Source: Asparagopsis taxiformis (lineage: Eukaryota > Rhodophyta > Florideophyceae > Bonnemaisoniales > Bonnemaisoniaceae). From it: a stretch of 64,000 nt of DNA. Below the pieces are notes generated by a model. That model ran no database searches. It was not told the origin of the DNA and worked only from the letters and a program-made list of their open reading frames with translations. The stretch is taken from assembly GCA_030407315.1 (NCBI GenBank), contig JALQPE010002660.1:1-64000 (forward strand), written 5' to 3'. Made by a program: the position numbers and the translations under genes. How positions within the stretch are numbered: the first letter of the stretch is position 1; each line of letters begins with the position of its first letter. Positions 1-64,000 of the stretch are shown in pieces.

Positions 1-12
1 AAGAAATCAAAT

Positions 13-185
13 CAGCAAAGTCATCGTTACGATGACTTTGCTGTAAGAAATCAAATCATTACAGCGGCCACAATTTTTTACCGGGTAAAAAATTCTTGCT
101 GATTTTTTACCCGGTAAAATTTTCTCACCACTGTAATCAAACCTTTCCTTACAGCAAAGTCATCGTAACGATGACTTTGCTGTAA
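13..185. repeat. Palindrome family A array, left edge
   Basis: Two copies of palindrome P1 (13-46, partial, and 149-185). Each arm reads TTACAGCAAAGTCATCG followed by its reverse complement ending CTTTGCTGTAA. Between them lies the second palindrome, P2, built on TTTTACCCGGTAAAA with flanking CATTACAGCGGCCA arms. Alternating P1 and P2 units recur at 787-1075, 5426-5840 and 61163-61605. The array is cut by the window edge. Confidence 0.9.
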
Positions 186-786
186 GCATCCCGGGTAAAC
201 GGCTTCGGCTGTAAGCGGTTGGGAGTTTCGTCCGTCTCCCACCCTGGGAAGGGTGAGAAGGGAAGTGTGGAGCCGGGAACATCGTACAACGATGGTTTGG
301 ACGACTGTTGACGGCTCTGGGGAGCACTCTGCGTCGTGCAAGCCTGGTTTGCGCTGGCTGCACTACCTGGTATTGAACGGTTCTGTGCGCAAAGTTTACT
401 CATGAAGGAGGTAGGGTGTTGTGTACCACACCAACCATAGTTACTAACATTTGCAGTGTACTCTAGTGATGTAATTATTATTCTAGTTTCTAACTATACA
501 ATGATATTAAGTAAGTCAGATGTGCACAGAGCATGGTCTAAGCCTAGCACGGTAGAGAAAGATGGAAGAAAGATTGAAGGGTAGGCATGCAGAGGTATGA
601 AGGCAGCAGTATGTGTAGACTATGGCAGTGGTAAGAAAATATTTCATGCACCAAAGGGTGGGCAGAGTGACATTAGAGAGGTGGTGTGTAGGGGGAAGGT
701 AGGTGGAGATGATGAAGGAGGACAACAGAAACGAGAGCGAGGGTTGAGACCAACGGCTTACAGATGGAGCAGTTTACCAGGGATGC
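186..786. other. Spacer without recognisable gene
   Basis: No long reading frame or domain is visible on either strand. Around 190-235 there is a short stretch (GGTAAACGGCTTCGGCTGTAA) that also occurs, altered, near 745-780, 5395-5420 and 5830, so it seems to be the outer edge of the family A array. The remainder is plain intergenic sequence. Confidence 0.6.
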
Positions 787-1075
787 TTACAGCAAAGTCA
801 TCGTTACGATGACTTTGCTGTAAGGAAAGGTTTCATTACAGTGGCCATGATTTCTTTACCCGGTAAAAAAATTCCTGGCCGCTGTAATGAAAACGTTTTC
901 TTACAGCAAAGTCATCGTAACGATGACTTTGCTGTCAGGAAACAAAACATTACAGTGGCCATGATTTCTTTACCCGGTAAAAAAATTCCTGGCCTCTGTA
1001 ATGAAACGTTTCCTTACAGCAAAGTCATCGTAACGATGGCTTTGCTGTAAGGATCCTTGGTAAACTGCCTGAGCT
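787..1075. repeat. Palindrome family A array upstream of ParB/dioxygenase gene
   Basis: Three P1 palindromes at 787-823, 901-937 and 1014-1050 alternate with two P2 palindromes centred near 862 and 978, spaced about 113 bases apart. The array ends about 330 bases before the start codon of the ParB/dioxygenase gene. Each P1 can fold into a near-perfect hairpin of 17-18 base pairs. Confidence 0.92.
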
Positions 1076-1402
1076 GTAATTGTCGTACAACGAAAAGTGA
1101 TGTGGAAGGTTCGGATTGGTCAACCGCTGAATATCATTACCAGGGTGTATACTAATAGGAATATGTCAGATCTCTAAGTTTCGCCTATCTTACTCAGCTT
1201 ACGCAGCAAAACAGCTTGTCGTTCAGATCTTCTTCTCTCTTTCTCAATCTTTCACTCTTCGTTTGTCAATCACTCACCAAAGCAATGGCTCAACAATCCC
1301 CCAACGCTTTCGACCGCCAGGTGCGCTCTGCCAGCCGCCGTGACAACGATTCTCCCACTCCTTCTCCCTCTCCTCTCTCCTTCTCTGGCCCCCCCTGTCC
1401 CC

Positions 1403-4400
1403 ATGGACGTTTGCGAAGCTGCTGCAGCGCTGACCCAGCTCAGCCCAGCACCTAAGCCCGTCCCCTCCCCCCCTTCCGCTTCCGATCCCGCGGTTGTCCC
1501 GACAATCGACGCTGGCGTTCCCGCAACTCCGCTTCCGGCTCAATCTGCCGAAGCGGCGCCAGCCGTCGAGGGATCTGGTGCTCCTCTGCCCAGCTCGCCT
1601 GCTCCGGACATGATCATCGCGTCCGGCAGCGACTTGGCAGAGGATGCGGAGAAGGTCGATGATCACAACGCTCGTGACATCGTACCGAACAAGCCTCTCC
1701 GCAGCACCAGGCTGGCCTACCCTGGCACAGTGCCCATCCCGGTGGATGTGGACTACGACATAAGTCCGGAGAGCTGCCGAAACATTCCAGTCTTCATTTC
1801 CCCTCTGGATGTTTCTCCTCCGGCAGTCGTGTCCAGGGTGGTCAGGCCGCATCGCGTTGATGAGTTGAAGAAAACGTTTCTCACTCAGGGATTTTCCGTG
1901 ATTGCTTCACGCGTGTCCGTCTGCGAGGTGATTGATTCCAATGCAAAAGTACGACTGCAATATGTCGATGGATCTCACCGAGTGACCGCGTTGAAGGCCA
2001 TTCTCGAGTCGGCTGGACCTGCTCCTGCGAAGGACAGTCCAGAGTGGGAGGAGTTTGTCAAGTCTGACATCTACCGTCGCTTTGGAACTATTCCAGTCGA
2101 CTTTCTCCTCCCACCGACTCGGCTTGGCCGGGATGTCTTCTGCTCCGAAGAAGTACTCCCGCTTTCACGGCTGATGAACTTCCACACCCACAATGTCAGC
2201 GAGGTAACAGTTGCTGACAATGTGTGCTCTGTGATGGAGTTCATCAATATCCACCGCCTGGGAAAGAAGAAGATCGAGCCGACCGTTCAATACATAAAAG
2301 AACGGAAAGCGCTGAGCTGGATTCGTCCGAGACAGCTCATGCGCTACGTCTCGATCGCGCGAGGGTTCAAGACCATTGAAAGCCCTGCTTTCAAGTACTG
2401 GTCGAGCATCCCGAACAGGCCGGAGTTCGTGCAGTTCTCTTCGACCGAGGATCTGGCTGGTGTACGGTGAACTTGTTGTTCAATGGGTCGTTCAGGAGTG
2501 CTCCGGATGTGCAGAAGTGTTTCATCCTGGAGATGACGGCGCGCTACACTTGTAGCCGTCGGTCGGCCGGGCTGAAACCGTACTCGGTTGGTACCATTGG
2601 GCAGGAATGGATTGCTGGTTTGTTGGAAATCTTCGGGTACGTGAAGGAGGTGGCCGAGTACTGGAACGTGTCGGATGTGTTGAGGATGCTGGATGGGTCA
2701 ATTCCCAGCGTGGGTGACCCGAGCAAGAGCTTCGACATTCGCTCGCGCGTTGTCGAAGTTCTTGCTCAGATGGTCCCCAAGAAGGGGTGCTGGGCAGACT
2801 TCCGTCCCAAGGAAGGCCCCCCCGATGGTTACAGTTACGAAAATATTTTTCCCCGTAAGAAGTCTGTCTTCGGGAAGGACGCCAGGAAAATGCTCCTGCG
2901 CGTCACTGGGTACCGCGACATGCAAATGCGGAAACGCTTTCACGCGATGTACCCAGACATCCCACATGCTGCGCTCCCAGCCACATGTGGTGATGATGCC
3001 CCCATCCCTTCCTCTTCCAATTCCTTGCCCATCCCTTCATCCTCCATTCCTTTGCCCCCACCACCTCAACTGGAATCTTCCAGCAATTCCGAGGTTGCCC
3101 CTGTTCCTGTCTCTACCCCTGCCGTGTCTGCATCCTCCCCTGCGGTGACCCCGGTCAAGCCGACTGCGCGTGGTCCCCAGGATGGCAGCGAACGCTCTGG
3201 TCCAGTTTCCCACGCCGGGACTGGTACCCCCAACCGTCCTGTCCAAGCCGCGCAGGAGCAGGTCTCACCGGCTTCGCAGCCTGAGCCTGCGACTCCGGCT
3301 GCCGAGCAGCACCCTGCTGCTCCGGCCCCCGCTGTCGAAGCTTCCCGTTCTGCATCTGCTAGCAGTTCGGGAAGCTCCAGCGATGACAGCTTCGTCCCTT
3401 CACCATCCGGTGGGGTTGGACAGAAGACGGTTGCGAGGATTTCGACGGAGGGCCCTACTCCCGAGAATGTGGTCGAGGGCAGCAGTGCGAAGGGCGGTGC
3501 AGATCCTGACGAAGATGTCATTGAAGTCAGTGATTCTGCACCGCCCGGAGTGGAAACTTCTGGGAGGAAAGTGATGCCCAGAAGGAGTACCCGCCTGCAA
3601 GCGAGTCGTTCCGGTCGTGGTGGAACGGCGGGTGGTGCTGTGGAGGTCGTCGAGCTGGAGAGCGCCCCCGAGGATGCGGGTGAAAACTCCATCCTCGGGA
3701 AGCGTAACTTGGAAGCCGCTTCTGCGACGCCCGAGCCTTCTACCAAAAAGAGAAGGCTCGGTGAGACTTCATCAAAGTCGTCGTCAAAGAAATCCAAGTC
3801 GGCTTCCCGAGGTCGCTCTCGGGAGCCGGTTCTCCAGTTCGACGACGCCCAGGAGAATCCCATTCCCGACAGCATCGTCGATGAGAATGTGGCCGCCGTT
3901 CTCCCCAGCGCAATTGCGTCTGGCAGCCGGATGAAGTACTATATGGAAAGTACGACGGTGGAGACGGTTCGGGCGGAAATGAGGGCGGCAGCATTCCAGG
4001 CAGCTGCATCGCCGGGTGCTGAGGATACGGTGGTGGACAGGTACTTTGCGGTGAAGAAGGCATTGTTGGAAAACTTGGGGGTTATTGTTATGGAAGGCCT
4101 GTTGGCATCGTCCACGGCTGGTAATGCGACGCATGAGTTGTTCGGTCACTTCGCTAGGCAGTTCCCGCTGGTTGAGGAGGTTGAAAAACCCTCCCAGCAG
4201 TCTGATTCTAACGATGACGACAGGGAGCCACAGGACGAGCCGCCAGCTTTCGCAAAGCCCGGCTTCGATCCTTCGCCGTGGCAGTTCATCCACAACGTGG
4301 GTGATGCGAAGGACCGCATCGATGGTGGTCGTGGGCGCCTCTCTCTGCCGCGGCGTGAGTTGTGCGACAAGTTGGAGGAGGGGAATTTGGAGATGTATAA

Positions 4401-4920
4401 GAACAAGTTGGTGGCAGAGCTTGCTCTTGGTGTTTGTGCGGAGTTCTTGAAGTTGGGAATGGAGGGTGAGGATCCTGTCTTCTTCCCGAAGACAGGATTG
4501 CGGCTGCTTCTTACAGCAGATGGGGCTGCGGACCAGGATGGGCACACGGACTTCAAGGTAGCGACGAATAGTGTTGGAAGTCCTACCACGTCTCCATCAT
4601 ATTTCATGATGTCGAGCGGAGCCGATGGGTTCTCTATAGTAGTTGCCCCTTATAGTCATGTATGCCTGGCCAGTCCGGGCGCCGATATGTGGAAGGTTCC
4701 CCCTCTCATCTTTTGGGTGCCACCCTATTCCGTATTGGTTGGTCGCGGTGACCTTTACCATTACGGGGTCGGCTTCAGCCGAGGAGATCTTCCTGCAGGC
4801 GAGAAGTTAGTCTATGGCCTGCCCACGCGCGGCCACATCTACTTGAAGACGGAGAAGGACGTCCTCACGGACCACATCCACACCGTCGAATATTACAAGT
4901 ACGATAGGAGCAATAGATAG
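1403..4920 (+). CDS. ParB/Srx-like domain protein with C-terminal 2OG-Fe(II) dioxygenase-like domain (copy 1)
   Basis: The protein has three parts. First comes a ParB/sulfiredoxin-like domain with the signature YVDGSHRVTALKAI near residue 187. A long disordered stretch rich in Ser, Pro and Glu follows, with basic patches such as KKRRLGE that look like nuclear signals. The C-terminal domain keeps dioxygenase hallmarks: GHTDF (iron ligands H at 4543, D at 4549), the distal histidine in RGDLYHYG (4759) and a later Arg-x-His. Its substrate is unknown; oxidation of a DNA base is only inferred from the family pattern. The frame shifts by -1 at 2466-2467 (GG). The decayed paralogue at 62.4 kb aligns across that point without a gap, so the two halves are one gene. 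ATG 1403 (good context) is chosen; an ATG at 1285 would fit only if one C were extra in the C7 run near 1389-1395. Confidence 0.72.
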
Positions 4921-5425
4921 CATATCAGAAGTATTAAAACCTATACTACTGTTCCCTGCTATAAAGTTCTGTCTTTCTCATCTCAACATTGTTACCTTAG
5001 CCCATTTTTCAGTTCTCATCTATACATCTGTCCTTCATCTCATAGTTTAGTGCTACTCAGCAGATTGCTTGCTACTTTTTAATATTAGTCTACAACGTTA
5101 TATGATTTTACTAGCTAGGCCGTAGGGGGAGACTAGTTTCAACCCTTGACAACGCGCAGATTTCGACTACGAGAGCCGTCACTGTGATAAATTATTTGTA
5201 GAATTTTCGTCTATCTTCCCACCTACACTAGGCTACCTATATATATACAGGGTATAACCTGAACAGAGACCACGTGAGGTAAAATACTCCTGAGAGCTGC
5301 TCACAGCCGTACAGACCTTTGCTGAGCAATTTACCCGACTTCAAACTTCGCTTCTTACCTTTACCAGGATGAGAGAAGGACGAAACTCCCTGCTGCTTAC
5401 AGCCGAAGCCGTTTACCAGGGTTCC
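4921..5425. other. 3' flank of copy 1
   Basis: A/T-rich sequence without a credible gene. A short piece at 5395-5424 (GCCGAAGCCGTTTACCAGGG) repeats the array-edge motif seen near 200 and 760. It is taken as the boundary between gene flank and the right-hand palindrome array. Confidence 0.6.
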
Positions 5426-5840
5426 TTACAGCAAAGTCATCGTTACGATGACTTTGCTGTAAGAAAACAAATCATTACAGCAGCCACGATTTCTTTACCG
5501 GGTAAAAAAATTGTGGCCGCTGTAATGATTTGCTTTCTTACAGCAAAGTCATCGTAACGATGACTTTGCTGTAAGGAACCGTTTCCTTGCAGTGGCCAAA
5601 GAATTTTTTACCGGGTAAAAAATCAGCAAGAAATTTTACCGGGTAAAAAATTGTGGCCGCTGTAATGTTTTGCTTTCTTACAGCAAAGTCATCGTTACGA
5701 TGACTTTGCTGTAAGAAAACGTTTCATTACAGCGGCCACAATTTTTTTACCCGGTAAAGAAATCATGGCTGCTGTAATGATTTGTTTTCTTACAGCAAAG
5801 TCATCGTAACGATGACTTTGCTGTCAGCATCCCCGGTAAA
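5426..5840. repeat. Palindrome family A array downstream of copy 1
   Basis: Four P1 palindromes (5426-5462, 5538-5574, 5678-5714, 5790-5826) alternate with P2-type palindromes carrying TTTACCGGGTAAA cores. The segment 5575-5665 is almost identical to 61313-61405, including a doubled P2 core, so arrays 56 kb apart have recently shared sequence. Together with the array at 787-1075 it brackets the ParB/dioxygenase gene. Confidence 0.92.
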
Positions 5841-6131
5841 CGGCCCGCACTGTAATGGGGTGACTGCTTCTCCTACATCGCTCTGTTACTGGTGTTCTAC
5901 ATGCTGCGTTGCTACACAATTTCGCACTCACATCTTTCTAGTTTCTCTCCCTTTCGTATCCATAGGTATAGCAGTTGAAAAGTGGATAGTTTGCACTCCA
6001 GGCCGCAGATGCCTTCCTGCAGTCATGTCACGATTGTTGTAGTGTAGTCTATAATATCTAGCGCTCTTGGAAGATGATGCACAGTCTATTGTCTCTGTCA
6101 ATGCGTGTTTACTCAAATCTATCAAAGTAGC
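5841..6131. other. Spacer before the methyltransferase-SET gene
   Basis: About 290 bases with no gene. It contains the 3' end region of the minus-strand methyltransferase-SET gene. No terminal repeat is seen. Confidence 0.6.
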
Positions 6132-9100
6132 TCAGTTAGCTGGCCAATATTTTCTACCATAGTCAGCAAATATCTCCTCATCAGCTTCAACGTCTCTGGT
6201 CAGAACGACCTTGACAGCATGGGGATTCTTGATATTCGAAGCAAAGTCCGGTTTGTCTATGGCATCGCCTTGTCGAAACTCGGCTGACTGTGTTCGACTC
6301 ACCTCGGTCGCTTTCTCCGTTCCGTCAATGACCCGACAATCATTGAGGTAGCTGGTACAATTATAGACCGCTGGAACGAGCCAGACCTTCCGAACAGGTG
6401 CACCCCTCCCTATGTACGTGGTTTCCAATTCCATGTTGTAGTCCTGGAACCTCTCTCCTGTGCACCCAAATCCTTCCGGGCCGTACATCACTGATCTCTG
6501 CGGTTCCGAGTCTCGAATCTTCGCATAGAAAATCGTCCCGTTGTACCAGCCAATGACCGTCCCCTTCTTCAGTTTCTTCGCCGCGAATACGCCAAACCCA
6601 CCACCTCTTACCTCCGATTGCGAAACATAGACACCGTAGAATGCGGCATCAGCAGCCAGAATCGCGTCCGGGTCTATGCTCCAAAACGAGTGCATGTCCT
6701 CGGCCGGCCACTGGTCCATAGGCACCCCGCTCAATCTGTGAAGCATAGAACCGTCCTTCTTCATTGACGCAACGAACACAAGCAGATGGTTCGGCAATGC
6801 TGTCACAGCAGGTAAACCTTCTGGTGCATCTGAGATGTGCTTCTGACGAAGCCTTGGAGCTTTTCCTGTGACCGGTACCGACTCGTCCCCAAGAATACTC
6901 TCCACCTCACGCTGCAAGATCCCCCCATATCGCCCGGCTTTCACCTCACTGACGAAAGCATGCAGTATCCACTCCTGCGATGCATCGTGGCACCTTTTTT
7001 CCTTCTCACACCCAATGAACCGACGATACGTACCATCCCTCAACGTCATACACGCTATGGCTGTGCTGTATGTTCCCGAGAAGAAATCCATCACGATATC
7101 GTTCTGCTTCGAAAATCGTTCCAGAAGCTCACGAAGAGTGGTCAACGCCTTCTGCTCATGGCGCAGTCGGTTGTTCTGCCCATCGTATTGAGCTTCACCA
7201 GCCGACAACCTCGGAACGTTGTCAATCGCGTTGGTGAACCCAGGGTGCCTCGATATGTCCGGATTGTGCAACCTGTAATCCACCATATCGTATGCAGCCA
7301 TACCCTTCCCCCGCTTATACGCATGGATAACGAAATCGTGCATATTATGCAGTGTGCACGTTTTCGTCGATGGATTGGACGTAAAGCTGTGTGGTCGGCG
7401 AGATAGCACGACTGGAACACTGTCCACAATCATCTTGCCAGGCTCGGCATTTCTGATTGCATCCATCCATGCCACGAGTTGGCGCACGCTGGAATAGATT
7501 AGAGCATGACCGCCAGGCCGAAGAACTCGAACTATTTCACACGCAACACTCGCCAACTCTTCCGGCTCCAGAATATCGTACTCCGAGTTTTCTCTGCCGC
7601 CTTCCCGCCTCGTGTTGAATGGAGGATCAGTGAGCACAAGCTGAACACTGTCCTCCAACACGCCATCTTCCAGGAAACTAATTTTGTCCTCCACCTCTTT
7701 GGCTACATCAGTGGCGTCACAATTCACAGTGTGAATGTAACGCCCCATCACAGCTTCCAGCTTGGTGACATATTCCGGCTTGGATTCCTTTCCGACGTCA
7801 ACGAGCGGTGCTTCTGTAGGCGATACAGTGTCAACCTCCATAGCGTCATCCTCGGCCGCACCTTCTCTTGTTGCTGTTTCGCTAGCAACCGCCGCATTAT
7901 CGTCCTCTCCACCACCGCGCTCCAGCCTAGCCTTCTTCCTCTGTGGCTCCAGACTATCCTCTTCTATATCCTCGCTGCCATTGTTTGGCACTGCTGCGGA
8001 TATTTCCATCTGCGCAGGTGCACCTTCAAGGATGCCAGGCTCGGGCGTATCCTCAAGACTGTGCAACTCATCCATGGTCAGAGGAAGCTTTCGTTGCTCT
8101 CGGGTTCGCAATAACCAAGCCTTCAGCCTCCTCTGACCATCCAGGGCATGAGACGTGTTCAACTTGGCTCGCATGAACGAGTTCAATCCGAACTTGTCAG
8201 GAGTGTCGAAAAGCAAGGCTCGAAGTCTCTGCATCAGCTGACCACGCTCGGCGAACACATTCACCTCAGTGACACATTGGCGTATCGACAGCAGGAAGGC
8301 GCTTGTCAATGATCGCAGCCTTGCATCCACAGCCACTGGAAGGTCGGCACAGAACCCGTTTTCACTGTCTACAGTTTTCGGGACAATGGTCAGGTTTTTC
8401 CGATGCTCCTCGACCGCGCAGCCATCAGACCGATTCGGGAGTGACCTGAAGCAAAGGCTCGCAGGATCGAATACCATGAACGGCCAGCACATCGATTCAA
8501 CATCCTCATACCCCAACACTCTTGCCCCGGTATCCCACGCAGCTAACACACGGTCGACAACAAATCCAAGCTGGTTGGCTTGCGCACTGGATGTTGCAAT
8601 TCCAACCATTCCACCACCACCAATGGCCCCGGATGTGGCTCTGGCCCGCCTAGATGGCGCACTGCCCATCTCCTTACTGCGAATAGCCAAGATACACTGG
8701 CACATCATAACCATCAGCCTCCTGAACCGCTTCTGGCTAGCCTGCAAAGAATCTTGCATGTCGGATGTAGCGCCGTCTAGAAAGTACCTGCTCGAAAGCA
8801 GTTCGCGGTTCAGTGGAGAGGACAATTCTCCGCGGGGTGTCTTGCCAAACATTTCGACGGCACGAGAACTAGTCACCCCCACCTGTTTCGGAAACTCAAC
8901 CATCCTCGGAGAATCACCCATCTCTGCATTGAGTCCCCATGCATGACAAAACATTTGCCACAGACGCAAATCAATCGCACTCGAATCTTCTGCTCGGTGA
9001 TACGGCCGAAGCACAGCCAGGATAGACATGCATGAGCTGTACTGCGGTTTACCACTCAGGCTTGAAGCAATTTGGCCGCTTGGATCGCAGGATTTGATCC

Positions 9101-9608
9101 AGCCCAACACATCGGCCATCCTCACAGACGAAATATGAGCGTACTTGTCCTTTCCTTTTTGGACCCAGTACTCGTCTCTGAGATCAACGGCGATCATCAG
9201 ATACTCAACAAACATCATGCGCCTTTGCAGGCCTGCAATGTCGTTGGATGTCGTCGCTCTCACACGGTCCAGCACAACAGCAGTACTGCTGTTGGTGTCC
9301 GCCACGATAGACTCTTCTCGCATAGGAATCGTAACGCCAGGAGGAAAGACGCCCTTCTCCATTCCACGTACAATTGCCATGCAGCGGTGCGCTCCATCCA
9401 ATATCTCCAGAACGCCTTCTCGAAACCTGCCAGTCACGGGATGAGCTGTGTCATAACCGCTGTTGCGAATGCTCTCCATGAGCGCTTCCACATGACTTGC
9501 ATCAACATCGCGAATCGATACGAATTTGCTGACTTGATTGGGGTCGATGAACACCCATCCGTCGTGCTTTTCACCGTGATTGTGGAACGTTCCTTCCATG
9601 GCGAACAA
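6132..9608 (-). CDS. ParB-like / DNA amino-methyltransferase / SET fusion protein
   Basis: This is an uninterrupted frame of 1158 residues. Residues 20-110 form a ParB/Srx-like domain with ILDGAHRCMAIV at 69-80. Residues 120-540 are helical and unassigned. A nuclear-signal-like QRKKARLER lies near 556. The methyltransferase spans about 615-890: motif IV is LTDPPF (661-664), then RPGG, then motif I DFFSGTYSTA (841-850). This order marks a beta-class enzyme, and DPPF favours N6-adenine over N4-cytosine. A SET domain fills 1000-1158: GGGFGVFAA, the NCTSYLNDCR segment in place of the usual NHSC, and the terminal EEIFADYG with the catalytic-type Tyr at 1150. It could methylate both DNA and a protein such as a histone. 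Start at 9608; a second ATG three codons on has the better context. Substrates are inferred. Confidence 0.88.
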   Translation of the reverse strand: MFAMEGTFHNHGEKHDGWVFIDPNQVSKFVSIRDVDASHVEALMESIRNSGYDTAHPVTGRFREGVLEILDGAHRCMAIVRGMEKGVFPPGVTIPMREESIVADTNSSTAVVLDRVRATTSNDIAGLQRRMMFVEYLMIAVDLRDEYWVQKGKDKYAHISSVRMADVLGWIKSCDPSGQIASSLSGKPQYSSCMSILAVLRPYHRAEDSSAIDLRLWQMFCHAWGLNAEMGDSPRMVEFPKQVGVTSSRAVEMFGKTPRGELSSPLNRELLSSRYFLDGATSDMQDSLQASQKRFRRLMVMMCQCILAIRSKEMGSAPSRRARATSGAIGGGGMVGIATSSAQANQLGFVVDRVLAAWDTGARVLGYEDVESMCWPFMVFDPASLCFRSLPNRSDGCAVEEHRKNLTIVPKTVDSENGFCADLPVAVDARLRSLTSAFLLSIRQCVTEVNVFAERGQLMQRLRALLFDTPDKFGLNSFMRAKLNTSHALDGQRRLKAWLLRTREQRKLPLTMDELHSLEDTPEPGILEGAPAQMEISAAVPNNGSEDIEEDSLEPQRKKARLERGGGEDDNAAVASETATREGAAEDDAMEVDTVSPTEAPLVDVGKESKPEYVTKLEAVMGRYIHTVNCDATDVAKEVEDKISFLEDGVLEDSVQLVLTDPPFNTRREGGRENSEYDILEPEELASVACEIVRVLRPGGHALIYSSVRQLVAWMDAIRNAEPGKMIVDSVPVVLSRRPHSFTSNPSTKTCTLHNMHDFVIHAYKRGKGMAAYDMVDYRLHNPDISRHPGFTNAIDNVPRLSAGEAQYDGQNNRLRHEQKALTTLRELLERFSKQNDIVMDFFSGTYSTAIACMTLRDGTYRRFIGCEKEKRCHDASQEWILHAFVSEVKAGRYGGILQREVESILGDESVPVTGKAPRLRQKHISDAPEGLPAVTALPNHLLVFVASMKKDGSMLHRLSGVPMDQWPAEDMHSFWSIDPDAILAADAAFYGVYVSQSEVRGGGFGVFAAKKLKKGTVIGWYNGTIFYAKIRDSEPQRSVMYGPEGFGCTGERFQDYNMELETTYIGRGAPVRKVWLVPAVYNCTSYLNDCRVIDGTEKATEVSRTQSAEFRQGDAIDKPDFASNIKNPHAVKVVLTRDVEADEEIFADYGRKYWPAN

Positions 9609-10112
9609 AGGTAGAGTTTTTAAGAAAGGGATAGTTGGTTGCTGCTTGACCAGGGTGGCGCAAAGCAGAAGTTGGTTGTTTAAAACAAAGTGTCAGCGAG
9701 TGGTAGCACTTCGGTGGCTGTTTCCTTTCCACCCCTGTCCGAACCTTTACAAGATAACTACATCGACTGTTAGCTCAATAATCAATGTAATACTAAAGTA
9801 ATACTCAAAATATTTTTCCATGCAATTTATTGGGCCCCGTAACATCTCTAAGCGTATCTTTGTAGTCCAATCGTATGCATCCGACATTCACTTCTAGAAC
9901 GATTATTCACATCAAATTTTATGCTGCAATCAGTTCATGGCAGACATCATCCACACTGACGTGTCAATTTTGTCAATTGTCCATTCTATTTCTACACCAC
10001 CTAAACATCTCTTCTGGACCTTTCCAATCCTCCTAGTATATACTACTCTTTAGCAGAAGGTAACGGTTAGGCTTTCACTAATACAACAATTCTATCCCAT
10101 AGCTATCCCAAC
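9609..10112. other. Divergent intergenic region
   Basis: About 500 bases lie between the start codons of the minus-strand methyltransferase-SET gene and the plus-strand gene at 10113. Promoters for both presumably lie here, but no motif stands out. No palindrome of families A-C is present. Confidence 0.55.
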
Positions 10113-11474
10113 ATGCTTCCTCTCGCTCCAAACGACGTTATAGAAGTTCAATGGGAACTTCGGCCGTTTGGGAGGAAACGAAAAATTGTGTGGTGGTCTG
10201 CAATCGTCAAGGAAATTACTCAGGTCAAGACTGAAACAGACCCATTCCTCCATGCATTGCTCGAATACAAAGCTGAATATGGTTTCGACTCTACCCTTTC
10301 TCAAGTCAAGATTTCAGATCGTAACGAGCTCGTCGACAAGGATTCCGGAAGGGTTCTCCCGTGGCGAAGTGGTGAGCTTCGCAGTATGGACTCACCTGCA
10401 TCCCCAGCAGAGAGAGACCCGGACTACGGCATTGACCACACTCGCCACCGCCACCGCGGCATCCTTCAAGATTGCACTGCGGATCAAATGAAGAAGACCA
10501 TAGCAGAAATGCTGGCAAGATTGGAAAAGCTGGAGTCAGCTGCCAAACATCCTCTTCCCCCTCCATTCGATTCCAACAGCTCCATGACCTCCTCTGCTCT
10601 GACTGTATGTAGCATTCTGTTTCAGAAGCTTGGTGTGTACACGGACAAGCCCCTCTCCCTCCGGATGACAAAATCCGAGCACTCCAGGGGAATGCGACAA
10701 ACATCGCAAGAAGAAATCAGAGTACAGGCTGACTGCTCCCTTGCTCAATTCCGCACTATTGCCATTCAATGCAAGGCGAAAGAGAATCGTGATGTTCTCT
10801 TCCTGCCGTCCTTTGAGGACATCACCTTTCCCTCTGGAAATGAGTCGGATCTTTCCATCATTTTCCCCACCTTTCAGGCACTATGTGACTCCATAGGTAC
10901 CTCGCAACACGGGTTCCAGAAAATATTGGTGAAGAGCAGGGCGGAACGCGATGGAGGCAGCTCATCGATTGTCCGAATTTTAGGAAATCTAGTCGACGTT
11001 GACTGCTCTCATGATGCTCCTTCTTCCGCATTTCTCGTCGGCTCATCTGCTTACGTCCTGTCCAGCCCAGACCAACGTATGACAGTTCTTTGCAGAGACT
11101 CCTACGAGTTTGACCATGTCAACAATACATTTTTACATCCCCTATGTCTTAGCCAACTATCACAGTCTAGCATCGTGGACTCTTTCCACCTACGTGATAA
11201 GGCTACTGTTACTTATGGAGCAACGTTTTCGTTACTGTGGAGACGTATTCAGCGCCGAGCTTGTTACAGCACTTTCCAGCCTCTATCAACCGCAGAGACG
11301 TTTGGTACACTACATCTACGCTTACCTTGCTGTATTTTCAGTGGTACTACTATATGCCAGGAGCTTGAAGACATTGGCTATGAGGCTATCTCTCGTCTTG
11401 GCTTCAATGCGGATTCAGACACTACCCACCCACCCTCTCCTCCACCTGCCACCTGCAGTCCGGAGCAAAAATGA
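10113..11474 (+). CDS. Unrecognised protein with Tudor/PWWP-like N-terminus
   Basis: A clean 453-residue frame starting at an ATG in the context CCAACATGC. The first 85 residues (VQWELRPFGRKRKIVWWSA, then a Leu/Tyr strand and VLPWR) have the tryptophan-rich beta-strand pattern of Tudor- or PWWP-like chromatin readers; this is an impression, not a proven match. A short coiled coil (MKKTIAEMLARLEKLE) follows around 125-145. The rest has no recognisable motif and ends in a Pro/Ser tail. It is divergent from the methyltransferase-SET gene and convergent with the next gene, so it may belong to the same cassette. Confidence 0.6.
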   Translation: MLPLAPNDVIEVQWELRPFGRKRKIVWWSAIVKEITQVKTETDPFLHALLEYKAEYGFDSTLSQVKISDRNELVDKDSGRVLPWRSGELRSMDSPASPAERDPDYGIDHTRHRHRGILQDCTADQMKKTIAEMLARLEKLESAAKHPLPPPFDSNSSMTSSALTVCSILFQKLGVYTDKPLSLRMTKSEHSRGMRQTSQEEIRVQADCSLAQFRTIAIQCKAKENRDVLFLPSFEDITFPSGNESDLSIIFPTFQALCDSIGTSQHGFQKILVKSRAERDGGSSSIVRILGNLVDVDCSHDAPSSAFLVGSSAYVLSSPDQRMTVLCRDSYEFDHVNNTFLHPLCLSQLSQSSIVDSFHLRDKATVTYGATFSLLWRRIQRRACYSTFQPLSTAETFGTLHLRLPCCIFSGTTICQELEDIGYEAISRLGFNADSDTTHPPSPPPATCSPEQK

Positions 11475-11749
11475 TAAAGCACACCTATCCGTAGTTATCC
11501 TGTTCCTGGGTATTCCATTCTAGAGCTCCTGTGGCCATCAATTTCTAGTAAAGACGGATACCCTCGCCCCTTCCTACTTCGACTATTCCACTACCTGTCT
11601 CTGCGCTTTTCCTTCGACTTGACACTATCGTCTGACTGGTTTCCTGATGTCTCGCATCTATCTACTTCCATCTATTACAAAATTCACCTCAACAGAAATT
11701 TTATTTCTTCATTCTTCGTCTACTACACCGAAACTGGTTTCATCCGATA

Positions 11750-13276
11750 CTACTCCCCTTCATTCTCGATTTCATCATCGACGAATACCTTCACATATTC
11801 TGCATCTCCTCCGTCCTCTTCCATAGACCTGAAGCTCTCCTCCAGCACTGATTCCCCCCCATCGTCTACGTTCAGTTCTTCATATCTATCACGCGATATA
11901 GTCAAAACCTCCTCATTCATGAACCGACTACTCACCCGCTCCCCGGGAAGAAGCAGTTTCACTGCTTCATTGATTTCCCGGATTTGCGCTCCTTCCACCT
12001 CTGTTCCACTTTGAAATTTCAAAATCGTTCGGAACCCGTATGCAAGTATGTAGATGAATTGCAAGGAGTATTCTGAACGTCGCAGGAACATGTTCTTATC
12101 AGAACATTGCGTGTAGGCGACTGCAAAGTTCAGTGCAACCTCTACTAAATTGATCCTCCTAGTCAAAAACCTCTTGTCCGGTTCTCCAATTATTTGAACT
12201 TCGTACTCGACTTTGAATAGCATTTCTTTTCGCACTGCAATGAAGTCGCGAAGAATCTTCATATTCTTGTCATCCATTGCTGCACGCTCCGCTGCATTCA
12301 TTTTCCTCTGCGCCGAGTACAGACTTGGAACTGACTCAATGTCCAGCCCACCGTCGTGCAAATGATGCTCCATTCGGACTGAACCTTGAAACCCACTGTA
12401 TAGAACGAATCCAAGATCTCGGATGAACCGGTTTCGCACATGATCTCTGGACTTGTTCATAAACCCGGTCACTGCTGTGAGTGCCGATTTCGTCACAGTG
12501 ATGCCTACCTCCTTTCTGTGCAACGGCCCATTGTCACCAACCTTTCTTCGCTTCTGCTTTCGAGCGGCCCCATCACTTCCCTCGGACGTCCCATGCATTC
12601 CATCCATGCGAGCAGAGTCCGTTCCGCGAATTGTCTCCTCAATGGTCCCGGTAGTCACATACCCCCGCGCCCTCCACCGTTCGATACCTTCCGACGTTCC
12701 ATTGGAGCTGGAACGGTCTCCTCCCTCTCTGAAAGAATTGTTTTGACACGTATTCTTGATTAAAGAGGTCACAACTTGGCAGCGCAATTCAATGTGGTTC
12801 CGGCCGGCAAGCGTCCTATTGAACACATCCTTTCGCTCATTGCTCTGCCTGGCGAACATCAGCGTATTGATTAGCTGGCATCCGTTGAAATGCCTATCCC
12901 TCTTATCCACCATTGCCTTCGTGTACGTTGGAACAACAGCACACAGCACAGCACACACCATTTCGAACGTGAACGATTTCTCCGCATCCTGCGCAATGCG
13001 GAGACGTTCCCTGTCCTTCTCGGAGGCGATCTTCTTCGGATGTCCTTGTCCCTGGCTCAGAAGCCCATCGACGATGCTCTTGACCTCCTGCATATCGGTG
13101 TTTAGCATGGAGACAGTCTTGGCGACATTTCCGAGAGTCTCGCGTAATTGAATGGTGCTCTTCTCGACGGCATCCATTTTATCACTCAGGGCTTTCAACT
13201 CTGCAGTGATGTTCGAAAAGCCCTCACGCGTTATTTCGGAAAATGCGGCGATGCTTACGGAGGTTTCGGGATTCAT
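11750..13276 (-). CDS. Unrecognised coiled-coil protein
   Basis: A clean 508-residue frame with a good ATG. Residues 15-75 are predicted coiled coil (SNITAELKALSDKMDAVEKS and onward). Residues 95-215 are helical with FEMVCAVLCAVVPTY, followed by a basic KQKRRK patch that could be a nuclear signal. The C-terminal half is helical with VEVALNFAVAYTQCSD and an acidic tail. I do not recognise the family. Its general plan, coiled coil first and then a helical domain with a late hydrophobic helix, resembles the gene at 33841-36124, but direct homology is not evident. Confidence 0.6.
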   Translation of the reverse strand: MNPETSVSIAAFSEITREGFSNITAELKALSDKMDAVEKSTIQLRETLGNVAKTVSMLNTDMQEVKSIVDGLLSQGQGHPKKIASEKDRERLRIAQDAEKSFTFEMVCAVLCAVVPTYTKAMVDKRDRHFNGCQLINTLMFARQSNERKDVFNRTLAGRNHIELRCQVVTSLIKNTCQNNSFREGGDRSSSNGTSEGIERWRARGYVTTGTIEETIRGTDSARMDGMHGTSEGSDGAARKQKRRKVGDNGPLHRKEVGITVTKSALTAVTGFMNKSRDHVRNRFIRDLGFVLYSGFQGSVRMEHHLHDGGLDIESVPSLYSAQRKMNAAERAAMDDKNMKILRDFIAVRKEMLFKVEYEVQIIGEPDKRFLTRRINLVEVALNFAVAYTQCSDKNMFLRRSEYSLQFIYILAYGFRTILKFQSGTEVEGAQIREINEAVKLLLPGERVSSRFMNEEVLTISRDRYEELNVDDGGESVLEESFRSMEEDGGDAEYVKVFVDDEIENEGE

Positions 13277-13789
13277 CTTGACCTTGCAATTGGAGTTTGC
13301 TAAAAGGAGAATTGCTTTGAAGGAAGGATGTCACGCTTAGTACAGCAGTGTTGTAGCAAATATCATTTCAGTGGATGCATCCATCCTGGTCTACTCTACA
13401 TAATAATAATGCTTCCCAGTGCTCCGTAACGGTTATTTTTCATAATTTAGTGGTGGATGGTGCGTATTCTTTCCTTTGCCACCACCCACGTCCTGTGCAT
13501 ACCACACCTCGCTACCAGACTGACGTCTCCTACTAGACACTTTCAATGCAAAGATAGATAGGTATAATTTGAAATGCTAAACTCAACATATTATAGCTAC
13601 TCTGTACATTCTCTCCTTACGGTGAGACAAACCAGATATGTTCTGTTCCCCAATCTTCCTTTCTACAACGTCCTATTCAGCATCTAGCTTCCCCGCACCC
13701 AACTATCTGTAAAGCACCATCACAATTAATATAGTCGTATACCACACACCATTCCAATATTTACCTTCACACCAACACTATGCTCCATA
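13277..13789. other. Spacer without gene
   Basis: A/T-rich intergenic sequence upstream of the coiled-coil gene. No supported reading frame, and nothing repeated elsewhere in the window was noticed. Confidence 0.55.
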
Positions 13790-14160
13790 TTTCCTCTAAG
13801 TCCACTCCACCAGACAGTGTTGTCAAACAATGCACGGTACTACCCGCAGACAATACAATTTGCTATCTACACTACTGTCTACAGATTTCCCCAGACAGTG
13901 CAGTAATACAGTACAATGTATTGTCTCAGACAGTAAAATGTACTGTCTGCACATACTGTCTGGCGGCAACACTTCCGGACAGTAAAATTTACTGTTCTGG
14001 ACAGTAAATTTTACTGTTTTTGGTACTGTCCAGATTTCGTGCCAGTTTACTGCTGCAGCAGTATTCTGAAATTTCCAGACAGTAAATTTTACTGTCTCCG
14101 CGCACTGTCTTGGCCAGACAGTAATTTTTACTGTCTCAGACAGTAAATTTACTGTCTGTT
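13790..14160. repeat. Palindrome family C array
   Basis: About ten short inverted units built from CAGACAGTAAA and TTTACTGTCTG, some joined as CAGACAGTAAATTTACTGTC. Spacing is irregular. The same vocabulary (ACAGT...ACTGT) fills 42640-43225. The array runs into the reading frame of the SET fragment that follows without an intervening stop near the junction. Confidence 0.85.
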
Positions 14161-14162
14161 TT

Positions 14163-14990
14163 CATTCTCAACACCGTAGTGGAGTCAACGTCGCATTTCT
14201 CCACCAGGTCTCTATTGGGAACTTTGCCCAGCAGTCCACGACTGCCCTACAGCAGCTGGCTTCTGCTCGTCTGGGAACTTCGGAAGAGAGTTCATCATTG
14301 AAGACAACCTCAAAAGTGCCCATTTCAACCAAACTTCCGCCCCACCTCATCAGCTTTCTTACTGGCATCTGGTGCATTCCGGACCAGCACAAGGAGTTGA
14401 CAGACCAGCCCGTTGATAAGTGGCCACAATCGCTGCTGGGTTTGTTGTCTACCGTGGATATTAAAACCCTGCTGTCAATAGACGCGATGGCACACAATGT
14501 ATACGTCGCAGCGTCAACGATTCCTTCGGCTGGTGACGGTCTGTTTGCAAGAGTGGATATTGATCCTGGAGATATCGTAGGGTACTATTTCGGGTCTGTG
14601 GTTTACAAGGATTTGTACAAGGCCAAGTTGAAGACTTTCGGTACTGGACCTACTTCCTTCTCGATTGAGCGTTTCCAGAAGTACGCTGTTCAAATTAAGG
14701 ATGCAAATGTGAAATGTCTGATGCCATCCACGTCTGCAAATCCAATCTTCATTGTTCCATTCGAGTATTGTGCGGCATCTAAAATCAACGACCCAACGTT
14801 TGTGGACCCAGCGGAGGGAACTGAGCGTCCGTCGCGTTCTGCTAATGTTAGTTTCTCTTCCCCCATACAAGAAGTTCTTGATGAGACCTCTGTATCAACC
14901 TATCAAGTTGTATGCGTCACTGCCAATGTGCCCATTTCAGCTGGCTCAGAGTTATTCATCGAGTACGGACACGAATACTTTTCCGTATAA
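14163..14990 (+). pseudogene. Orphan SET domain, 5'-truncated relative of the methyltransferase-SET proteins
   Basis: The frame is homologous to the last 220 residues of the methyltransferase-SET fusions. It has a pre-SET stretch (LPPHLISFLTGIW, DQPVDKWP), GDGLFARVDIDPGDIVGYYF, an AASKINDPTF segment where SET proteins have their NHS motif, and the closing SELFIEYGHEYF. No ATG lies in frame before the conserved part except one at 14488 inside it. The frame is open upstream into the family C repeats. It is best read as a piece cut from a larger gene. A functional small SET protein made from a 14488 start would lack the pre-SET part. Its 3' end (from 14897) is duplicated in inverted orientation at 15.7-16.1 kb. 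Confidence 0.7.
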
Positions 14991-15138
14991 CCAGTACCCT
15001 GTCTGGAGAAATGTTGAGAAGTAAATGTTTTCCCATCTTCCTTTAAACTCTGTTCATAGAATTGTAGTTCAAGTACGTGTATGTGAGCCAGGAGGGAAAT
15101 CCTTGCACAGGTCCCCTAAACGACGTAAAATCCTAGCG

Positions 15139-15259
15139 TAAAATTTGGTAATTTTTTTGGCTGTGAAATTACTGCAGTAAAAAGCGATCTAGCTTGTGCA
15201 CTTAGGTAGATCGCTTTTTACTGCAGTAATTTCAGAGCCAAAAAAATTACCAAATTTTA
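15139..15259. repeat. Foldback repeat family B, copy 1
   Basis: A 121-base near-perfect palindrome. Arms carry AAATTTGGTAATTTTTTTGG, then TTACTGCAGTAAAAAGCGAT, with a short loop GCTTGTGCACTTAGG. It lies directly after the SET fragment. Confidence 0.93.
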
Positions 15260-15730
15260 CAGTATAGCTTGTGGCGCCTATGGTGCCTTTTCGGCGACTG
15301 CTCTAGTCTGAGCTCTAGTCTGCACTCAACACGACCGTTGCTTCAATGATGTCATTAAGCAAAATGGTATGGCTTACGTTTACTTTCTACAATAAACGGT
15401 CTTTGACGCAGCTCGACTGTGTATGATGGTTCTGTACCACACCTTGTGGGTGTCACGATTGTTTGCTCGCAAGCGCAAGTAGCTCCACTAAGGGAGGGAC
15501 AGACCAGAACATGTATTCGTGGTCATGCTTCGTGCATTACCATACGGTGCATTTAGATTAGTTCATGTACATCCGGGTGAATATAGCGATGGAAAAGTAG
15601 AGGAACAACTACATTGCATTGCTCGCTGGCTTCCGTTCCGATGGTTGAGATGCCCGAAACAGAGGGTATTGGTCCGCGGTATGAGGGGAGATGTGCAAGG
15701 CAAGTGCCACAGGCGCCACAAGCTAGACTG

Positions 15731-15851
15731 TAAAATTTGGTAATTTTTTTGGCTCTGAAATTACTGCAGTAAAAAGCGATCTCCCTAAGTGCACAAGCTA
15801 GATCGCTTTTTACTGCAGTAATTTCACAGCCAAAAAAATTACCAAATTTTA
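15731..15851. repeat. Foldback repeat family B, copy 2
   Basis: Inverted twin of copy 1 and part of segment A'. Same arm sequence with the loop reading CTAAGTGCACAAGC. Confidence 0.93.
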
Positions 15852-16235
15852 CGCTCGTATTTTACGTCGTTTAGGGGACCTGTGCAAGGATTTACATCCT
15901 GTCTCGCATACACTTATTTGAATTTTATGAACAGGGTGTAAAGGAAGATGGGAAAACATTTACTTCTCAACATTTCTCCTGACAGGGTGCTGGTTACACA
16001 GAAAGTATTTCGTGTCCGTACTCGATGAATTACTCTGAGCCAGCTGAAATGGGCACATTGGCAGTGACGCATACAACTTGATAGACACAGTCAAGCTGCG
16101 TCAAAGACCGTTTATTGTAGAAAGTAAACGTGAGCCATTCTGTTTTCCTCAATAAAATCATCGAAGCAACGGTCGCATTTAGTGCAGGCTAGAGCAGTCG
16201 CCGAAAAGGCGCCACGGGTCAGCTCAAGGTGCGCT

Positions 16236-16355
16236 TAAAATTTGGAAATTTTTTCGCTCTGAAATTACTGCAGTAAAAAGTGATCTACCTAAGTGCACAA
16301 AGCTAGATCACTTTTTACTGCAGTAATTTCAGAGCGAAAAAAATTACCAAATTTA
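16236..16355. repeat. Foldback repeat family B, copy 3
   Basis: Same foldback with a TTTTTTCGCTCTGAAATTAC arm variant. It stands about 500 bases upstream of the second ParB/dioxygenase gene and pairs with copy 4 at 20747 as brackets of that cassette. Confidence 0.92.
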
Positions 16356-16499
16356 ATGCCCATCCTCCATTCTCTCCATGACCGTTCAATATGAGTTCTG
16401 ATTGATTAGGACGCAACCGGCGGATATTATGCGCATTAGTTGTTATATTGCGCTGTCCCACGGTCCTGTTTGGACAACCTTCAAGGCATACCTTACACG

Positions 16500-16859
16500 A
16501 CATCCACTTCTTCTTTCTCGGCTCCTACTCATCTGCTACTCTCTCTGCTTCTTCTGCACCTGAAAAGCAATCCCGATCGAGGACTTCCCCCTACGAGACG
16601 CACTGTTCCGCTCTCTCTCTCTCTCTCTTTCTCTCTTTCACTCCCTACACCAATCTCTCCACCTCTACCTACCTCTCTCTGCCAGCCTTTCAGAGATCCT
16701 CTCTACCACTTCATTGCCAATCTCTCTGGCACTATCCACCACACTCTCCCTCACACTGTCTCTCTAAAGCGACAGTCTATCTCTCCTCAACCATCTCTAT
16801 TCTCCTATCCCCCTCTCTTTCTCACTACACTTCCGCGCTACCCACTCGGCAAAAACAAC
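16500..16859 (+). promoter_or_regulatory. Pyrimidine-rich leader of the second ParB/dioxygenase gene
   Basis: The 360 bases before ATG 16860 are strongly C/T biased, including a CTCTCTCT run near 16612-16640, and there is no stop in frame. The start is placed at 16860 because it follows AAAACAAC and opens the conserved protein, not at earlier non-ATG codons. A similar C/T-rich leader precedes copy 1 at 1215-1400. Polypyrimidine leaders around transcription starts are common in several eukaryotes; a promoter role is inferred. Confidence 0.4.
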
Positions 16860-19800
16860 ATGCCTCCGCGTACTATCCCTCTGTCGACCACCAGTGCAGC
16901 TCGAGAGCTCACCATCCCTGCCATGTCCCGCACTGGCACCTCGCTTTCGAACTACCTGTTCAGGGAAACGAAACTTCCGATCGCTGACATTCATGTCACG
17001 GAAGAAACATCCCGCGAGGTTGATGTCTCTCATGTTGAAGTGCTGTTCCAGAAGATGGTTCTCGAAGGCTTTCAGACCTCTTCTGTGGGCTCCATGACTG
17101 TGGTAAATCTACCATTTGGGCCCGATGGAACACGCTACTACATAGCGGACGGTCTTCATCGTCGTGGAGCTCTGGTGCGGGCGAAGGAGGAACAGGTTGA
17201 GCGTTTAGCTTCCGTTGTGGACAACGTTCCTGTCCAGGAAGCCTTGAGGCCGGATGGTGCGCCAATGACTATGGAGGATGTCCTTTACCTCAGTCAGCGG
17301 TTGAATGAGCTTGTTCACACTGTTTTGCCAACCACCATCCGGGATCGTATACATGCTATCATTAGCATATACAATTGCAACCTCAAGTACGCTCAACCTG
17401 GGGATAGGAATCTGGCCAACATGACGGCTTCGCAGCTGTCTAATTGGTTCTTCCAACGTCATTTTTCTGGCATCCTCCGGAAGAGTACCGTGACGTCCAT
17501 CGTCAATGTGGCTATGAATATGCGACGTTCGCCTCGCACGTACGCAGCCTACAAGATGGCTTCCGGGAGGAAGGAGAACGAGGTCGGCATCAGCCTTCTG
17601 GTCCTAAAAGACACAGCATTCACGAAGGCTGAAGACCGTGCTAGTGAATTGATGGTGAAATGCCTTCACTACCGGTCTGTGCTGCTGATGCATTCGTTTG
17701 GACGTATCCCAGGTCTCCAGCTCCGTACATATCTCAATTACGTTAGAGATTTCTACGAGGTCATCCGTGAACTAGCACCCATGGTTGACCTCAGTACGGA
17801 GCAATTGGCAGACCTGGAAGACCTTGAACCGGATGGAAAGGAAATGATTCCGACCTGGAAATCCGTGTTCAAGCGTATGGTTCAGTACGAGGAGGAGCCG
17901 GTGCCGAAGAGAACGGAGAACCAAGATCTTCGTATCGAAGATTTCCGTTCGGTCATCCAGCATCGTTTCAATGTTGCACCGAAGCAACAGACTCCTCCTC
18001 GTACTGAGCCGTTGGACTCTGCTGCGAATACCACTCCCGCCAATGACGTGGTAATGGAGGAGGGTGCGAGGGCTTCAACGAGTGCTCCTCCTGCACCTGT
18101 CCCTCCGCCAGGATCACCATCGCAAGTGCCTGGCAAGGATCGTTCTCCGACACAGTTCGGAGAAACTATCATCGAGCCTCTCCCTGTCCCCCTTCCCTCT
18201 GAGCCCCTCCCAGAGGATGAAACTGGTCCCTTGGACATTTCTGCTGCTGTTCCACCTGAACAAACGCAGCAGAATGCTCCCGGGTCCTCAGGCAATCCCA
18301 CCACCCCTCCTGCCAAACCCACCACCCCTCCTGCCAATCCTACCACCCCTCCTGCCAAACCCACCACCCTCCTGCCAATCCTACCACCCCTCCTGCCAAT
18401 CCTACCACCCTCTCCTCATCCCTCCCCCTCTCCTCCCAATCCCATCACCCCTTCTCCTCATCCCTCTCCTGCTCAGTCTCCCATGGCTGTCTCAACCCCC
18501 TCCGCTGCCCGGGTTCCATCTTCTCCCCCAAGTCTCCTATGGCTGTGTCACCACCCTCCCCTGCTCCAGTTCCCCCCACACCTATGGGGGAACAGCAGAA
18601 CCCCGAAATTGCGGAAGTCTCTGAACCGCTGGGGGTGGTGCGGAGTATCCCGTTTCGCGTGCCATTCGCATTCCGGCCGACGAAACTACTCCACGCCCCT
18701 TCCCTTGCTCTCTTGGACCGCACTGTCGCTTTCCCGGCTCTGCCACTGTGCACAAATGCACAGCGTGCAACTCTAAGCCAGTTCACAATCTGTGCGACTA
18801 TCCCCGCGTCCACCATCTCATCCCCATCAAGTACCTTAACCAAGGTGAGCGAGACATGGTCTTCGTCTGCTCCCGTCGGTGCTATGATGGTCGTCAACCC
18901 AATGACGCCCCTTCTTGGACCCCTCCTGCAGGGGTCACGTTACAAGAAGCGTGGGATGGTGATGAGTTTAATCCTTTTCGCAAAGGAGGCTCAACGACCG
19001 AGTCGGTGGAACAGGACAAGGGTGAAGCGGGTGTCAAGGACAAGAGGAGAACCGTAGGAGAGAAGACTCCCATATCGTTGGGCAAGGTCAAGAAGCCCTC
19101 CAAGAGTACCCGCCGAGGGGAAAAGAGGAAAAGGGACGATACCTTTAGTCCGCTTCCGGCCCGTGTTACTCGGTCGAAGACCAGAAGTGCTGCCGTTGCA
19201 GAGCAGCTCATCGCTCTTGGCAGCACTTCTTCCCCTCCTCCCTCCCTTCCGCTTCCTGGTCAACCCCCGTCTTCGGGTGAGAAGGAGCGTGACAATGAAG
19301 GTGAGAGTGAGGAGGAGGAAGAAACCCCCACGAAATCGAAGGTGACTTCGAAGGGGTTTCTGGTCCACCGGTACGAGGACGAACAGCCGAGTCCACCTCC
19401 CCACCTCCTCGAGAATACTTCCGTGGCCGAAGCTGAATCGTTCGTCCGTTCAGTTTCGAGCCTACTTCATCCTGAACACCGCTCTGGGTTCTACTTGACG
19501 GAAGGGGAGGTGGAGGAACTGAGGGAGGATATTGACTCCATGGCTGGTTCTTCGTCCATCGAGAGGGCTGTGTATTTCGAGCGGGCAAGGGCTAGTATTG
19601 ATTCTGATGGATATGTTGTCCTGGAGAACATACTAGGAGCTAAGGAAGTGCGGTCTAGTATCCACGACCTTCTGGCAGCCTTTGCGAAGAAGTTCTCGGA
19701 AGACGAGGAAGGTGCGTGGATTTCGATTCTCAATTCCGGTTCTACAGCCAAGGATGCAGAAGGGGGCCGTCTCGGCAGCGGTACATGACCCCCTGCAAGG

Positions 19801-20522
19801 CCGTTGTCGAAGACCTGGACACGCTTGCGTCTGGTCCAATCGCTCACGATAAGGTTTCTGTGGATGTTCTGCTCGCTATTATAGCAGAAAAGCTCCACTT
19901 AGAAGATTCCGTTTCGTCATTGAAGGGATTCAAGGAAGGCTCCAAGCTCAGGTTCGGTAGAACAGGTCTTCGGATGCTGCTCACAGGGTCGGGCTGTGAT
20001 CGTCAGATACCTCATCTGGACTTCACATACCCCGGTCCACCGCCAGGGGAACCCAACCGATACTACGGTAAACCTGCACCAGATCCTGACTATGCATTCA
20101 TTGCAACTGGTGCAGTGGGTTCCCCGATTCTGGTACGACCTCGCAGCCATACCTTCCTCAACTCCCCACGCAAGGCCTTCCTGGACGTCTGGCCCCATCT
20201 CGTTCCCAAGTTGGTCTGGATACCTCCCTTCTCTGTTTTTGTCTCTCGTGGAGACTTGGAACATGCAGGTCCAGGATGGCAGGACCACGATTTCGTGAAG
20301 ACCAGGCTTTCCAACACTGGAATGCCGTATGGTCACCATATTCGGGTCCACACAATGGCTGCGCGTGTCTCCTCCGAGCTCGTCAACGACCTAGTTTATG
20401 CGCCAGGGCTGGGTGACGACCCCAATGCTCTGCCGGAGCCCTACGATTTCGATCACGACTACGTGTCGGATAGTGATAAGGAAGAGGAAAGTAGTAGCGA
20501 AGAGTATATTACAGTTGAATAG
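16860..20522 (+). CDS. ParB/Srx-like protein with C-terminal 2OG-Fe(II) dioxygenase-like domain (copy 2)
   Basis: Same plan as copy 1. Residues 40-140 hold the ParB-like domain with YIADGLHRRGALV. A helical region follows, then a Pro/Thr-rich linker. Next is a cysteine-rich knuckle (HKCTAC, LCDYP, FVCSRRC at 18751-18880) not seen in copy 1. The end is a dioxygenase domain opening with DGYVVLENIL (as in PhyH-like enzymes) and carrying IPHLDF (H-x-D near 20010), RGDLEHAGPGW and HHIRVH. To read through, three -1 shifts are needed, at 18525-18529 (C5), 18733-18735 (CCC) and 19780-19781 (GG). The conserved protein resumes after each, so these may be sequence errors. The acidic tail ends at 20522. 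Substrate unknown; DNA base oxidation is inferred. Confidence 0.7.
18295..18420 (+). repeat. Pro-Thr tandem repeat inside copy 2
   Basis: Degenerate 21-base units encoding PTTPPAK/N. From about 18367 the frame gives PILPPLLPIL instead, which suggests a small insertion or deletion pair inside the repeat. Confidence 0.75.
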
Positions 20523-20746
20523 ATAGCATATTAACTATAACATGCTCTAAACTGATATTTCTCTTGTTTCCATGTTCTCCCACATTCCTATAGTCTACTT
20601 GTAGTTTGTCAGAATCTCCTTCCGTTGATAGTCCTCTGCCCTCTCCCCTTCTCGTGCATGGCAAGGTAAAGAATGGTAGTATACTAGTTGCAACCAGTGT
20701 GCCTTCGCAAGTCGCGAAGGGCGCTGGACCCCTGGCGTTGAGGTCC

Positions 20747-20869
20747 TAAAATTTGGTAATTTTTTTCGCTCCGAAATTACTGCAGTAAAAAGCGATCTAG
20801 CAAAGTGCACCAACCTAGATCACTTTTTACTGCAGTAATTTCGGAGCGAAAAAAATTACCAATTTTTTA
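20747..20869. repeat. Foldback repeat family B, copy 4
   Basis: Palindrome with TTTTTTTCGCTCCGAAATTA arms and the loop CTAGCAAAGTGCACCAACCTAG. It is followed by ACATCTCCCGTTCCATG, which also follows copy 5, so these two share a longer unit. Confidence 0.93.
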
Positions 20870-21635
20870 CATCTCCCGTTCCATGGACACCGCGTTGACA
20901 GAGGTGCTCAAACCAGGGAACCTGGCCACGTAAGCACGGTTGAGCTATCACTGTTTCAACAAAGTTAGTCATGTTGCAGCACTTCACAGAACACAACATT
21001 ATTTTGAAATCACTAGTTTGTACAACATTCCCATAGGTAAACGACCCATTCCGAATTCTGACTAGACATAGCAGCCACTAAACATACGTGTAAGACTTTT
21101 GAATTCCTGCTGCGGCTGGAATGCAATATGCACTATCCAAGTCTTTCCAAATAGGGGCTATCCCATACGTAGGGTACATGAAGTGAAGCTTTAAAGAAGT
21201 TTGGTCTATTTTACCTGGTAGTTTGTCTCGTCGACTTCACTTCCTAGATCATCTATATATAGACATGTAGTATACCGCGGAATGGGTCCTATGACAATAA
21301 TACTCCTAATGACCTATTGAGATTATCCTGTACGTACCTTCCCCTCTCGATATAACACATTAGAGTCGTATACGACTAAACCTACAACTATGATTACAGA
21401 AAAGGATAAATGATGCCCACTGAGTACAAAGTACAGCATACACCTTGATGTTAACGCGTTCAATGTGCTCGCATAACTTCCTCTCCAAGGTTGGGAAGTA
21501 AACGTGCGTGTATAACAGCCTCCGAGGAGGTGATGTCCCGAGCGCCCCAGGGAACTCAAGCGCTGCATATGGGGCTAATTCCGGTGCAGGTTGTTGGAAA
21601 AGCCCAAGTTCGGCGCCCGGAAGCTCAGGGAGATG
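20870..21635. other. Spacer between two family B cassettes
   Basis: About 770 bases with no supported gene on either strand. No repeat beyond the CATCTCCCGTTCCATG piece at its start. Confidence 0.6.
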
Positions 21636-21759
21636 TTGAAATTTGGTAATTTTTTTCACTCCGAAATTACTGCAGTAAAAAGTGATCTAGCAAAGTGCAC
21701 CAACCTAGATCACTTTTTACTGCAGTAATTTCGGAGCGAAAAAAATTATCAAATTTCAA
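21636..21759. repeat. Foldback repeat family B, copy 5
   Basis: Nearly identical to copy 4. The palindrome extends outward through GGAGATGTTGAAATTT and its complement AAATTTCAACATCTCC. It marks the left edge of the transposase cassette. Confidence 0.93.
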
Positions 21760-21982
21760 CATCTCCCGTTCCATGAATGATTTCTGTTTATGGGTAGTAT
21801 AGTCGTATGTTCAACTGAGCAAGGTCATAGTTAAACTATTAGACTGTAACGGTCGACTTATTCATGTTCTCCCTTTCTACAGCTTTATATCTGTGTGTTT
21901 CGTTTCTATGCTCACTACAGCAAGGCCTACACGCGGTCCCTCACACACATATCAGAGCCTGCATATTGTCTGTCATCGAGAC

Positions 21983-24900
21983 ATGGCAAGACCGAGAAAG
22001 TCTAGGACTGGCCTACGACTACGATACAACAATGTATACCCTGGTCGTAATCGGGCTCGGCGTTCGACTACCAGAACAGTTTCTGACCCTTTCTCCGTCC
22101 ATCACATGGGCTGGAGACCAATGCAAAACCCTCTTCCTCCCCCACAAATAGACCATGACAGCACTTTGAACATTCCCCAGAATCCAAATGCTATCAACCA
22201 CCGGCTCCCAGATGCAACACCCCCTTCCTCCCCTGTCCTGGATACGTCTACAACTGGGAACAATAGCTTGCATGCTATTGCTCTGGTACCCATGGATACC
22301 ACTGTCTCTCTGGAGTACGCAAAAAGCGAAGAGGGAAACACCCTGCCACCTCCAGCAGTTGAAAACCTATCCACCATTCCCGACCATTGTGATATGATAC
22401 TTCCTTCTAGGAGTGAACCTGCTTCTGCTGTTGCGACAGTTCCTACTGAATTCCATCACGATAGTTCTGACGAACCCGATGATGTATTCTCAGAACATGA
22501 TACCGTGTCGAATGATAAAGACCTGCTACTACAGGAGGAGGCAGAAGCGAAGCTCCTAATCTCTTCTCCCTTTATCATGAACACGTCCAATCCAGACAAA
22601 GCTCGCAATTACATGACACAATGGACTACGCTGTATACTGTCGCAAAGCTGACAGGCTCCACAAAAAGTACTGCCGCTAGCTTGCAGGAAGATCGTGTTT
22701 TGTTCGATTTCGCGAGAAAAGGCTCAACGAATAAACATGTTCAGCAAGGTCTGCCTCATTATTCGACAATAGTGCGTAAGGTGAGACCGTGGCTATTCTA
22801 CAATGCATGGTTGCGTTCAGAAACCGTTTATTTTCCTGTAAACGTAGAGCGCAGTGCAGCCCGTGTTGCCTCTCTCTGCAATTCTACGAAGAAGCAAGGT
22901 CGAACAAAACAAAGCTAGTCAATCAGCACCTGTACTTATCGTTCCACCAAGCGAATATGCACGAGCAGACATTACTACACCACAAATATTCGACCTTGCG
23001 TGGCGTGATAACACACAATTGGATGCTTCCGACTCGGATGAGTTACTAAGTTTCCATGGTAATGTGTGTACATCCAGGATAGGAAAATTCAGAGAGTACT
23101 CTCTGAAAGGACAAAACTATACTCTGAGGGCAGAGGAGGATAAGGATGGCTCTCCGGTTCCTGCTTTCGGGGGTAGTATTGTGGAGCTTCGAGTGATATC
23201 AGGGCGGCACGCCTCTCCTCTAGATCCTACTCTCAGTTCCCTTTTCCAACAGGAATCACTATCTTCCAGCCATGAGTCGTTCAAAGCTCTCACATCTTCT
23301 TCGTGGATTAACTCTGGTGCCGCATTTCATAGCAGGCTTTCGGTCTCCCCGCATTCATATGGGTCCGCCTTCATCCTTCAGAAAGAGTCGTTCCGGGAAT
23401 ATGCTCGGCCGGGTGATCACCTGACAGTTTTATCACCCAGTCCTGAGTGCAACCCTACTCAAAATTGTGGTATACAGTTCTTCATTGGGCTTGTCGTCAG
23501 CTCTCCCGGACCGCCAGGCCCATCACAAAAACTGCTCTTTCTCGTCAACTCTGAAGGGCATTACAAAGTTGTCGGCGGAACTCGTGCAATCAATAATGTC
23601 AAGTTATTGAAACCAGGCACGAGCCCCAGCCCCTTTCATCCTACACATCTCCGTGGGGTTCTCAGCTGCGGTACCACATACTACGTCTATCCATTTCTTT
23701 TATACTGCGATGACTTCAATGAAGCCTCTGGTAAGAAAGGGAGTGCTGGAGGATGCTATATGCTCCCAATGGGTCTTCCGCTGGACTGTCGCCGGAACAG
23801 TTCTGCTGTGCGCGTTATCGGTGTCACAGGTCCTGGTGTTAGTACAAACCATATCCTTCGACATATCTCTAGAGACATTATTCAAGGATGTACGTCGGGG
23901 TTTCGTGATGTCGATCCAGACGGCAATGAATGTCTAATTTTCCTGGACTTTATTGGTTTCGTATCGGATTATCCTGCCTGTTCTCATGTGCTGGATGTCA
24001 TGGGGCACAACGCAGACTGCCCATGCCATTTGTGTTTCTTTGTAAGAGGGGGGAAATATGGGAAGAACTCGCAGTTTGGCTACGACACCCGTTTACATTC
24101 GAGCTCTGATACACACTTTCGCACATCCGAGCGAACAGCTGCTGTTCAGTCATCGGAAAGTTCTGCAAACATCTTGAAGTATCTGGGTTTGAGAACAGTG
24201 CAAAATATCACAGACACTCCATTGCATCTCATTGAAAGACTACTTCATGAAGCTAGGTCCAAAGGGCTAGTTCCAACCGGGACACCACTCGGAAACGATG
24301 GTCTACGAATCCCTGTCGTGCCTGCTATTCTGGACCCATACCGTTCGACGTTTGTTGGAATTGACCATCTCCTCCACGGACTGGCAAAGGATGCTCTGGA
24401 CAATGCTTTTTCAAGCTTGCCTAATGATGGTGTGAGAAGGCTGGCCGACAGGTTCATGGTGGATGCCTCCGTGTATTGGGTCTCGCAAATCAGAACAAGA
24501 TATATAACTTCAACGCAGGTGAAACTCATACAATGGGAATCTCGGACAGATTTGCAGTTCTCCTCGTCGCCGAACACTGCTTCAGGTCTTCTCTGAAATT
24601 CCAATCGCAGACTACAAGGTCATCCGAAGGTAGCGGTTCAAGGTCACTCCAGGCTTCTGAAGAGCAACGCCATCTGTCCCTAGAACTTGTTCGTCTCCTG
24701 TCCTCTATATCTGCAGCTACATACTTCCTACCACGAAACAATATCGACGGTTCTGAGGCAGTACAGAGAGCTACAGGGAATTCTGCGCACAACAGTCTCC
24801 GTCGTCTGCAGCAGCTATCGAAAGAATATGCTACTCTAGTGGATGACCTGCTCAAGACTGTTCCTACCAGACAGCGGAGCACAGCGGTCTCGAAGAAACG

Positions 24901-26029
24901 GAAGATGCAGACAGAAGGTATAGTAACGAATGATAATGACCACATTGAGATGGAAAACAAGACTGCTGGATTCCGGGCAAGGAAGATTCTTGACAATAAG
25001 CCAAACTTGCACCGTCTCATTGAGGCATTTGAACACACTGTTCCTCTGCTCGGACACGCTCGCCAGGTAGCTGAGCTATCATTCGAAGCAACACATCAAC
25101 AAATGAAACGAGGTCTAGAGCATTCCGGAGGTGCTGACAGACAGTTGGATGCTATGTTAGCGGCACTCGGAAACTATTGGAAAGGAAGCCTCCATCTTGC
25201 TTTGAAAAGTTTCTCCAATTCTACTCCAGCATCTGTGGAGAGACAACGTTCTAAACGGTTTCTCCTTCGTGTTCTATTCGGACGGGAGCACTGTAAATCC
25301 ATGGAGAACCTCCCGGCTAGTACGCTGCATGACCTCTGTCAAGAACCTCTTCTCGAACATTTGAATAGGTCTTCTTTACCATTCTTCTCTTCTCCATATT
25401 CATATTACTCGTGGACAGGAGTTCCCTCTTCATTACCACAGCAGGATTTTTCCTGTGGGCAGAATTCGGATGCAGTCATGCTTCGTGGAAAACCATGCAA
25501 GGGAGCACGTCTCAGTTCTGCCCACCCTGCCTGTGCAGCTTCGCCCTCTGCTGCGTCTCGGGACTTTTCAAAGCCACAAGAAATAGCTTCTGGCTGTGTA
25601 GTACAAGCTTGCTACTCAGCTTCCCCGTCTTCTAGAATTCTACAGAAGACCTGTTCGCCTTCTTTTTGGGCTGTTACCACCGTGTTTGACCTGACTATTG
25701 ATGGAAACATTGGTTCACCTGGAAACGTTTGCATAGACGAATCTCACCAGGAAAACCTGTCTCCACCACACGCTATTGTTCTTCCAGTTATCAAGCAGAA
25801 GTCCTCCCCCACTACGTTTGCTCCGAACACCGATTCCGGCTCCTGGTTTCTCCCTCTCACTTCAGGGGTTCGTAAGGTTGGTCTCCTCCACAATTGTAGC
25901 CCTTCATTATGTTCTGTGGAGCAAGGCACTTCGAATGGAGGAATTACGCATGGAGGTCCTTCGTTTATGGATGGTGGTTCCTTCTCTATTTTCGCAAGAG
26001 CAGATGGATATCCGCCAAGGACTGCATGA
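21983..26029 (+). CDS. CACTA/Plavaka/KDZ-type transposase (copy 1)
   Basis: The encoded protein is about 1350 residues. It starts at an ATG with a basic tail (MARPRKSRTG). The middle carries the RNase H-fold transposase signature: YCDDFNE (first Asp, near 23710), then GGCYMLPMGLP, then SDYPACSHVLDVMGHNA with CPCHLC (second Asp and Cys pair, near 23970-24035). The end of the domain has SFEATHQQMKRG (Glu candidate, near 25085). These are the hallmarks of cut-and-paste CACTA-like enzymes; catalytic assignment is inferred. Two shifts break the frame: +1 near 22906-22909 (AAAA) and -1 at 24478-24480 (GGG). The split paralogue at 45.0/58.1-61.0 kb aligns through both. Foldback B copies 5 and 6 flank it. 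Confidence 0.75.
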
Positions 26030-26308
26030 TACTCTAGGGTCTAGTACATAAGCTTTTCTACCATATTACTTCCCGTAAACAAACTTCCTCATATTGTAGC
26101 GTTTCCGTCACATACATCCACCTTGACATTGGCCATACTTAAGTCCCTTGTCCCAAAACCTGTGAGACACTATGTTCTATTCTATGTAACCATCTCTAAT
26201 TCCTCGTCTATACCATTCATGCTTCTTCCAGAGCTTATCCTTTCCTTGAACTGCCTCAAGCATGAACCAGCATCCTCAGGGCGGAACGTACCACAATAAA
26301 ATTAAAGT
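26030..26308. other. 3' flank of transposase copy 1
   Basis: About 280 bases of A/T-rich sequence without a gene, leading into foldback B copy 6. Confidence 0.6.
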
Positions 26309-26406
26309 AAAATTAGGTTTCTTTTACTGCAGTAAAAACTGATCTACCAAATGCATCTTCCTAGATCACTTTTTACTGCAGTAACTAGTCATTTTTTTCT
26401 AATTTT
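26309..26406. repeat. Foldback repeat family B, copy 6 (diverged)
   Basis: Keeps TTTTACTGCAGTAAAAACTGATCT and its inverted partner CTAGATCACTTTTTACTGCAGTAA around a loop, but the outer arms are shortened to AAAATTAG and CTAATTTT. It is the right-hand bracket of the transposase cassette. Confidence 0.85.
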
Positions 26407-26472
26407 TCATCATTGGCTCCTCAGCCTGCAATACACGTTTCCGCTCACAAGCGTGCAGCTGCACGCCAGCTG

Positions 26473-26510
26473 TAATGAAATAGAACACTACCTAGTGTTC
26501 TATTTCATTA
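26473..26510. repeat. Perfect hairpin
   Basis: TAATGAAATAGAACACTA is followed at once by its reverse complement with a central CCTAG-type junction. Downstream are four copies of (GT)(C/T)CATGACG-type short direct repeats to 26560. Confidence 0.85.
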
Positions 26511-26729
26511 CGTGTTCATGACGAGTCCATCTCGAGTCCATGACGTGTCCATGACGTGTTCATAGATCATCGATGATCTGTTTCTGATTTGTCAGTACGA
26601 AAAGCGCGCGCTTTCTCACTACGCAAGTGAAATACGCGACCTCTGGGCTCACTCTGCAGCAGTATTTAAGCCTTGCGTCACGCCGGGCAACATCGCCAGC
26701 ACCTGTCGCTCGGAGCACACCACCTACGC

Positions 26730-26794
26730 AGGATGGGGCGGCGGAGTGCAATCACATCCCTACGGATGTGATTGTGCCCCGCCGCCTCCATCCT
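26730..26794. repeat. GC-rich hairpin
   Basis: AGGATGGGGCGGCG...AATCACATCC pairs with GGATGTGATT...CCGCCTCCATCCT around a CTAC loop. It is unrelated in sequence to families A-C. Confidence 0.8.
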
Positions 26795-27430
26795 ACGATA
26801 AGGTTTTCCAGCTCATTTAGTCTTTTAGCCATTCCTCCCATTCTCTTTTTCTGCGGTTCTTCGTTGTTCTTCTGCTAACATACTTTTCTGCCTTTCCTAC
26901 TTTCTGTTTCGTCTTTCTCCAGGGCTACTGTCATTACTACGTTTTCTCACTTCTAATCGAGCTTTTGGCATACCGTTTCCAGCACTAACCACTGTGTCAT
27001 CCACTTCTTTCCATCTATGTGCCAGCAGAAGTTTCTGGGTTCTCTACAATCCGCTTACTCAAGCTCTGGCTCCACTATCAACGGTATGTTCTCTCGCTTC
27101 TAACCATGCTTCTAGCGTTGATGAAGTTACATTCCTAGCACTAACCATTGATTCATCTATTCTTTTCCTTCCAGGTGCCAACAGAAATTTCTGGCTTCCC
27201 CTCATCTCTCTTTTCATGCCTATATGTATTTGTAGTTACTTTATGTAGAGCTAGTGTTTTGCCGTTTAGTATCTGCCATGGTGGCATAGTTCATAGTTCC
27301 GTAGTGCAGTGTACAGATGATCTTCATGTCGTTAAACTTTTGGCGTTAGCTGCCCATTTACCTATTCCATATCCACTACACCATATCGTAAATCTTGCGT
27401 ACCCGCTACTGGCTGCAACCTAGTCTAATT
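26795..27430. other. Non-coding, C/T-rich
   Basis: Pyrimidine-rich sequence with only short unconvincing frames. Two related pieces near 26975-27010 and 27110-27175 (GCACTAACCA...TTCATC/CCACTT, then CCAG(C/G)AGAA) suggest an old local duplication of about 160 bases. Confidence 0.5.
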
Positions 27431-27432
27431 CA

Positions 27433-28290
27433 TTGTCCCTATGCCGATTTCCATTCTACCTAGATATCGTTTCAGTCAGACCTATCCGTCCTGCAGTTTC
27501 TCCGCAAAAGTGCGATGTGCCGCCCGTTCTACCTTTCAGTTTCTACCCAGAGCGCCCACCGGTGCAACCACTCTACCCAGTGGACATGGTCCACGCCCAC
27601 TCGACGGTACAACCACTCTACCCAGTGGACATGGTCCACGCCCACCCGACGGTACAACTACTCTACCCAGTGGACATGGTCCACGCCCACCCGACGGTAC
27701 AACCACTACATCCAGTGGAAGTGAACCGTACCCATTACAGTGCTCCACGGTGGAATAATACCAGTGTCACGAGCAGGTGTTATAATAGAATATATCCGGG
27801 CTTTACACAGTACTGTAGTTTGGAAACTAACCGCGCTTTGCCTTGGGCCGTACATGCCCAGTCAATGGTCCCTTTCCAGATTATCGTTTGGCCAGTTCCA
27901 CAAGTCAGCTTGGTCACGTCCCATAAGCAAAAAGTCACCTACTCTGGAATTATTCCAATGAATACAATAATCATACTTTGGTCACCGTCCATTCAGCGAG
28001 TGCTGCTTACGCCTGGTTTCAGACACCGGACCGTCACGGTGTGCCCATTATATTTTATAGTTTATTTCTACGAATCGCTCTGCACCTTCCACCACATATC
28101 GCAGTCACGGTGCACCCCATATCCAACTATACCCATATACAGTACTAGTTCCATTCCAACAGTCCGTGCCTGCGTGACTTGGCCCGTTCTAGTCAACCCG
28201 CCGTCCTGCTCATATATGGACGTGGTTCATTTCCATCCCTACGTGTCCTTCCGTACATGGTTCAGCCATCACCTCACGGCCACACCATAG
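27433..28290 (+). other. Open frame of doubtful coding value around a 45-base tandem repeat
   Basis: An 285-codon frame opens at a non-ATG codon. It contains three and a half copies of a 45-base unit (VQPLYPVDMVHAHPT). All three frames through the repeat stay open because 45 is divisible by three, so openness alone proves little. Composition outside the repeat is unlike the other genes. I would not call it a gene without transcript support. Confidence 0.3.
27560..27740. repeat. 45-base tandem repeat
   Basis: Units begin with GTGCAACCACTCTACCCAGT and continue GGACATGGTCCACGCCCAC. Copies at 27561, 27606 and 27651 are nearly identical; the fourth at 27696 diverges after its first half. The unit contains the palindrome GTGGACATGGTCCAC. 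Confidence 0.9.
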
Positions 28291-28478
28291 TTCTGCTTGG
28301 TTCCTGCCTACTGTAAAACAAAATCGCCGTGCTGGTCTCAGCCCATGATTTTTTACATTTTTTTCGATGGGCCTTATCCAAACGTTGGGGATGGGCGTTC
28401 CGCTAAAATATGGTGACTAATTCTACTGTACGATACGGCATTTTCCATGGAATATTCTCTATTTTTGCTTATCCTGTG

Positions 28479-28580
28479 TGCCGTAAGGCACAATCGACCC
28501 GCCGAAATCAAGGTTTTTTACAATATTTTTGCTGCCCGAAATTCTACAATTTCTGGGCTGGCCAGCAATGCAATAGCTAT
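28479..28580 (+). repeat. Partial extra copy of the 29.4/33.6-kb inverted repeat
   Basis: Matches the inner two thirds of the terminal repeat at 29431-29639 in the same orientation: GCACAATCGACCCGCCGAAA, then the CAATATTTTTGCTGCCCGAA part and TCTGGGCTGGCCAGCAATGCA. It may be the scar of a related element. Confidence 0.8.
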
Positions 28581-28880
28581 CTGCTCTAAACCGATTCAAA
28601 CAAGCAGAAAGAATCCTCTCCTTCATGACGATGCTCTCGAATTGAGTGCAATGCAACGGTCTCCCTCCAAGAGAACGACAAAGCATCGTCTTTTCCAAGG
28701 CATTTCCGTACGAAAAATAATCGTAAAACATATTTGACTTTAACCTAACAGCTATCGCGAGCACCGTACTCAGCTATATTTCCTCTGTAATTTCCTTCCT
28801 CCAACCAATCAATAGCCGCTTGGTCACAGGCTTAAAAGCCTTCCACTATCTGTCCTATCCATCGAAGACCCTCGGAGGGT

Positions 28881-29198
28881 CCATCAACGGAGGTGGAGGA
28901 GGCTATGGTGGAAGCCTGGAGAACATGTGAGATGTCAGTACCCATGGATCACAAGAACATGTTGAGGTGCGGTTCGGATATTCTTTCCATTAACGGAGGT
29001 GGAGGAGGCTATGGTAGAAGCCTGGAGAACATGTGAGATGTCAGTACCCATGGATCACAAGAACATGTTCAGGTCCGGTTCGGATACTGTTGCCATTAAC
29101 GGAGGTGGAGGAGGCTATGGTGGAAGCCTGGAGAAGAATAGAGTAGTCCTATACCCATGGATCACAAGAAGACGTTGTTGGGCTCCTTTTCGAAGCCC
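28881..29198. repeat. 106-base tandem repeat, three copies
   Basis: Units begin CCAT(C/T)AACGGAGGTGGAGG and contain TACCCATGGATCACAAGAA. Copies start at 28881, 28987 and 29093. No credible gene covers it. Confidence 0.9.
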
Positions 29199-29430
29199 AT
29201 TCGTCTCTTGAATAAATTTAGCACCCAAATCATATACGATTGCCGAGTTGACACCCCGTATGTCTCGTTGGTAGAAATAGCAGGGGTTCCACCACTCAGC
29301 TGGCGGGAAGTAGTTACTGATTATATGAGATATGGCTTAGCTCCCGCCAAAACCGATAGCTCTGGGCTCAGGTTCTCCAAATGTGGTTATACGAATGTGT
29401 TCTGACAATGCTAGAAGACGAATATCTGCA

Positions 29431-32400
29431 TCCTGATTTGAATTAAAATTTGGGCTATTCTCAAAAACATGCACATGTGAACATGTTTTTGAGATGGGGA
29501 TGTGCCGTACGGCACAATCGACCGCCCAAATCGATGTTTTTTTGCAATATTTTTTCTGCCCGAAATTGTATACAATTATACAAAATGAAATTCTATAGAA
29601 TTTCTGGTCTGGCCAGCAATGCATCTGAGCTGGACATCCCCATGTCCAGTGGCCGTCCGGATGTCGCTCACCTGGTAAGCGTGATGCACCTGTGACAACC
29701 TATGTGACTGCAGTCACAGCCGCCATGGCGGCCGTGCAGTACAACCCTCAAAGACAGGGAATCACAATCTTTTTAAAATTTTTCTCTACCACGTATCTGT
29801 CACAACTTATTACCTACACCGGTTACGGGTTTCAAGACCTTTCCAGTGCTGTGTACCCGTATACTCTGTTCCGTTCGATATCAACCAGTGTTCCTCACGA
29901 AAGAGTGCAAACGTCACGAGATACGTCGTCAAATTTGACTGTCTCGCCGAGCGGTCGCCATCCTGTACCGAATTTCCACTCATTCCATTATGACGAATAA
30001 GCGCAGACGCAACAGCAATCCGATCGTTGACGACGCAACCGTGCCAATTCTGCGCGAACCCGCTAGCCCTTGGGAGGATTCTAGTGACATGGGTACACGT
30101 CGAAACGTAGGTCGCGCCGCCCGCGAAACTACTCTCGCTGGCAAAGACTTCCTCCGCCTCTTGCTGGATTTGTTCGCCCACTCAAGTTTCGCAGACTTGA
30201 CGGACAAGCCGGGAGGTTTCACATACGCGGACCTTGGCGCTTGGGTTGCGCAGGGCACAGAAGAACAATTTCTGGCGCTGCAAGGTCGACTCAGCATGGC
30301 CTTCAGCGGTCGTTCGAAGAATGCTGGAGTCGAGGCGGATGTTGCCGAAATCGTCATGGCAGAGATGAACGTTGAGCGAGCCAAGCAGATTGTTCGTCTG
30401 GCATTACCGATTGCCGAGTTTTCAAGACAGGATGAGCGTATCGGGCAATGGGTTGAGCACTGCATCCTTTCTGGGATCGTGCCGCAGACCTTCCTTATTG
30501 GATGTAACATGCTTCCTTCGCCACTACAGGCGCGCGCAGCGCGGGGAACCAAGCGCCTTCGTTCTTGCTCCACCGGAAACGTTCGAGGTATTGATGTATT
30601 TCCAAGCGTTGTCTATCATCCGAAATCACAACAAGAACCTGCCGCGTCGCCGAATAGGCGACGCGGCCGAAGAGGGGAACGAAGCCGCACGCGTCCCAGC
30701 CCATCGGAAAAGCACTAATCGAGCTTGTTACGTGGTTCAAGTTTTATACCATGCTTGGACCGATGTGGCCTTCGCCGCAAAGTTTTCCAGCTTCGAAGAG
30801 TTGATGGCGCCGTACATCATTTTCGACAGCAGTGAGCATTGGTTTGACGTGCTCGATGAAGGTCTATTCGCACCGATGGAGCAGAAGCTAGATCTCTACC
30901 ACGACAAAGCTCCCCTATCTCATCCTGATGGATATGGTGGAAAAGTAGAGACAAGAACCAGTGCGCAGCACAGTGCATTTAGGGACCTTGTGAGGAAGTT
31001 CTTCGACCGGTTGCAGTTTCTTATCGTCAACCCGGACCTGTACACCTGGCCGGAGTCCGACCGCTGGGGGGCGCTGGAAATATACTTGTCAAGCGGAAAT
31101 CCGGACAAGCTGCCAGCGTACTTTGACACCCTCGACGAAGACGTTATGGCTGTCCTCCGCCCGGCACCACAAGCCGCGGACGCAGAAAAGGTCCCCAAGC
31201 CGGTTGATGACACTCCCACTCGTCGCAACACAGGAGGGAGAGGTTTGGTTCCGTCGACAAGACACACAACCAGGCTTCAACTTGGACCTGGGAGGACCAG
31301 TCTTACTGCCCAAGGGCCGTCTCCCCCGTCACCGTCACCCCATGCGACAGAAGAGCAGGAAAGTGAAGGGCAGGCTCTCGCAAAGGACTTTCTTTCGAAA
31401 ATGAGTCAGTATTGCCGGGTGTACGACGTCCCTTTCGAAGATTTGGTCAGTGCCGACGAGAGCCGAGAACACGTGCCCATCACGGGCAACGTTCAGCTCA
31501 TTCTGACTGATCCGCCCTACAATGTTCGTCGTAAGAGGAACGATTCCAACTCTTCGTACGACAGGCTAACTGCAGAAGATATGCAGGCTAGCATCGAAGT
31601 GTTTGACGAGCTGTTGCGCCCCGGTGGCCACGGCATCGTGTTCTGCTCCGTTTTGCAGTTCTACGAATGGTTCCATTACTTGGAAACGTACAAAGGACCG
31701 CAGTCAGAAGGCCCAACCGATGCTGCTGCCAGTGATGACGGGTCGGATGAAGAAGAGGTTACGTCCATGAATTCGGACTCCGAAGCATCGCAGCACAGTG
31801 GCGAAGAAAGTGCGGATGAGGAGGAGGACGAGGAGGACGTCGTTCGGAATTCAGTTTTCTTCGTTGACGAGGTACCTCTGTTGTTTGTCCGACTACCTGG
31901 GCACCTCTATCAAATGCCGGGGCGGAAGAGGTACCAACGCATGAACATGGCAGAGGTCGCTATCCACTTCTGGAAGCGAGGTGTTCCGTTCAAGACTGGA
32001 AGCGAGATGGTGGCCTATAGGAACCACGGATACATGGACGGCACGTACCCGGCGTGGTGCAACGTCACCATCAATATGCCCGCCATCGATTCGAATGAGA
32101 TGGTGTGGCGAACAAGGAGCACAACCGGTGCTACGGTCAGAGTTCGTGCAGAGCAGAAGAGCGTCGCTCTCATGATGGAGTTGATCAGCCAGCATTCACA
32201 GCCTGGTGATATTGTTGTCGATCCATTCTCTGGCACTTTCGCAACGGGAAAAGCAGCTATGAGCTTGCCTGAGCACCGTGTTTTCGTCGGCAGTGACATG
32301 GACAAATTGTGTGTGGCACGATCGCTTCCAAAGCTGTGTGCAGTCATGTCACGTGTAATTCTTTCAAACAACACTGACATGAGGGTCACGACAGAAGCGA

Positions 32401-33608
32401 AACAGAGTGCTGAGAAGTTCTTGGCGTCCCCCTCTGTCACGATGCGTACGCAGAGGGAACGCAGGATCATCGAACCCCCACCTGGCCTTCCCCTGTACCA
32501 GAGGTTCCCGAAATATATTCGGCAGTACCTCTGGCAGCTGTGCCCAGAGTCGATTGCGTCGCACGAGCACATGGAAAAACCGGTACATTATTGGCCACCT
32601 TCCCTGCGCCGCTGGTTGCAAACTGAAAACCCTCGCGTGATGCGGGCACACGATTGTGTTGCGAAAAAATTGAGCGTTCGACCATCGCTGATTAAGCATC
32701 CAAATGCAGGAAGAGGGCTCTTCGCTGAACAGACATTTAATGTTGGCGACGAAGTATGTGCATACTACGGAACTGTTGTGTACTCTGATATGAGCAAGGA
32801 GTCGATGAGGTTCGCGTACGGAGAGGGTCACATGGCGATAACGAAGGAAACATTCTTGATGTATGCCATCAAGCTGTATGCAACAGCGGAGGACGACGAA
32901 AACATCGAGCATCCAATTTGGATTGTTCCGGCTCCGTTCTGTTCGGCGCAGTTCATCAACGACCCGCGGTATTTGCGAGGTGAGGACACTCCGGCGGAAG
33001 ACACCAGGCGGATGGCCAACGTCGAGTTTGTCGAGAACTACAGCAGCGGTTCGACGGGGAAGAAGCTCAAGGCGAAGGACCTAGAAAATCCGAAGATCAT
33101 TGTAGTACGTGCAATCCGCGATATCCGTCCGGGGCAGGAGCTCTACGTTCATTATGGGACAGCGTTTAGAGCATGGAATTAGGGAACGAAAGATGTTTTC
33201 ATTTCGACTACAAATAAAGCTACGTTCCAGAGTTGAAGTATATCATATAATGCAGCATGTCCAGCCACCATTAGTCCAGGGTGAAACCTATTGAGCAGTA
33301 CTCGCCTGTCAAAAACAATCGTTCACACTCTAGGTGCACTTCGTCCGAGCAGTGAACCTGACTGCTTGGATGCTGTTATGCGTGCAGATGCAAAATACAC
33401 GACCAAGTTGAAATGGACGCCCGGTGGATGTCCAGCTCAGTTGCATTGCTGTCCAGCCCAGAAATTCTACAATTCAGGGCAGAAAAAAATATTGCAAAAA
33501 ACATCGATTTCAGCGGGTCGATTGTGCCGTACGGCACACCCCCATCTCAAAAACATGTTCACATGTGCATGTTTTTGAGAATAGCCCAAATTTTAATTCA
33601 AATCAGGA
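29431..33608. mobile_element. Single-gene element carrying a methyltransferase-SET gene
   Basis: A left repeat (29431-29639) and a right repeat (33426-33608) are inverted copies, about 90 percent alike. Both open with TCCTGATTTGAATTAAAATT and include a small inner hairpin (CTCAAAAACATGCACATG...AACATGTTTTTGAG) and a GCCGTACGGC core. The left copy has an extra stretch of about 20 bases near 29572-29596. Similarity may extend outward to GAAGACG (29414 and 33617). No target duplication could be identified. Only the methyltransferase-SET gene lies inside and no transposase, so movement would need help in trans. Confidence 0.8.
29990..33182 (+). CDS. DNA amino-methyltransferase / SET fusion without ParB domain
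   Basis: Paralogue of the 6132-9608 protein. The N-terminus (MTNKRRRNSN at a good ATG) aligns with the helical region after the ParB domain, so the ParB part is missing and no trace of it is seen upstream. Motif IV is ILTDPPYNVRRKRN (DPPY at 31509-31520), followed by LRPGGHGIVFCS. An acidic insertion of about 60 residues follows. Motif I is VDPFSGTFATGKAAM (32217-32260). The beta-class order and DPPY favour N6-adenine. The SET domain runs about 32690-33170 with GRGLFAEQTF, CSAQFINDPR and QELYVHYG. One shift of +1 (or -2) near 30525-30550, in GCGCGCGCAGCGCGGGG, is needed to join the two frames. The gene is enclosed by the inverted repeats of its own element. Confidence 0.78.
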
Positions 33609-33840
33609 CGTCTTCCGGACATAGGGGTGCTCGCGGCCTAGCTCGACAGCTGTAATTGTACCTCATTAAATACTGTTGATGACTGCCTACCGTATACAAT
33701 CTGGGCTGTTGGCGTATTATCCGGTACTTGACCTGACCTGAACGTTCATCGCAGACCGTTGTGGTTACCGACACTATACAGCAATCTTTTTTGTATCTCG
33801 TGCAACTCAATCGTTCCATCGCTTCCGGGAAAGCTTCATT

Positions 33841-36124
33841 ATGCCGCCGCGTATTGCGAAGAAAGCTCCAAAGCCTCCGGGCCTCCAGAAAACCGGTCAG
33901 CAGCTGCTGTATCGAGTGCCCGACAATCCCGTGCGAAGAAGCGGTCTGGGCCTACCGGCAGCATTGAACCGCGGTCCGGTAGTCGCAAGACGGACCGGCG
34001 CAGAACTGGGGATCCGCAGCGAGAAAGTGAGGAAGGAGGAACGGCGCGGAGAGAGATGGGGCTTGACCGAGGCAAGCGTGCTCGCAGGGACAGTGAACAT
34101 CATGATGATGACATGATAGTGGCTCAAAACATGTTGGAATTGCGGCAGAGTGCTATGGCAAAGGTAGTTCCTCCCGGGTTGGCAGATGCGGAGGTGCTGC
34201 AGACGGAGTCCCAGCCGGGGGTTCCCGAGACACTGGAGGCTGTGACCCCCACTGCGCCAACTATGCCGAGTACATCAGCCCCAGCAGGTAATGCAGTCAG
34301 GGACCCGAGGATAGCGGCAAGGGATGTTGTTTCTGAGCAACGTTCACAGGATGCCAACTATCATCGGCGGTCAGGTGGTACTGAGGGGAGAGAGCAGCCG
34401 GAGTGCGGGCCTCGTCACAACAGACTGTCATTGGTGCCAAATATGCGCGTAACGCCCCCGCGACGTCAGGCTATTGCCGATGGAGGACATCATAATCCCG
34501 ATAGCGTGCGAGATGGGGGGACGGTGAGGGCAGAGAGGTTGCATCCGCCGGAATCCATCGATTTAATGGCGAGTCGCATCAATGCGCAGAAGAAGAAGAT
34601 CGCGGAGCTGGAAAAAAAGTGTTTAGCCAGGACATAGCAAACAAGGCGCTCACCACGGAGATAGTTGCGTTGGAGGCTAAGGTGAAGACTCTGCAGGCGG
34701 AAAATGCCAGCCTTACTGCAATTGCGAGAACAGGTAGAATCAGTGATCACGGTGGCGGTAAGTCGAAAATACAGAAAGCCATTCCTGTGAAATACCTTGG
34801 AGTTCTTAGGGCGGTTGAGGAAAACCTGACAAAGTGGTGCAAGAACGAGACTATGGAGCTGGACCCTATAGCGGAACAAACGCAGAGACGTTGGACTGGA
34901 CGTACCATCGAGGTAGAGCCGGTAGAAGGGACACTTTGGAGCGAAAACGGTGTAGGATATATTGCTACCCCTCCGGGCTATATCATCAAGAATCTGCAGT
35001 GGTATACACCTTCGTACAGAGACGAGAGTGATCTGCTGAATGACTTGGTGCGACACGTACTGCGTCAAAGTCCGTGGTGTGATGTGTTTTCCGATGAGGA
35101 GCAGCGTGTGTGCTGTCAAGAGGCTGTGGCGGGGAGCAAGGAATTGAAAGTGAAGGTGACGCAGAAACTGTCCGACGTGATGAGTGCACGGAAGCGTAAT
35201 GCGAGGGACAGATTGTTCGGTTCGCTGGGGTACACGAAATTAATGTCTAGATGCACGATGCTGACGACGCGAGCTGAGATGGACGAGCGAGAGGATCAAA
35301 AGCGCGAAGCGTCTGAGAAGCTTTTGAAACGGGAAAGCAACGGTGATTTGGATATGGGGAGGTGGCGAACGGCACCGTTCTCAGAGCTGCGATACAGCAA
35401 AGGCATGGTTCCTGACAGCTTCGAAATGGAAGTGAATGGTGATGCATGGTTTAACAACCGAGTAGCTGTGAATGTGCTGGACATCTTCAGGGGTTATTCG
35501 ATACGACCAGAACAAGTAATGGACATAGAGACGAGCATACTAACGCTGGCGCGCCTGGATGCTTGGCTAGTGACTACTGTGGAGTGTTTGGATGAACCGA
35601 AGGGGAAAGGAGGTGCACGGCAGAAGGAGTTTACAAGGCGGTACAGTCAATATGTGGGGGTAGCTTTTCAGCAATTAGTTGGTATGGTGGTGTACTGCAT
35701 GTCTTGTCTCCAAGGCTCGCAAGCAAGGGAAGAAACGGACGTTGTCGAGAGCGAACAGCGGACTAGTGCACAGTCACGGCATGTGTTTGCAAGCCGTACT
35801 GTGACGAGAGAGGCTGTTGAAGTGTGGCAAAGCGGAGAGGGGTCTGGAATTGTTCATGTCGTTGATGATGTAAACCGCTGCTCATCACTTGTTCTAGTGT
35901 CCGAGGATTGGATTCAATCGCATATTACGTCAAACCTCGGTGCTGTAATGGATTGTGTGATTGCGCAAGGACTAATTGGCGCAGAACTTTTCGTCGTTGA
36001 CCCATATGCTGGACACCTGAGTGCAAACCTGAATGTCGAAATCAATGCCCCACAGTATGGGGGCATGGAGCGGCGCCATGCAGCCACTGCTGATAACGGT
36101 TTTGGCGTAATGGAGGATGGTTGA
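33841..36124 (+). CDS. Unrecognised basic/coiled-coil protein
   Basis: Begins MPPRIAKKAPKPPG at ATG 33841, continues as a basic disordered segment (KKRSGPTG, RRRTGD, RGKRARRD), then a coiled coil (RINAQKKKIAELEKK, then TTEIVALEAKVKTLQAENAS), then a helical domain of about 430 residues with VGVAFQQLVGMVVYCMSCLQ. Two -1 shifts are required: at 33879-33881 (GGG) and at 34612-34618 (seven A). The second falls inside the coiled coil, whose heptads continue across it, so the two frames are one protein. The in-frame heptamer there reads A AAA AAG. The family is not recognised. It lies just outside the methyltransferase-SET element. Confidence 0.6.
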
Positions 36125-36201
36125 AATTAGTGCAGTAAATGTGACGTTGACTAGAAGGCTTATCATGTAGTACATTATCAATAGAGTGCTGCGATTTAGA
36201 T

Positions 36202-39200
36202 TTATTCTTCTTCATTATCATCTGTGAACTGGTAATCAGTGTTGGTGTAGAAGCGGTTGAGATAGAAACGGTGGTCCGACCAGTGCATTTGTTTCGTAAA
36301 TGGCTTGACTGGAAAGTTACTTCGTACGATGTGCACGGTGCCAGATATAGTAGATGCAGGAATGAGGTCAAACCAAGGACCACCTGCACTGTGGGATGCA
36401 GTGTCATTGCTGTCAACGGATCCGTTGTCCGGGTCCCATGTGGACCACTTTAAACAAATGCACCCAAGTGATTTTTCCACAGCGGTTTTTGGGGCAAAGC
36501 AGGTCATATACTGAACGAAAGCGAGTTCTACAGGTTGAAACAGGTTTGGAGACTGCAGGCGTACCAGTGCCAGGACGCGCCCTACCCATATGGTTCTGTA
36601 GTCATCGGCAGTTCCGGAGATGACGACAAAGGAGTACTGCGATCTCTTTGCGGGGCCGAATGATGAAGTTGCAAAGACGCGCTGCTGCTTGTGCCTCGAC
36701 ACGTTTGTGGGGCGAAGCATGCCACTGTGCGGGTCAAAGTCGTCGGCATCTGGGACGTACCCTCCCATGACGTAGGCGGACTTTACCACGGTGACGGAAA
36801 TGTCCATGTCATGTATTGGAGGGCCTTCTGCCGTGGCGCGCAGTCTAGCGAGGGTGAGGAACGCTTGTGCAGCTGTGTCACCGAGTTGCTGGAATAGCGT
36901 TATGGTGCCAGACGGGAACGAGGAGTTGTGCAGAGGCAAAAGAGTGGCAGGATCGGGCTGTCCGTCGATATCTGCAACGAGGAGGGTTGCATCGGGCAGC
37001 AGGGAGGCAAAGTCGTGCAGTGCAACGGTGAATCCGTCGCGAACGAGTACTGCACCGTCTGTGGGCGATATCATGCGTGGTTTCCCAATGTGTTCGATGG
37101 GGTGTGACCAGTTGGAGTGGCCAAGGAGAATTCCATGTGGCGAATAGTCTCTTCCATGGCTGTGGAGCGCCTTCGAGAGGTTTTCCTATAACTCTGTTTG
37201 AACAGAAGATGCGAGTGTTCGTAGGGGCCTGCATCAATGTGTTCCAGGGCGCCATATCTCTGCAAGTCACCGGGAAGATGGTCAGAAGATGGAACTTGAA
37301 AGTTTTGAGACCTGTGGTGTGGAATGGGCCGAGGGTGGAGAGCATTGATTGTTTGAAATAGGAAATGGAGTTCTGGAGGCTTTCGAGTTCGGCGGCAGTC
37401 CAGTGCTTGATGCGACCGCGTTTCATGACCCATGCGACGAGGTCAGAGTATTGCGTGCAGATGGAAGTGAGGGGGGCTGTCTCTACTTCGTCACAGCATG
37501 TGTCAATGAATGCTGCGATGAAAGGGAACACCATGTCGACATGGTGATAGTCTTTGGCTGCGAGCATGCCGCGTATGCCGTCCTCCGTGAAGAGGCCGTT
37601 CAAATTGGTGCCCTTCTCACCCTTGGAGAAGTCGACATGAAGACCGGTGATGTAGTAGTCGCGTTCGATAGCGGACAGAATGCTGTTTGAGCCGGCGAGG
37701 ATGGATTTTTTCACCTTCTTGAAGGTGCGAGGTGTCCCGGAATGGGAGGCAGTGGTGGTGGTGAGGTCTGGGGAGCTGAGGCGGTGGACAATGCACTGTT
37801 TGATGAGCTTTGAGATGCCGAGGTGGAGATTGTGCAGAGGCTCGAAGGAGAAAATGTTGTAGGGGTCTAGGGGACTGTTGGTGGGTAAAAGAGCGGTCGA
37901 TTCGAGGACAGAGTGTTGTTCGAGGAGGGAGAGAGCTTCGAGCGGAGCAGTTGTATGCTCCTGAGCGCTCTCTTGGCGTGCAGAGCGTGTATCATCGAGG
38001 GAGCGGGGCTGGTGTGGCGCGGTGGATTCAAGTTGAGTGGCGGGGATGTAGCAGCGGTGGCAGGGATGTGTGGTGGTAGTGCTGTTGCGAGTGCATGACA
38101 GCTCTTTGGCCTCTGGAAAGTCGCAGCAATAATTGGCTAGGATGGGAAAGCATTGGCGGGCAGTTGCAGTGGAGTCTGTGCAGGGGAACCCGGAAGAGAA
38201 CGCGGTGGATAGGGACGAAAACACTTTTTCGAGTGCTTTATGAAGAATATCAATTTTGCGAGCGCGACTAGCAGAACTAGAGGTTGTCGGCATTTCATCA
38301 CCGAACAAGGCGTTGGACGAAGGGTTAACAATGTACGGAAGATACCCGACGATGGTGAGGCCGGTACGGATGCAGTGGCGACGGAGGGGGGCGGAGAAGT
38401 TGAGCAGTGTGACGTGTATGGGGTATGCGACGATTGCGGAGCTCTTGAGGCTTGTGCTGCTCTTGTCGGAGTACACTTGGAGGAGGCCGGCAAAGGAGGA
38501 AGGGTGGGATCATTTTCCTCTGCCCATACGACCTGTGGATCTTCCGAGAGCTGCACGCGCTGTCTAGTAACCTGGTGCAGCGTTTTCGCGAATTCTGTGT
38601 GTAGGGGATGAGAAAATATTGCGGTGCCGTCTGGGGCGGTCTGTGGGGAGGGGCGGAAGAGATTATTTTGGTCGTTAGCCAGTGCTAACTGCCTGCGGAG
38701 CATGTCGACTGGGTCGCGGAGGTACAGCTGTGCCGAGTACTTACCAGTTTTGTCTGGAATGATGTGGCTCTTGTAACCTTCGGTGTGGAAATGTGTTTCG
38801 ACCATGGAAGCGGTAACGTGGCGACATTCTTCTACGGTGCGAACGGCGCTGTTGAACTTTTCTAGGGAGAATGCGGGGTCTTGTAGGATGGTGATGACTT
38901 CGCTCACGCGGCCAGCCCCGGCCTTGTACTCGAGGGTTGTGAGACTGGCGGCGAGGGATTGCACGAGGAGGTCTGCGCGGGAGGGGGTTGAGGTTGGTGG
39001 CAGTGGAGCGTCACAGGGTGAGTCGCTGGAGGAAGCACGACCAGATTCTGGGTCTGGGGAGCTGGGTTGCGGGGAATCCTGGTCGCCGTTTCGAGCAGGC
39101 TCATGGGTGACGGCAGGGACACGAGCGTTGTTGAAATGTTGGGGAGAGGGGTTGAAACGGTAGCGACACGTTCGCTCATGCAGCGCGAGCGCATAAGCAT

Positions 39201-39240
39201 CTACGCAGTAGTAGAAGCACCCTTCATACTTGCATTCCAT
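36202..39240 (-). CDS. Plavaka-like (CACTA/KDZ superfamily) transposase
   Basis: The N-terminus (MECKYEGCFYYC...HERTC) is a zinc-finger-like motif typical of this group. The central domain has YPIHVTLLNFSAPLRR, TIVGYLPYI, ANYCCDFPEAKE and CHRC, then EHIDAGPYEHSHLLFKQSYR with KTSRR, as in Plavaka proteins of fungi. The C-terminal part (GRVLALVRLQ, VELAFVQYMTCFAP) looks like the small chromatin-reader-like tail of the group. Three -1 shifts interrupt the frame: about 38476 (single G on the minus strand), 37270-37271 (GG on the minus strand) and 37099-37102 (CCCC on the minus strand). Each lies in a run and is followed by conserved sequence, so the gene may be intact in reality. No terminal repeats were found. 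It is a different subfamily from the transposases at 22 and 45/58 kb. Confidence 0.72.
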
Positions 39241-39959
39241 GTCGAGTTTTGACGCAAAAGGGAGGATTGCGAGCTGAACAGGGGAGACTGTGCCGTCCAG
39301 ATGCGACCAATTTTATTTTTGTGGTGCTTTCGAGACTTGGAATGTAACGTGTTCGTTCGTAGTTTTGTGGGTAGTAGTTTTGTGCTCACTCCAGCTGACA
39401 TCCCAACGGTGGAATTTAACCAAGAGTTCAATCATTTCCAACTGTTACATCACATTGCGTGCTGGCAACGTGTGCATGGAAGGACGAACGACTGCCTGGG
39501 ACATGAATTTTCAATTAATTCATTTGCAATAATAAACTTTTTTATTTCCGAACTTCGTGGAATCTGAATGTGCTTTACAGCGGATATGCCACGGATCATG
39601 TAAGGAAAGCAAATGGATTCTCACATATATGATTATATGTTTATATTCGTTGTTCTCGATCCGGATCTCATTGTTCGGGGATTCAGAGACCATGGCTTGG
39701 GCCATACTCAATCTCACTGCCGGCGATGATTTCGAGTATGCACAGCAAGACTTAAGCGGACGCTGAAAGCTGTCCGGTCGATGCCGCAGGCTCCACTCCG
39801 CCCTCATCACCGACTGAGATTCTTTGACCTCCTTTGCTTTGTACGTGTGCGAATCTTGATCAAGATTCGCGCACGTACCTTCGTTCCATCCTCTACCCTC
39901 GAGGGTATGCATTGAGGTAAGCGTGGGTTTTGAGTTTGACTATTTCCGTTGATGCGATA
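39241..39959. other. Spacer with one perfect palindrome
   Basis: No supported gene. The palindrome at 39841-39878 has the arm GTACGTG(T/C)GCGAATCTTG with almost no loop. Confidence 0.6.
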
Positions 39960-40440
39960 TTTTTCATTGGAAGCCTATTGAGTCATGGTGTGTATTGTGT
40001 GGAGCGAAGGTAAGTGTGCGAGTTTTGAAAGTAAGCAGCGAGGGAAGGTTGGTTTCGGGTCTGATTGTTGTGGTGGATTCCGATATTGTGTAGGTGATGC
40101 AGGAATGGTGATGACGGAAGGTAAGTTTCATTGAGCGCCAGGATGTGGTTTGCGAAGATATGGAATGCTGACTTTGATTATTCATTGCAAGGTTTTTGGA
40201 TCATGGTTTGTATTGTGTGTAGGATGGATGAGAGGTAAGTAAGGGAGTTTCCTAGGATATCTGTCGTGGTAAGCGTTGGTTTTGAATCTGACTGTTGGGG
40301 TTGATGTTGTGTATGTGATGCAGGAGTGGTGAAGCAGGAACGGCAGGACTCAAGGAGAGTGAAGAAGGGATCTAGGAAGATGGGGAATGAAGCTGTGAGG
40401 TGTTTCTGGTATGTGTATATTTTGGGCATACGATAGAAGT
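39960..40440. repeat. Degenerate ~235-base direct duplication
   Basis: Two diverged copies (about 39975-40180 and 40200-40400) share TCATGG(T/G)TTGTATTGTGTG, TCTGA(T/C)TGTTG and GTGATGCAGGA(A/G)TGGTGA. No gene is visible. Confidence 0.6.
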
Positions 40441-40675
40441 GAGAGTGGGTTTCAAGTGGTGTAAGATTTTGCTGACCATGTTCGTGTTTGATGTCTTGAT
40501 GATTTAATGGGCTGGGGTGGTGTCGAGGAAAGCGGGATGGAATTGGGAAGGAGCGGATTTTTTGTAATCAAGGTCGTGAGGGTTCTTGAAGTATGTGCGG
40601 ATGGTGGTGCATGGCGTTCGGATGGTAGGGAGAACGCGATAGTGAGGGAGATGGGTGATCGACGATATGCTGACA

Positions 40676-40765
40676 GGTATTTTGTATTCTGGCTGGATAC
40701 GTATTTCGTATTCTGGCTGGATACATATTCCGTATTCTGACTGGATACGTATTTCCTATTCTAGA
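40676..40765. repeat. 26-base tandem repeat
   Basis: Four copies of GTATTCTGGCTGGATACGTA with small changes. Confidence 0.85.
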
Positions 40766-40883
40766 GAGACGTATTGTATACCAGCAGTTTCGTAAATGAG
40801 AGAATAAAATACGGTCCGATATGGGCCCTGAATTTACCATCCGCTGTAATTTATTCCCTCCCGGTTTTCGCTGATATATTGTA

Positions 40884-41030
40884 TACTGGATGTCGGGTCC
40901 TAGTATTCCGCCAAACGTACTAGAGAAAGTGGATGTCGGGCCCTAGTATTCCGCCAAACGTACTAGAGAAAGTGGATGTCGGGCCCTAGTATTCCGCCAT
41001 ATGTACTAGAGAAAGTGGACGTCCGCATCC
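40884..41030. repeat. 44-base tandem repeat
   Basis: Three copies of GTGGATGTCGGGCCCTAGTA followed by TTCCGCCAAACGTACTAGAG. A diverged inverted relative (GTACTAGAGAGACTGGACGT, GTCCGCGTCCAC) lies at 41100-41135 and forms the very end of the neighbouring gene's coding frame. Confidence 0.85.
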
Positions 41031-41039
41031 AAAAAATTT

Positions 41040-42434
41040 TTATTTTTTGTGGACGCGGACGTTCATTTGTTCTAGTAAATCTCGGGGCCGACTGGGACCC
41101 GTACTAGAGAGACTGGACGTCCGCGTCCACTTCCGAAAACACAGACGTTCGATGCGCTGAAGCAACGGCGGAGTCGTGTTAACTGGAGAAGCGCGCCGGG
41201 CGCGGACATTTCGACCATCGTCGCGCTCAGCGGGAGAACGATCCCGACGACGACCGGATATCCCTCCTCGAGGTTGAATACTAGCTGGAGTCTCCAGGGC
41301 GTGTGTCGTATCCCTACTCCGCTCATGCGGTATGCGCCTACGCTCTGAGCGCAATTCTTCCTCAAGCTCTCGGACTCTTGTCACTAGTTCATCGAACGTC
41401 TTCTGCCTCGCAGTTAAGTCCTTTTCCAATTTTGACACCTTCTCTTCCGCTAAGCGGCGACCTGTACGCTCTACGCGATAGCGCGTTACTGCAGCATCCC
41501 GTCGCTCGCGACTCTCCTTGTACCGGGTACCCAACGTGACACACGCTAACGCCAAAGTATCCAATTGGATTACCGTTAACGCATTGCGAACAGGGTAACC
41601 GTCATCCCGTGGATGAAACACCGACGAAAGCTGGCCATCACCAAGACTCTCCGCCAATTGGCACACATTCGTAACCGATAATAACTGCGCCGCAGACAAA
41701 CTGGATCCAAGAACATCCACGCGAGCGGTAGCACGACCGACCGTACCGTCATCCTCGAGTGACTGACCGGATTGACGGTCTGGTGACAGAAACGGCGCTG
41801 CCGTAGAAGCCGGAAGACCCGTACGGGTTGAGCGAGAAAGATCCAGTGGGGCTGGTGGAGGGACAACTGCCGGGGGTTCCATCGCTTCGTAAGAAGCTGG
41901 CTCTACAGGAGCAGTTGGATGAGGGGAGACGCCGGAATCGGCTGGACGATAATGACCAGCAGGTTTCGAACGCCCAGGGCGTGGAACGTGCATCTTCCGT
42001 TCGGGTTTGTACATGTAGTCCTCCAAATCTCCGTCGGAGTAACTTGGCGGGACGACCGTAAGATAGCCGTCCTCGGCAAATTCACCGTCCCGACGAAACG
42101 GAGTCTCAACCACAGTCCCGTCCCGGGTAGTATACGCCGCGGCCTTCGCCGGTTTGAAGGGTAAACTCGGATGCGAGTAAAGGAAGATCTTCTCGGGCGC
42201 AACGCCTTCGATTGTACAAGCAATCTCCTCTACACCATCGGTGGTCTTGTAAGAAGCCTCGAGGAGGTCGATGATAACCTTCACATCTACGCTACGCGTC
42301 TTCGGTACAACCAGTGATAACGGCATCTCATGGAATGTCTTCCACGTCGTGATAGCCGACTCTGCCAAGTGCTTGGCCAATACCGGGAGGAACCCTCTAG
42401 TTTCTACGAGACGAGCCAATTCCAAACCAATCAT
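41040..42434 (-). CDS. Unrecognised protein, possibly N-truncated
   Basis: A clean 464-residue frame. The first 110 residues are alpha/beta-like (ITTWKTFHEMPLSLVVPKTR, VIIDLLEASYKTT). A Pro-rich linker follows, then a helical segment (TNVCQLAESLGDGQLSSVFH), then a strong coiled coil at about 325-375 (VSKLEKDLTARQKTFDELVT) and a basic Arg-rich tail. Five codons upstream of ATG 42434 is a stop (TAG near 42447) behind which the same frame looks coding (PWVKPRFLDYVLL), so the gene may have lost its true N-terminus. The last 30 codons overlap the tandem-repeat vocabulary. A gag-like role is possible, but nothing supports it firmly. Confidence 0.5.
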   Translation of the reverse strand: MIGLELARLVETRGFLPVLAKHLAESAITTWKTFHEMPLSLVVPKTRSVDVKVIIDLLEASYKTTDGVEEIACTIEGVAPEKIFLYSHPSLPFKPAKAAAYTTRDGTVVETPFRRDGEFAEDGYLTVVPPSYSDGDLEDYMYKPERKMHVPRPGRSKPAGHYRPADSGVSPHPTAPVEPASYEAMEPPAVVPPPAPLDLSRSTRTGLPASTAAPFLSPDRQSGQSLEDDGTVGRATARVDVLGSSLSAAQLLSVTNVCQLAESLGDGQLSSVFHPRDDGYPVRNALTVIQLDTLALACVTLGTRYKESRERRDAAVTRYRVERTGRRLAEEKVSKLEKDLTARQKTFDELVTRVRELEEELRSERRRIPHERSRDTTHALETPASIQPRGGISGRRRDRSPAERDDGRNVRARRASPVNTTPPLLQRIERLCFRKWTRTSSLSSTGPSRPRDLLEQMNVRVHKK

Positions 42435-42639
42435 GAGCTCTCGCTATAACAGGACATAGTCCAAAAACCGAGGCTTCACCCAAGGGCGGGGATCCGCCTC
42501 TACCACACTGTGGAAATACAGCATAGCTGGTGTATCCCCAATGGACAAACACAAGGGCGGTGAGTTCTCGCCTTCCCATCGGGAATCTTCCAACGTCGAA
42601 TTCAGCTCTGCTGTGGGTACACTACGGTGTTGAAAAGGG

Positions 42640-43225
42640 GGCCTCAGACAGTACTGCGAGACAGTGATTTTTACTGTCTGAGACAGTAAAAATCACTATG
42701 CGGCAAATGAAAATTAATGCCACACTTGGAGACAGTGATTTGCACTGTCTGGCAGACAGTACGGAACACTGTCTGCAGACAGTAAAAAACACTGTCTCAC
42801 AGTACTGTCTGAGGCAGTGAATGGAGACAGTAAAAATTAATGATTTATTCAATAGTTGGATATGATGTAATTTACTGTACTGGGCAGTGTTGGCGGATAG
42901 TGTTTTGTATTGGCCAAGGCAACATGGCCGGATAGTGAAATACGCTGCCTGGGACAATAGATGGAACCAACACGGTGCACTGTCCTGGGCAGTACCTGGA
43001 GACAGTGATTTTCACTGTCCTGGGCAGTACCTGGAGACAGTGATTTTCATTGTCCTGGGCAGTACCTGTAGACAGTACTTTGTGCTGCCCTGGGCAGTAC
43101 CTGTAGACAGTATTTCGTGCTGCCCTGGGCAGCACCTGTAGACAGTACTTTGTGCTGCCCTGGGCAGCACCTGGAGACAGTATTTCGTGCTGCCCTGGGC
43201 AGCACCTGGAGACAGTAAAAGTAGT
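42640..43225. repeat. Palindrome family C array, second locus
   Basis: Left part: palindromic pairs such as GACAGTGATTTTTACTGTC. Right part: about seven tandem units of 32-34 bases, CCTGGGCAGTACCTGTAGAC then AGTATTTCGTGCTG or AGTGATTTTCACTGT. The shared ACAGT/ACTGT vocabulary links it to 13790-14160. Confidence 0.88.
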
Positions 43226-44996
43226 GTCCTGATATAGTAAAATTCGGTGTCTGGGAGTGGTGGATGAGATGGAGCGTCACGCTGTCGTGGGCATCTTTCT
43301 GGGGTAGAGGAAGGCAGTTCTAGCGCTATGAGGATGGGGCATGGACGGTATTCATATGGGAATGGACAGAATAGTACGGCTAGGAATTTTTATTTCGTAG
43401 TGACTATGAGCTAGCGAGAGGTATACGCGGTAGGATAGGTAGCAATCTAAGAGGGTGCGATATGGGAAGCTTCACTCTGGATTTGTTTATTTGCGCAGGC
43501 TACATTGAGAATAAACAATCCCTATGTTAAAAATGCTACTACAACTAACACTATTCCGACGAGTAAAACTAAAACTACTAGAAAAGTCTAGAAATCTATC
43601 AACTGATTGAGCTGCATGAATAAGCTAGGAAATGAAGAGAAGAAGAAAAAATGATGTAGAGAAAGGAAACAAGTTAGTGACGTTGAATTGGAGAGGGAAA
43701 TTGATGGTGATTAGGAGACTAACGTACCTTAACAAATACCATTGCATCCCAAATTGAGATATGTACTCACAGGCAGAGCAGAAAAGAAAAGTATTGGAGA
43801 AGTGGTAAGAGAGAAAGATAAATGAAAGTAGAAGTGGAACACTCACCGACTGGAAACCTGAGAAAGAGAAACGAATAGAAAACTGGGTAAGTGGCGTGAG
43901 TTGTGGAAACGTACCATCATGGTTCATATCAGTCGGAGACAAAGCAACAACTTTGGCTTTGGAAGCAGTATTGATGATCTACAACTTATGCTTTGGAAGC
44001 AGTATAGATGATCTATACTGCTTCCACAGCCAAAGTTGTTGCTTTGTTTCCGACGGATATGAAGATGGAAACAGGGATTTCCAGAATCTGTCGTTTAAGT
44101 AGCACTCTGCGGGCGGAAGTGACTTGTAGGAGAACAATAGAGGGATGAATTTGAAACGGAGCGGTGCGATGGGAGGCCCAGAAAAACGATACCTAGGGTG
44201 CGAATTACGCTTTGAACCACATGACCTGGCAGAACAGGCGCAAAATTATTGTATCTTCTACCGCCTTCTCTAGTCTATAATGACGTCATCACTACAGAAA
44301 TATAGGAAAAACACTAGCATATGGGGCCTACTGGAAAGGGGGAGGTGAAGAGTAGGAAAAATGGCGCATCCAGTGATGATTTGGACGGTATATATCGATG
44401 ACGTCATTGCATGCTCTGAGCACACTTGGCAGGCAGTCAAAGCGGGCCACGTGGATATGGGCGGCTAGGAAACAGCAGTGTGGGAGAAATTTTATAATTT
44501 TCATGTTGCAAGCGAGCAGTGAATCTGCATTGCAATATATAAATTATACTAATTTAAGATATCACACCGAGTACGATTCAACGAGAGATTGTGCTTTCAA
44601 CTTGTAAATAGGGCCGAAAATGGTAGAGTATACGAGTAGGAAGTACGTGTATGAGAAAATCAGATTCAGTATTAGTGCCTAGAGCATCACTGCGAAATAA
44701 ACGACCGTTTTCCGGAAATGGATACATCTTGGCTGGGTTTGTGGTTAGGGGATGCGATACAAGATAGCAAAACGATGTTGAGTCCGGATGAAATAGCAAT
44801 CAATGTGCATAAAGCAATGAGCATAGGGCAAAGCATTGTGGTGAACCAGTTCATTGGATCGAATGAAAGCCTGGAAAGGTTTCGTAACGGTTAAAAGTAG
44901 TAGTACTGTATTGAGATAGTAGTCATGTAGTAGAAGTTTAGAGTTGTATTCTATGCAACAAAACTGAACGAAGAAGAAAAGAACAAAAACATCAAG
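43226..44996. other. Long non-coding stretch with one hairpin
   Basis: About 1.8 kb with no supported gene on either strand. A large hairpin lies at 43932-44054: GTCGGAGACAAAGCAACAAC on the left pairs with GTTGTTGCTTTGTTTCCGAC on the right, enclosing a twofold GCTTTGGAAGCAGTAT unit. The final 100 bases lead to ATG 44997 of a transposase. Confidence 0.6.
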
Positions 44997-45875
44997 ATGG
45001 CTCCGAGACGGACTCCTATTCGAAAGAAAACCACAAGTCGTAGGACAAAGGCGAGATTCGATTCACTCAATGTGGCCAGTCCCAGTAAACAGCTTCCTGG
45101 GAAACTGCAGGGAGAAATCCGCAGCAGTGATGCAGCCTGCATGAACAAAGAAATCCCGAGAGGTAATGAGCTACGACGTGAGTGTACCACAGATGACCTA
45201 TTGGAGTCCCCAATCCCTATGGGTGACACAATAGAAGGTTGTATTGATGTGTACAGCAACAACGATGAAGCTGGAAGTGACATCTACGTAGCATCGAGCA
45301 CGCTAATGGAATCGGAAGAAGCAACCGGACGAGGTTCTGATTCCATTTCAACTGGAGGCCCGATAGACCGAAATGCTGGGGATGAAGCATGTGGTGATTT
45401 CAAGGCATTACTACAATGGCCTGCGATGTATGGGGCTCTTCAGCTGAGTGGAACTCAAAGAATGACAAGAGCCCACTATGAAGGTACCCTGTTCGGAATG
45501 AATTTCCGCAGAGATCCAAGTGAGCACGTCCCGTCGGACTCTGTGATGCGACAGAAGATACTACCATTCTTGAGGAAACACTGCTATGCAAAGAGCTGTG
45601 ACATCGAGTATCCGATAGACCTTCGAAAGAGCGGAGCAAGAGCTGCACAGCATCGAGGTGCAGTAGGAACCCGTGGAACAACAGATGACAGAGACAATTG
45701 TGGAGGAATGGCGAAAGTTCGTATTGTACTCCCAAGCACATGGGCTCTGAAAGATGTCCAGACTCGACCAATCTTTAAAGCATTCCGCAGTGATGCGAAC
45801 AATCGAAGCTCGGAAGGAGAAAAATCAACCGCAGAGTGCAGCATTGAAGATTCGTTCATTGCAAAGTGCAGGAGG
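44997..45875 (+). pseudogene. Transposase copy 2, 5' part, split by insertion
   Basis: Starts at ATG 44997 (AAGATGG context) with a basic tail MAPRRTPIRKKTTSRR, like copy 1. The segment WPAMYGALQLSGTQRMTRAH and the following KVRIVLPSTWALKDVQTRP align with the N-terminal region of copy 1 (VLIVPPSEYARADITTP). The homology stops at codon 45873-45875, where the 12.2-kb element begins. The frame shown continues a little further into the element and then stops at 45941. The other part of the gene is at 58117-61041. Confidence 0.8.
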
Positions 45876-46618
45876 AACACTGGTTTCGATATGAACAGAA
45901 CGTACTTTCGAAACCAGAATCGGCAAATTTTGAGATGTTGATTGACCCAGAAAAATGTTGATTGAATTGTAGCCAATGGGGACGACGATGAAATAATGAT
46001 TGACTGGAATTCCACTGAAAATCCATGTATGGTTCAGCCCTGCTCAGATCCGCTGTTTGGCAGCCTGTTTCTTCCTTTCTGCTATTTTGTACAGACAGCC
46101 TGTTTCCACTGCTTGCGATTCTGCCGTCCAGCGCTGCAGCAACCCTATTGGTAGTTACTAAGGAAATATGATCATATCTGAGCTCATAGATTACATAATT
46201 TTTTACAAAAATTTATTTATGCACCGTGTTTCTATTGACTGTATAGCAATGCCATGTAGACTTTCACACTCATTCTGAGCACGCTCATAAGCAATCCGTC
46301 ATGTCCAAACTATCACATCCCTTTTCCATAGTAATACCCTCACATAGGACATCTTTACTATATAATTGTAGCTGTGACCGGCACTGAAATGAAATCCCCG
46401 CGCCCAAGCGTACGAGATGCGAGTCGCTTAGCTCCAGCAATTCATTGCCCGTGCAGCGCGTCGCCGCCGATAACGCACCGTCATAAAACGCGTCCGATAT
46501 GAACGAGCAAATGTTCGCATGCATGCGCTAGGATACATCGAGGAATAGACAGTGTATTATCGGCACTGTGATACTATCCCGCACGATATAAGACAGAAAT
46601 GAAGTCCCTGATGCGCCG

Positions 46619-47110
46619 TTATGCGCCCCGCGAATTGGCATTCCAAGCTGATGTTCGTCTCCTGTTCACGTTTTTCGCGCATCCTACCATAGCGATGAAA
46701 TTGGCAGTGGGCACCTGACTCGCTTCGTCGGTGAATAAATAGTCAAACAGTCTCTCCGCTTGCTCGCGTGACAGTTGGTAGCATGTTTCTCCTACCAGTA
46801 CGCCACCATTGTTGTCTTGTATGTGCAAATTATTGATTATCCGTTTCAGTTCACATTCCTTGTTCATGCTGGCTGTGCCGAGCTTCCATACGAAATCTTT
46901 CGTCACCCCTGATCCAATGCACGCGCTCAGTAGATTGATAATTGCTGCGTGCGAATTGAAGCTTACAGCTACTTTCTTGCCGTGTTGCATCACCAGTTGG
47001 GATATCACCTTGCCAGCCATATACATTTTCCCGCTCCCGGGAGGCCCTTGAATTACCAGTGTACAGCTCTCTTTTCTTGAGGCGAGGAATTCGGTTGTTC
47101 AGGTAAAGCA
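46619..47110 (-). pseudogene. Superfamily 1 helicase fragment (UPF1/DNA2-like)
   Basis: Read on the minus strand, the sequence gives VIQGPPGSGKMY (Walker A, about 47020-47055), then KVISQLVMQHGKKVAVSFNS (motif Ia region) and FDYLFTDEASQVP (Walker B, DEAS type). The frame stops soon after with no motifs III-VI. SF1 helicases of the UPF1/DNA2 group unwind nucleic acids. Here only the first third is present, so it cannot be active as it stands. A stretch upstream (47149-47505, minus) may be the eroded N-terminal region but shows no motif. Confidence 0.7.
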
Positions 47111-48552
47111 ACTGCGGTCTGGAATAGGTGCTCTAGATCGCCATCGATTTATTCCTGATTGTCAGCCTTTCCCCGCAGTAATGCTTCAATGAGAGATACT
47201 TTTTCATCTGAACTGTCGCTAACCAAGCGTTCCGCCGATCGCAGCTCGCTCTGTCGCAGCGGGGGACTGCAAATACTGAGACCCTCACGGTTGATCAGCC
47301 AACCAAATTTCGGCGGTGTAAAGTTACTTTTTCTGCCAGTGGAAAGCGTTACTCTTCCCATCCTATTTTCAGTTGCGTTGTCTATACTTCCCACTGTCAA
47401 GAAACTTGTTCTCATATTGGCATCGCCGCTGTTCAACGAGTCGTTCGGGCATGGTATCACAAATACAACGCTACTATCTGAGGACAATACACATGGTTTT
47501 CGCATGCTGAATAAATGTTTTTACAGCGTCTTTGGCCCTTACTTCCCAGCACTTGGTGCCGTTGCAGTACGCATTAGCCTTATAGAAGCGAGACATTCAT
47601 CGTCTTCCCTCAGCGCATCAAAATTGGATCGCTATGCTAATTTCACTCGCTTGTAACACTCCCGCCGCACAGGAGCTGATTACAGTATGTAGAAATGTAG
47701 AGAGTTTGAAAAGTTTGTCCATGACGTGATCGCTGTCGCATTTTGGCATCCACGTCCACCACATCTGAAGCAATGTGTTAATGGGGCGACAGTGCTTTCG
47801 GGAGGTAGTTTGCGGTTCCTGTGGGGAAAGCGGAAATGGGGCGGCGGGGATAGTTTGCGTTCGGACGAAAAAAAGCGAGCTCATTGATCGAGTGGAAATT
47901 TCGTCCACACTTCGAATGTTGACATTCAAACTGCAGACGCCGCAGCATCGCCTCGGCTTACCGGTGGGATATCATATGTTCGTCAAGGCTGTCGTAGAGG
48001 GAAAGACGGTCATGAGAGCGTTCACACATGTCTCATCGCGCATTAGTGCGACGTTGGTCGGGTAGGATGCTTGATAATATCTGTAATGTCGCTATCGTGT
48101 CCACGCATGAAATGAAATAGCTTCTTCGATGTACAATACAGGTTCATGTCCTTCTGTGCTATACGAGCGTCACATTCCGCATACATAGCCATTCTCTCAT
48201 CAAATGAAATAACCTCTCCGATGTACAATAAAGGGGCATGTCCTTCTGTGCTATACGAGCGCCACATTCCGCATTGAACAGAGCAACTTGCATTGGTGAG
48301 ACGTTGGATCGAACACGCTCTGAGGAAGTAGGAAGGTAGTTCTCAAATGCAAAAAGCTTGACGGAAATGCCCTTGATGACGTCCAGATCGTCGATGGCAC
48401 CCAGCTGCGTCTTAGCAGGATATTTGGCTTCGAATTCAGCAACCTTGTGATGGAGGCGCGGTCTATGACAGTAGACGTATTTCCGTCTCTAGTATACGAG
48501 GAACTTCCGTTTGATAGTAACCTGGCTGTAGAGACTCTAGGTCGAGCGGCAC
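47111..48552. other. Mostly eroded sequence inside the 12.2-kb element
   Basis: Short frames only. Two near-copies of TGTACAATA(C/A)AG(G/T).. next to GCATGTCCTTCTGTGCTATACGAGCG(T/C)CACATTCCGCAT (48128-48182 and 48220-48275) show a local duplication of about 90 bases. No gene can be supported. Confidence 0.55.
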
Positions 48553-50289
48553 TCAGTGCCGAATTGCTCGACCTGTTGCAAGCATCAAGCAAGCACTCTT
48601 ACAGTCAACAGCGACAGACTGCACGAGCATATCTTTGGAGTGATTCTTAGCGTTAGATTCTTGGGAGCGCATTGATTCCCTACGATCAATTTCAGATACT
48701 GGAGGTCTTCCCGCTTCCGATTTCTTGCCAAGGGGATCTTTAAGTAGAGACGACACGACATTTGACGACACGAGACGGCTTGCTAACATCACACTCAGAT
48801 TGCACAGCATCACAGTCTTGGCCGCGTCCACAAGCTTCTGAAAGTGCAGCTCGAGTTGATCTTGCAGCATCTTCACGAGTAGAAATAGGATTTTCTATTC
48901 CCATGAGGCGGTTATCCTTACCCCCACCAAAAAACTGCGTTACATCATCATCAAACGCAGAGAAGTCATTCATATCCATTGGCGGTCCGGCGTCGAAACC
49001 TGTACATTTATCGGCGGGATTGCTACCGTCGCCTTCCAAGTTCAAAGCATCGATGCCATTTGCACTTTGTGTTGTTTTAGGAACCGGTTCGGTCTAGATA
49101 GGAAACTTACAGATCCATCATCAACGGTTCTACTTTCACTAGAATCACCAGGAGGAGAATGGCCCTGTTCCAAGACAAAATCATCCGCCCAATCGTCTGT
49201 TTCTGCAGCAGGATCTGCATACACGCCAATGACATTACTCACACGAGGAAGATCTGATGCACCTAATTTGGCGTGCTGGTCCAACTCTTCGTCAAATGCA
49301 GTGAGAGTAATTGTATTGCGTGGACCGTGATCCCTAACACTGTTTGACGAGGTTGCTTTCTGCGGTGGTGATCTGCGATCGTGAAGACGAGTTATAGATC
49401 CGCTTCGCCTAGTGGCAGTTCCCTTCGCTGGAAACTTGGTTGGTGCGATTTCAGAGTCATCAGACAGTTCATCCTAGCCCCAATCGTCCACAGAGTCATC
49501 TGTTGTAATTGATGTACGTGTTGGAATGCGCGAAGAAAGAGCTGGTGTGGAATGAGTTTGGATGGTAGAAGTGTCTGGCGGATGGGTAGAAGGTGGAGGA
49601 ATAGTTGGGCTCGCAATTGAAGCATTACGAAGACGCAAGGGCTGACGAGGAGTGGGGAGAGGATCGCGTAAGCGAATGCGAGGACTGTCATTGAGATTAA
49701 GTGTATCTGTCGACGATACTTGAGCAGATAATAGTGGTGGTCGAGGCGGAAGGGCAGGAGTGGCTGTTGCAGAGGTGCGACGGGTGGTGGCATGAGCAAC
49801 AAGACGAATATCGGAAGAAGTTGACTCCTGAGAACTGCGCTCGGAAAAATTTCACGGAAGCTGGCGATGTGTTTTAGCTGTGTGCACTGGAGGAAATGAC
49901 GAAGATGAGGGCACCGTTGGCGAATTATGCGCTTCCGAGAGGCGAATTCGAGCGCCAACTTCTTTGGTTACGACATCTGAAGTATGGGACGTATGGCGAA
50001 AGCGCTTCGAAGTAGGCTTGGGTGGAGGTTGCACTTTTCGTAATGGATTCTGTGAGTGATATGAACGCTTTTCTCGTGACTCTGGTTGATCAGACAAAGG
50101 CTGAGGAAAGCCATGCGAATGGGCGGTAGAATTTGGTGGTTTTAGTTGTGGTCGTTGCTGGTGATGCCATTCCAAAAAAATTCGCCAGAACAATTGTTTC
50201 CGCTTGAGTAGAATTGATTTCGCCCAAGTTGGCGACGGAAACTTGCGGTGAACAGGCGGGGAAGAATGCAAGGAAGACACAGAGAGCAC
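48553..50289 (-). pseudogene. Acidic, Ser/Pro-rich disordered protein, broken
   Basis: On the minus strand one can follow a coding-like track. A Pro/Ser/Arg-rich N-terminal part starts near 50289. Then come TTDDSVDDWG, a TAG stop at about 49473, DELSDDSEIAP, DETDDWADDFVLEQ, a -1 shift at 49059-49061 (AAA), DMNDFSAFDDDVTQFFGGG, a +1 shift near 48880, and a helical end (KMLQDQLELHFQKLVDAAKT). The acidic W-D-D repeats and low complexity give no family. Multiple breaks suggest decay, though the homopolymer shift may be a sequence error. Confidence 0.5.
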
Positions 50290-51254
50290 TTACGACGCGC
50301 GAAAAGCTGAGAAATGTGTGACTATCACTCATGGAAGACGTTGAGGGCGGAAGGGAACACATTGCAGAGGGAGGATGTGCGAGGCGGAAGGGAGAGGGAA
50401 TAATTTCATGGCCTTGATGGGTCATGCATGCACGGCTTACAGAACATGTGCATCTGGCAGTTAAATGGCCGGCGTGCTTCCAGTAGAAAGCCGCCGGCCG
50501 CGGGTACAAATTTGATCACATGTCACAATTCAAAATTGTGACTCAAAATTTTGTACCGGCCTGTTGTGCTCAAATTTCAAGCACACCCCTCCGTGACATG
50601 TTGTACCTCCCGCCAATAAGTGGCAGTGTTTCGGTTGCATACTTTGAGCATAATGTGCACAATGTGCACAATGATTGTGTACATGTGTGTACTCGAGACG
50701 CCATGGCGTAGATGTCTTGGCGTTGCTCATTGTTATTCACGCTCAACAGTGCGTGCATGCCGACGCGGACATCAGCACACGACGGAGCATGTGATACGTC
50801 CATGCATGGACTGCATCACACACTCAACGTGCAAATAGGATCTTATAGCAGTCCATGCCTGGAGCATATGACTGTAAAGGGGTATAGGAGTGTGGAGCAT
50901 GTATGACACGGGTGGTTGTACACATAAGTGTGTGGCGTTCGAGAATCAATAAGTGAAGCAGTGTATGGTCGTCGGCACTTTGCAATACGGCGTGTATTAT
51001 TGTACAGGGGTATAGGAGCGTGGAGCATGCATAGCATGGATGGATTTACACATATGTTTGCATGAGTCTGTGGCGTGCATGGATGGCACGGAAGGGTGTA
51101 CAAATAAGTGTGCATGTCTGTGTGGCGGCAGTGAAGCAATCAGTGCAACAGTGCATGCACGTCACAGCACTTTGCAATATGAATTATTATGAATGAGTGA
51201 GTGGCATTAAAGAGATTCTGAACGACATACATTTATGTGAACGGTCTTACCAAC
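50290..51254. repeat. GT-rich low-complexity stretch with diverged direct repeats
   Basis: Contains AATGTGCACAATGTGCACAA (50650-50670) and two related units (50878-50940 and 51003-51075) sharing GGGGTATAGGAG(T/C)GTGGAGC and GTGTGGCGT-like ends. Codon-like frames across it are chance products of the repeat. No gene is supported. Confidence 0.6.
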
Positions 51255-52336
51255 TTATTTAAACGATGGCAACTGCTCTCGTACTCGATCACAGGTTGCA
51301 CCATCTAACTTTCCGTCCACTAGCGATTCAAACGTTGTAATCACCGAAGTAAGCGCAATTGTGTCAATCCAGGGTGTAGGAGTGCCGAGCACAAAGCACG
51401 GTTTGTACCTACTCCGGTAGGAGTCAGCGTCCGTTTTGGTGTACCAATGAACCATCAATTTTGCGATACGGTTTCCCTTGCGCGTAATTCTATGTGTTCT
51501 CGCCACCCAGAACGGCTCCTCATCCGTACACTGATCCCCTTTGACCACCAGAAACAACTTCTTTCCCGATTGTGTAGCACTCAGAAGACTCGGCGGCGCC
51601 GTTTCTTCGTGAATCGAAAGCGTCTCCGAATTTTCGGACTGTTGCACGATGGGCTTTTCAGTAGCTTTGGAGGGTTGAAACTGCTGCTCAGCACGCGATA
51701 CTTCATTTTTGTCCGTAGGCTCAGCACGCGACACTTCATTTTTGTCCGTAGGAGATTGCGGCTGTGTTTGCGTCGCTAGATGCTTGTCCATATCAGATTT
51801 CTGTGCACTGAACGTGTCAATGTGCGAATTTTTCGGCGCGGATTGATGCGCTTTGTCTGCCGGCAAGCGTACTCGATGGTGAGGAGATGGAGAGCGGAGT
51901 CGCATACAGCGCTCACAACGTTCACACTCTCCCCCCTTTTTTTCTCGATCGCCAGTTGCGCAGCTTTTTTCAGTGGTTTTTTGTTTGACCACTGCATCTC
52001 GCGGGAGAAGCCGAATACCTGCGTTAAGAATTGATAGCAGACGGCACTCCCGCGATATGCGTACATTTCCGACACCGGCTCATATAACGATACTAAGTAG
52101 CGCTGTCGTCTCGTACGATCATACTCAACGACTCGAAATGAGTCCCTTACTAGATCTTCGCTGGCTGCAATTTCGAAGCAGCGCCGGGAACAGCATTGTA
52201 CCTTGTGCAATTCTCCATCTTCGAACTTTTTCGCTATGATTTTTGCCCTGTTCAGATTTCTCTTCCTGATAGAGGACACCTGTCCTTTCATCGCGAAAGA
52301 CAGTCGGTCTATTTTAGATCCTGATGATTCGGTCAT
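51255..52336 (-). pseudogene. Core-deleted relative of the DUF7869 protein
   Basis: Read on the minus strand, the N-terminal part (CCSRRCFEIA, RRQRYLVSLYEPVSEMYAYR, AVCYQFLTQVFGFSR) matches the first half of the DUF7869 gene at 55451. The C-terminal part (DEEPFWVARTHRI, KLMVHWYTKTDADSYRSRYK, SVITTFESLVDGKL) matches its last 100 residues. The whole central RNase H-like region with the candidate catalytic aspartates is absent, replaced by a linker with a duplicated TDKNEVSRAE. The two frames join with a -1 shift, probably in the A7G6 run (minus strand) at about 51932-51946. It is a natural internal-deletion product. If expressed, it would keep the end domains without catalysis. Confidence 0.75.
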
Positions 52337-53499
52337 TGTTGATGGAGGTGGTATGGGGCGAAAGTGTCGGGGACTTGCAGCACATGTCCTGCTTTATACC
52401 AGAACGGGAACCAGCTTCTAATCAGTTATAAACGTTCAGGATGTAAATATGTCACAAATGAGCGCTTTCTGTACTTTTCGGAACGAGATGTACTTCTTGA
52501 ATTATGAGCCTTGAATCCATCGATCTCATTGGACGCCCGGAACTCTCTTGAATTGAAGGATTCCAGCGTGCCAGTCGTAGTTCAACCAGCAGTGACTGTG
52601 GAAAGACATGTTATCTGTCTGATCTCTAATCCGAATACTCTTGGTGGGAACGATTCATTATCTGCTCCCGTTATTATTCCACATGTTCGTAGAACAATGT
52701 TCTGTTCATTGAATGGAGTCATAATGTAAATGTTCTACCATTTATATGTATCAAGGTGCATGCTATTGCACCTGAACCTTGTAAACACCATTTTAGTTGT
52801 ACAAAAATCGAATCAAGCTTCTGTAGTTTGAGAACAGTACAACGTACTACTTTTCGGCAGGCCTGCTTTGTGCACCGTTCAAGCAATAATAATGTTCTTT
52901 CGGTCTGAGTTTCTATTTCTAATATGCATTGTTTATCGTCTAAGTTGCAGTGGGTAGGAATGTACTCTAAGGTGTAATGTAGGATATGGAATGTATTAAG
53001 GGATGAAAGAAACCTGGTAGCTGCGCTGTTTACTGAAAAATGGCATTGCAATGGGGAAATGAGAATGGGTTTTCGGTGTGCAAGATACTCAGACCTGTTC
53101 GGTAATATTGGTATCGGAGGGGAAGGTGGCGAAACCTGTTCAGAAATCCCTGCTATTAGCAGCGAAAAGATGATGTGTATACGGCCCATTTGCTGTATAG
53201 GAAATAGTCCTGGTGAGATGGGCCATTCCTAGGAAATATGAAAAAAAATATGCCAAGTGTTGTGAGCAATATAGCAAATCAGATTACCAAATCATTCCAT
53301 CATCTGGATAGACACGGCCCGGCGCAATATAATTTTTAGAATACCCCACTACTGATATTTCTGATTGGCACTCATTGGGAGAGTGCTTGCGTCTCCTATC
53401 CACTTCAATTGTCTCCCTAGTAATGGGAACCACGAAACACGGGCCACCACCGCCGTCGTAATCCGGTTTGAGCCGTGTCGTGCCCTGCATGGCCAAGAT
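52337..53499. other. Spacer within the 12.2-kb element
   Basis: No supported gene. The sequence is A/T-rich with short frames on both strands that lack any motif. Confidence 0.55.
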
Positions 53500-53592
53500 G
53501 CTTCACCATGCCAAAACCGAAATGACCGTTCACATTGGATCCAATGTGAACGGTCATTTCGGGTTTGGGCCAGTGTACTATGCATGGTGAAA
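53500..53592. repeat. Compound hairpin
   Basis: Inner perfect arms of about 28 bases around GGATCC (AAATGACCGTTCACATT and complement) lie within outer arms CTTCACCATGC / GCATGGTGAAAG. It precedes the ParB/methyltransferase remnant by about 140 bases. Confidence 0.88.
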
Positions 53593-53734
53593 GTACACTG
53601 TACTTGAGTATGGCGTTCATGACAATCATTTCAAGTCCTTCATGCGAAAGTGCGAGAAATTGATACAGAGTTTTATAGCTTCTGTTTCCCCTTCATTTCT
53701 TACCCGGCACTTCATTATTTCAGAACTGGATGAC

Positions 53735-55192
53735 ATGACGAGATTCTTCAAGAGGAGTGGGTCCAGACTCAGTTCCAAATCAGGTCCTCCAGAAGAGGAA
53801 CCGGGTACTTCCACCATGAAGCACACTAATACCGCCTTATTTGCAGACGTCATGGAAGGGTCTACGAACACACGTGTTGATCCGCGGGCATGCATCCCAC
53901 TCACTGCTGTTCGACAAGTGGTGCGCTCTGGTGTGTTGCGATTGAAGTCGATATTTTCTGGAAACATGAAGTCAGCACAATGTCAAGAACAAGATGAAAC
54001 AAACGGAATTGATGGATTCATTTCGGGCTCCGACAATGCGATCGTAGTCGAGTTGACCGGGTCGTTCCAGCGCCACATTATTGACGTTTTCAAAACGATA
54101 CGCGGTCCTCAGGGTGATTTTCTTTCTGACAGTGAGGCGAAAGAGAAGTCCGAATGCCGTTCCGTTTGGTACGGAGTTGTTGACGGTATGCACAGACTGA
54201 CTGCAATCCAGGAGCTAATGGATGAGAACCCGGAGAGGTGGGACTCTTTTATGTGGCCTGTCACGATACTGAAAGGAGGTCATTCTATCCAAGTTCTGAA
54301 ACAACTAGGCAGACATCAGAACCGAAAGCATGATGCAAAATTATATGTCGAAACCACGTTCTATGATATCCTGAGCGGAATGAAAGAAGAATTTCAAGCC
54401 AGACCTTCGAAGCCAATATCACCTCGTCCCAACAGAAACGAAACGGAAATTCGCTGCAATGTCCAGAATTCCCGTTTCGAAAGACAAACTTCTCACTCCA
54501 GGAACAAAATCTCCTGTTCTAACAGAAGAGAAACATATTGGAATGTTATCCGAGATAATCAACACGTTTTGTCCTGAGAGGGGTTCAGTTATTGATGTTT
54601 ACGGAGGAACACTTACTACTGCGATCGCAGCGATGAAGACAGCCCGTTCATGTGTGGTTGTGGAAGCTAGTACCAAGATTTTCCGTCTCGCTCATGAAAG
54701 ACTTCGTTCTATTGCCGATGCTTTGTATCATAATGATCTGAGATCACGTATCGGATCGAAGAAGAGGAGAACAGGGAATCATGCAGAGGATGGCGTTCTG
54801 CTAAGCCAACCGAAAATCTGTTCGCTGCAGAAAAGGGAAAAGATGATAATACAAATGCCGGTAAATCCACTATCGAAGGAATAGAGAGAGTACTGAAAGG
54901 AGGAGATTCTGTTGAACTATACATTTTGGATCAGGTCGTCGGAAAAGCGTCTCTCCTTTGTGCAGGAACTAGTGATGAGAGGTTCCAAACTACAATACAC
55001 AATGTACCTCTAGCGAACTTTCAAGATGAGGATCAGAAACTTGTATCTTGTTATATGTTCGAACCGAACGAATGTTGTTTGGATTGTCCTTACCCGTACA
55101 AATACGGTGGTATTGAACCTCCTCCTGGAACTTTGAAAGGGCTGAACGGGATATTCGCATGGGACTTGAACAAGATGAGGCCGTTGTCTTAG
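53735..55192 (+). pseudogene. ParB-like / methyltransferase remnant
   Basis: From ATG 53735 the frame carries a ParB/Srx-like domain (WYGVVDGMHRLTAIQEL near 54174-54220). After a +1 shift near 54400-54450, a segment matches only the last part of the methyltransferases: EEKHIGMLSEIINTF, then motif I as VIDVYGGTLTTAIAAMK (about 54590-54640). The motif IV (DPPY) half is missing, so base methylation is not possible as drawn. A last piece (54926-55192; CCLDCPYPYKYGG) has no counterpart in the other fusions, and no SET domain follows. It is an internal-deletion form of the ParB-methyltransferase family carried by the 12.2-kb element. Confidence 0.68.
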
Positions 55193-55450
55193 TCTTATTA
55201 CGTATAGTTTTGCTCGGCAGATTTGAACAAAACCACTGCAATAAACCTTTAGCTCTGTTTCGTACCATTTGTAAACCTTCAGAGAGGAAAGATTGTTGTC
55301 ATTTTTCCCGTAATCATGGGCGCATGAAGAGCACAAATCAACCAATCAGCCGTACTCCATTCACAACAGAGATTGATTTGACATAGGTATTTGGCGCTGT
55401 ATCCTGGGCCAACTATCGCCGTCGAGGAGGCCACTCTGCATCCATATTAG

Positions 55451-57963
55451 ATGAACGTCTCACCGGTGTCATTCCTACTCACCATGCATCTTGATCAACC
55501 GATATACTCGTCTTGCAGCCATCTCTTTTCCACGCTACCTGCAAATCTAACTACCGTTCAGAGATCATTCGTTCTGCTCCCACAGCAGATGGCTCCGCGT
55601 TTTCATCTCGCCGAAGCTAGGAATGACGCACTGGAGAAAGCCGAATCATACATGAAATCTCTTTCTAGGGACTCCGAATCAGAACACGCTCCTTCTGTTG
55701 AAACCATATCTATGCCGCGTAGCCACGATGAAGTGATGCATGGAATAGTGGGTACTTCTTCCGACTCTTTCCGATCCACGGCTTCGATGTATAAACCATT
55801 TTCACGACTACAACACAGGAAGAATTATGAAAGTGTGACGAGGTCCAGTTCAGTTCGTCAAAAGAGCAGCATGCTAGAGAGGCGGGTGAAGTTCAGTTTG
55901 TCACTGCCCAAAACAGATATAAGAAGAATACCATGCTGCAATAAGGGATGCTTCAGAAAAACCGACCATGTTTTCCTTCGGAATGAAGCAGAACGAGTTT
56001 TGTTGTACAACAGGGACGATCGCCGCAGGTATCTGCACGCTCTACTGGAACCAAACAGTAACCGGTTCTACTTCTCTGGGAAGCCTGTGTGTTGCGAATT
56101 CCTAGAGTACAGCTTCAAGTTTTCACGACACCTGCAGACCTCGGTAAAGAAAGCTTGCCAGAATGGGAGTCTTCCATTTATGGCTTCTCCGAAACGAATT
56201 TCTGGCTCTCCACATAGAGATGCAGTGATCTGCTTCCTTGAACGCTTGTCTGCCTCGACTGCTGATATGATGCCAGACAGTGGAGAGAAGCATCTGCCTC
56301 TTTTCGAGAAGAAGGCTGTGTACGAGATGTTCTGCGACCAATTTACGTTATTATACTCGAACCGGAACCCACCAACTTTGAGCTACTTCTACAACACCTG
56401 GAACACGTTTTGTGCGAATATCAAGGTTCGGCGTGTCCAGAGGTTCACGAAATGTTCGGAATGTGAGTACATACGTGATAAACTGGAAGCCATCGGGACA
56501 GATATTCAACGCACTGCTCCGCTTCTGGAACGTCGCCAGCGTCATATCGAGATGGTGGCACGGGAACGCAGGGAGTATCAAAAGAAGTGTGAAGAAGCGT
56601 CACTATATCCCTCCAGGTTCACGTCTCTGATCGTAGACGGGGCTGATCAATCAGGATACGGTCTTCCCCATTTCACGGTATGTACAAAAGCGACTGTTGG
56701 TCATAGTTTGAAGGTGAGACTCATAGGTGTTCTCGAACATGGTGTCCGAAAGCATCTTTCGTTGTACACACTTACTGCTGAATTCGAAACTGGGGCAAAT
56801 CATATCATCGAGGCAATTCACAGGACTCTTACCAAAAGGCTATGGGTTCGAGTCTTCAGGGAACACTGTACTTGCAGGTAGACAATTGCACGAGAGAGAA
56901 CAAGAACACGTTTCTGTTTTGCTATCTAGAATGTCTCGTTGCTTGGGGTGTGTTTGAAGAAGTACACGCTTCTTTCCTACCCATCGGCCACACCCATGCA
57001 GACATCGACCAGGCCTTTAGCTGTACCTCTCGCAGGCTACGTTCCCACAACGCCGTCACTATGGAAGATTTAGTTGAACAACTCAGAGTGTCCTATACTC
57101 CGGAACCCTCTGTCTCTCGTATGTTGCACGTGGCAAACTTCTCCGGTCTCTGCCGGAGTGAGAATTCGGTTGGAAAAGTGCATGCTTTCTCAAAATTCAG
57201 ATACTTCAGGTTTCACCGATCCCAAGATACAGGAAAAAGTTATGACTTCTACAGAACTGCATGCGATGTTAAGATATTTTGTGAAGACAACTGGAAGCCT
57301 CTCCCAGTTCTCACTCCGGGGCTGAATGGTTTCCTGGTTAAGCCTCCTGAACTGAAACGAACACCGAGTAATATCATACGTTCTCCTCCAGATCGACATG
57401 AGGTCCTGCTCCGTTTTCGTTCGGAAGAGAGCAGGGTCAGTAACAATTCTAAAATGGATCAGCTACATGAGCTTCTACGACAGGTTTATGAGGAAAGGGA
57501 AGATTCTTTTCATTGGAACCTCACCGAATGTTTCGAGATGAATGGCATGTATCGAAAAGGGAATCGGACCGTCGTCCCGATGGAGGAGGAACTCATGTCG
57601 ACTGCAGATTGCATACCACTATCAGACTTGCCCTACTCGGTGAATCGCTTCGTGGCTGTAAATGGAGAAGACTGTACTACTGAGATGCCGTTCTGGCTAG
57701 GACAAATTATGAGTTGTAAGAAAAACAACGAAGGGGTTATTTGTCAGCTGTGTGTTCGGTGGTACGAGGTCTACGATGGAAGAGACGCATGGTCAGGTAA
57801 GTATAGGCCTGCCATGCTTCGCAAGGGGAGAACAACAGTGGCTTGGAAGGGACATATTTCGGTTGACACCGTCATTGCAGAGTTCCCTTCACTAACAAAC
57901 AAGATGATAAGAGCTGGGGTAGAGAAAGAGATCAGGTCAGGCCTGGCGTCTATTCCGAAGTAA
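55451..57963 (+). CDS. DUF7869-type protein, putative transposase of the 12.2-kb element
   Basis: About 840 residues. After a basic start come CCNKGCF and RRRYLHALLEPNSNRFYF with PVCCEFLEYSFKFS (helical DNA-binding-like). Then LSYFYNTWNTFC and a Cys pair KCSECEYIRDKL follow. The core has three invariant acidic sites: LIVDGADQSGYGLPH (about 56630), LYLQVDNCTRENKN (about 56880) and FLPIGHTHADIDQAF (about 57000). The last two are the DUF7869 signature; an RNase H-like D-D-D site is my inference. The tail (EMPFWLGQIM, VRWYEVYDGRD) looks like a small beta-barrel. A -1 shift at 56834-56837 (AAAA) joins the two frames just before the second Asp. ATG 55451 or 55589 (MAPRFHL, better context) may be the start. 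It ends 104 bases from the right terminal repeat. Confidence 0.75.
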
Positions 57964-58116
57964 AAACGCCTCGTCTTCGACGACACGAGTAGTTCAATCA
58001 ACTTTGTTATCCTATTCAATCAATATGAAAAAACATCTCTCATGTTCAATCAACTTCAGAAAGTTGGATTCTGGTTTGGAAAGTACGTTCTGTTCATAGC
58101 GAAATCAGTGTTGAGG

Positions 58117-61041
58117 GGTGTTTTGAGCGACCTATTCGTTCGCACAGCAGTTGTTCCCATTGACAGCGATGGGAAAAAGGGTTTGAAGCACATTTATGTA
58201 CCTGATGGAACAGCAATTCGAATCCGATGTCATCCAGGAGCTCGTCAGGTTGCCGTCATCGAAAGAGCAAAAGGGTTCAGGAAGAGTGACAGAGATGGTG
58301 GGAAACCGAAGAGGAGAAGAGCGGCGGTTACGTCGTTGTGGTAACTTCATGCTAGGACCATAGTTACCTATGAGGCTCGACACGACGGTGAGCATGATGT
58401 GCATGTCGAAAAATATCTGCAGCCGCGAATGTCACATCTATTGGAATGGGAGAGGCAGCATGCTCTGCGAGCGATATCGCAATGTGTAATCGGAGCAGGA
58501 GCCAAGGGAAAAGGAACACGAGCTGGGGACGTGATAACCGTTCTATTACCAATTGGAATGGAAGAGGGTGATATTGTTCCACACGTCGTATTGGTGAACA
58601 GGTATTTGAAAGAGCAGGTCGGAGAAGCATCCACCATGTTACTTTGCTTTTCACCGGGCGCGAGCTTTGCTGAAGCCAGAAACCCGCCCGATAGACTAGG
58701 AAGCCCCAACTATGAAGAAATTCGTGTTTCAGGGGTGTTCTCGGATGGTTTCGGAGACCACAGGTCGCAATGGCACCCAGCGTCTCCGCGAGAAGATGCA
58801 CCATGTTGGGGAAAGCTGGAGGATGGTCGAAACTACTTTGTTTACCGATTTCTCCTTTACACGGATGACTTTGAACCATTCACAAGCAGGAAGGGAAGTT
58901 TTGGTGGATGCTATATGTTACCTCTCAATCTACCGCCTCGGAAAAGGGGAAGCTACCAAGCGGTTCGAGTGATTGGTTTGCCACCTCCGGGAGTGTCCAC
59001 AAATTGTGTATTGCGATATATCGTTCAAGATATAGTGCGAGGAAGCACAGAGGGTTTCCCAACGAAAAATGCAGAGGGAGAAGATGTTGTGGTATTTCTA
59101 GACCCAGTGAGGAGCATTGGAGACTATCCTGCAGTTTCACATACCCTGGATGTTCTTGGACACACATCAAACTCTCCGTGCCACATCTGCAGTTTCCGCA
59201 AATATGACCTGAGTAGTACTGGTGGCACGAAGAATGCATACACTTCGGTAGTGAACGGGCAAACATCGACGCATGCCAGGAGCAAGTATCGGAATGCATC
59301 GACACGTAAGGATGCCACAGAAACCCAGCTTCGCACTCTCGGACTGGCTGCAGAAGAAGGAGAAGATTTACCATTTCATGTCCTGAGCACTTCCTTGGAA
59401 GCAGTGCAGGAAGAAGTACCGAAGACGGAAAACGGAGTTTCAGTTGTCCCAGCAATTTTTGACCCGTACCGTTCCGCAGTGATAGCACCTGACCATCTAT
59501 TGTCTGGACTGGCACAAGATGTACTGAACGCTTGTATTTCAGCTGCCAGCCCACGAATTCGAGAGGTAGCTGAATTGCAAATTCTGGGCGCTCTGAAGAA
59601 GTTCAGGATGGGAAGGCAGAACCGTTTATTTGGAACCAACAATCTGCTTTCCATGAACATGAGTGACATATTCAGTGTGCTGCTGATAGCACCTATGGCA
59701 TTCGAAAACGCAGCTCGAATGATGGATGGGAAAGGGGAAGGTCATCGTGAAAAATTTGATGGGGCCGTCAAACTAGTAGTGATGTTTCAGAAGCTGGTTT
59801 CGTGTATTAGTTTCATGCCCGTATGGTGGAAAGACGGTCCACATGAAGTAGAGACGGCTGACGGAGAAGGTGGCAGGAATGAATACATTCTGGGAAGAAC
59901 CGTAGACTACGTGGAGACGTTGAATGAGTATTGTCGGAAAGTGAAGGGAGCAGGAGCACATTTGGACAAGCCTAATGTTCATCGTCTTGTCGAGTTTTGT
60001 GTTCATACGCTTCCTGCCTACGGCTCTGTGAAGCACGTGCAGGAGCTTATATTCGAACGGATGCATCAGCCGCTGAAGAAAGGTGTGAGAATGTCCAATC
60101 ACCAAAGCGAACAGCTTTCAGCGCTGGAATTAGTTCTTGCGGATGACTGGCAGACGAGAGTGGCCATTGTTTTGCGCGAAATCGGCATGGAGCCACAACA
60201 TTGGTCCTCGTCCGAATGCTCTCAAATGGTCAACGTTCTTTCACAGGAGCTAGGGAGAGAAATAGATGTGGAAGACGAGGTAGTGAAAAACTGCTTCCAG
60301 GAACCGGTTCTCCAGCTTCTCTCCCAGCGTCGAGGAAAGATATTGTCGGCGGATGGTGAAATTGTGACGTGGAGAGGGCATGGAGGAATATCTATTGACG
60401 AGGTCAAGGAGTACATGAATGGAAAATGTGATATGGCAGAGGGTGCTGTAGGTGTTTTCAAACGGTTCTTTACCGAAAGGTACGGAAGCGGAACAAGCGG
60501 GTGTGGAAAGTATGCCGAATGGGTGAGAAGAGTTTCTAGAAGCACTACGACAGAGTGGGGAAGGAAAACAGTGCAGAGGTCTGGCTCTCTAGAATCAGGA
60601 GCTATCATCCATGCTGTTTGCCCTGAACAGAGGATATGTGAGGATGGTGCAACTTCACAAGCGATTCTGTACCCGGCGTCTCGTCTCACATCAGAGATAA
60701 TGCGGGGAAGAATTAATTATGAACCGCGGTTTTTTATTGTTCTAGCGTTCTTTATCCTGAGGAACGAGAGTGCGAGAGATGAGCAAGGTACAGCTTATGG
60801 AGTTTGCCTGGGTTTGCAAAAAACTGATGAAGGAGTGTTCAAGGTCGAAGAGAGGCGACGAACAGTAATTGTGGAGATGAGTGAGGGAGTCACTGAGGTG
60901 TTTGGTATGCACTATTGCAATGGGAGTGTATGCGAATATGATGAGAACATGAGGGAGGTAAGGCACGGACCCGGACTGCTGGAGGGTGGAGAGATATATG
61001 CACTATGTAGGCGAGACGGATTTCCACCGAGGGCTGCATGA
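58117..61041 (+). pseudogene. Transposase copy 2, 3' part
   Basis: Continues the gene begun at 44997, in frame after removal of the insertion. One TAA stop lies at 58342-58344; the frame is otherwise open for 900 codons. It carries YTDDFEPF (first Asp, about 58860), GGCYMLPLNLP, IGDYPAVSHTLDVLGH and CHICSF (second Asp, about 59130), and LIFERMHQPLKKGVR (Glu candidate, about 60055). This is the same architecture as copy 1 with clearly diverged sequence. Both end in a similar motif (ARADGYPPRTA in copy 1, CRRDGFPPRAA here). An ATG at 58399 could restart translation, but that protein would lack the N-terminal DNA-binding part. Confidence 0.82.
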
Positions 61042-61162
61042 TTTTTAGGGAAGAATAAAATGAATAACCAGATGCATCACATATGAATTGTACACTCTAG
61101 GGCGGTGGTGGATTGGTGCAAAGTAGTGGGGAGAGGATCTGAGAGGATGGAGGGAGGTATGC

Positions 61163-61605
61163 TTACAGCAAAGTCATCGTTACGATGACTTTGCTGTAAG
61201 AAAACGTTTCCATTACAGTGGCCAAGAATGTTTTACCGGGTAAAAAAATCGTGGCAGCTGTAATGATTTGCTTTCTTACAGCAAAGTCATCGTAACGATG
61301 ACTTTGCTGTAAGGAACCGTTTCCTTGCAGTGGCCGAAGAATTTTTTACCGGGTAAAAAATCAGCAAGAAATTTTACCGGGTAAAAAATTGTGGCCGCTG
61401 TAATGATTTGCTTTCTTACAGCAAAGTCATCGTAACGATGACTTTGCTGTAAGGAACCGTTTCCTTGCAGTGGCCAAAGAATTTTTTACCGGGTAAAAAA
61501 TCAGCAAGAAATTTTACCGGGTAAAAAAATTGTGGCTGCTGTAATGATTTGCTGTAAGAAAACGTTTCATTACAGCGGCCACAATTTTTTTACCCGGTAA
61601 AGAAA
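61163..61605. repeat. Palindrome family A array, right
   Basis: Three full P1 palindromes (61163-61199, 61276-61312, 61416-61452), a truncated one near 61545, and alternating P2 cores (TTTTACCGGGTAAAA, some doubled). A 140-base unit (P1 plus doubled P2) is repeated in tandem here and matches 5538-5665. The array lies about 790 bases before a decayed ParB gene of the copy 1 type. Confidence 0.92.
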
Positions 61606-62391
61606 TGTCCAGAGGACCTGCTCGTTGTAAGGAATATTGATCAACTGACGAAGAGGAAGCATTTTGAATCGACTAGGGTAGGAACGCAATGAGATTTGGT
61701 ATGCAAGAAAACTGAATCGCAGTAGTGAATAGGTAGTTGAAATGAATTCATATTGATGTTCGTTGGTGTATTGTCCACTGGAGCACATTGAAAACCATTT
61801 ATATGATCACCGTTTAAATAGTCAATGAATCCTTTGCAGCCGAGTACGCTAATAGGAAGAAATTCAAGCAGTGGCCTGCACGGGAACCGTTTATTTGTGA
61901 GTAGCAAAAGTTAGTGTAGAAATGAATTTTTCAGACTTGTAGGAGAGGTGGATCGTAGTAAATGTATAAAACTCACGTAGAATCGATTGATAGGAATCAA
62001 TGGTACGGAAGAAGAAGCGAGGTGGAGAGTGTGGATGAAATAGGTTGTTGGAATATGAATGATAATTGACGTGGTGAGGTAAACGGGTTCGATTGCATTA
62101 TATGCGCTAGAGGTACATACTATTAGGTGTAGATTGATGGAAAGGGCTAAACGCTTTGTGGAGGTACTATCCTGATAGTATCAGGATCAGGTAGAGTCAG
62201 AGGTGCTGAGCGGGTGCAGCGTAAGGTTCATCAGGACTGAAGGTAGGTAGGGAATGTCTTGTCCGGACAGTATATGAGAGGAAGCTGAGAGACGGGAAGC
62301 GCACTCGGAGGTACCACAATTGTGGATTTCATCGTCTACACAACATTTGAACAGAGAACCGATTGAACGAACTGAGATTGCAGGGATTACA
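61606..62391. other. Leader region of the third ParB-type gene
   Basis: No gene is supported. The sequence lacks the C/T-rich leader seen before copies 1 and 2. A perfect CTATCCTGATAGTATCAGGAT palindrome stands at about 62168-62189. Confidence 0.5.
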
Positions 62392-64000
62392 ATGGGAGAC
62401 AATAGTATCATGAATACTACAGCGGAGAAGAGCAATTCTCCTTCTGCTGAAGAGAAAAGCATCACTATTGCTCAGTACAGCTCTTCTAAAGTGCAAGTTG
62501 ATCCTCGCAAAGTGAAATTTCCGACAGTGACCTCCTGTTTGGTGCGACCGGGTCGTGTAAACGAACTGGCCAGCATTTTCATGGATAGAGGTTTCTCTAC
62601 CACTGGAACTATGATTACAGTCTGCAAAATGGAAGATAACGAAGGAGACGAGTTTTACTGCATCGATGGCTCTCATCGCATAGCTGCTCTGCAACTATGC
62701 CTGGAGAAGTACTCAGGAAAGAACAGGGATTCCTTGGAATTGGTTTGGGTACAACAGTTGATTGCGCCGAACGGGCGTCTAATTTTCGATGCGCTGGAGG
62801 TTCTGAAACTGTCTCTCGAAGCCAATATACAAACTCACGATGTCGCTTCTGTGAGCATTGCCGACAATGTGTGTGCGGTCATAGAGTTTCTCAGGTTTTC
62901 CAACCAGATGGATCTTCCTGTTGTCCGGCTTATTCTATTCTGAAAGAAGTGAGCTATATTCTGCCGTCCGACAGGAACCGTTCGGAGAACTCGTATAGGC
63001 AGTACATCAACATTGCGAAGGGGTTCAATCGCACAGACAGCGTTGCTTTCGTGTACTGGAGCTCTATCCCTAGCGTTTACAATGCTTTGGATAGGAACAG
63101 AGAAATCGAGGATGCAAGAACCGAGGGAAGAGATCCGGACTTTTCTCGAATTGACTCTGCCGATATGTACGGGTGCGTGCTCGATCTTATCAATAACGCA
63201 ATATTCCGCAATGGCACGGACGGACGAGGGACGCGCGATAAGGAGTGGTTCCAATGGTTTGTGCTCGAGATGACAGCGTAGTGGACAAGGATGAGGAGGA
63301 AGAGAGGACTTGTCAGAAATATCGGAAGCGGAAGTCCGTTCACAATGCGCACTTGGCTACTGGCTCTGTTGGCCATCTATGATATGGCAGAGGTCGTCCG
63401 CAAATGGTTGAACTCTGCAACGATGGAGGAATTCGTGCGACGGATTTGGCAGCAGAAAACGCGAAGGAGGTCGGGGATAATGATCATCGCATTGGAGAGC
63501 GCATTGTATTCGTCCTTGTCGACTTTCATGACGACGTGGTAGACAGTAGCAGTCTGAGAACCAAGAACGGGATGTATACAAACAGTTTTTACGACAAACT
63601 GGAATATGCTACCGGATAAAGGCATGCAGGAGACGAAAGCGGAGGAGGAGAGGGAACGGAATCGCATGACCCCCGGAGAAATAGAAAAAGCACTTGTTGC
63701 TGGCGCCAGAGCAGAAGACGAAGAAGCACCTACTGCCGCAGAACAGGGAAATAATTCTACAGAGAAGGAAACGGTGGAAACTTCTGGTCCTGTTCAAGCA
63801 GAAGAAGGAGTATCTGCCGAAGCCCAAGTAGAGCAGGAAGTTTCTGCTGTTGTGGAGGAAGAACAGGAAATTACTCCAAATGTGGTGGCTGAAGAAGTGA
63901 TTCCTGCTGTCGCGACGAAAGCAATAGAAGAGGCACCTCTGAGCACCCCGAAAGAAGCAGAAGACCGTCCTGCCGCAGCAAAAGAGGGAGGACAGGAACG
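62392..64000 (+). pseudogene. ParB/Srx-like gene of the copy 1 type, broken, running off the window
   Basis: Opens at ATG 62392 (MGDNSIMNTT). The ParB-like domain has FYCIDGSHRIAALQLC, then ASVSIADNVCAVIEFL, both close to copy 1. The frame shifts by -1 at 62927-62928 (GG) and continues as SYRQYINIAKGF, FVYWSSIPSV and FVLEMTA. It then meets a stop at 63279-63281, resumes in the same frame (GSPFTMRTWLLALLAIYDMAE), shifts again (-1 near 63450, then +1 near 63600) and enters an acidic Glu/Ala-rich linker (from about 63606) that is open to the window end. A dioxygenase domain, if present, would lie beyond 64000. The in-frame stop makes decay more likely than for copy 1. Confidence 0.72.

Follow-up and report, generated by a model that had tools for sequence, protein, structure and literature searches.

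The locus at 6132..9608 of the 64,000-nucleotide stretch of Asparagopsis taxiformis DNA that we analyzed (the window) raises the question of whether a single protein really combines a ParB-like domain, a DNA amino-methyltransferase and a SET domain and, if so, what such a protein does. A preliminary description, which gave no strand, had reported a clean frame of 1158 codons and had treated the product as a single chromatin enzyme. The frame is indeed clean; it lies on the minus strand within an open frame of 1186 codons. Profiles and homologues support the joining of all three domains in one chain, whereas the reading as a single chromatin enzyme changes, the gene being cargo of a transposon-like element. 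The first ATG of the frame codes for residue 4, which is also the starting point of P0001, a database copy of 1155 aa, and a methionine start at 9599-9597 (minus), giving 1155 aa, is likely.

6132..9608, minus strand: ParB-like, N6/N4 amino-methyltransferase and SET protein, 1158 aa from TTG
9312..9578, minus strand: ParB-like domain, residues 11-99 (DGAHR at 71-75, PHROG profiles, phage tblastn)
6939..7748, minus strand: DNA amino-methyltransferase of beta order, residues 621-890 (Pfam, profile against the PDB, fold)
6156..6599, minus strand: SET domain, residues 1004-1151, with N1089, D1090 and Y1150 (Pfam, profile, fold)

The triple-domain protein is real. The 40 copies in the genome kept as the best by score of 3828 candidates were all full length, at 100% and without stops, and the homologue P0002 carries all three domains at 43% identity across 99%, so the frame is not a product of chance. 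Four copies chosen without regard to score comprised one intact copy, two with frameshifts and one without its 5' half. The 20 top-scored copies had six variable sites (five synonymous, one not), which we did not count toward selection because the loci had been chosen by protein score. A prokaryotic contaminant, an assembly error or a frame open by chance would fit with the methyltransferase and ParB parts, which by sequence are of bacterial or phage type; the SET domain, the Plavaka transposase on the same contig, the full-length copies across many contigs and the 43%-identical full-length homologue argue against it, and the copy number and homologues make it extremely unlikely.

The ParB-like assignment had been proposed from the DGAHR (ParB/Srx) motif, which is present at residues 71-75 and whose membership is backed by PHROG and phage matches. 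Although a Pfam search of the 1158-aa protein gave no ParB match, phrog_1033 ("ParB-like partition protein") matched residues 33-81 (E 0.003), and the same profile matched P0002 (E 6.2e-5). When the first 130 residues were compared with phages by tblastn, 27 records were returned at E<=10; among the 12 matches listed, six were labelled ParB-like or ParB N-terminal (some of them two records of one phage), and the single listed match with E <0.05 was a Leptospira phage "ParB-like protein" (E 4e-5). DGAHR falls within the ParB-like profile match and corresponds to the P-motif with the essential arginine of the ParB/Srx (ParB-CTPase) fold, and DGxHR was kept in 5/5 ParB-like sequences aligned. The AlphaFold block for this domain had pLDDT values of 69-90. 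The rows of whole-chain fold searches were methyltransferases and SET proteins, with no ParB/Srx chain among them, and a profile of the ParB part against PDB sequences gave sulfiredoxin (E 1.1) and SbnI (E 1.6), neither of them significant.

Pfam N6_N4_Mtase (PF01555) matched residues 655-878 above its cut-off (E 2.3e-16). TDPPF (660-664) precedes DFFSGT (841-846), the beta-class order previously noted, and the placement of DPP[YF] before the SAM-binding FxG motif, together with a Rossmann methyltransferase fold in the predicted structure, assigns the domain to the beta class. Structure prediction had been suggested as a check on this region, and fold searches of the full-chain model returned methyltransferases for it. 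Sequence and predicted fold lean toward N6-adenine methylation, with CcrM as the nearest enzyme. A scan of viral contigs gave 53 pattern matches, and tblastn found zero relatives; a scan of genome contigs gave 107 stretches and six loci, five bacterial and one from an archaeal MAG, all of which, by eye, were methyltransferase frames that had neither a ParB motif nor a SET domain.

The SET C-terminus had been described as complete, and Pfam SET (PF00856) matched residues 1004-1151 at E 4.1e-6 (27.6 bits against a cut-off of 22.4), with SET7/9 and SETD8 as fold matches of the predicted structure. Degeneracy of the catalytic sites across homologues had been named as grounds for doubt. Catalytic residues were compared in 13 aligned proteins: Asn1089 was conserved in 13/13 and Tyr1150 in all 12 that extend to it, while Ser1108 deviates, the other 12 proteins having the SET-motif asparagine at that place. 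At 1e-3, 3/13 of these proteins gave no Pfam SET match. A profile of the 13 proteins scored EZH2 at a whole-sequence E of 1.9e-6, with no single stretch passing alone, and KMT2C at E 1.6e-5 for the SET part. The SET part might instead methylate a non-histone protein (the transposase or the protein itself) or be inactive, with only the DNA methyltransferase mattering. Ser1108, the Pfam SET match being weaker than that of the methyltransferase, and the three proteins lacking a match would be consistent with this explanation, but the conservation of Asn1089 and Tyr1150 argues against it, and we consider it unlikely.

The gene is cargo of a ~26 kb EnSpm/CACTA-like DNA transposon, whose transposition we infer. 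The copy on contig C1569 measures 26,546 bp from terminus to terminus, and the element ends are CACTACGGTGTTG..CAACACCGTAGTG. Parts of two copies lie in the window.

1..14181, no strand assigned: right 14.2 kb of one copy, the contig starting within the element
13812..14157, no strand assigned: right subterminal array of AGACAGT/ACTGTCT (13800-14181 holds 13 sites, against 0.09 expected from shuffles)
14169..14181, minus strand: right terminal inverted repeat CACTACGGTGTTG
42620..64000, no strand assigned: left part of a second copy, broken at 45876-58112 by ~12.2 kb of other DNA
42620..42632, plus strand: left terminal inverted repeat CACTACGGTGTTG of the second copy
42646..43216, no strand assigned: left subterminal array of AGACAGT/ACTGTCT (42620-43700 holds 19 sites, against 0.18 expected from shuffles)
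44997..45875, plus strand: candidate transposase ORF, first part
58113..61041, plus strand: candidate transposase ORF, second part (880-aa frame 58399-61041)

EnSpm/CACTA elements generate 2-3 bp target-site duplications and encode a DDE transposase with C(2)C and H(3-4)H motifs. A 2-bp duplication was found in two of four copies (TA/TA and GC/GC; the others had GT/TT and TT/TA). In an uninterrupted copy, the candidate transposase is one 1288-codon frame (L051:1418-5281, minus), and a CxxC (CHIC) was seen by eye in its second part; Pfam gave no match to it, and its similarity to the neighbouring Plavaka transposase was weak (E 0.069). DUF7869 frames were rejected as the element's transposase. 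Both the CAC..GTG terminal inverted repeats and the subterminal motif arrays fit EnSpm/CACTA, EnSpm ends being given as 5'-CAC..GTG-3' in the available text of a transposon study (PMC12730594).

The right terminus of the 1..14181 copy is common to L035, L036, L037 and L038, and identical ends occur on several contigs with differing flanks. Exact copies in the 141-Mb assembly numbered 593 for a left-end 45-mer, 207 for a right-end 51-mer and 408 for a methyltransferase 34-mer, with reversed-pattern controls of 0 for all three. The methyltransferase 34-mer lay inward of 44/58 right ends in the same orientation (contigs up to C548), at 6.39-6.56 kb in 39 cases and 5.24 kb in five. The architecture, the hundreds of near-identical copies with common ends and the co-residence of the genes are direct observations, and copy number and termini rule out a single host gene. 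An element of 37 kb, as drawn from the window's two ends, is likewise ruled out, given that the second copy aligns with the C1569 copy up to 45875 and resumes from 58113, making 45876-58112 a separate insert. At L037, where another copy meets the C1569 terminus, the far flank fails to continue the interrupted sequence, and a nested insertion was rejected. No viral structural gene was recognized among the element ORFs scanned, which argues against a virus-like element.

Other genes of the element, and a related family in the window, bear on what the protein might do.

1340..2470, plus strand: second ParB-like/oxygenase-like gene, N-terminal frame (VDGSHR)
2467..4920, plus strand: second ParB-like/oxygenase-like gene, C-terminal frame (HxD (H214/D216), H286 and R309, numbered within piece 3904-4917 of A5)
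62320..63281, plus strand: first ParB-like/oxygenase-like gene of the second copy, N-terminal part (IDGSHR)
10113..11474, plus strand: ORF of 453 aa, no family
11750..13276, minus strand: ORF of 508 aa, no confident family
30372..33182, plus strand: second family, methyltransferase and SET without ParB (936-aa frame)

The only viral structural match among the ORFs scanned, a "head scaffolding" PHROG match (E 0.001) to residues 14-66 of the 508-aa ORF, is one that we do not trust. The first ParB-like/oxygenase-like gene is split in the second copy (frames 62320-62943 and 62697-63281) and is one 1059-codon frame in L040:5822-8998 (minus). Both ParB-like proteins have C-termini with an HxD..H..R (2-oxoglutarate oxygenase-like) signature, invariant in 3/3 sequences, and P0016 likewise combines ParB with HxD..H..R (30% identity over 38%). 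Pfam at E<=1 gave no TET/JBP match for these companions, and the predicted model of the oxygenase-like domain had a pLDDT of 32. The element appears to pair a putative writer with putative erasers that have related N-terminal domains. The ParB-less family, with a longer relative of 1067 aa (L045:430-3630), has 803 copies of its motif 34-mer in the assembly; since this is about twice the 408 of the ParB-containing family, ParB is dispensable for success.

The most likely role of the protein is to mark the DNA and chromatin of the element that encodes it, either resisting silencing or tuning transposition. We tentatively favor resistance to silencing, at somewhat less than an even chance; the activities, substrates, targeting and effect are ones that we infer. 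The ParB-like part would clamp or spread on element DNA, the methyltransferase would mark adenines on that DNA, and the SET domain would mark nearby histones or another chromatin protein, so that element chromatin would stay permissive against host silencing; the ParB and oxygenase-like proteins would erase or modify methylation at those places. The available parts of the literature contain precedents in transposons with SET or TET/JBP genes (PMC12730594), in the activity of CACTA elements and the methylation of their subterminal repeats (PMC4219821) and in the association, across many eukaryotes, of permissive chromatin with 6mA (PMC12695648). Weighing against anti-silencing are Ser1108, the success of the 803-copy family without ParB, a transposase candidate lacking a Pfam match with target duplications in only two of four copies, and the absence of the ParB fold from whole-chain searches together with its non-significant PDB matches. 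A broader version, in which the transposon is equipped with a full epigenetic kit addressed to itself, with a dual DNA-adenine/histone writer and erasing or converting oxygenases guided by phage-type ParB-like clamps, is possible but doubtful; if true, a mobile element would build and rewrite its own chromatin state rather than hijack that of its host.

Methylation could instead control transposition, with methylated subterminal repeats or termini letting the transposase recognize its own ends, newly replicated copies or free target sites, and the oxygenase-like proteins resetting the methylation state. Such a system would resemble Dam control of Tn10. The dense AGACAGT arrays at the termini and the presence of a writer and putative erasers within one element would fit, as would a soybean CACTA element that is hypomethylated at its subterminal repeats in a mutable line, as the available text reports (PMC4219821). 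However, neither terminal stretch examined contains a single GATC and the SET domain would have no obvious role, which leaves control of transposition rather unlikely. The protein might also silence its own family with repressive DNA and histone marks, limiting copies or excluding rivals, much as bdelloid N4CMT marks transposons for silencing (PMC8885841, available portion); self-restraint of this kind would resemble the N4CMT/SETDB1 loop except in being encoded by the element, and the 13-protein profile scores EZH2 as well as KMT2C. The hundreds of near-identical copies point to recent bursts and not restraint, and we regard self-restraint as improbable.

SET genes in transposons, TET/JBP genes in transposons and fusions of bacterial methyltransferases to chromatin domains are each known on their own, and our literature searches did not find a fusion of ParB, methyltransferase and SET. 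DIRS retrotransposons, which encode a DAM-type methyltransferase, provide a eukaryotic mobile element with an adenine methyltransferase, but they are retroelements, and we know of no ParB or SET fusion in them. Fusions of ParB and methyltransferase had been said to occur in phages and prophages, and the available text of a survey indeed describes ParB-CTPase with an N6_N4 methyltransferase (PF01555) in one mobile-DNA protein, naming no SET fusion there (PMC12704722); the protein here differs in its eukaryotic transposon-like setting, long middle region and C-terminal SET domain. From what is accessible of its description, bdelloid rotifer N4CMT is a host gene that acts on transposons, deposits 4mC and has a chromodomain, a reader (PMC8885841), whereas the present protein is element cargo, is nearer to N6A enzymes and has SET, a writer; Pfam at E<=1 on the 1158-aa protein gave only methyltransferase and SET, with no N4CMT-type C-terminal chromodomain. 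Phytophthora HarbingerS and MuDR are likewise DNA transposons with a SET methyltransferase gene, but of other superfamilies and, in the available text, with no mention of a DNA methyltransferase or ParB fusion (PMC12730594). The same text describes fungal EnSpm, Plavaka, KDZ and other transposons with TET/JBP, also a DNA-modifying oxygenase cargo; here, the HxD..H..R proteins are ParB-fused, have no TET/JBP Pfam match and occur alongside a DNA methyltransferase.

The findings suggest that a mobile element may bring along its own tools for marking DNA and chromatin. With a DNA writer combined with a SET writer in one chain on a highly amplified element, and with ParB-linked oxygenase-like genes beside it, selfish DNA would be tied to combined DNA-and-histone marking in eukaryotes, making it testable whether 6mA and a histone mark occur on these elements and are absent from host genes. 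Tools for targeted adenine methylation might also be derived from the protein. Just beyond the right terminus, a further SET-like stretch was read by eye.

14298..14990, plus strand: SET-domain-like remnant

The preliminary description had proposed that a clean frame of 1158 codons joins a ParB-like domain, a DNA methyltransferase and a SET domain in a single chain, and both the frame and the combination are borne out. The frame runs on the minus strand from a TTG at 9608 to 6132; its first ATG is residue 4, and the 1155-aa database copy begins at this Met. When each domain was searched for by profile, Pfam placed N6_N4_Mtase at residues 655-878 (E 2.3e-16) and SET at residues 1004-1151 (E 4.1e-6), both over their curated cut-offs. 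The ParB-like part had no Pfam match; its reading is backed by a DGAHR motif, by PHROG ParB profiles (E 0.003, and 6.2e-5 for P0002, a homologue with all three domains) and by a tblastn search of phage records with residues 1-130. This search returned 27 records at E<=10, and its best match, at E 4e-5, was the sole one below E 0.05 among those listed; a ParB-like or ParB N-terminal label was carried by 6 of the 12 listed records, the others being labelled otherwise.

In an alignment of 13 proteins, which included the window's protein and P0005, a copy from the same assembly of the window's second family (family B), both DPP prolines and Asn1089 are invariant, Asp661 is retained in 12 of 13, and Tyr1150 is present in all 12 proteins that reach that position. 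DPP[FY] is found in only 10 of 13 (the exceptions being DPPQ in P0008, YPPY in P0009 and DPPL in P0013), and position 1108 is Ser in the window's protein versus Asn in the other 12. Pfam recognized the methyltransferase in 13/13 of these proteins and SET in 10/13. Since the ParB part is common only to the window's protein and P0002 (43% identity over 99%), the wider family is a methyltransferase-SET family, with ParB either gained in the branch of the window's protein or lost in the others.

Family B is represented in the window by a frame at 30372-33182 that carries the methyltransferase and SET parts without ParB and is 22% identical to the three-domain protein (E 2e-42). When 150 of 1661 candidate SET places in the assembly were scored, the top ten (50-101 bits) were other SET genes, while seven places taken from a large group near 34 bits all matched family B at 98.3-99.3%. 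A 34-mer family B motif, which overlooks one of these seven places, occurred 803 times (reversed control, 0). Ten database proteins matched family B, one being its own copy.

The gene of the three-domain protein is a transposon gene. In the 141-Mb assembly (3156 contigs), the full-length protein was stop-free and 100% identical in 40 of 40 scored places, the best of 3828 candidates. Twenty loci were fetched. The window is one of them, and in their main DNA match (at least 5.4 kb) the remaining 19 have 99.67-99.94% identity to it. Copy comparison placed the right end of the element at 14181, beyond which the sequence differs among the window and two fetched loci (L035 and L038), the contig stops in L036, and another element copy follows in L037. 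This neighbouring copy in L037, cut at window-equivalent 13362, joins the right end head to head at 61212 of contig C1569. The left end lies at 42620 in the window and at 87757 in C1569, where the element is 26,546 bp long; its termini are CACTACGGTGTTG..CAACACCGTAGTG.

Exact patterns occurred 593 times for left ends, 207 times for right ends (variants like the one in L037 escape this pattern) and 408 times for the methyltransferase motif, with reversed controls at 0. Spacing was taken from listed places, namely 100 of the 408 motifs and 58 of the 207 right ends (contigs up to C548). A motif in the same orientation lay inward of 44 of the 58 right ends, at 6.39-6.56 kb for 39 and 5.24 kb for 5, and was absent for 14; 56 of the 100 motifs had no exact right end within 12 kb.

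Arrays of AGACAGT/ACTGTCT stand at both element ends, with 13 and 19 sites against 0.09 and 0.18 expected from mononucleotide shuffles. Two of four copies are bounded by 2-bp direct repeats (TA and GC), the remaining two having GT/TT and TT/TA. EnSpm/CACTA-type elements are described as having CAC..GTG ends as well as the motifs C(2)C and H(3-4)H, and target duplications of 2-5 bp are described for a wider clade (PMC12730594). The assignment of our element to the EnSpm/CACTA type is only likely, because its 1288-codon ORF has a CxxC by eye and no Pfam match. In the left subterminal region (43000-43216), ~35-bp tandem units contain one AGACAGT site each, with a longer run in L051, another fetched locus. 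Long imperfect palindrome arrays on TTACAGCAAAGTCATCGTTACGATGACTTTGCTGTAA, plus stretches like ACCCGGTAAAAAAT, occupy 1-1079, 5397-5855 and 61156-61606, and their layout varies between copies. Three copies can be compared in their left parts: L051 and L053 share 99.98% identity across 5 kb, and L052 has 98.3-99.1%, with breaks at the palindrome array.

The element also carries these reading frames:

10113-11474, ORF, no confident family
11750-13276, ORF, no confident family

Two further element proteins have a ParB-like N-terminus (DGSHR). Their C-terminal HxD, H and R are invariant across both and P0016, a database protein of 991 aa that has its parts in the same order. We take HxD..H..R to be a 2-oxoglutarate/iron oxygenase signature, by which the two are putative oxygenases of this kind; no TET/JBP Pfam match was found in them. 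Both genes are split into frames in the window; in copy L040 the first is a single 1059-codon frame and the second is split at other places.

A literature search, from which subscription papers were mostly out of reach, recognized no description of a ParB-methyltransferase-SET protein. Known neighbours are SET-carrying HarbingerS/MuDR elements, fungal DNA transposons that carry TET/JBP, bdelloid N4CMT and phage ParB-methyltransferase fusions. Transposons with epigenetic enzymes are already a known kind, and the combination of parts here is unusual.

Beyond this anatomy, what the protein does is a matter of proposal. Bacterial ParB-like domains are described as NTP-dependent DNA clamps (PMC12704722), and a ParB-guided methyltransferase-SET protein could spread along element DNA, where the methyltransferase part could methylate adenines and the SET part could mark adjacent nucleosomes. 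We tentatively favour self-protection of the element from silencing, which may well be wrong, because 6mA is reported to accompany permissive chromatin in many eukaryotes (PMC12695648) and CACTA mobility in soybean to accompany low subterminal-repeat methylation (PMC4219821). Control of transposition ranks second and is rather unlikely; a role confined to DNA marking, with SET inactive or acting on a non-histone protein, is somewhat less probable again, and self-restraint of the element is the most doubtful. These four readings are not mutually exclusive.

Other sequences in the window lie outside the element or interrupt it. In the DNA inserted into the window's second copy of the element, frames at 53642-54884 of ParB-like (VDGMHR, by eye) and partial methyltransferase type, the second with a PF01555 match just below cut-off (E 8.4e-6), are perhaps another ParB-methyltransferase lineage. 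At 55451-57963, within this insertion (45876-58112), lie two overlapping DUF7869 frames, the second matching at E 1.4e-40, which perhaps encode a protein of a different transposon. A Plavaka transposase frame at 36881-38476 (PF18759, E 7.6e-23) suggests other CMC-type elements in the region. Together with the SET genes and the size of the genome, this transposase points to a eukaryotic host. Adjoining the element's right end, a SET-like remnant at 14298-14990 (INDP, ELFIEYG, by eye) is such that the element may have inserted into another methyltransferase-SET gene. Inverted repeats of 111-216 nt at 15068-16195, 87-95% complementary and with CTGCAGTAA-containing palindromes, resemble a small palindromic element.
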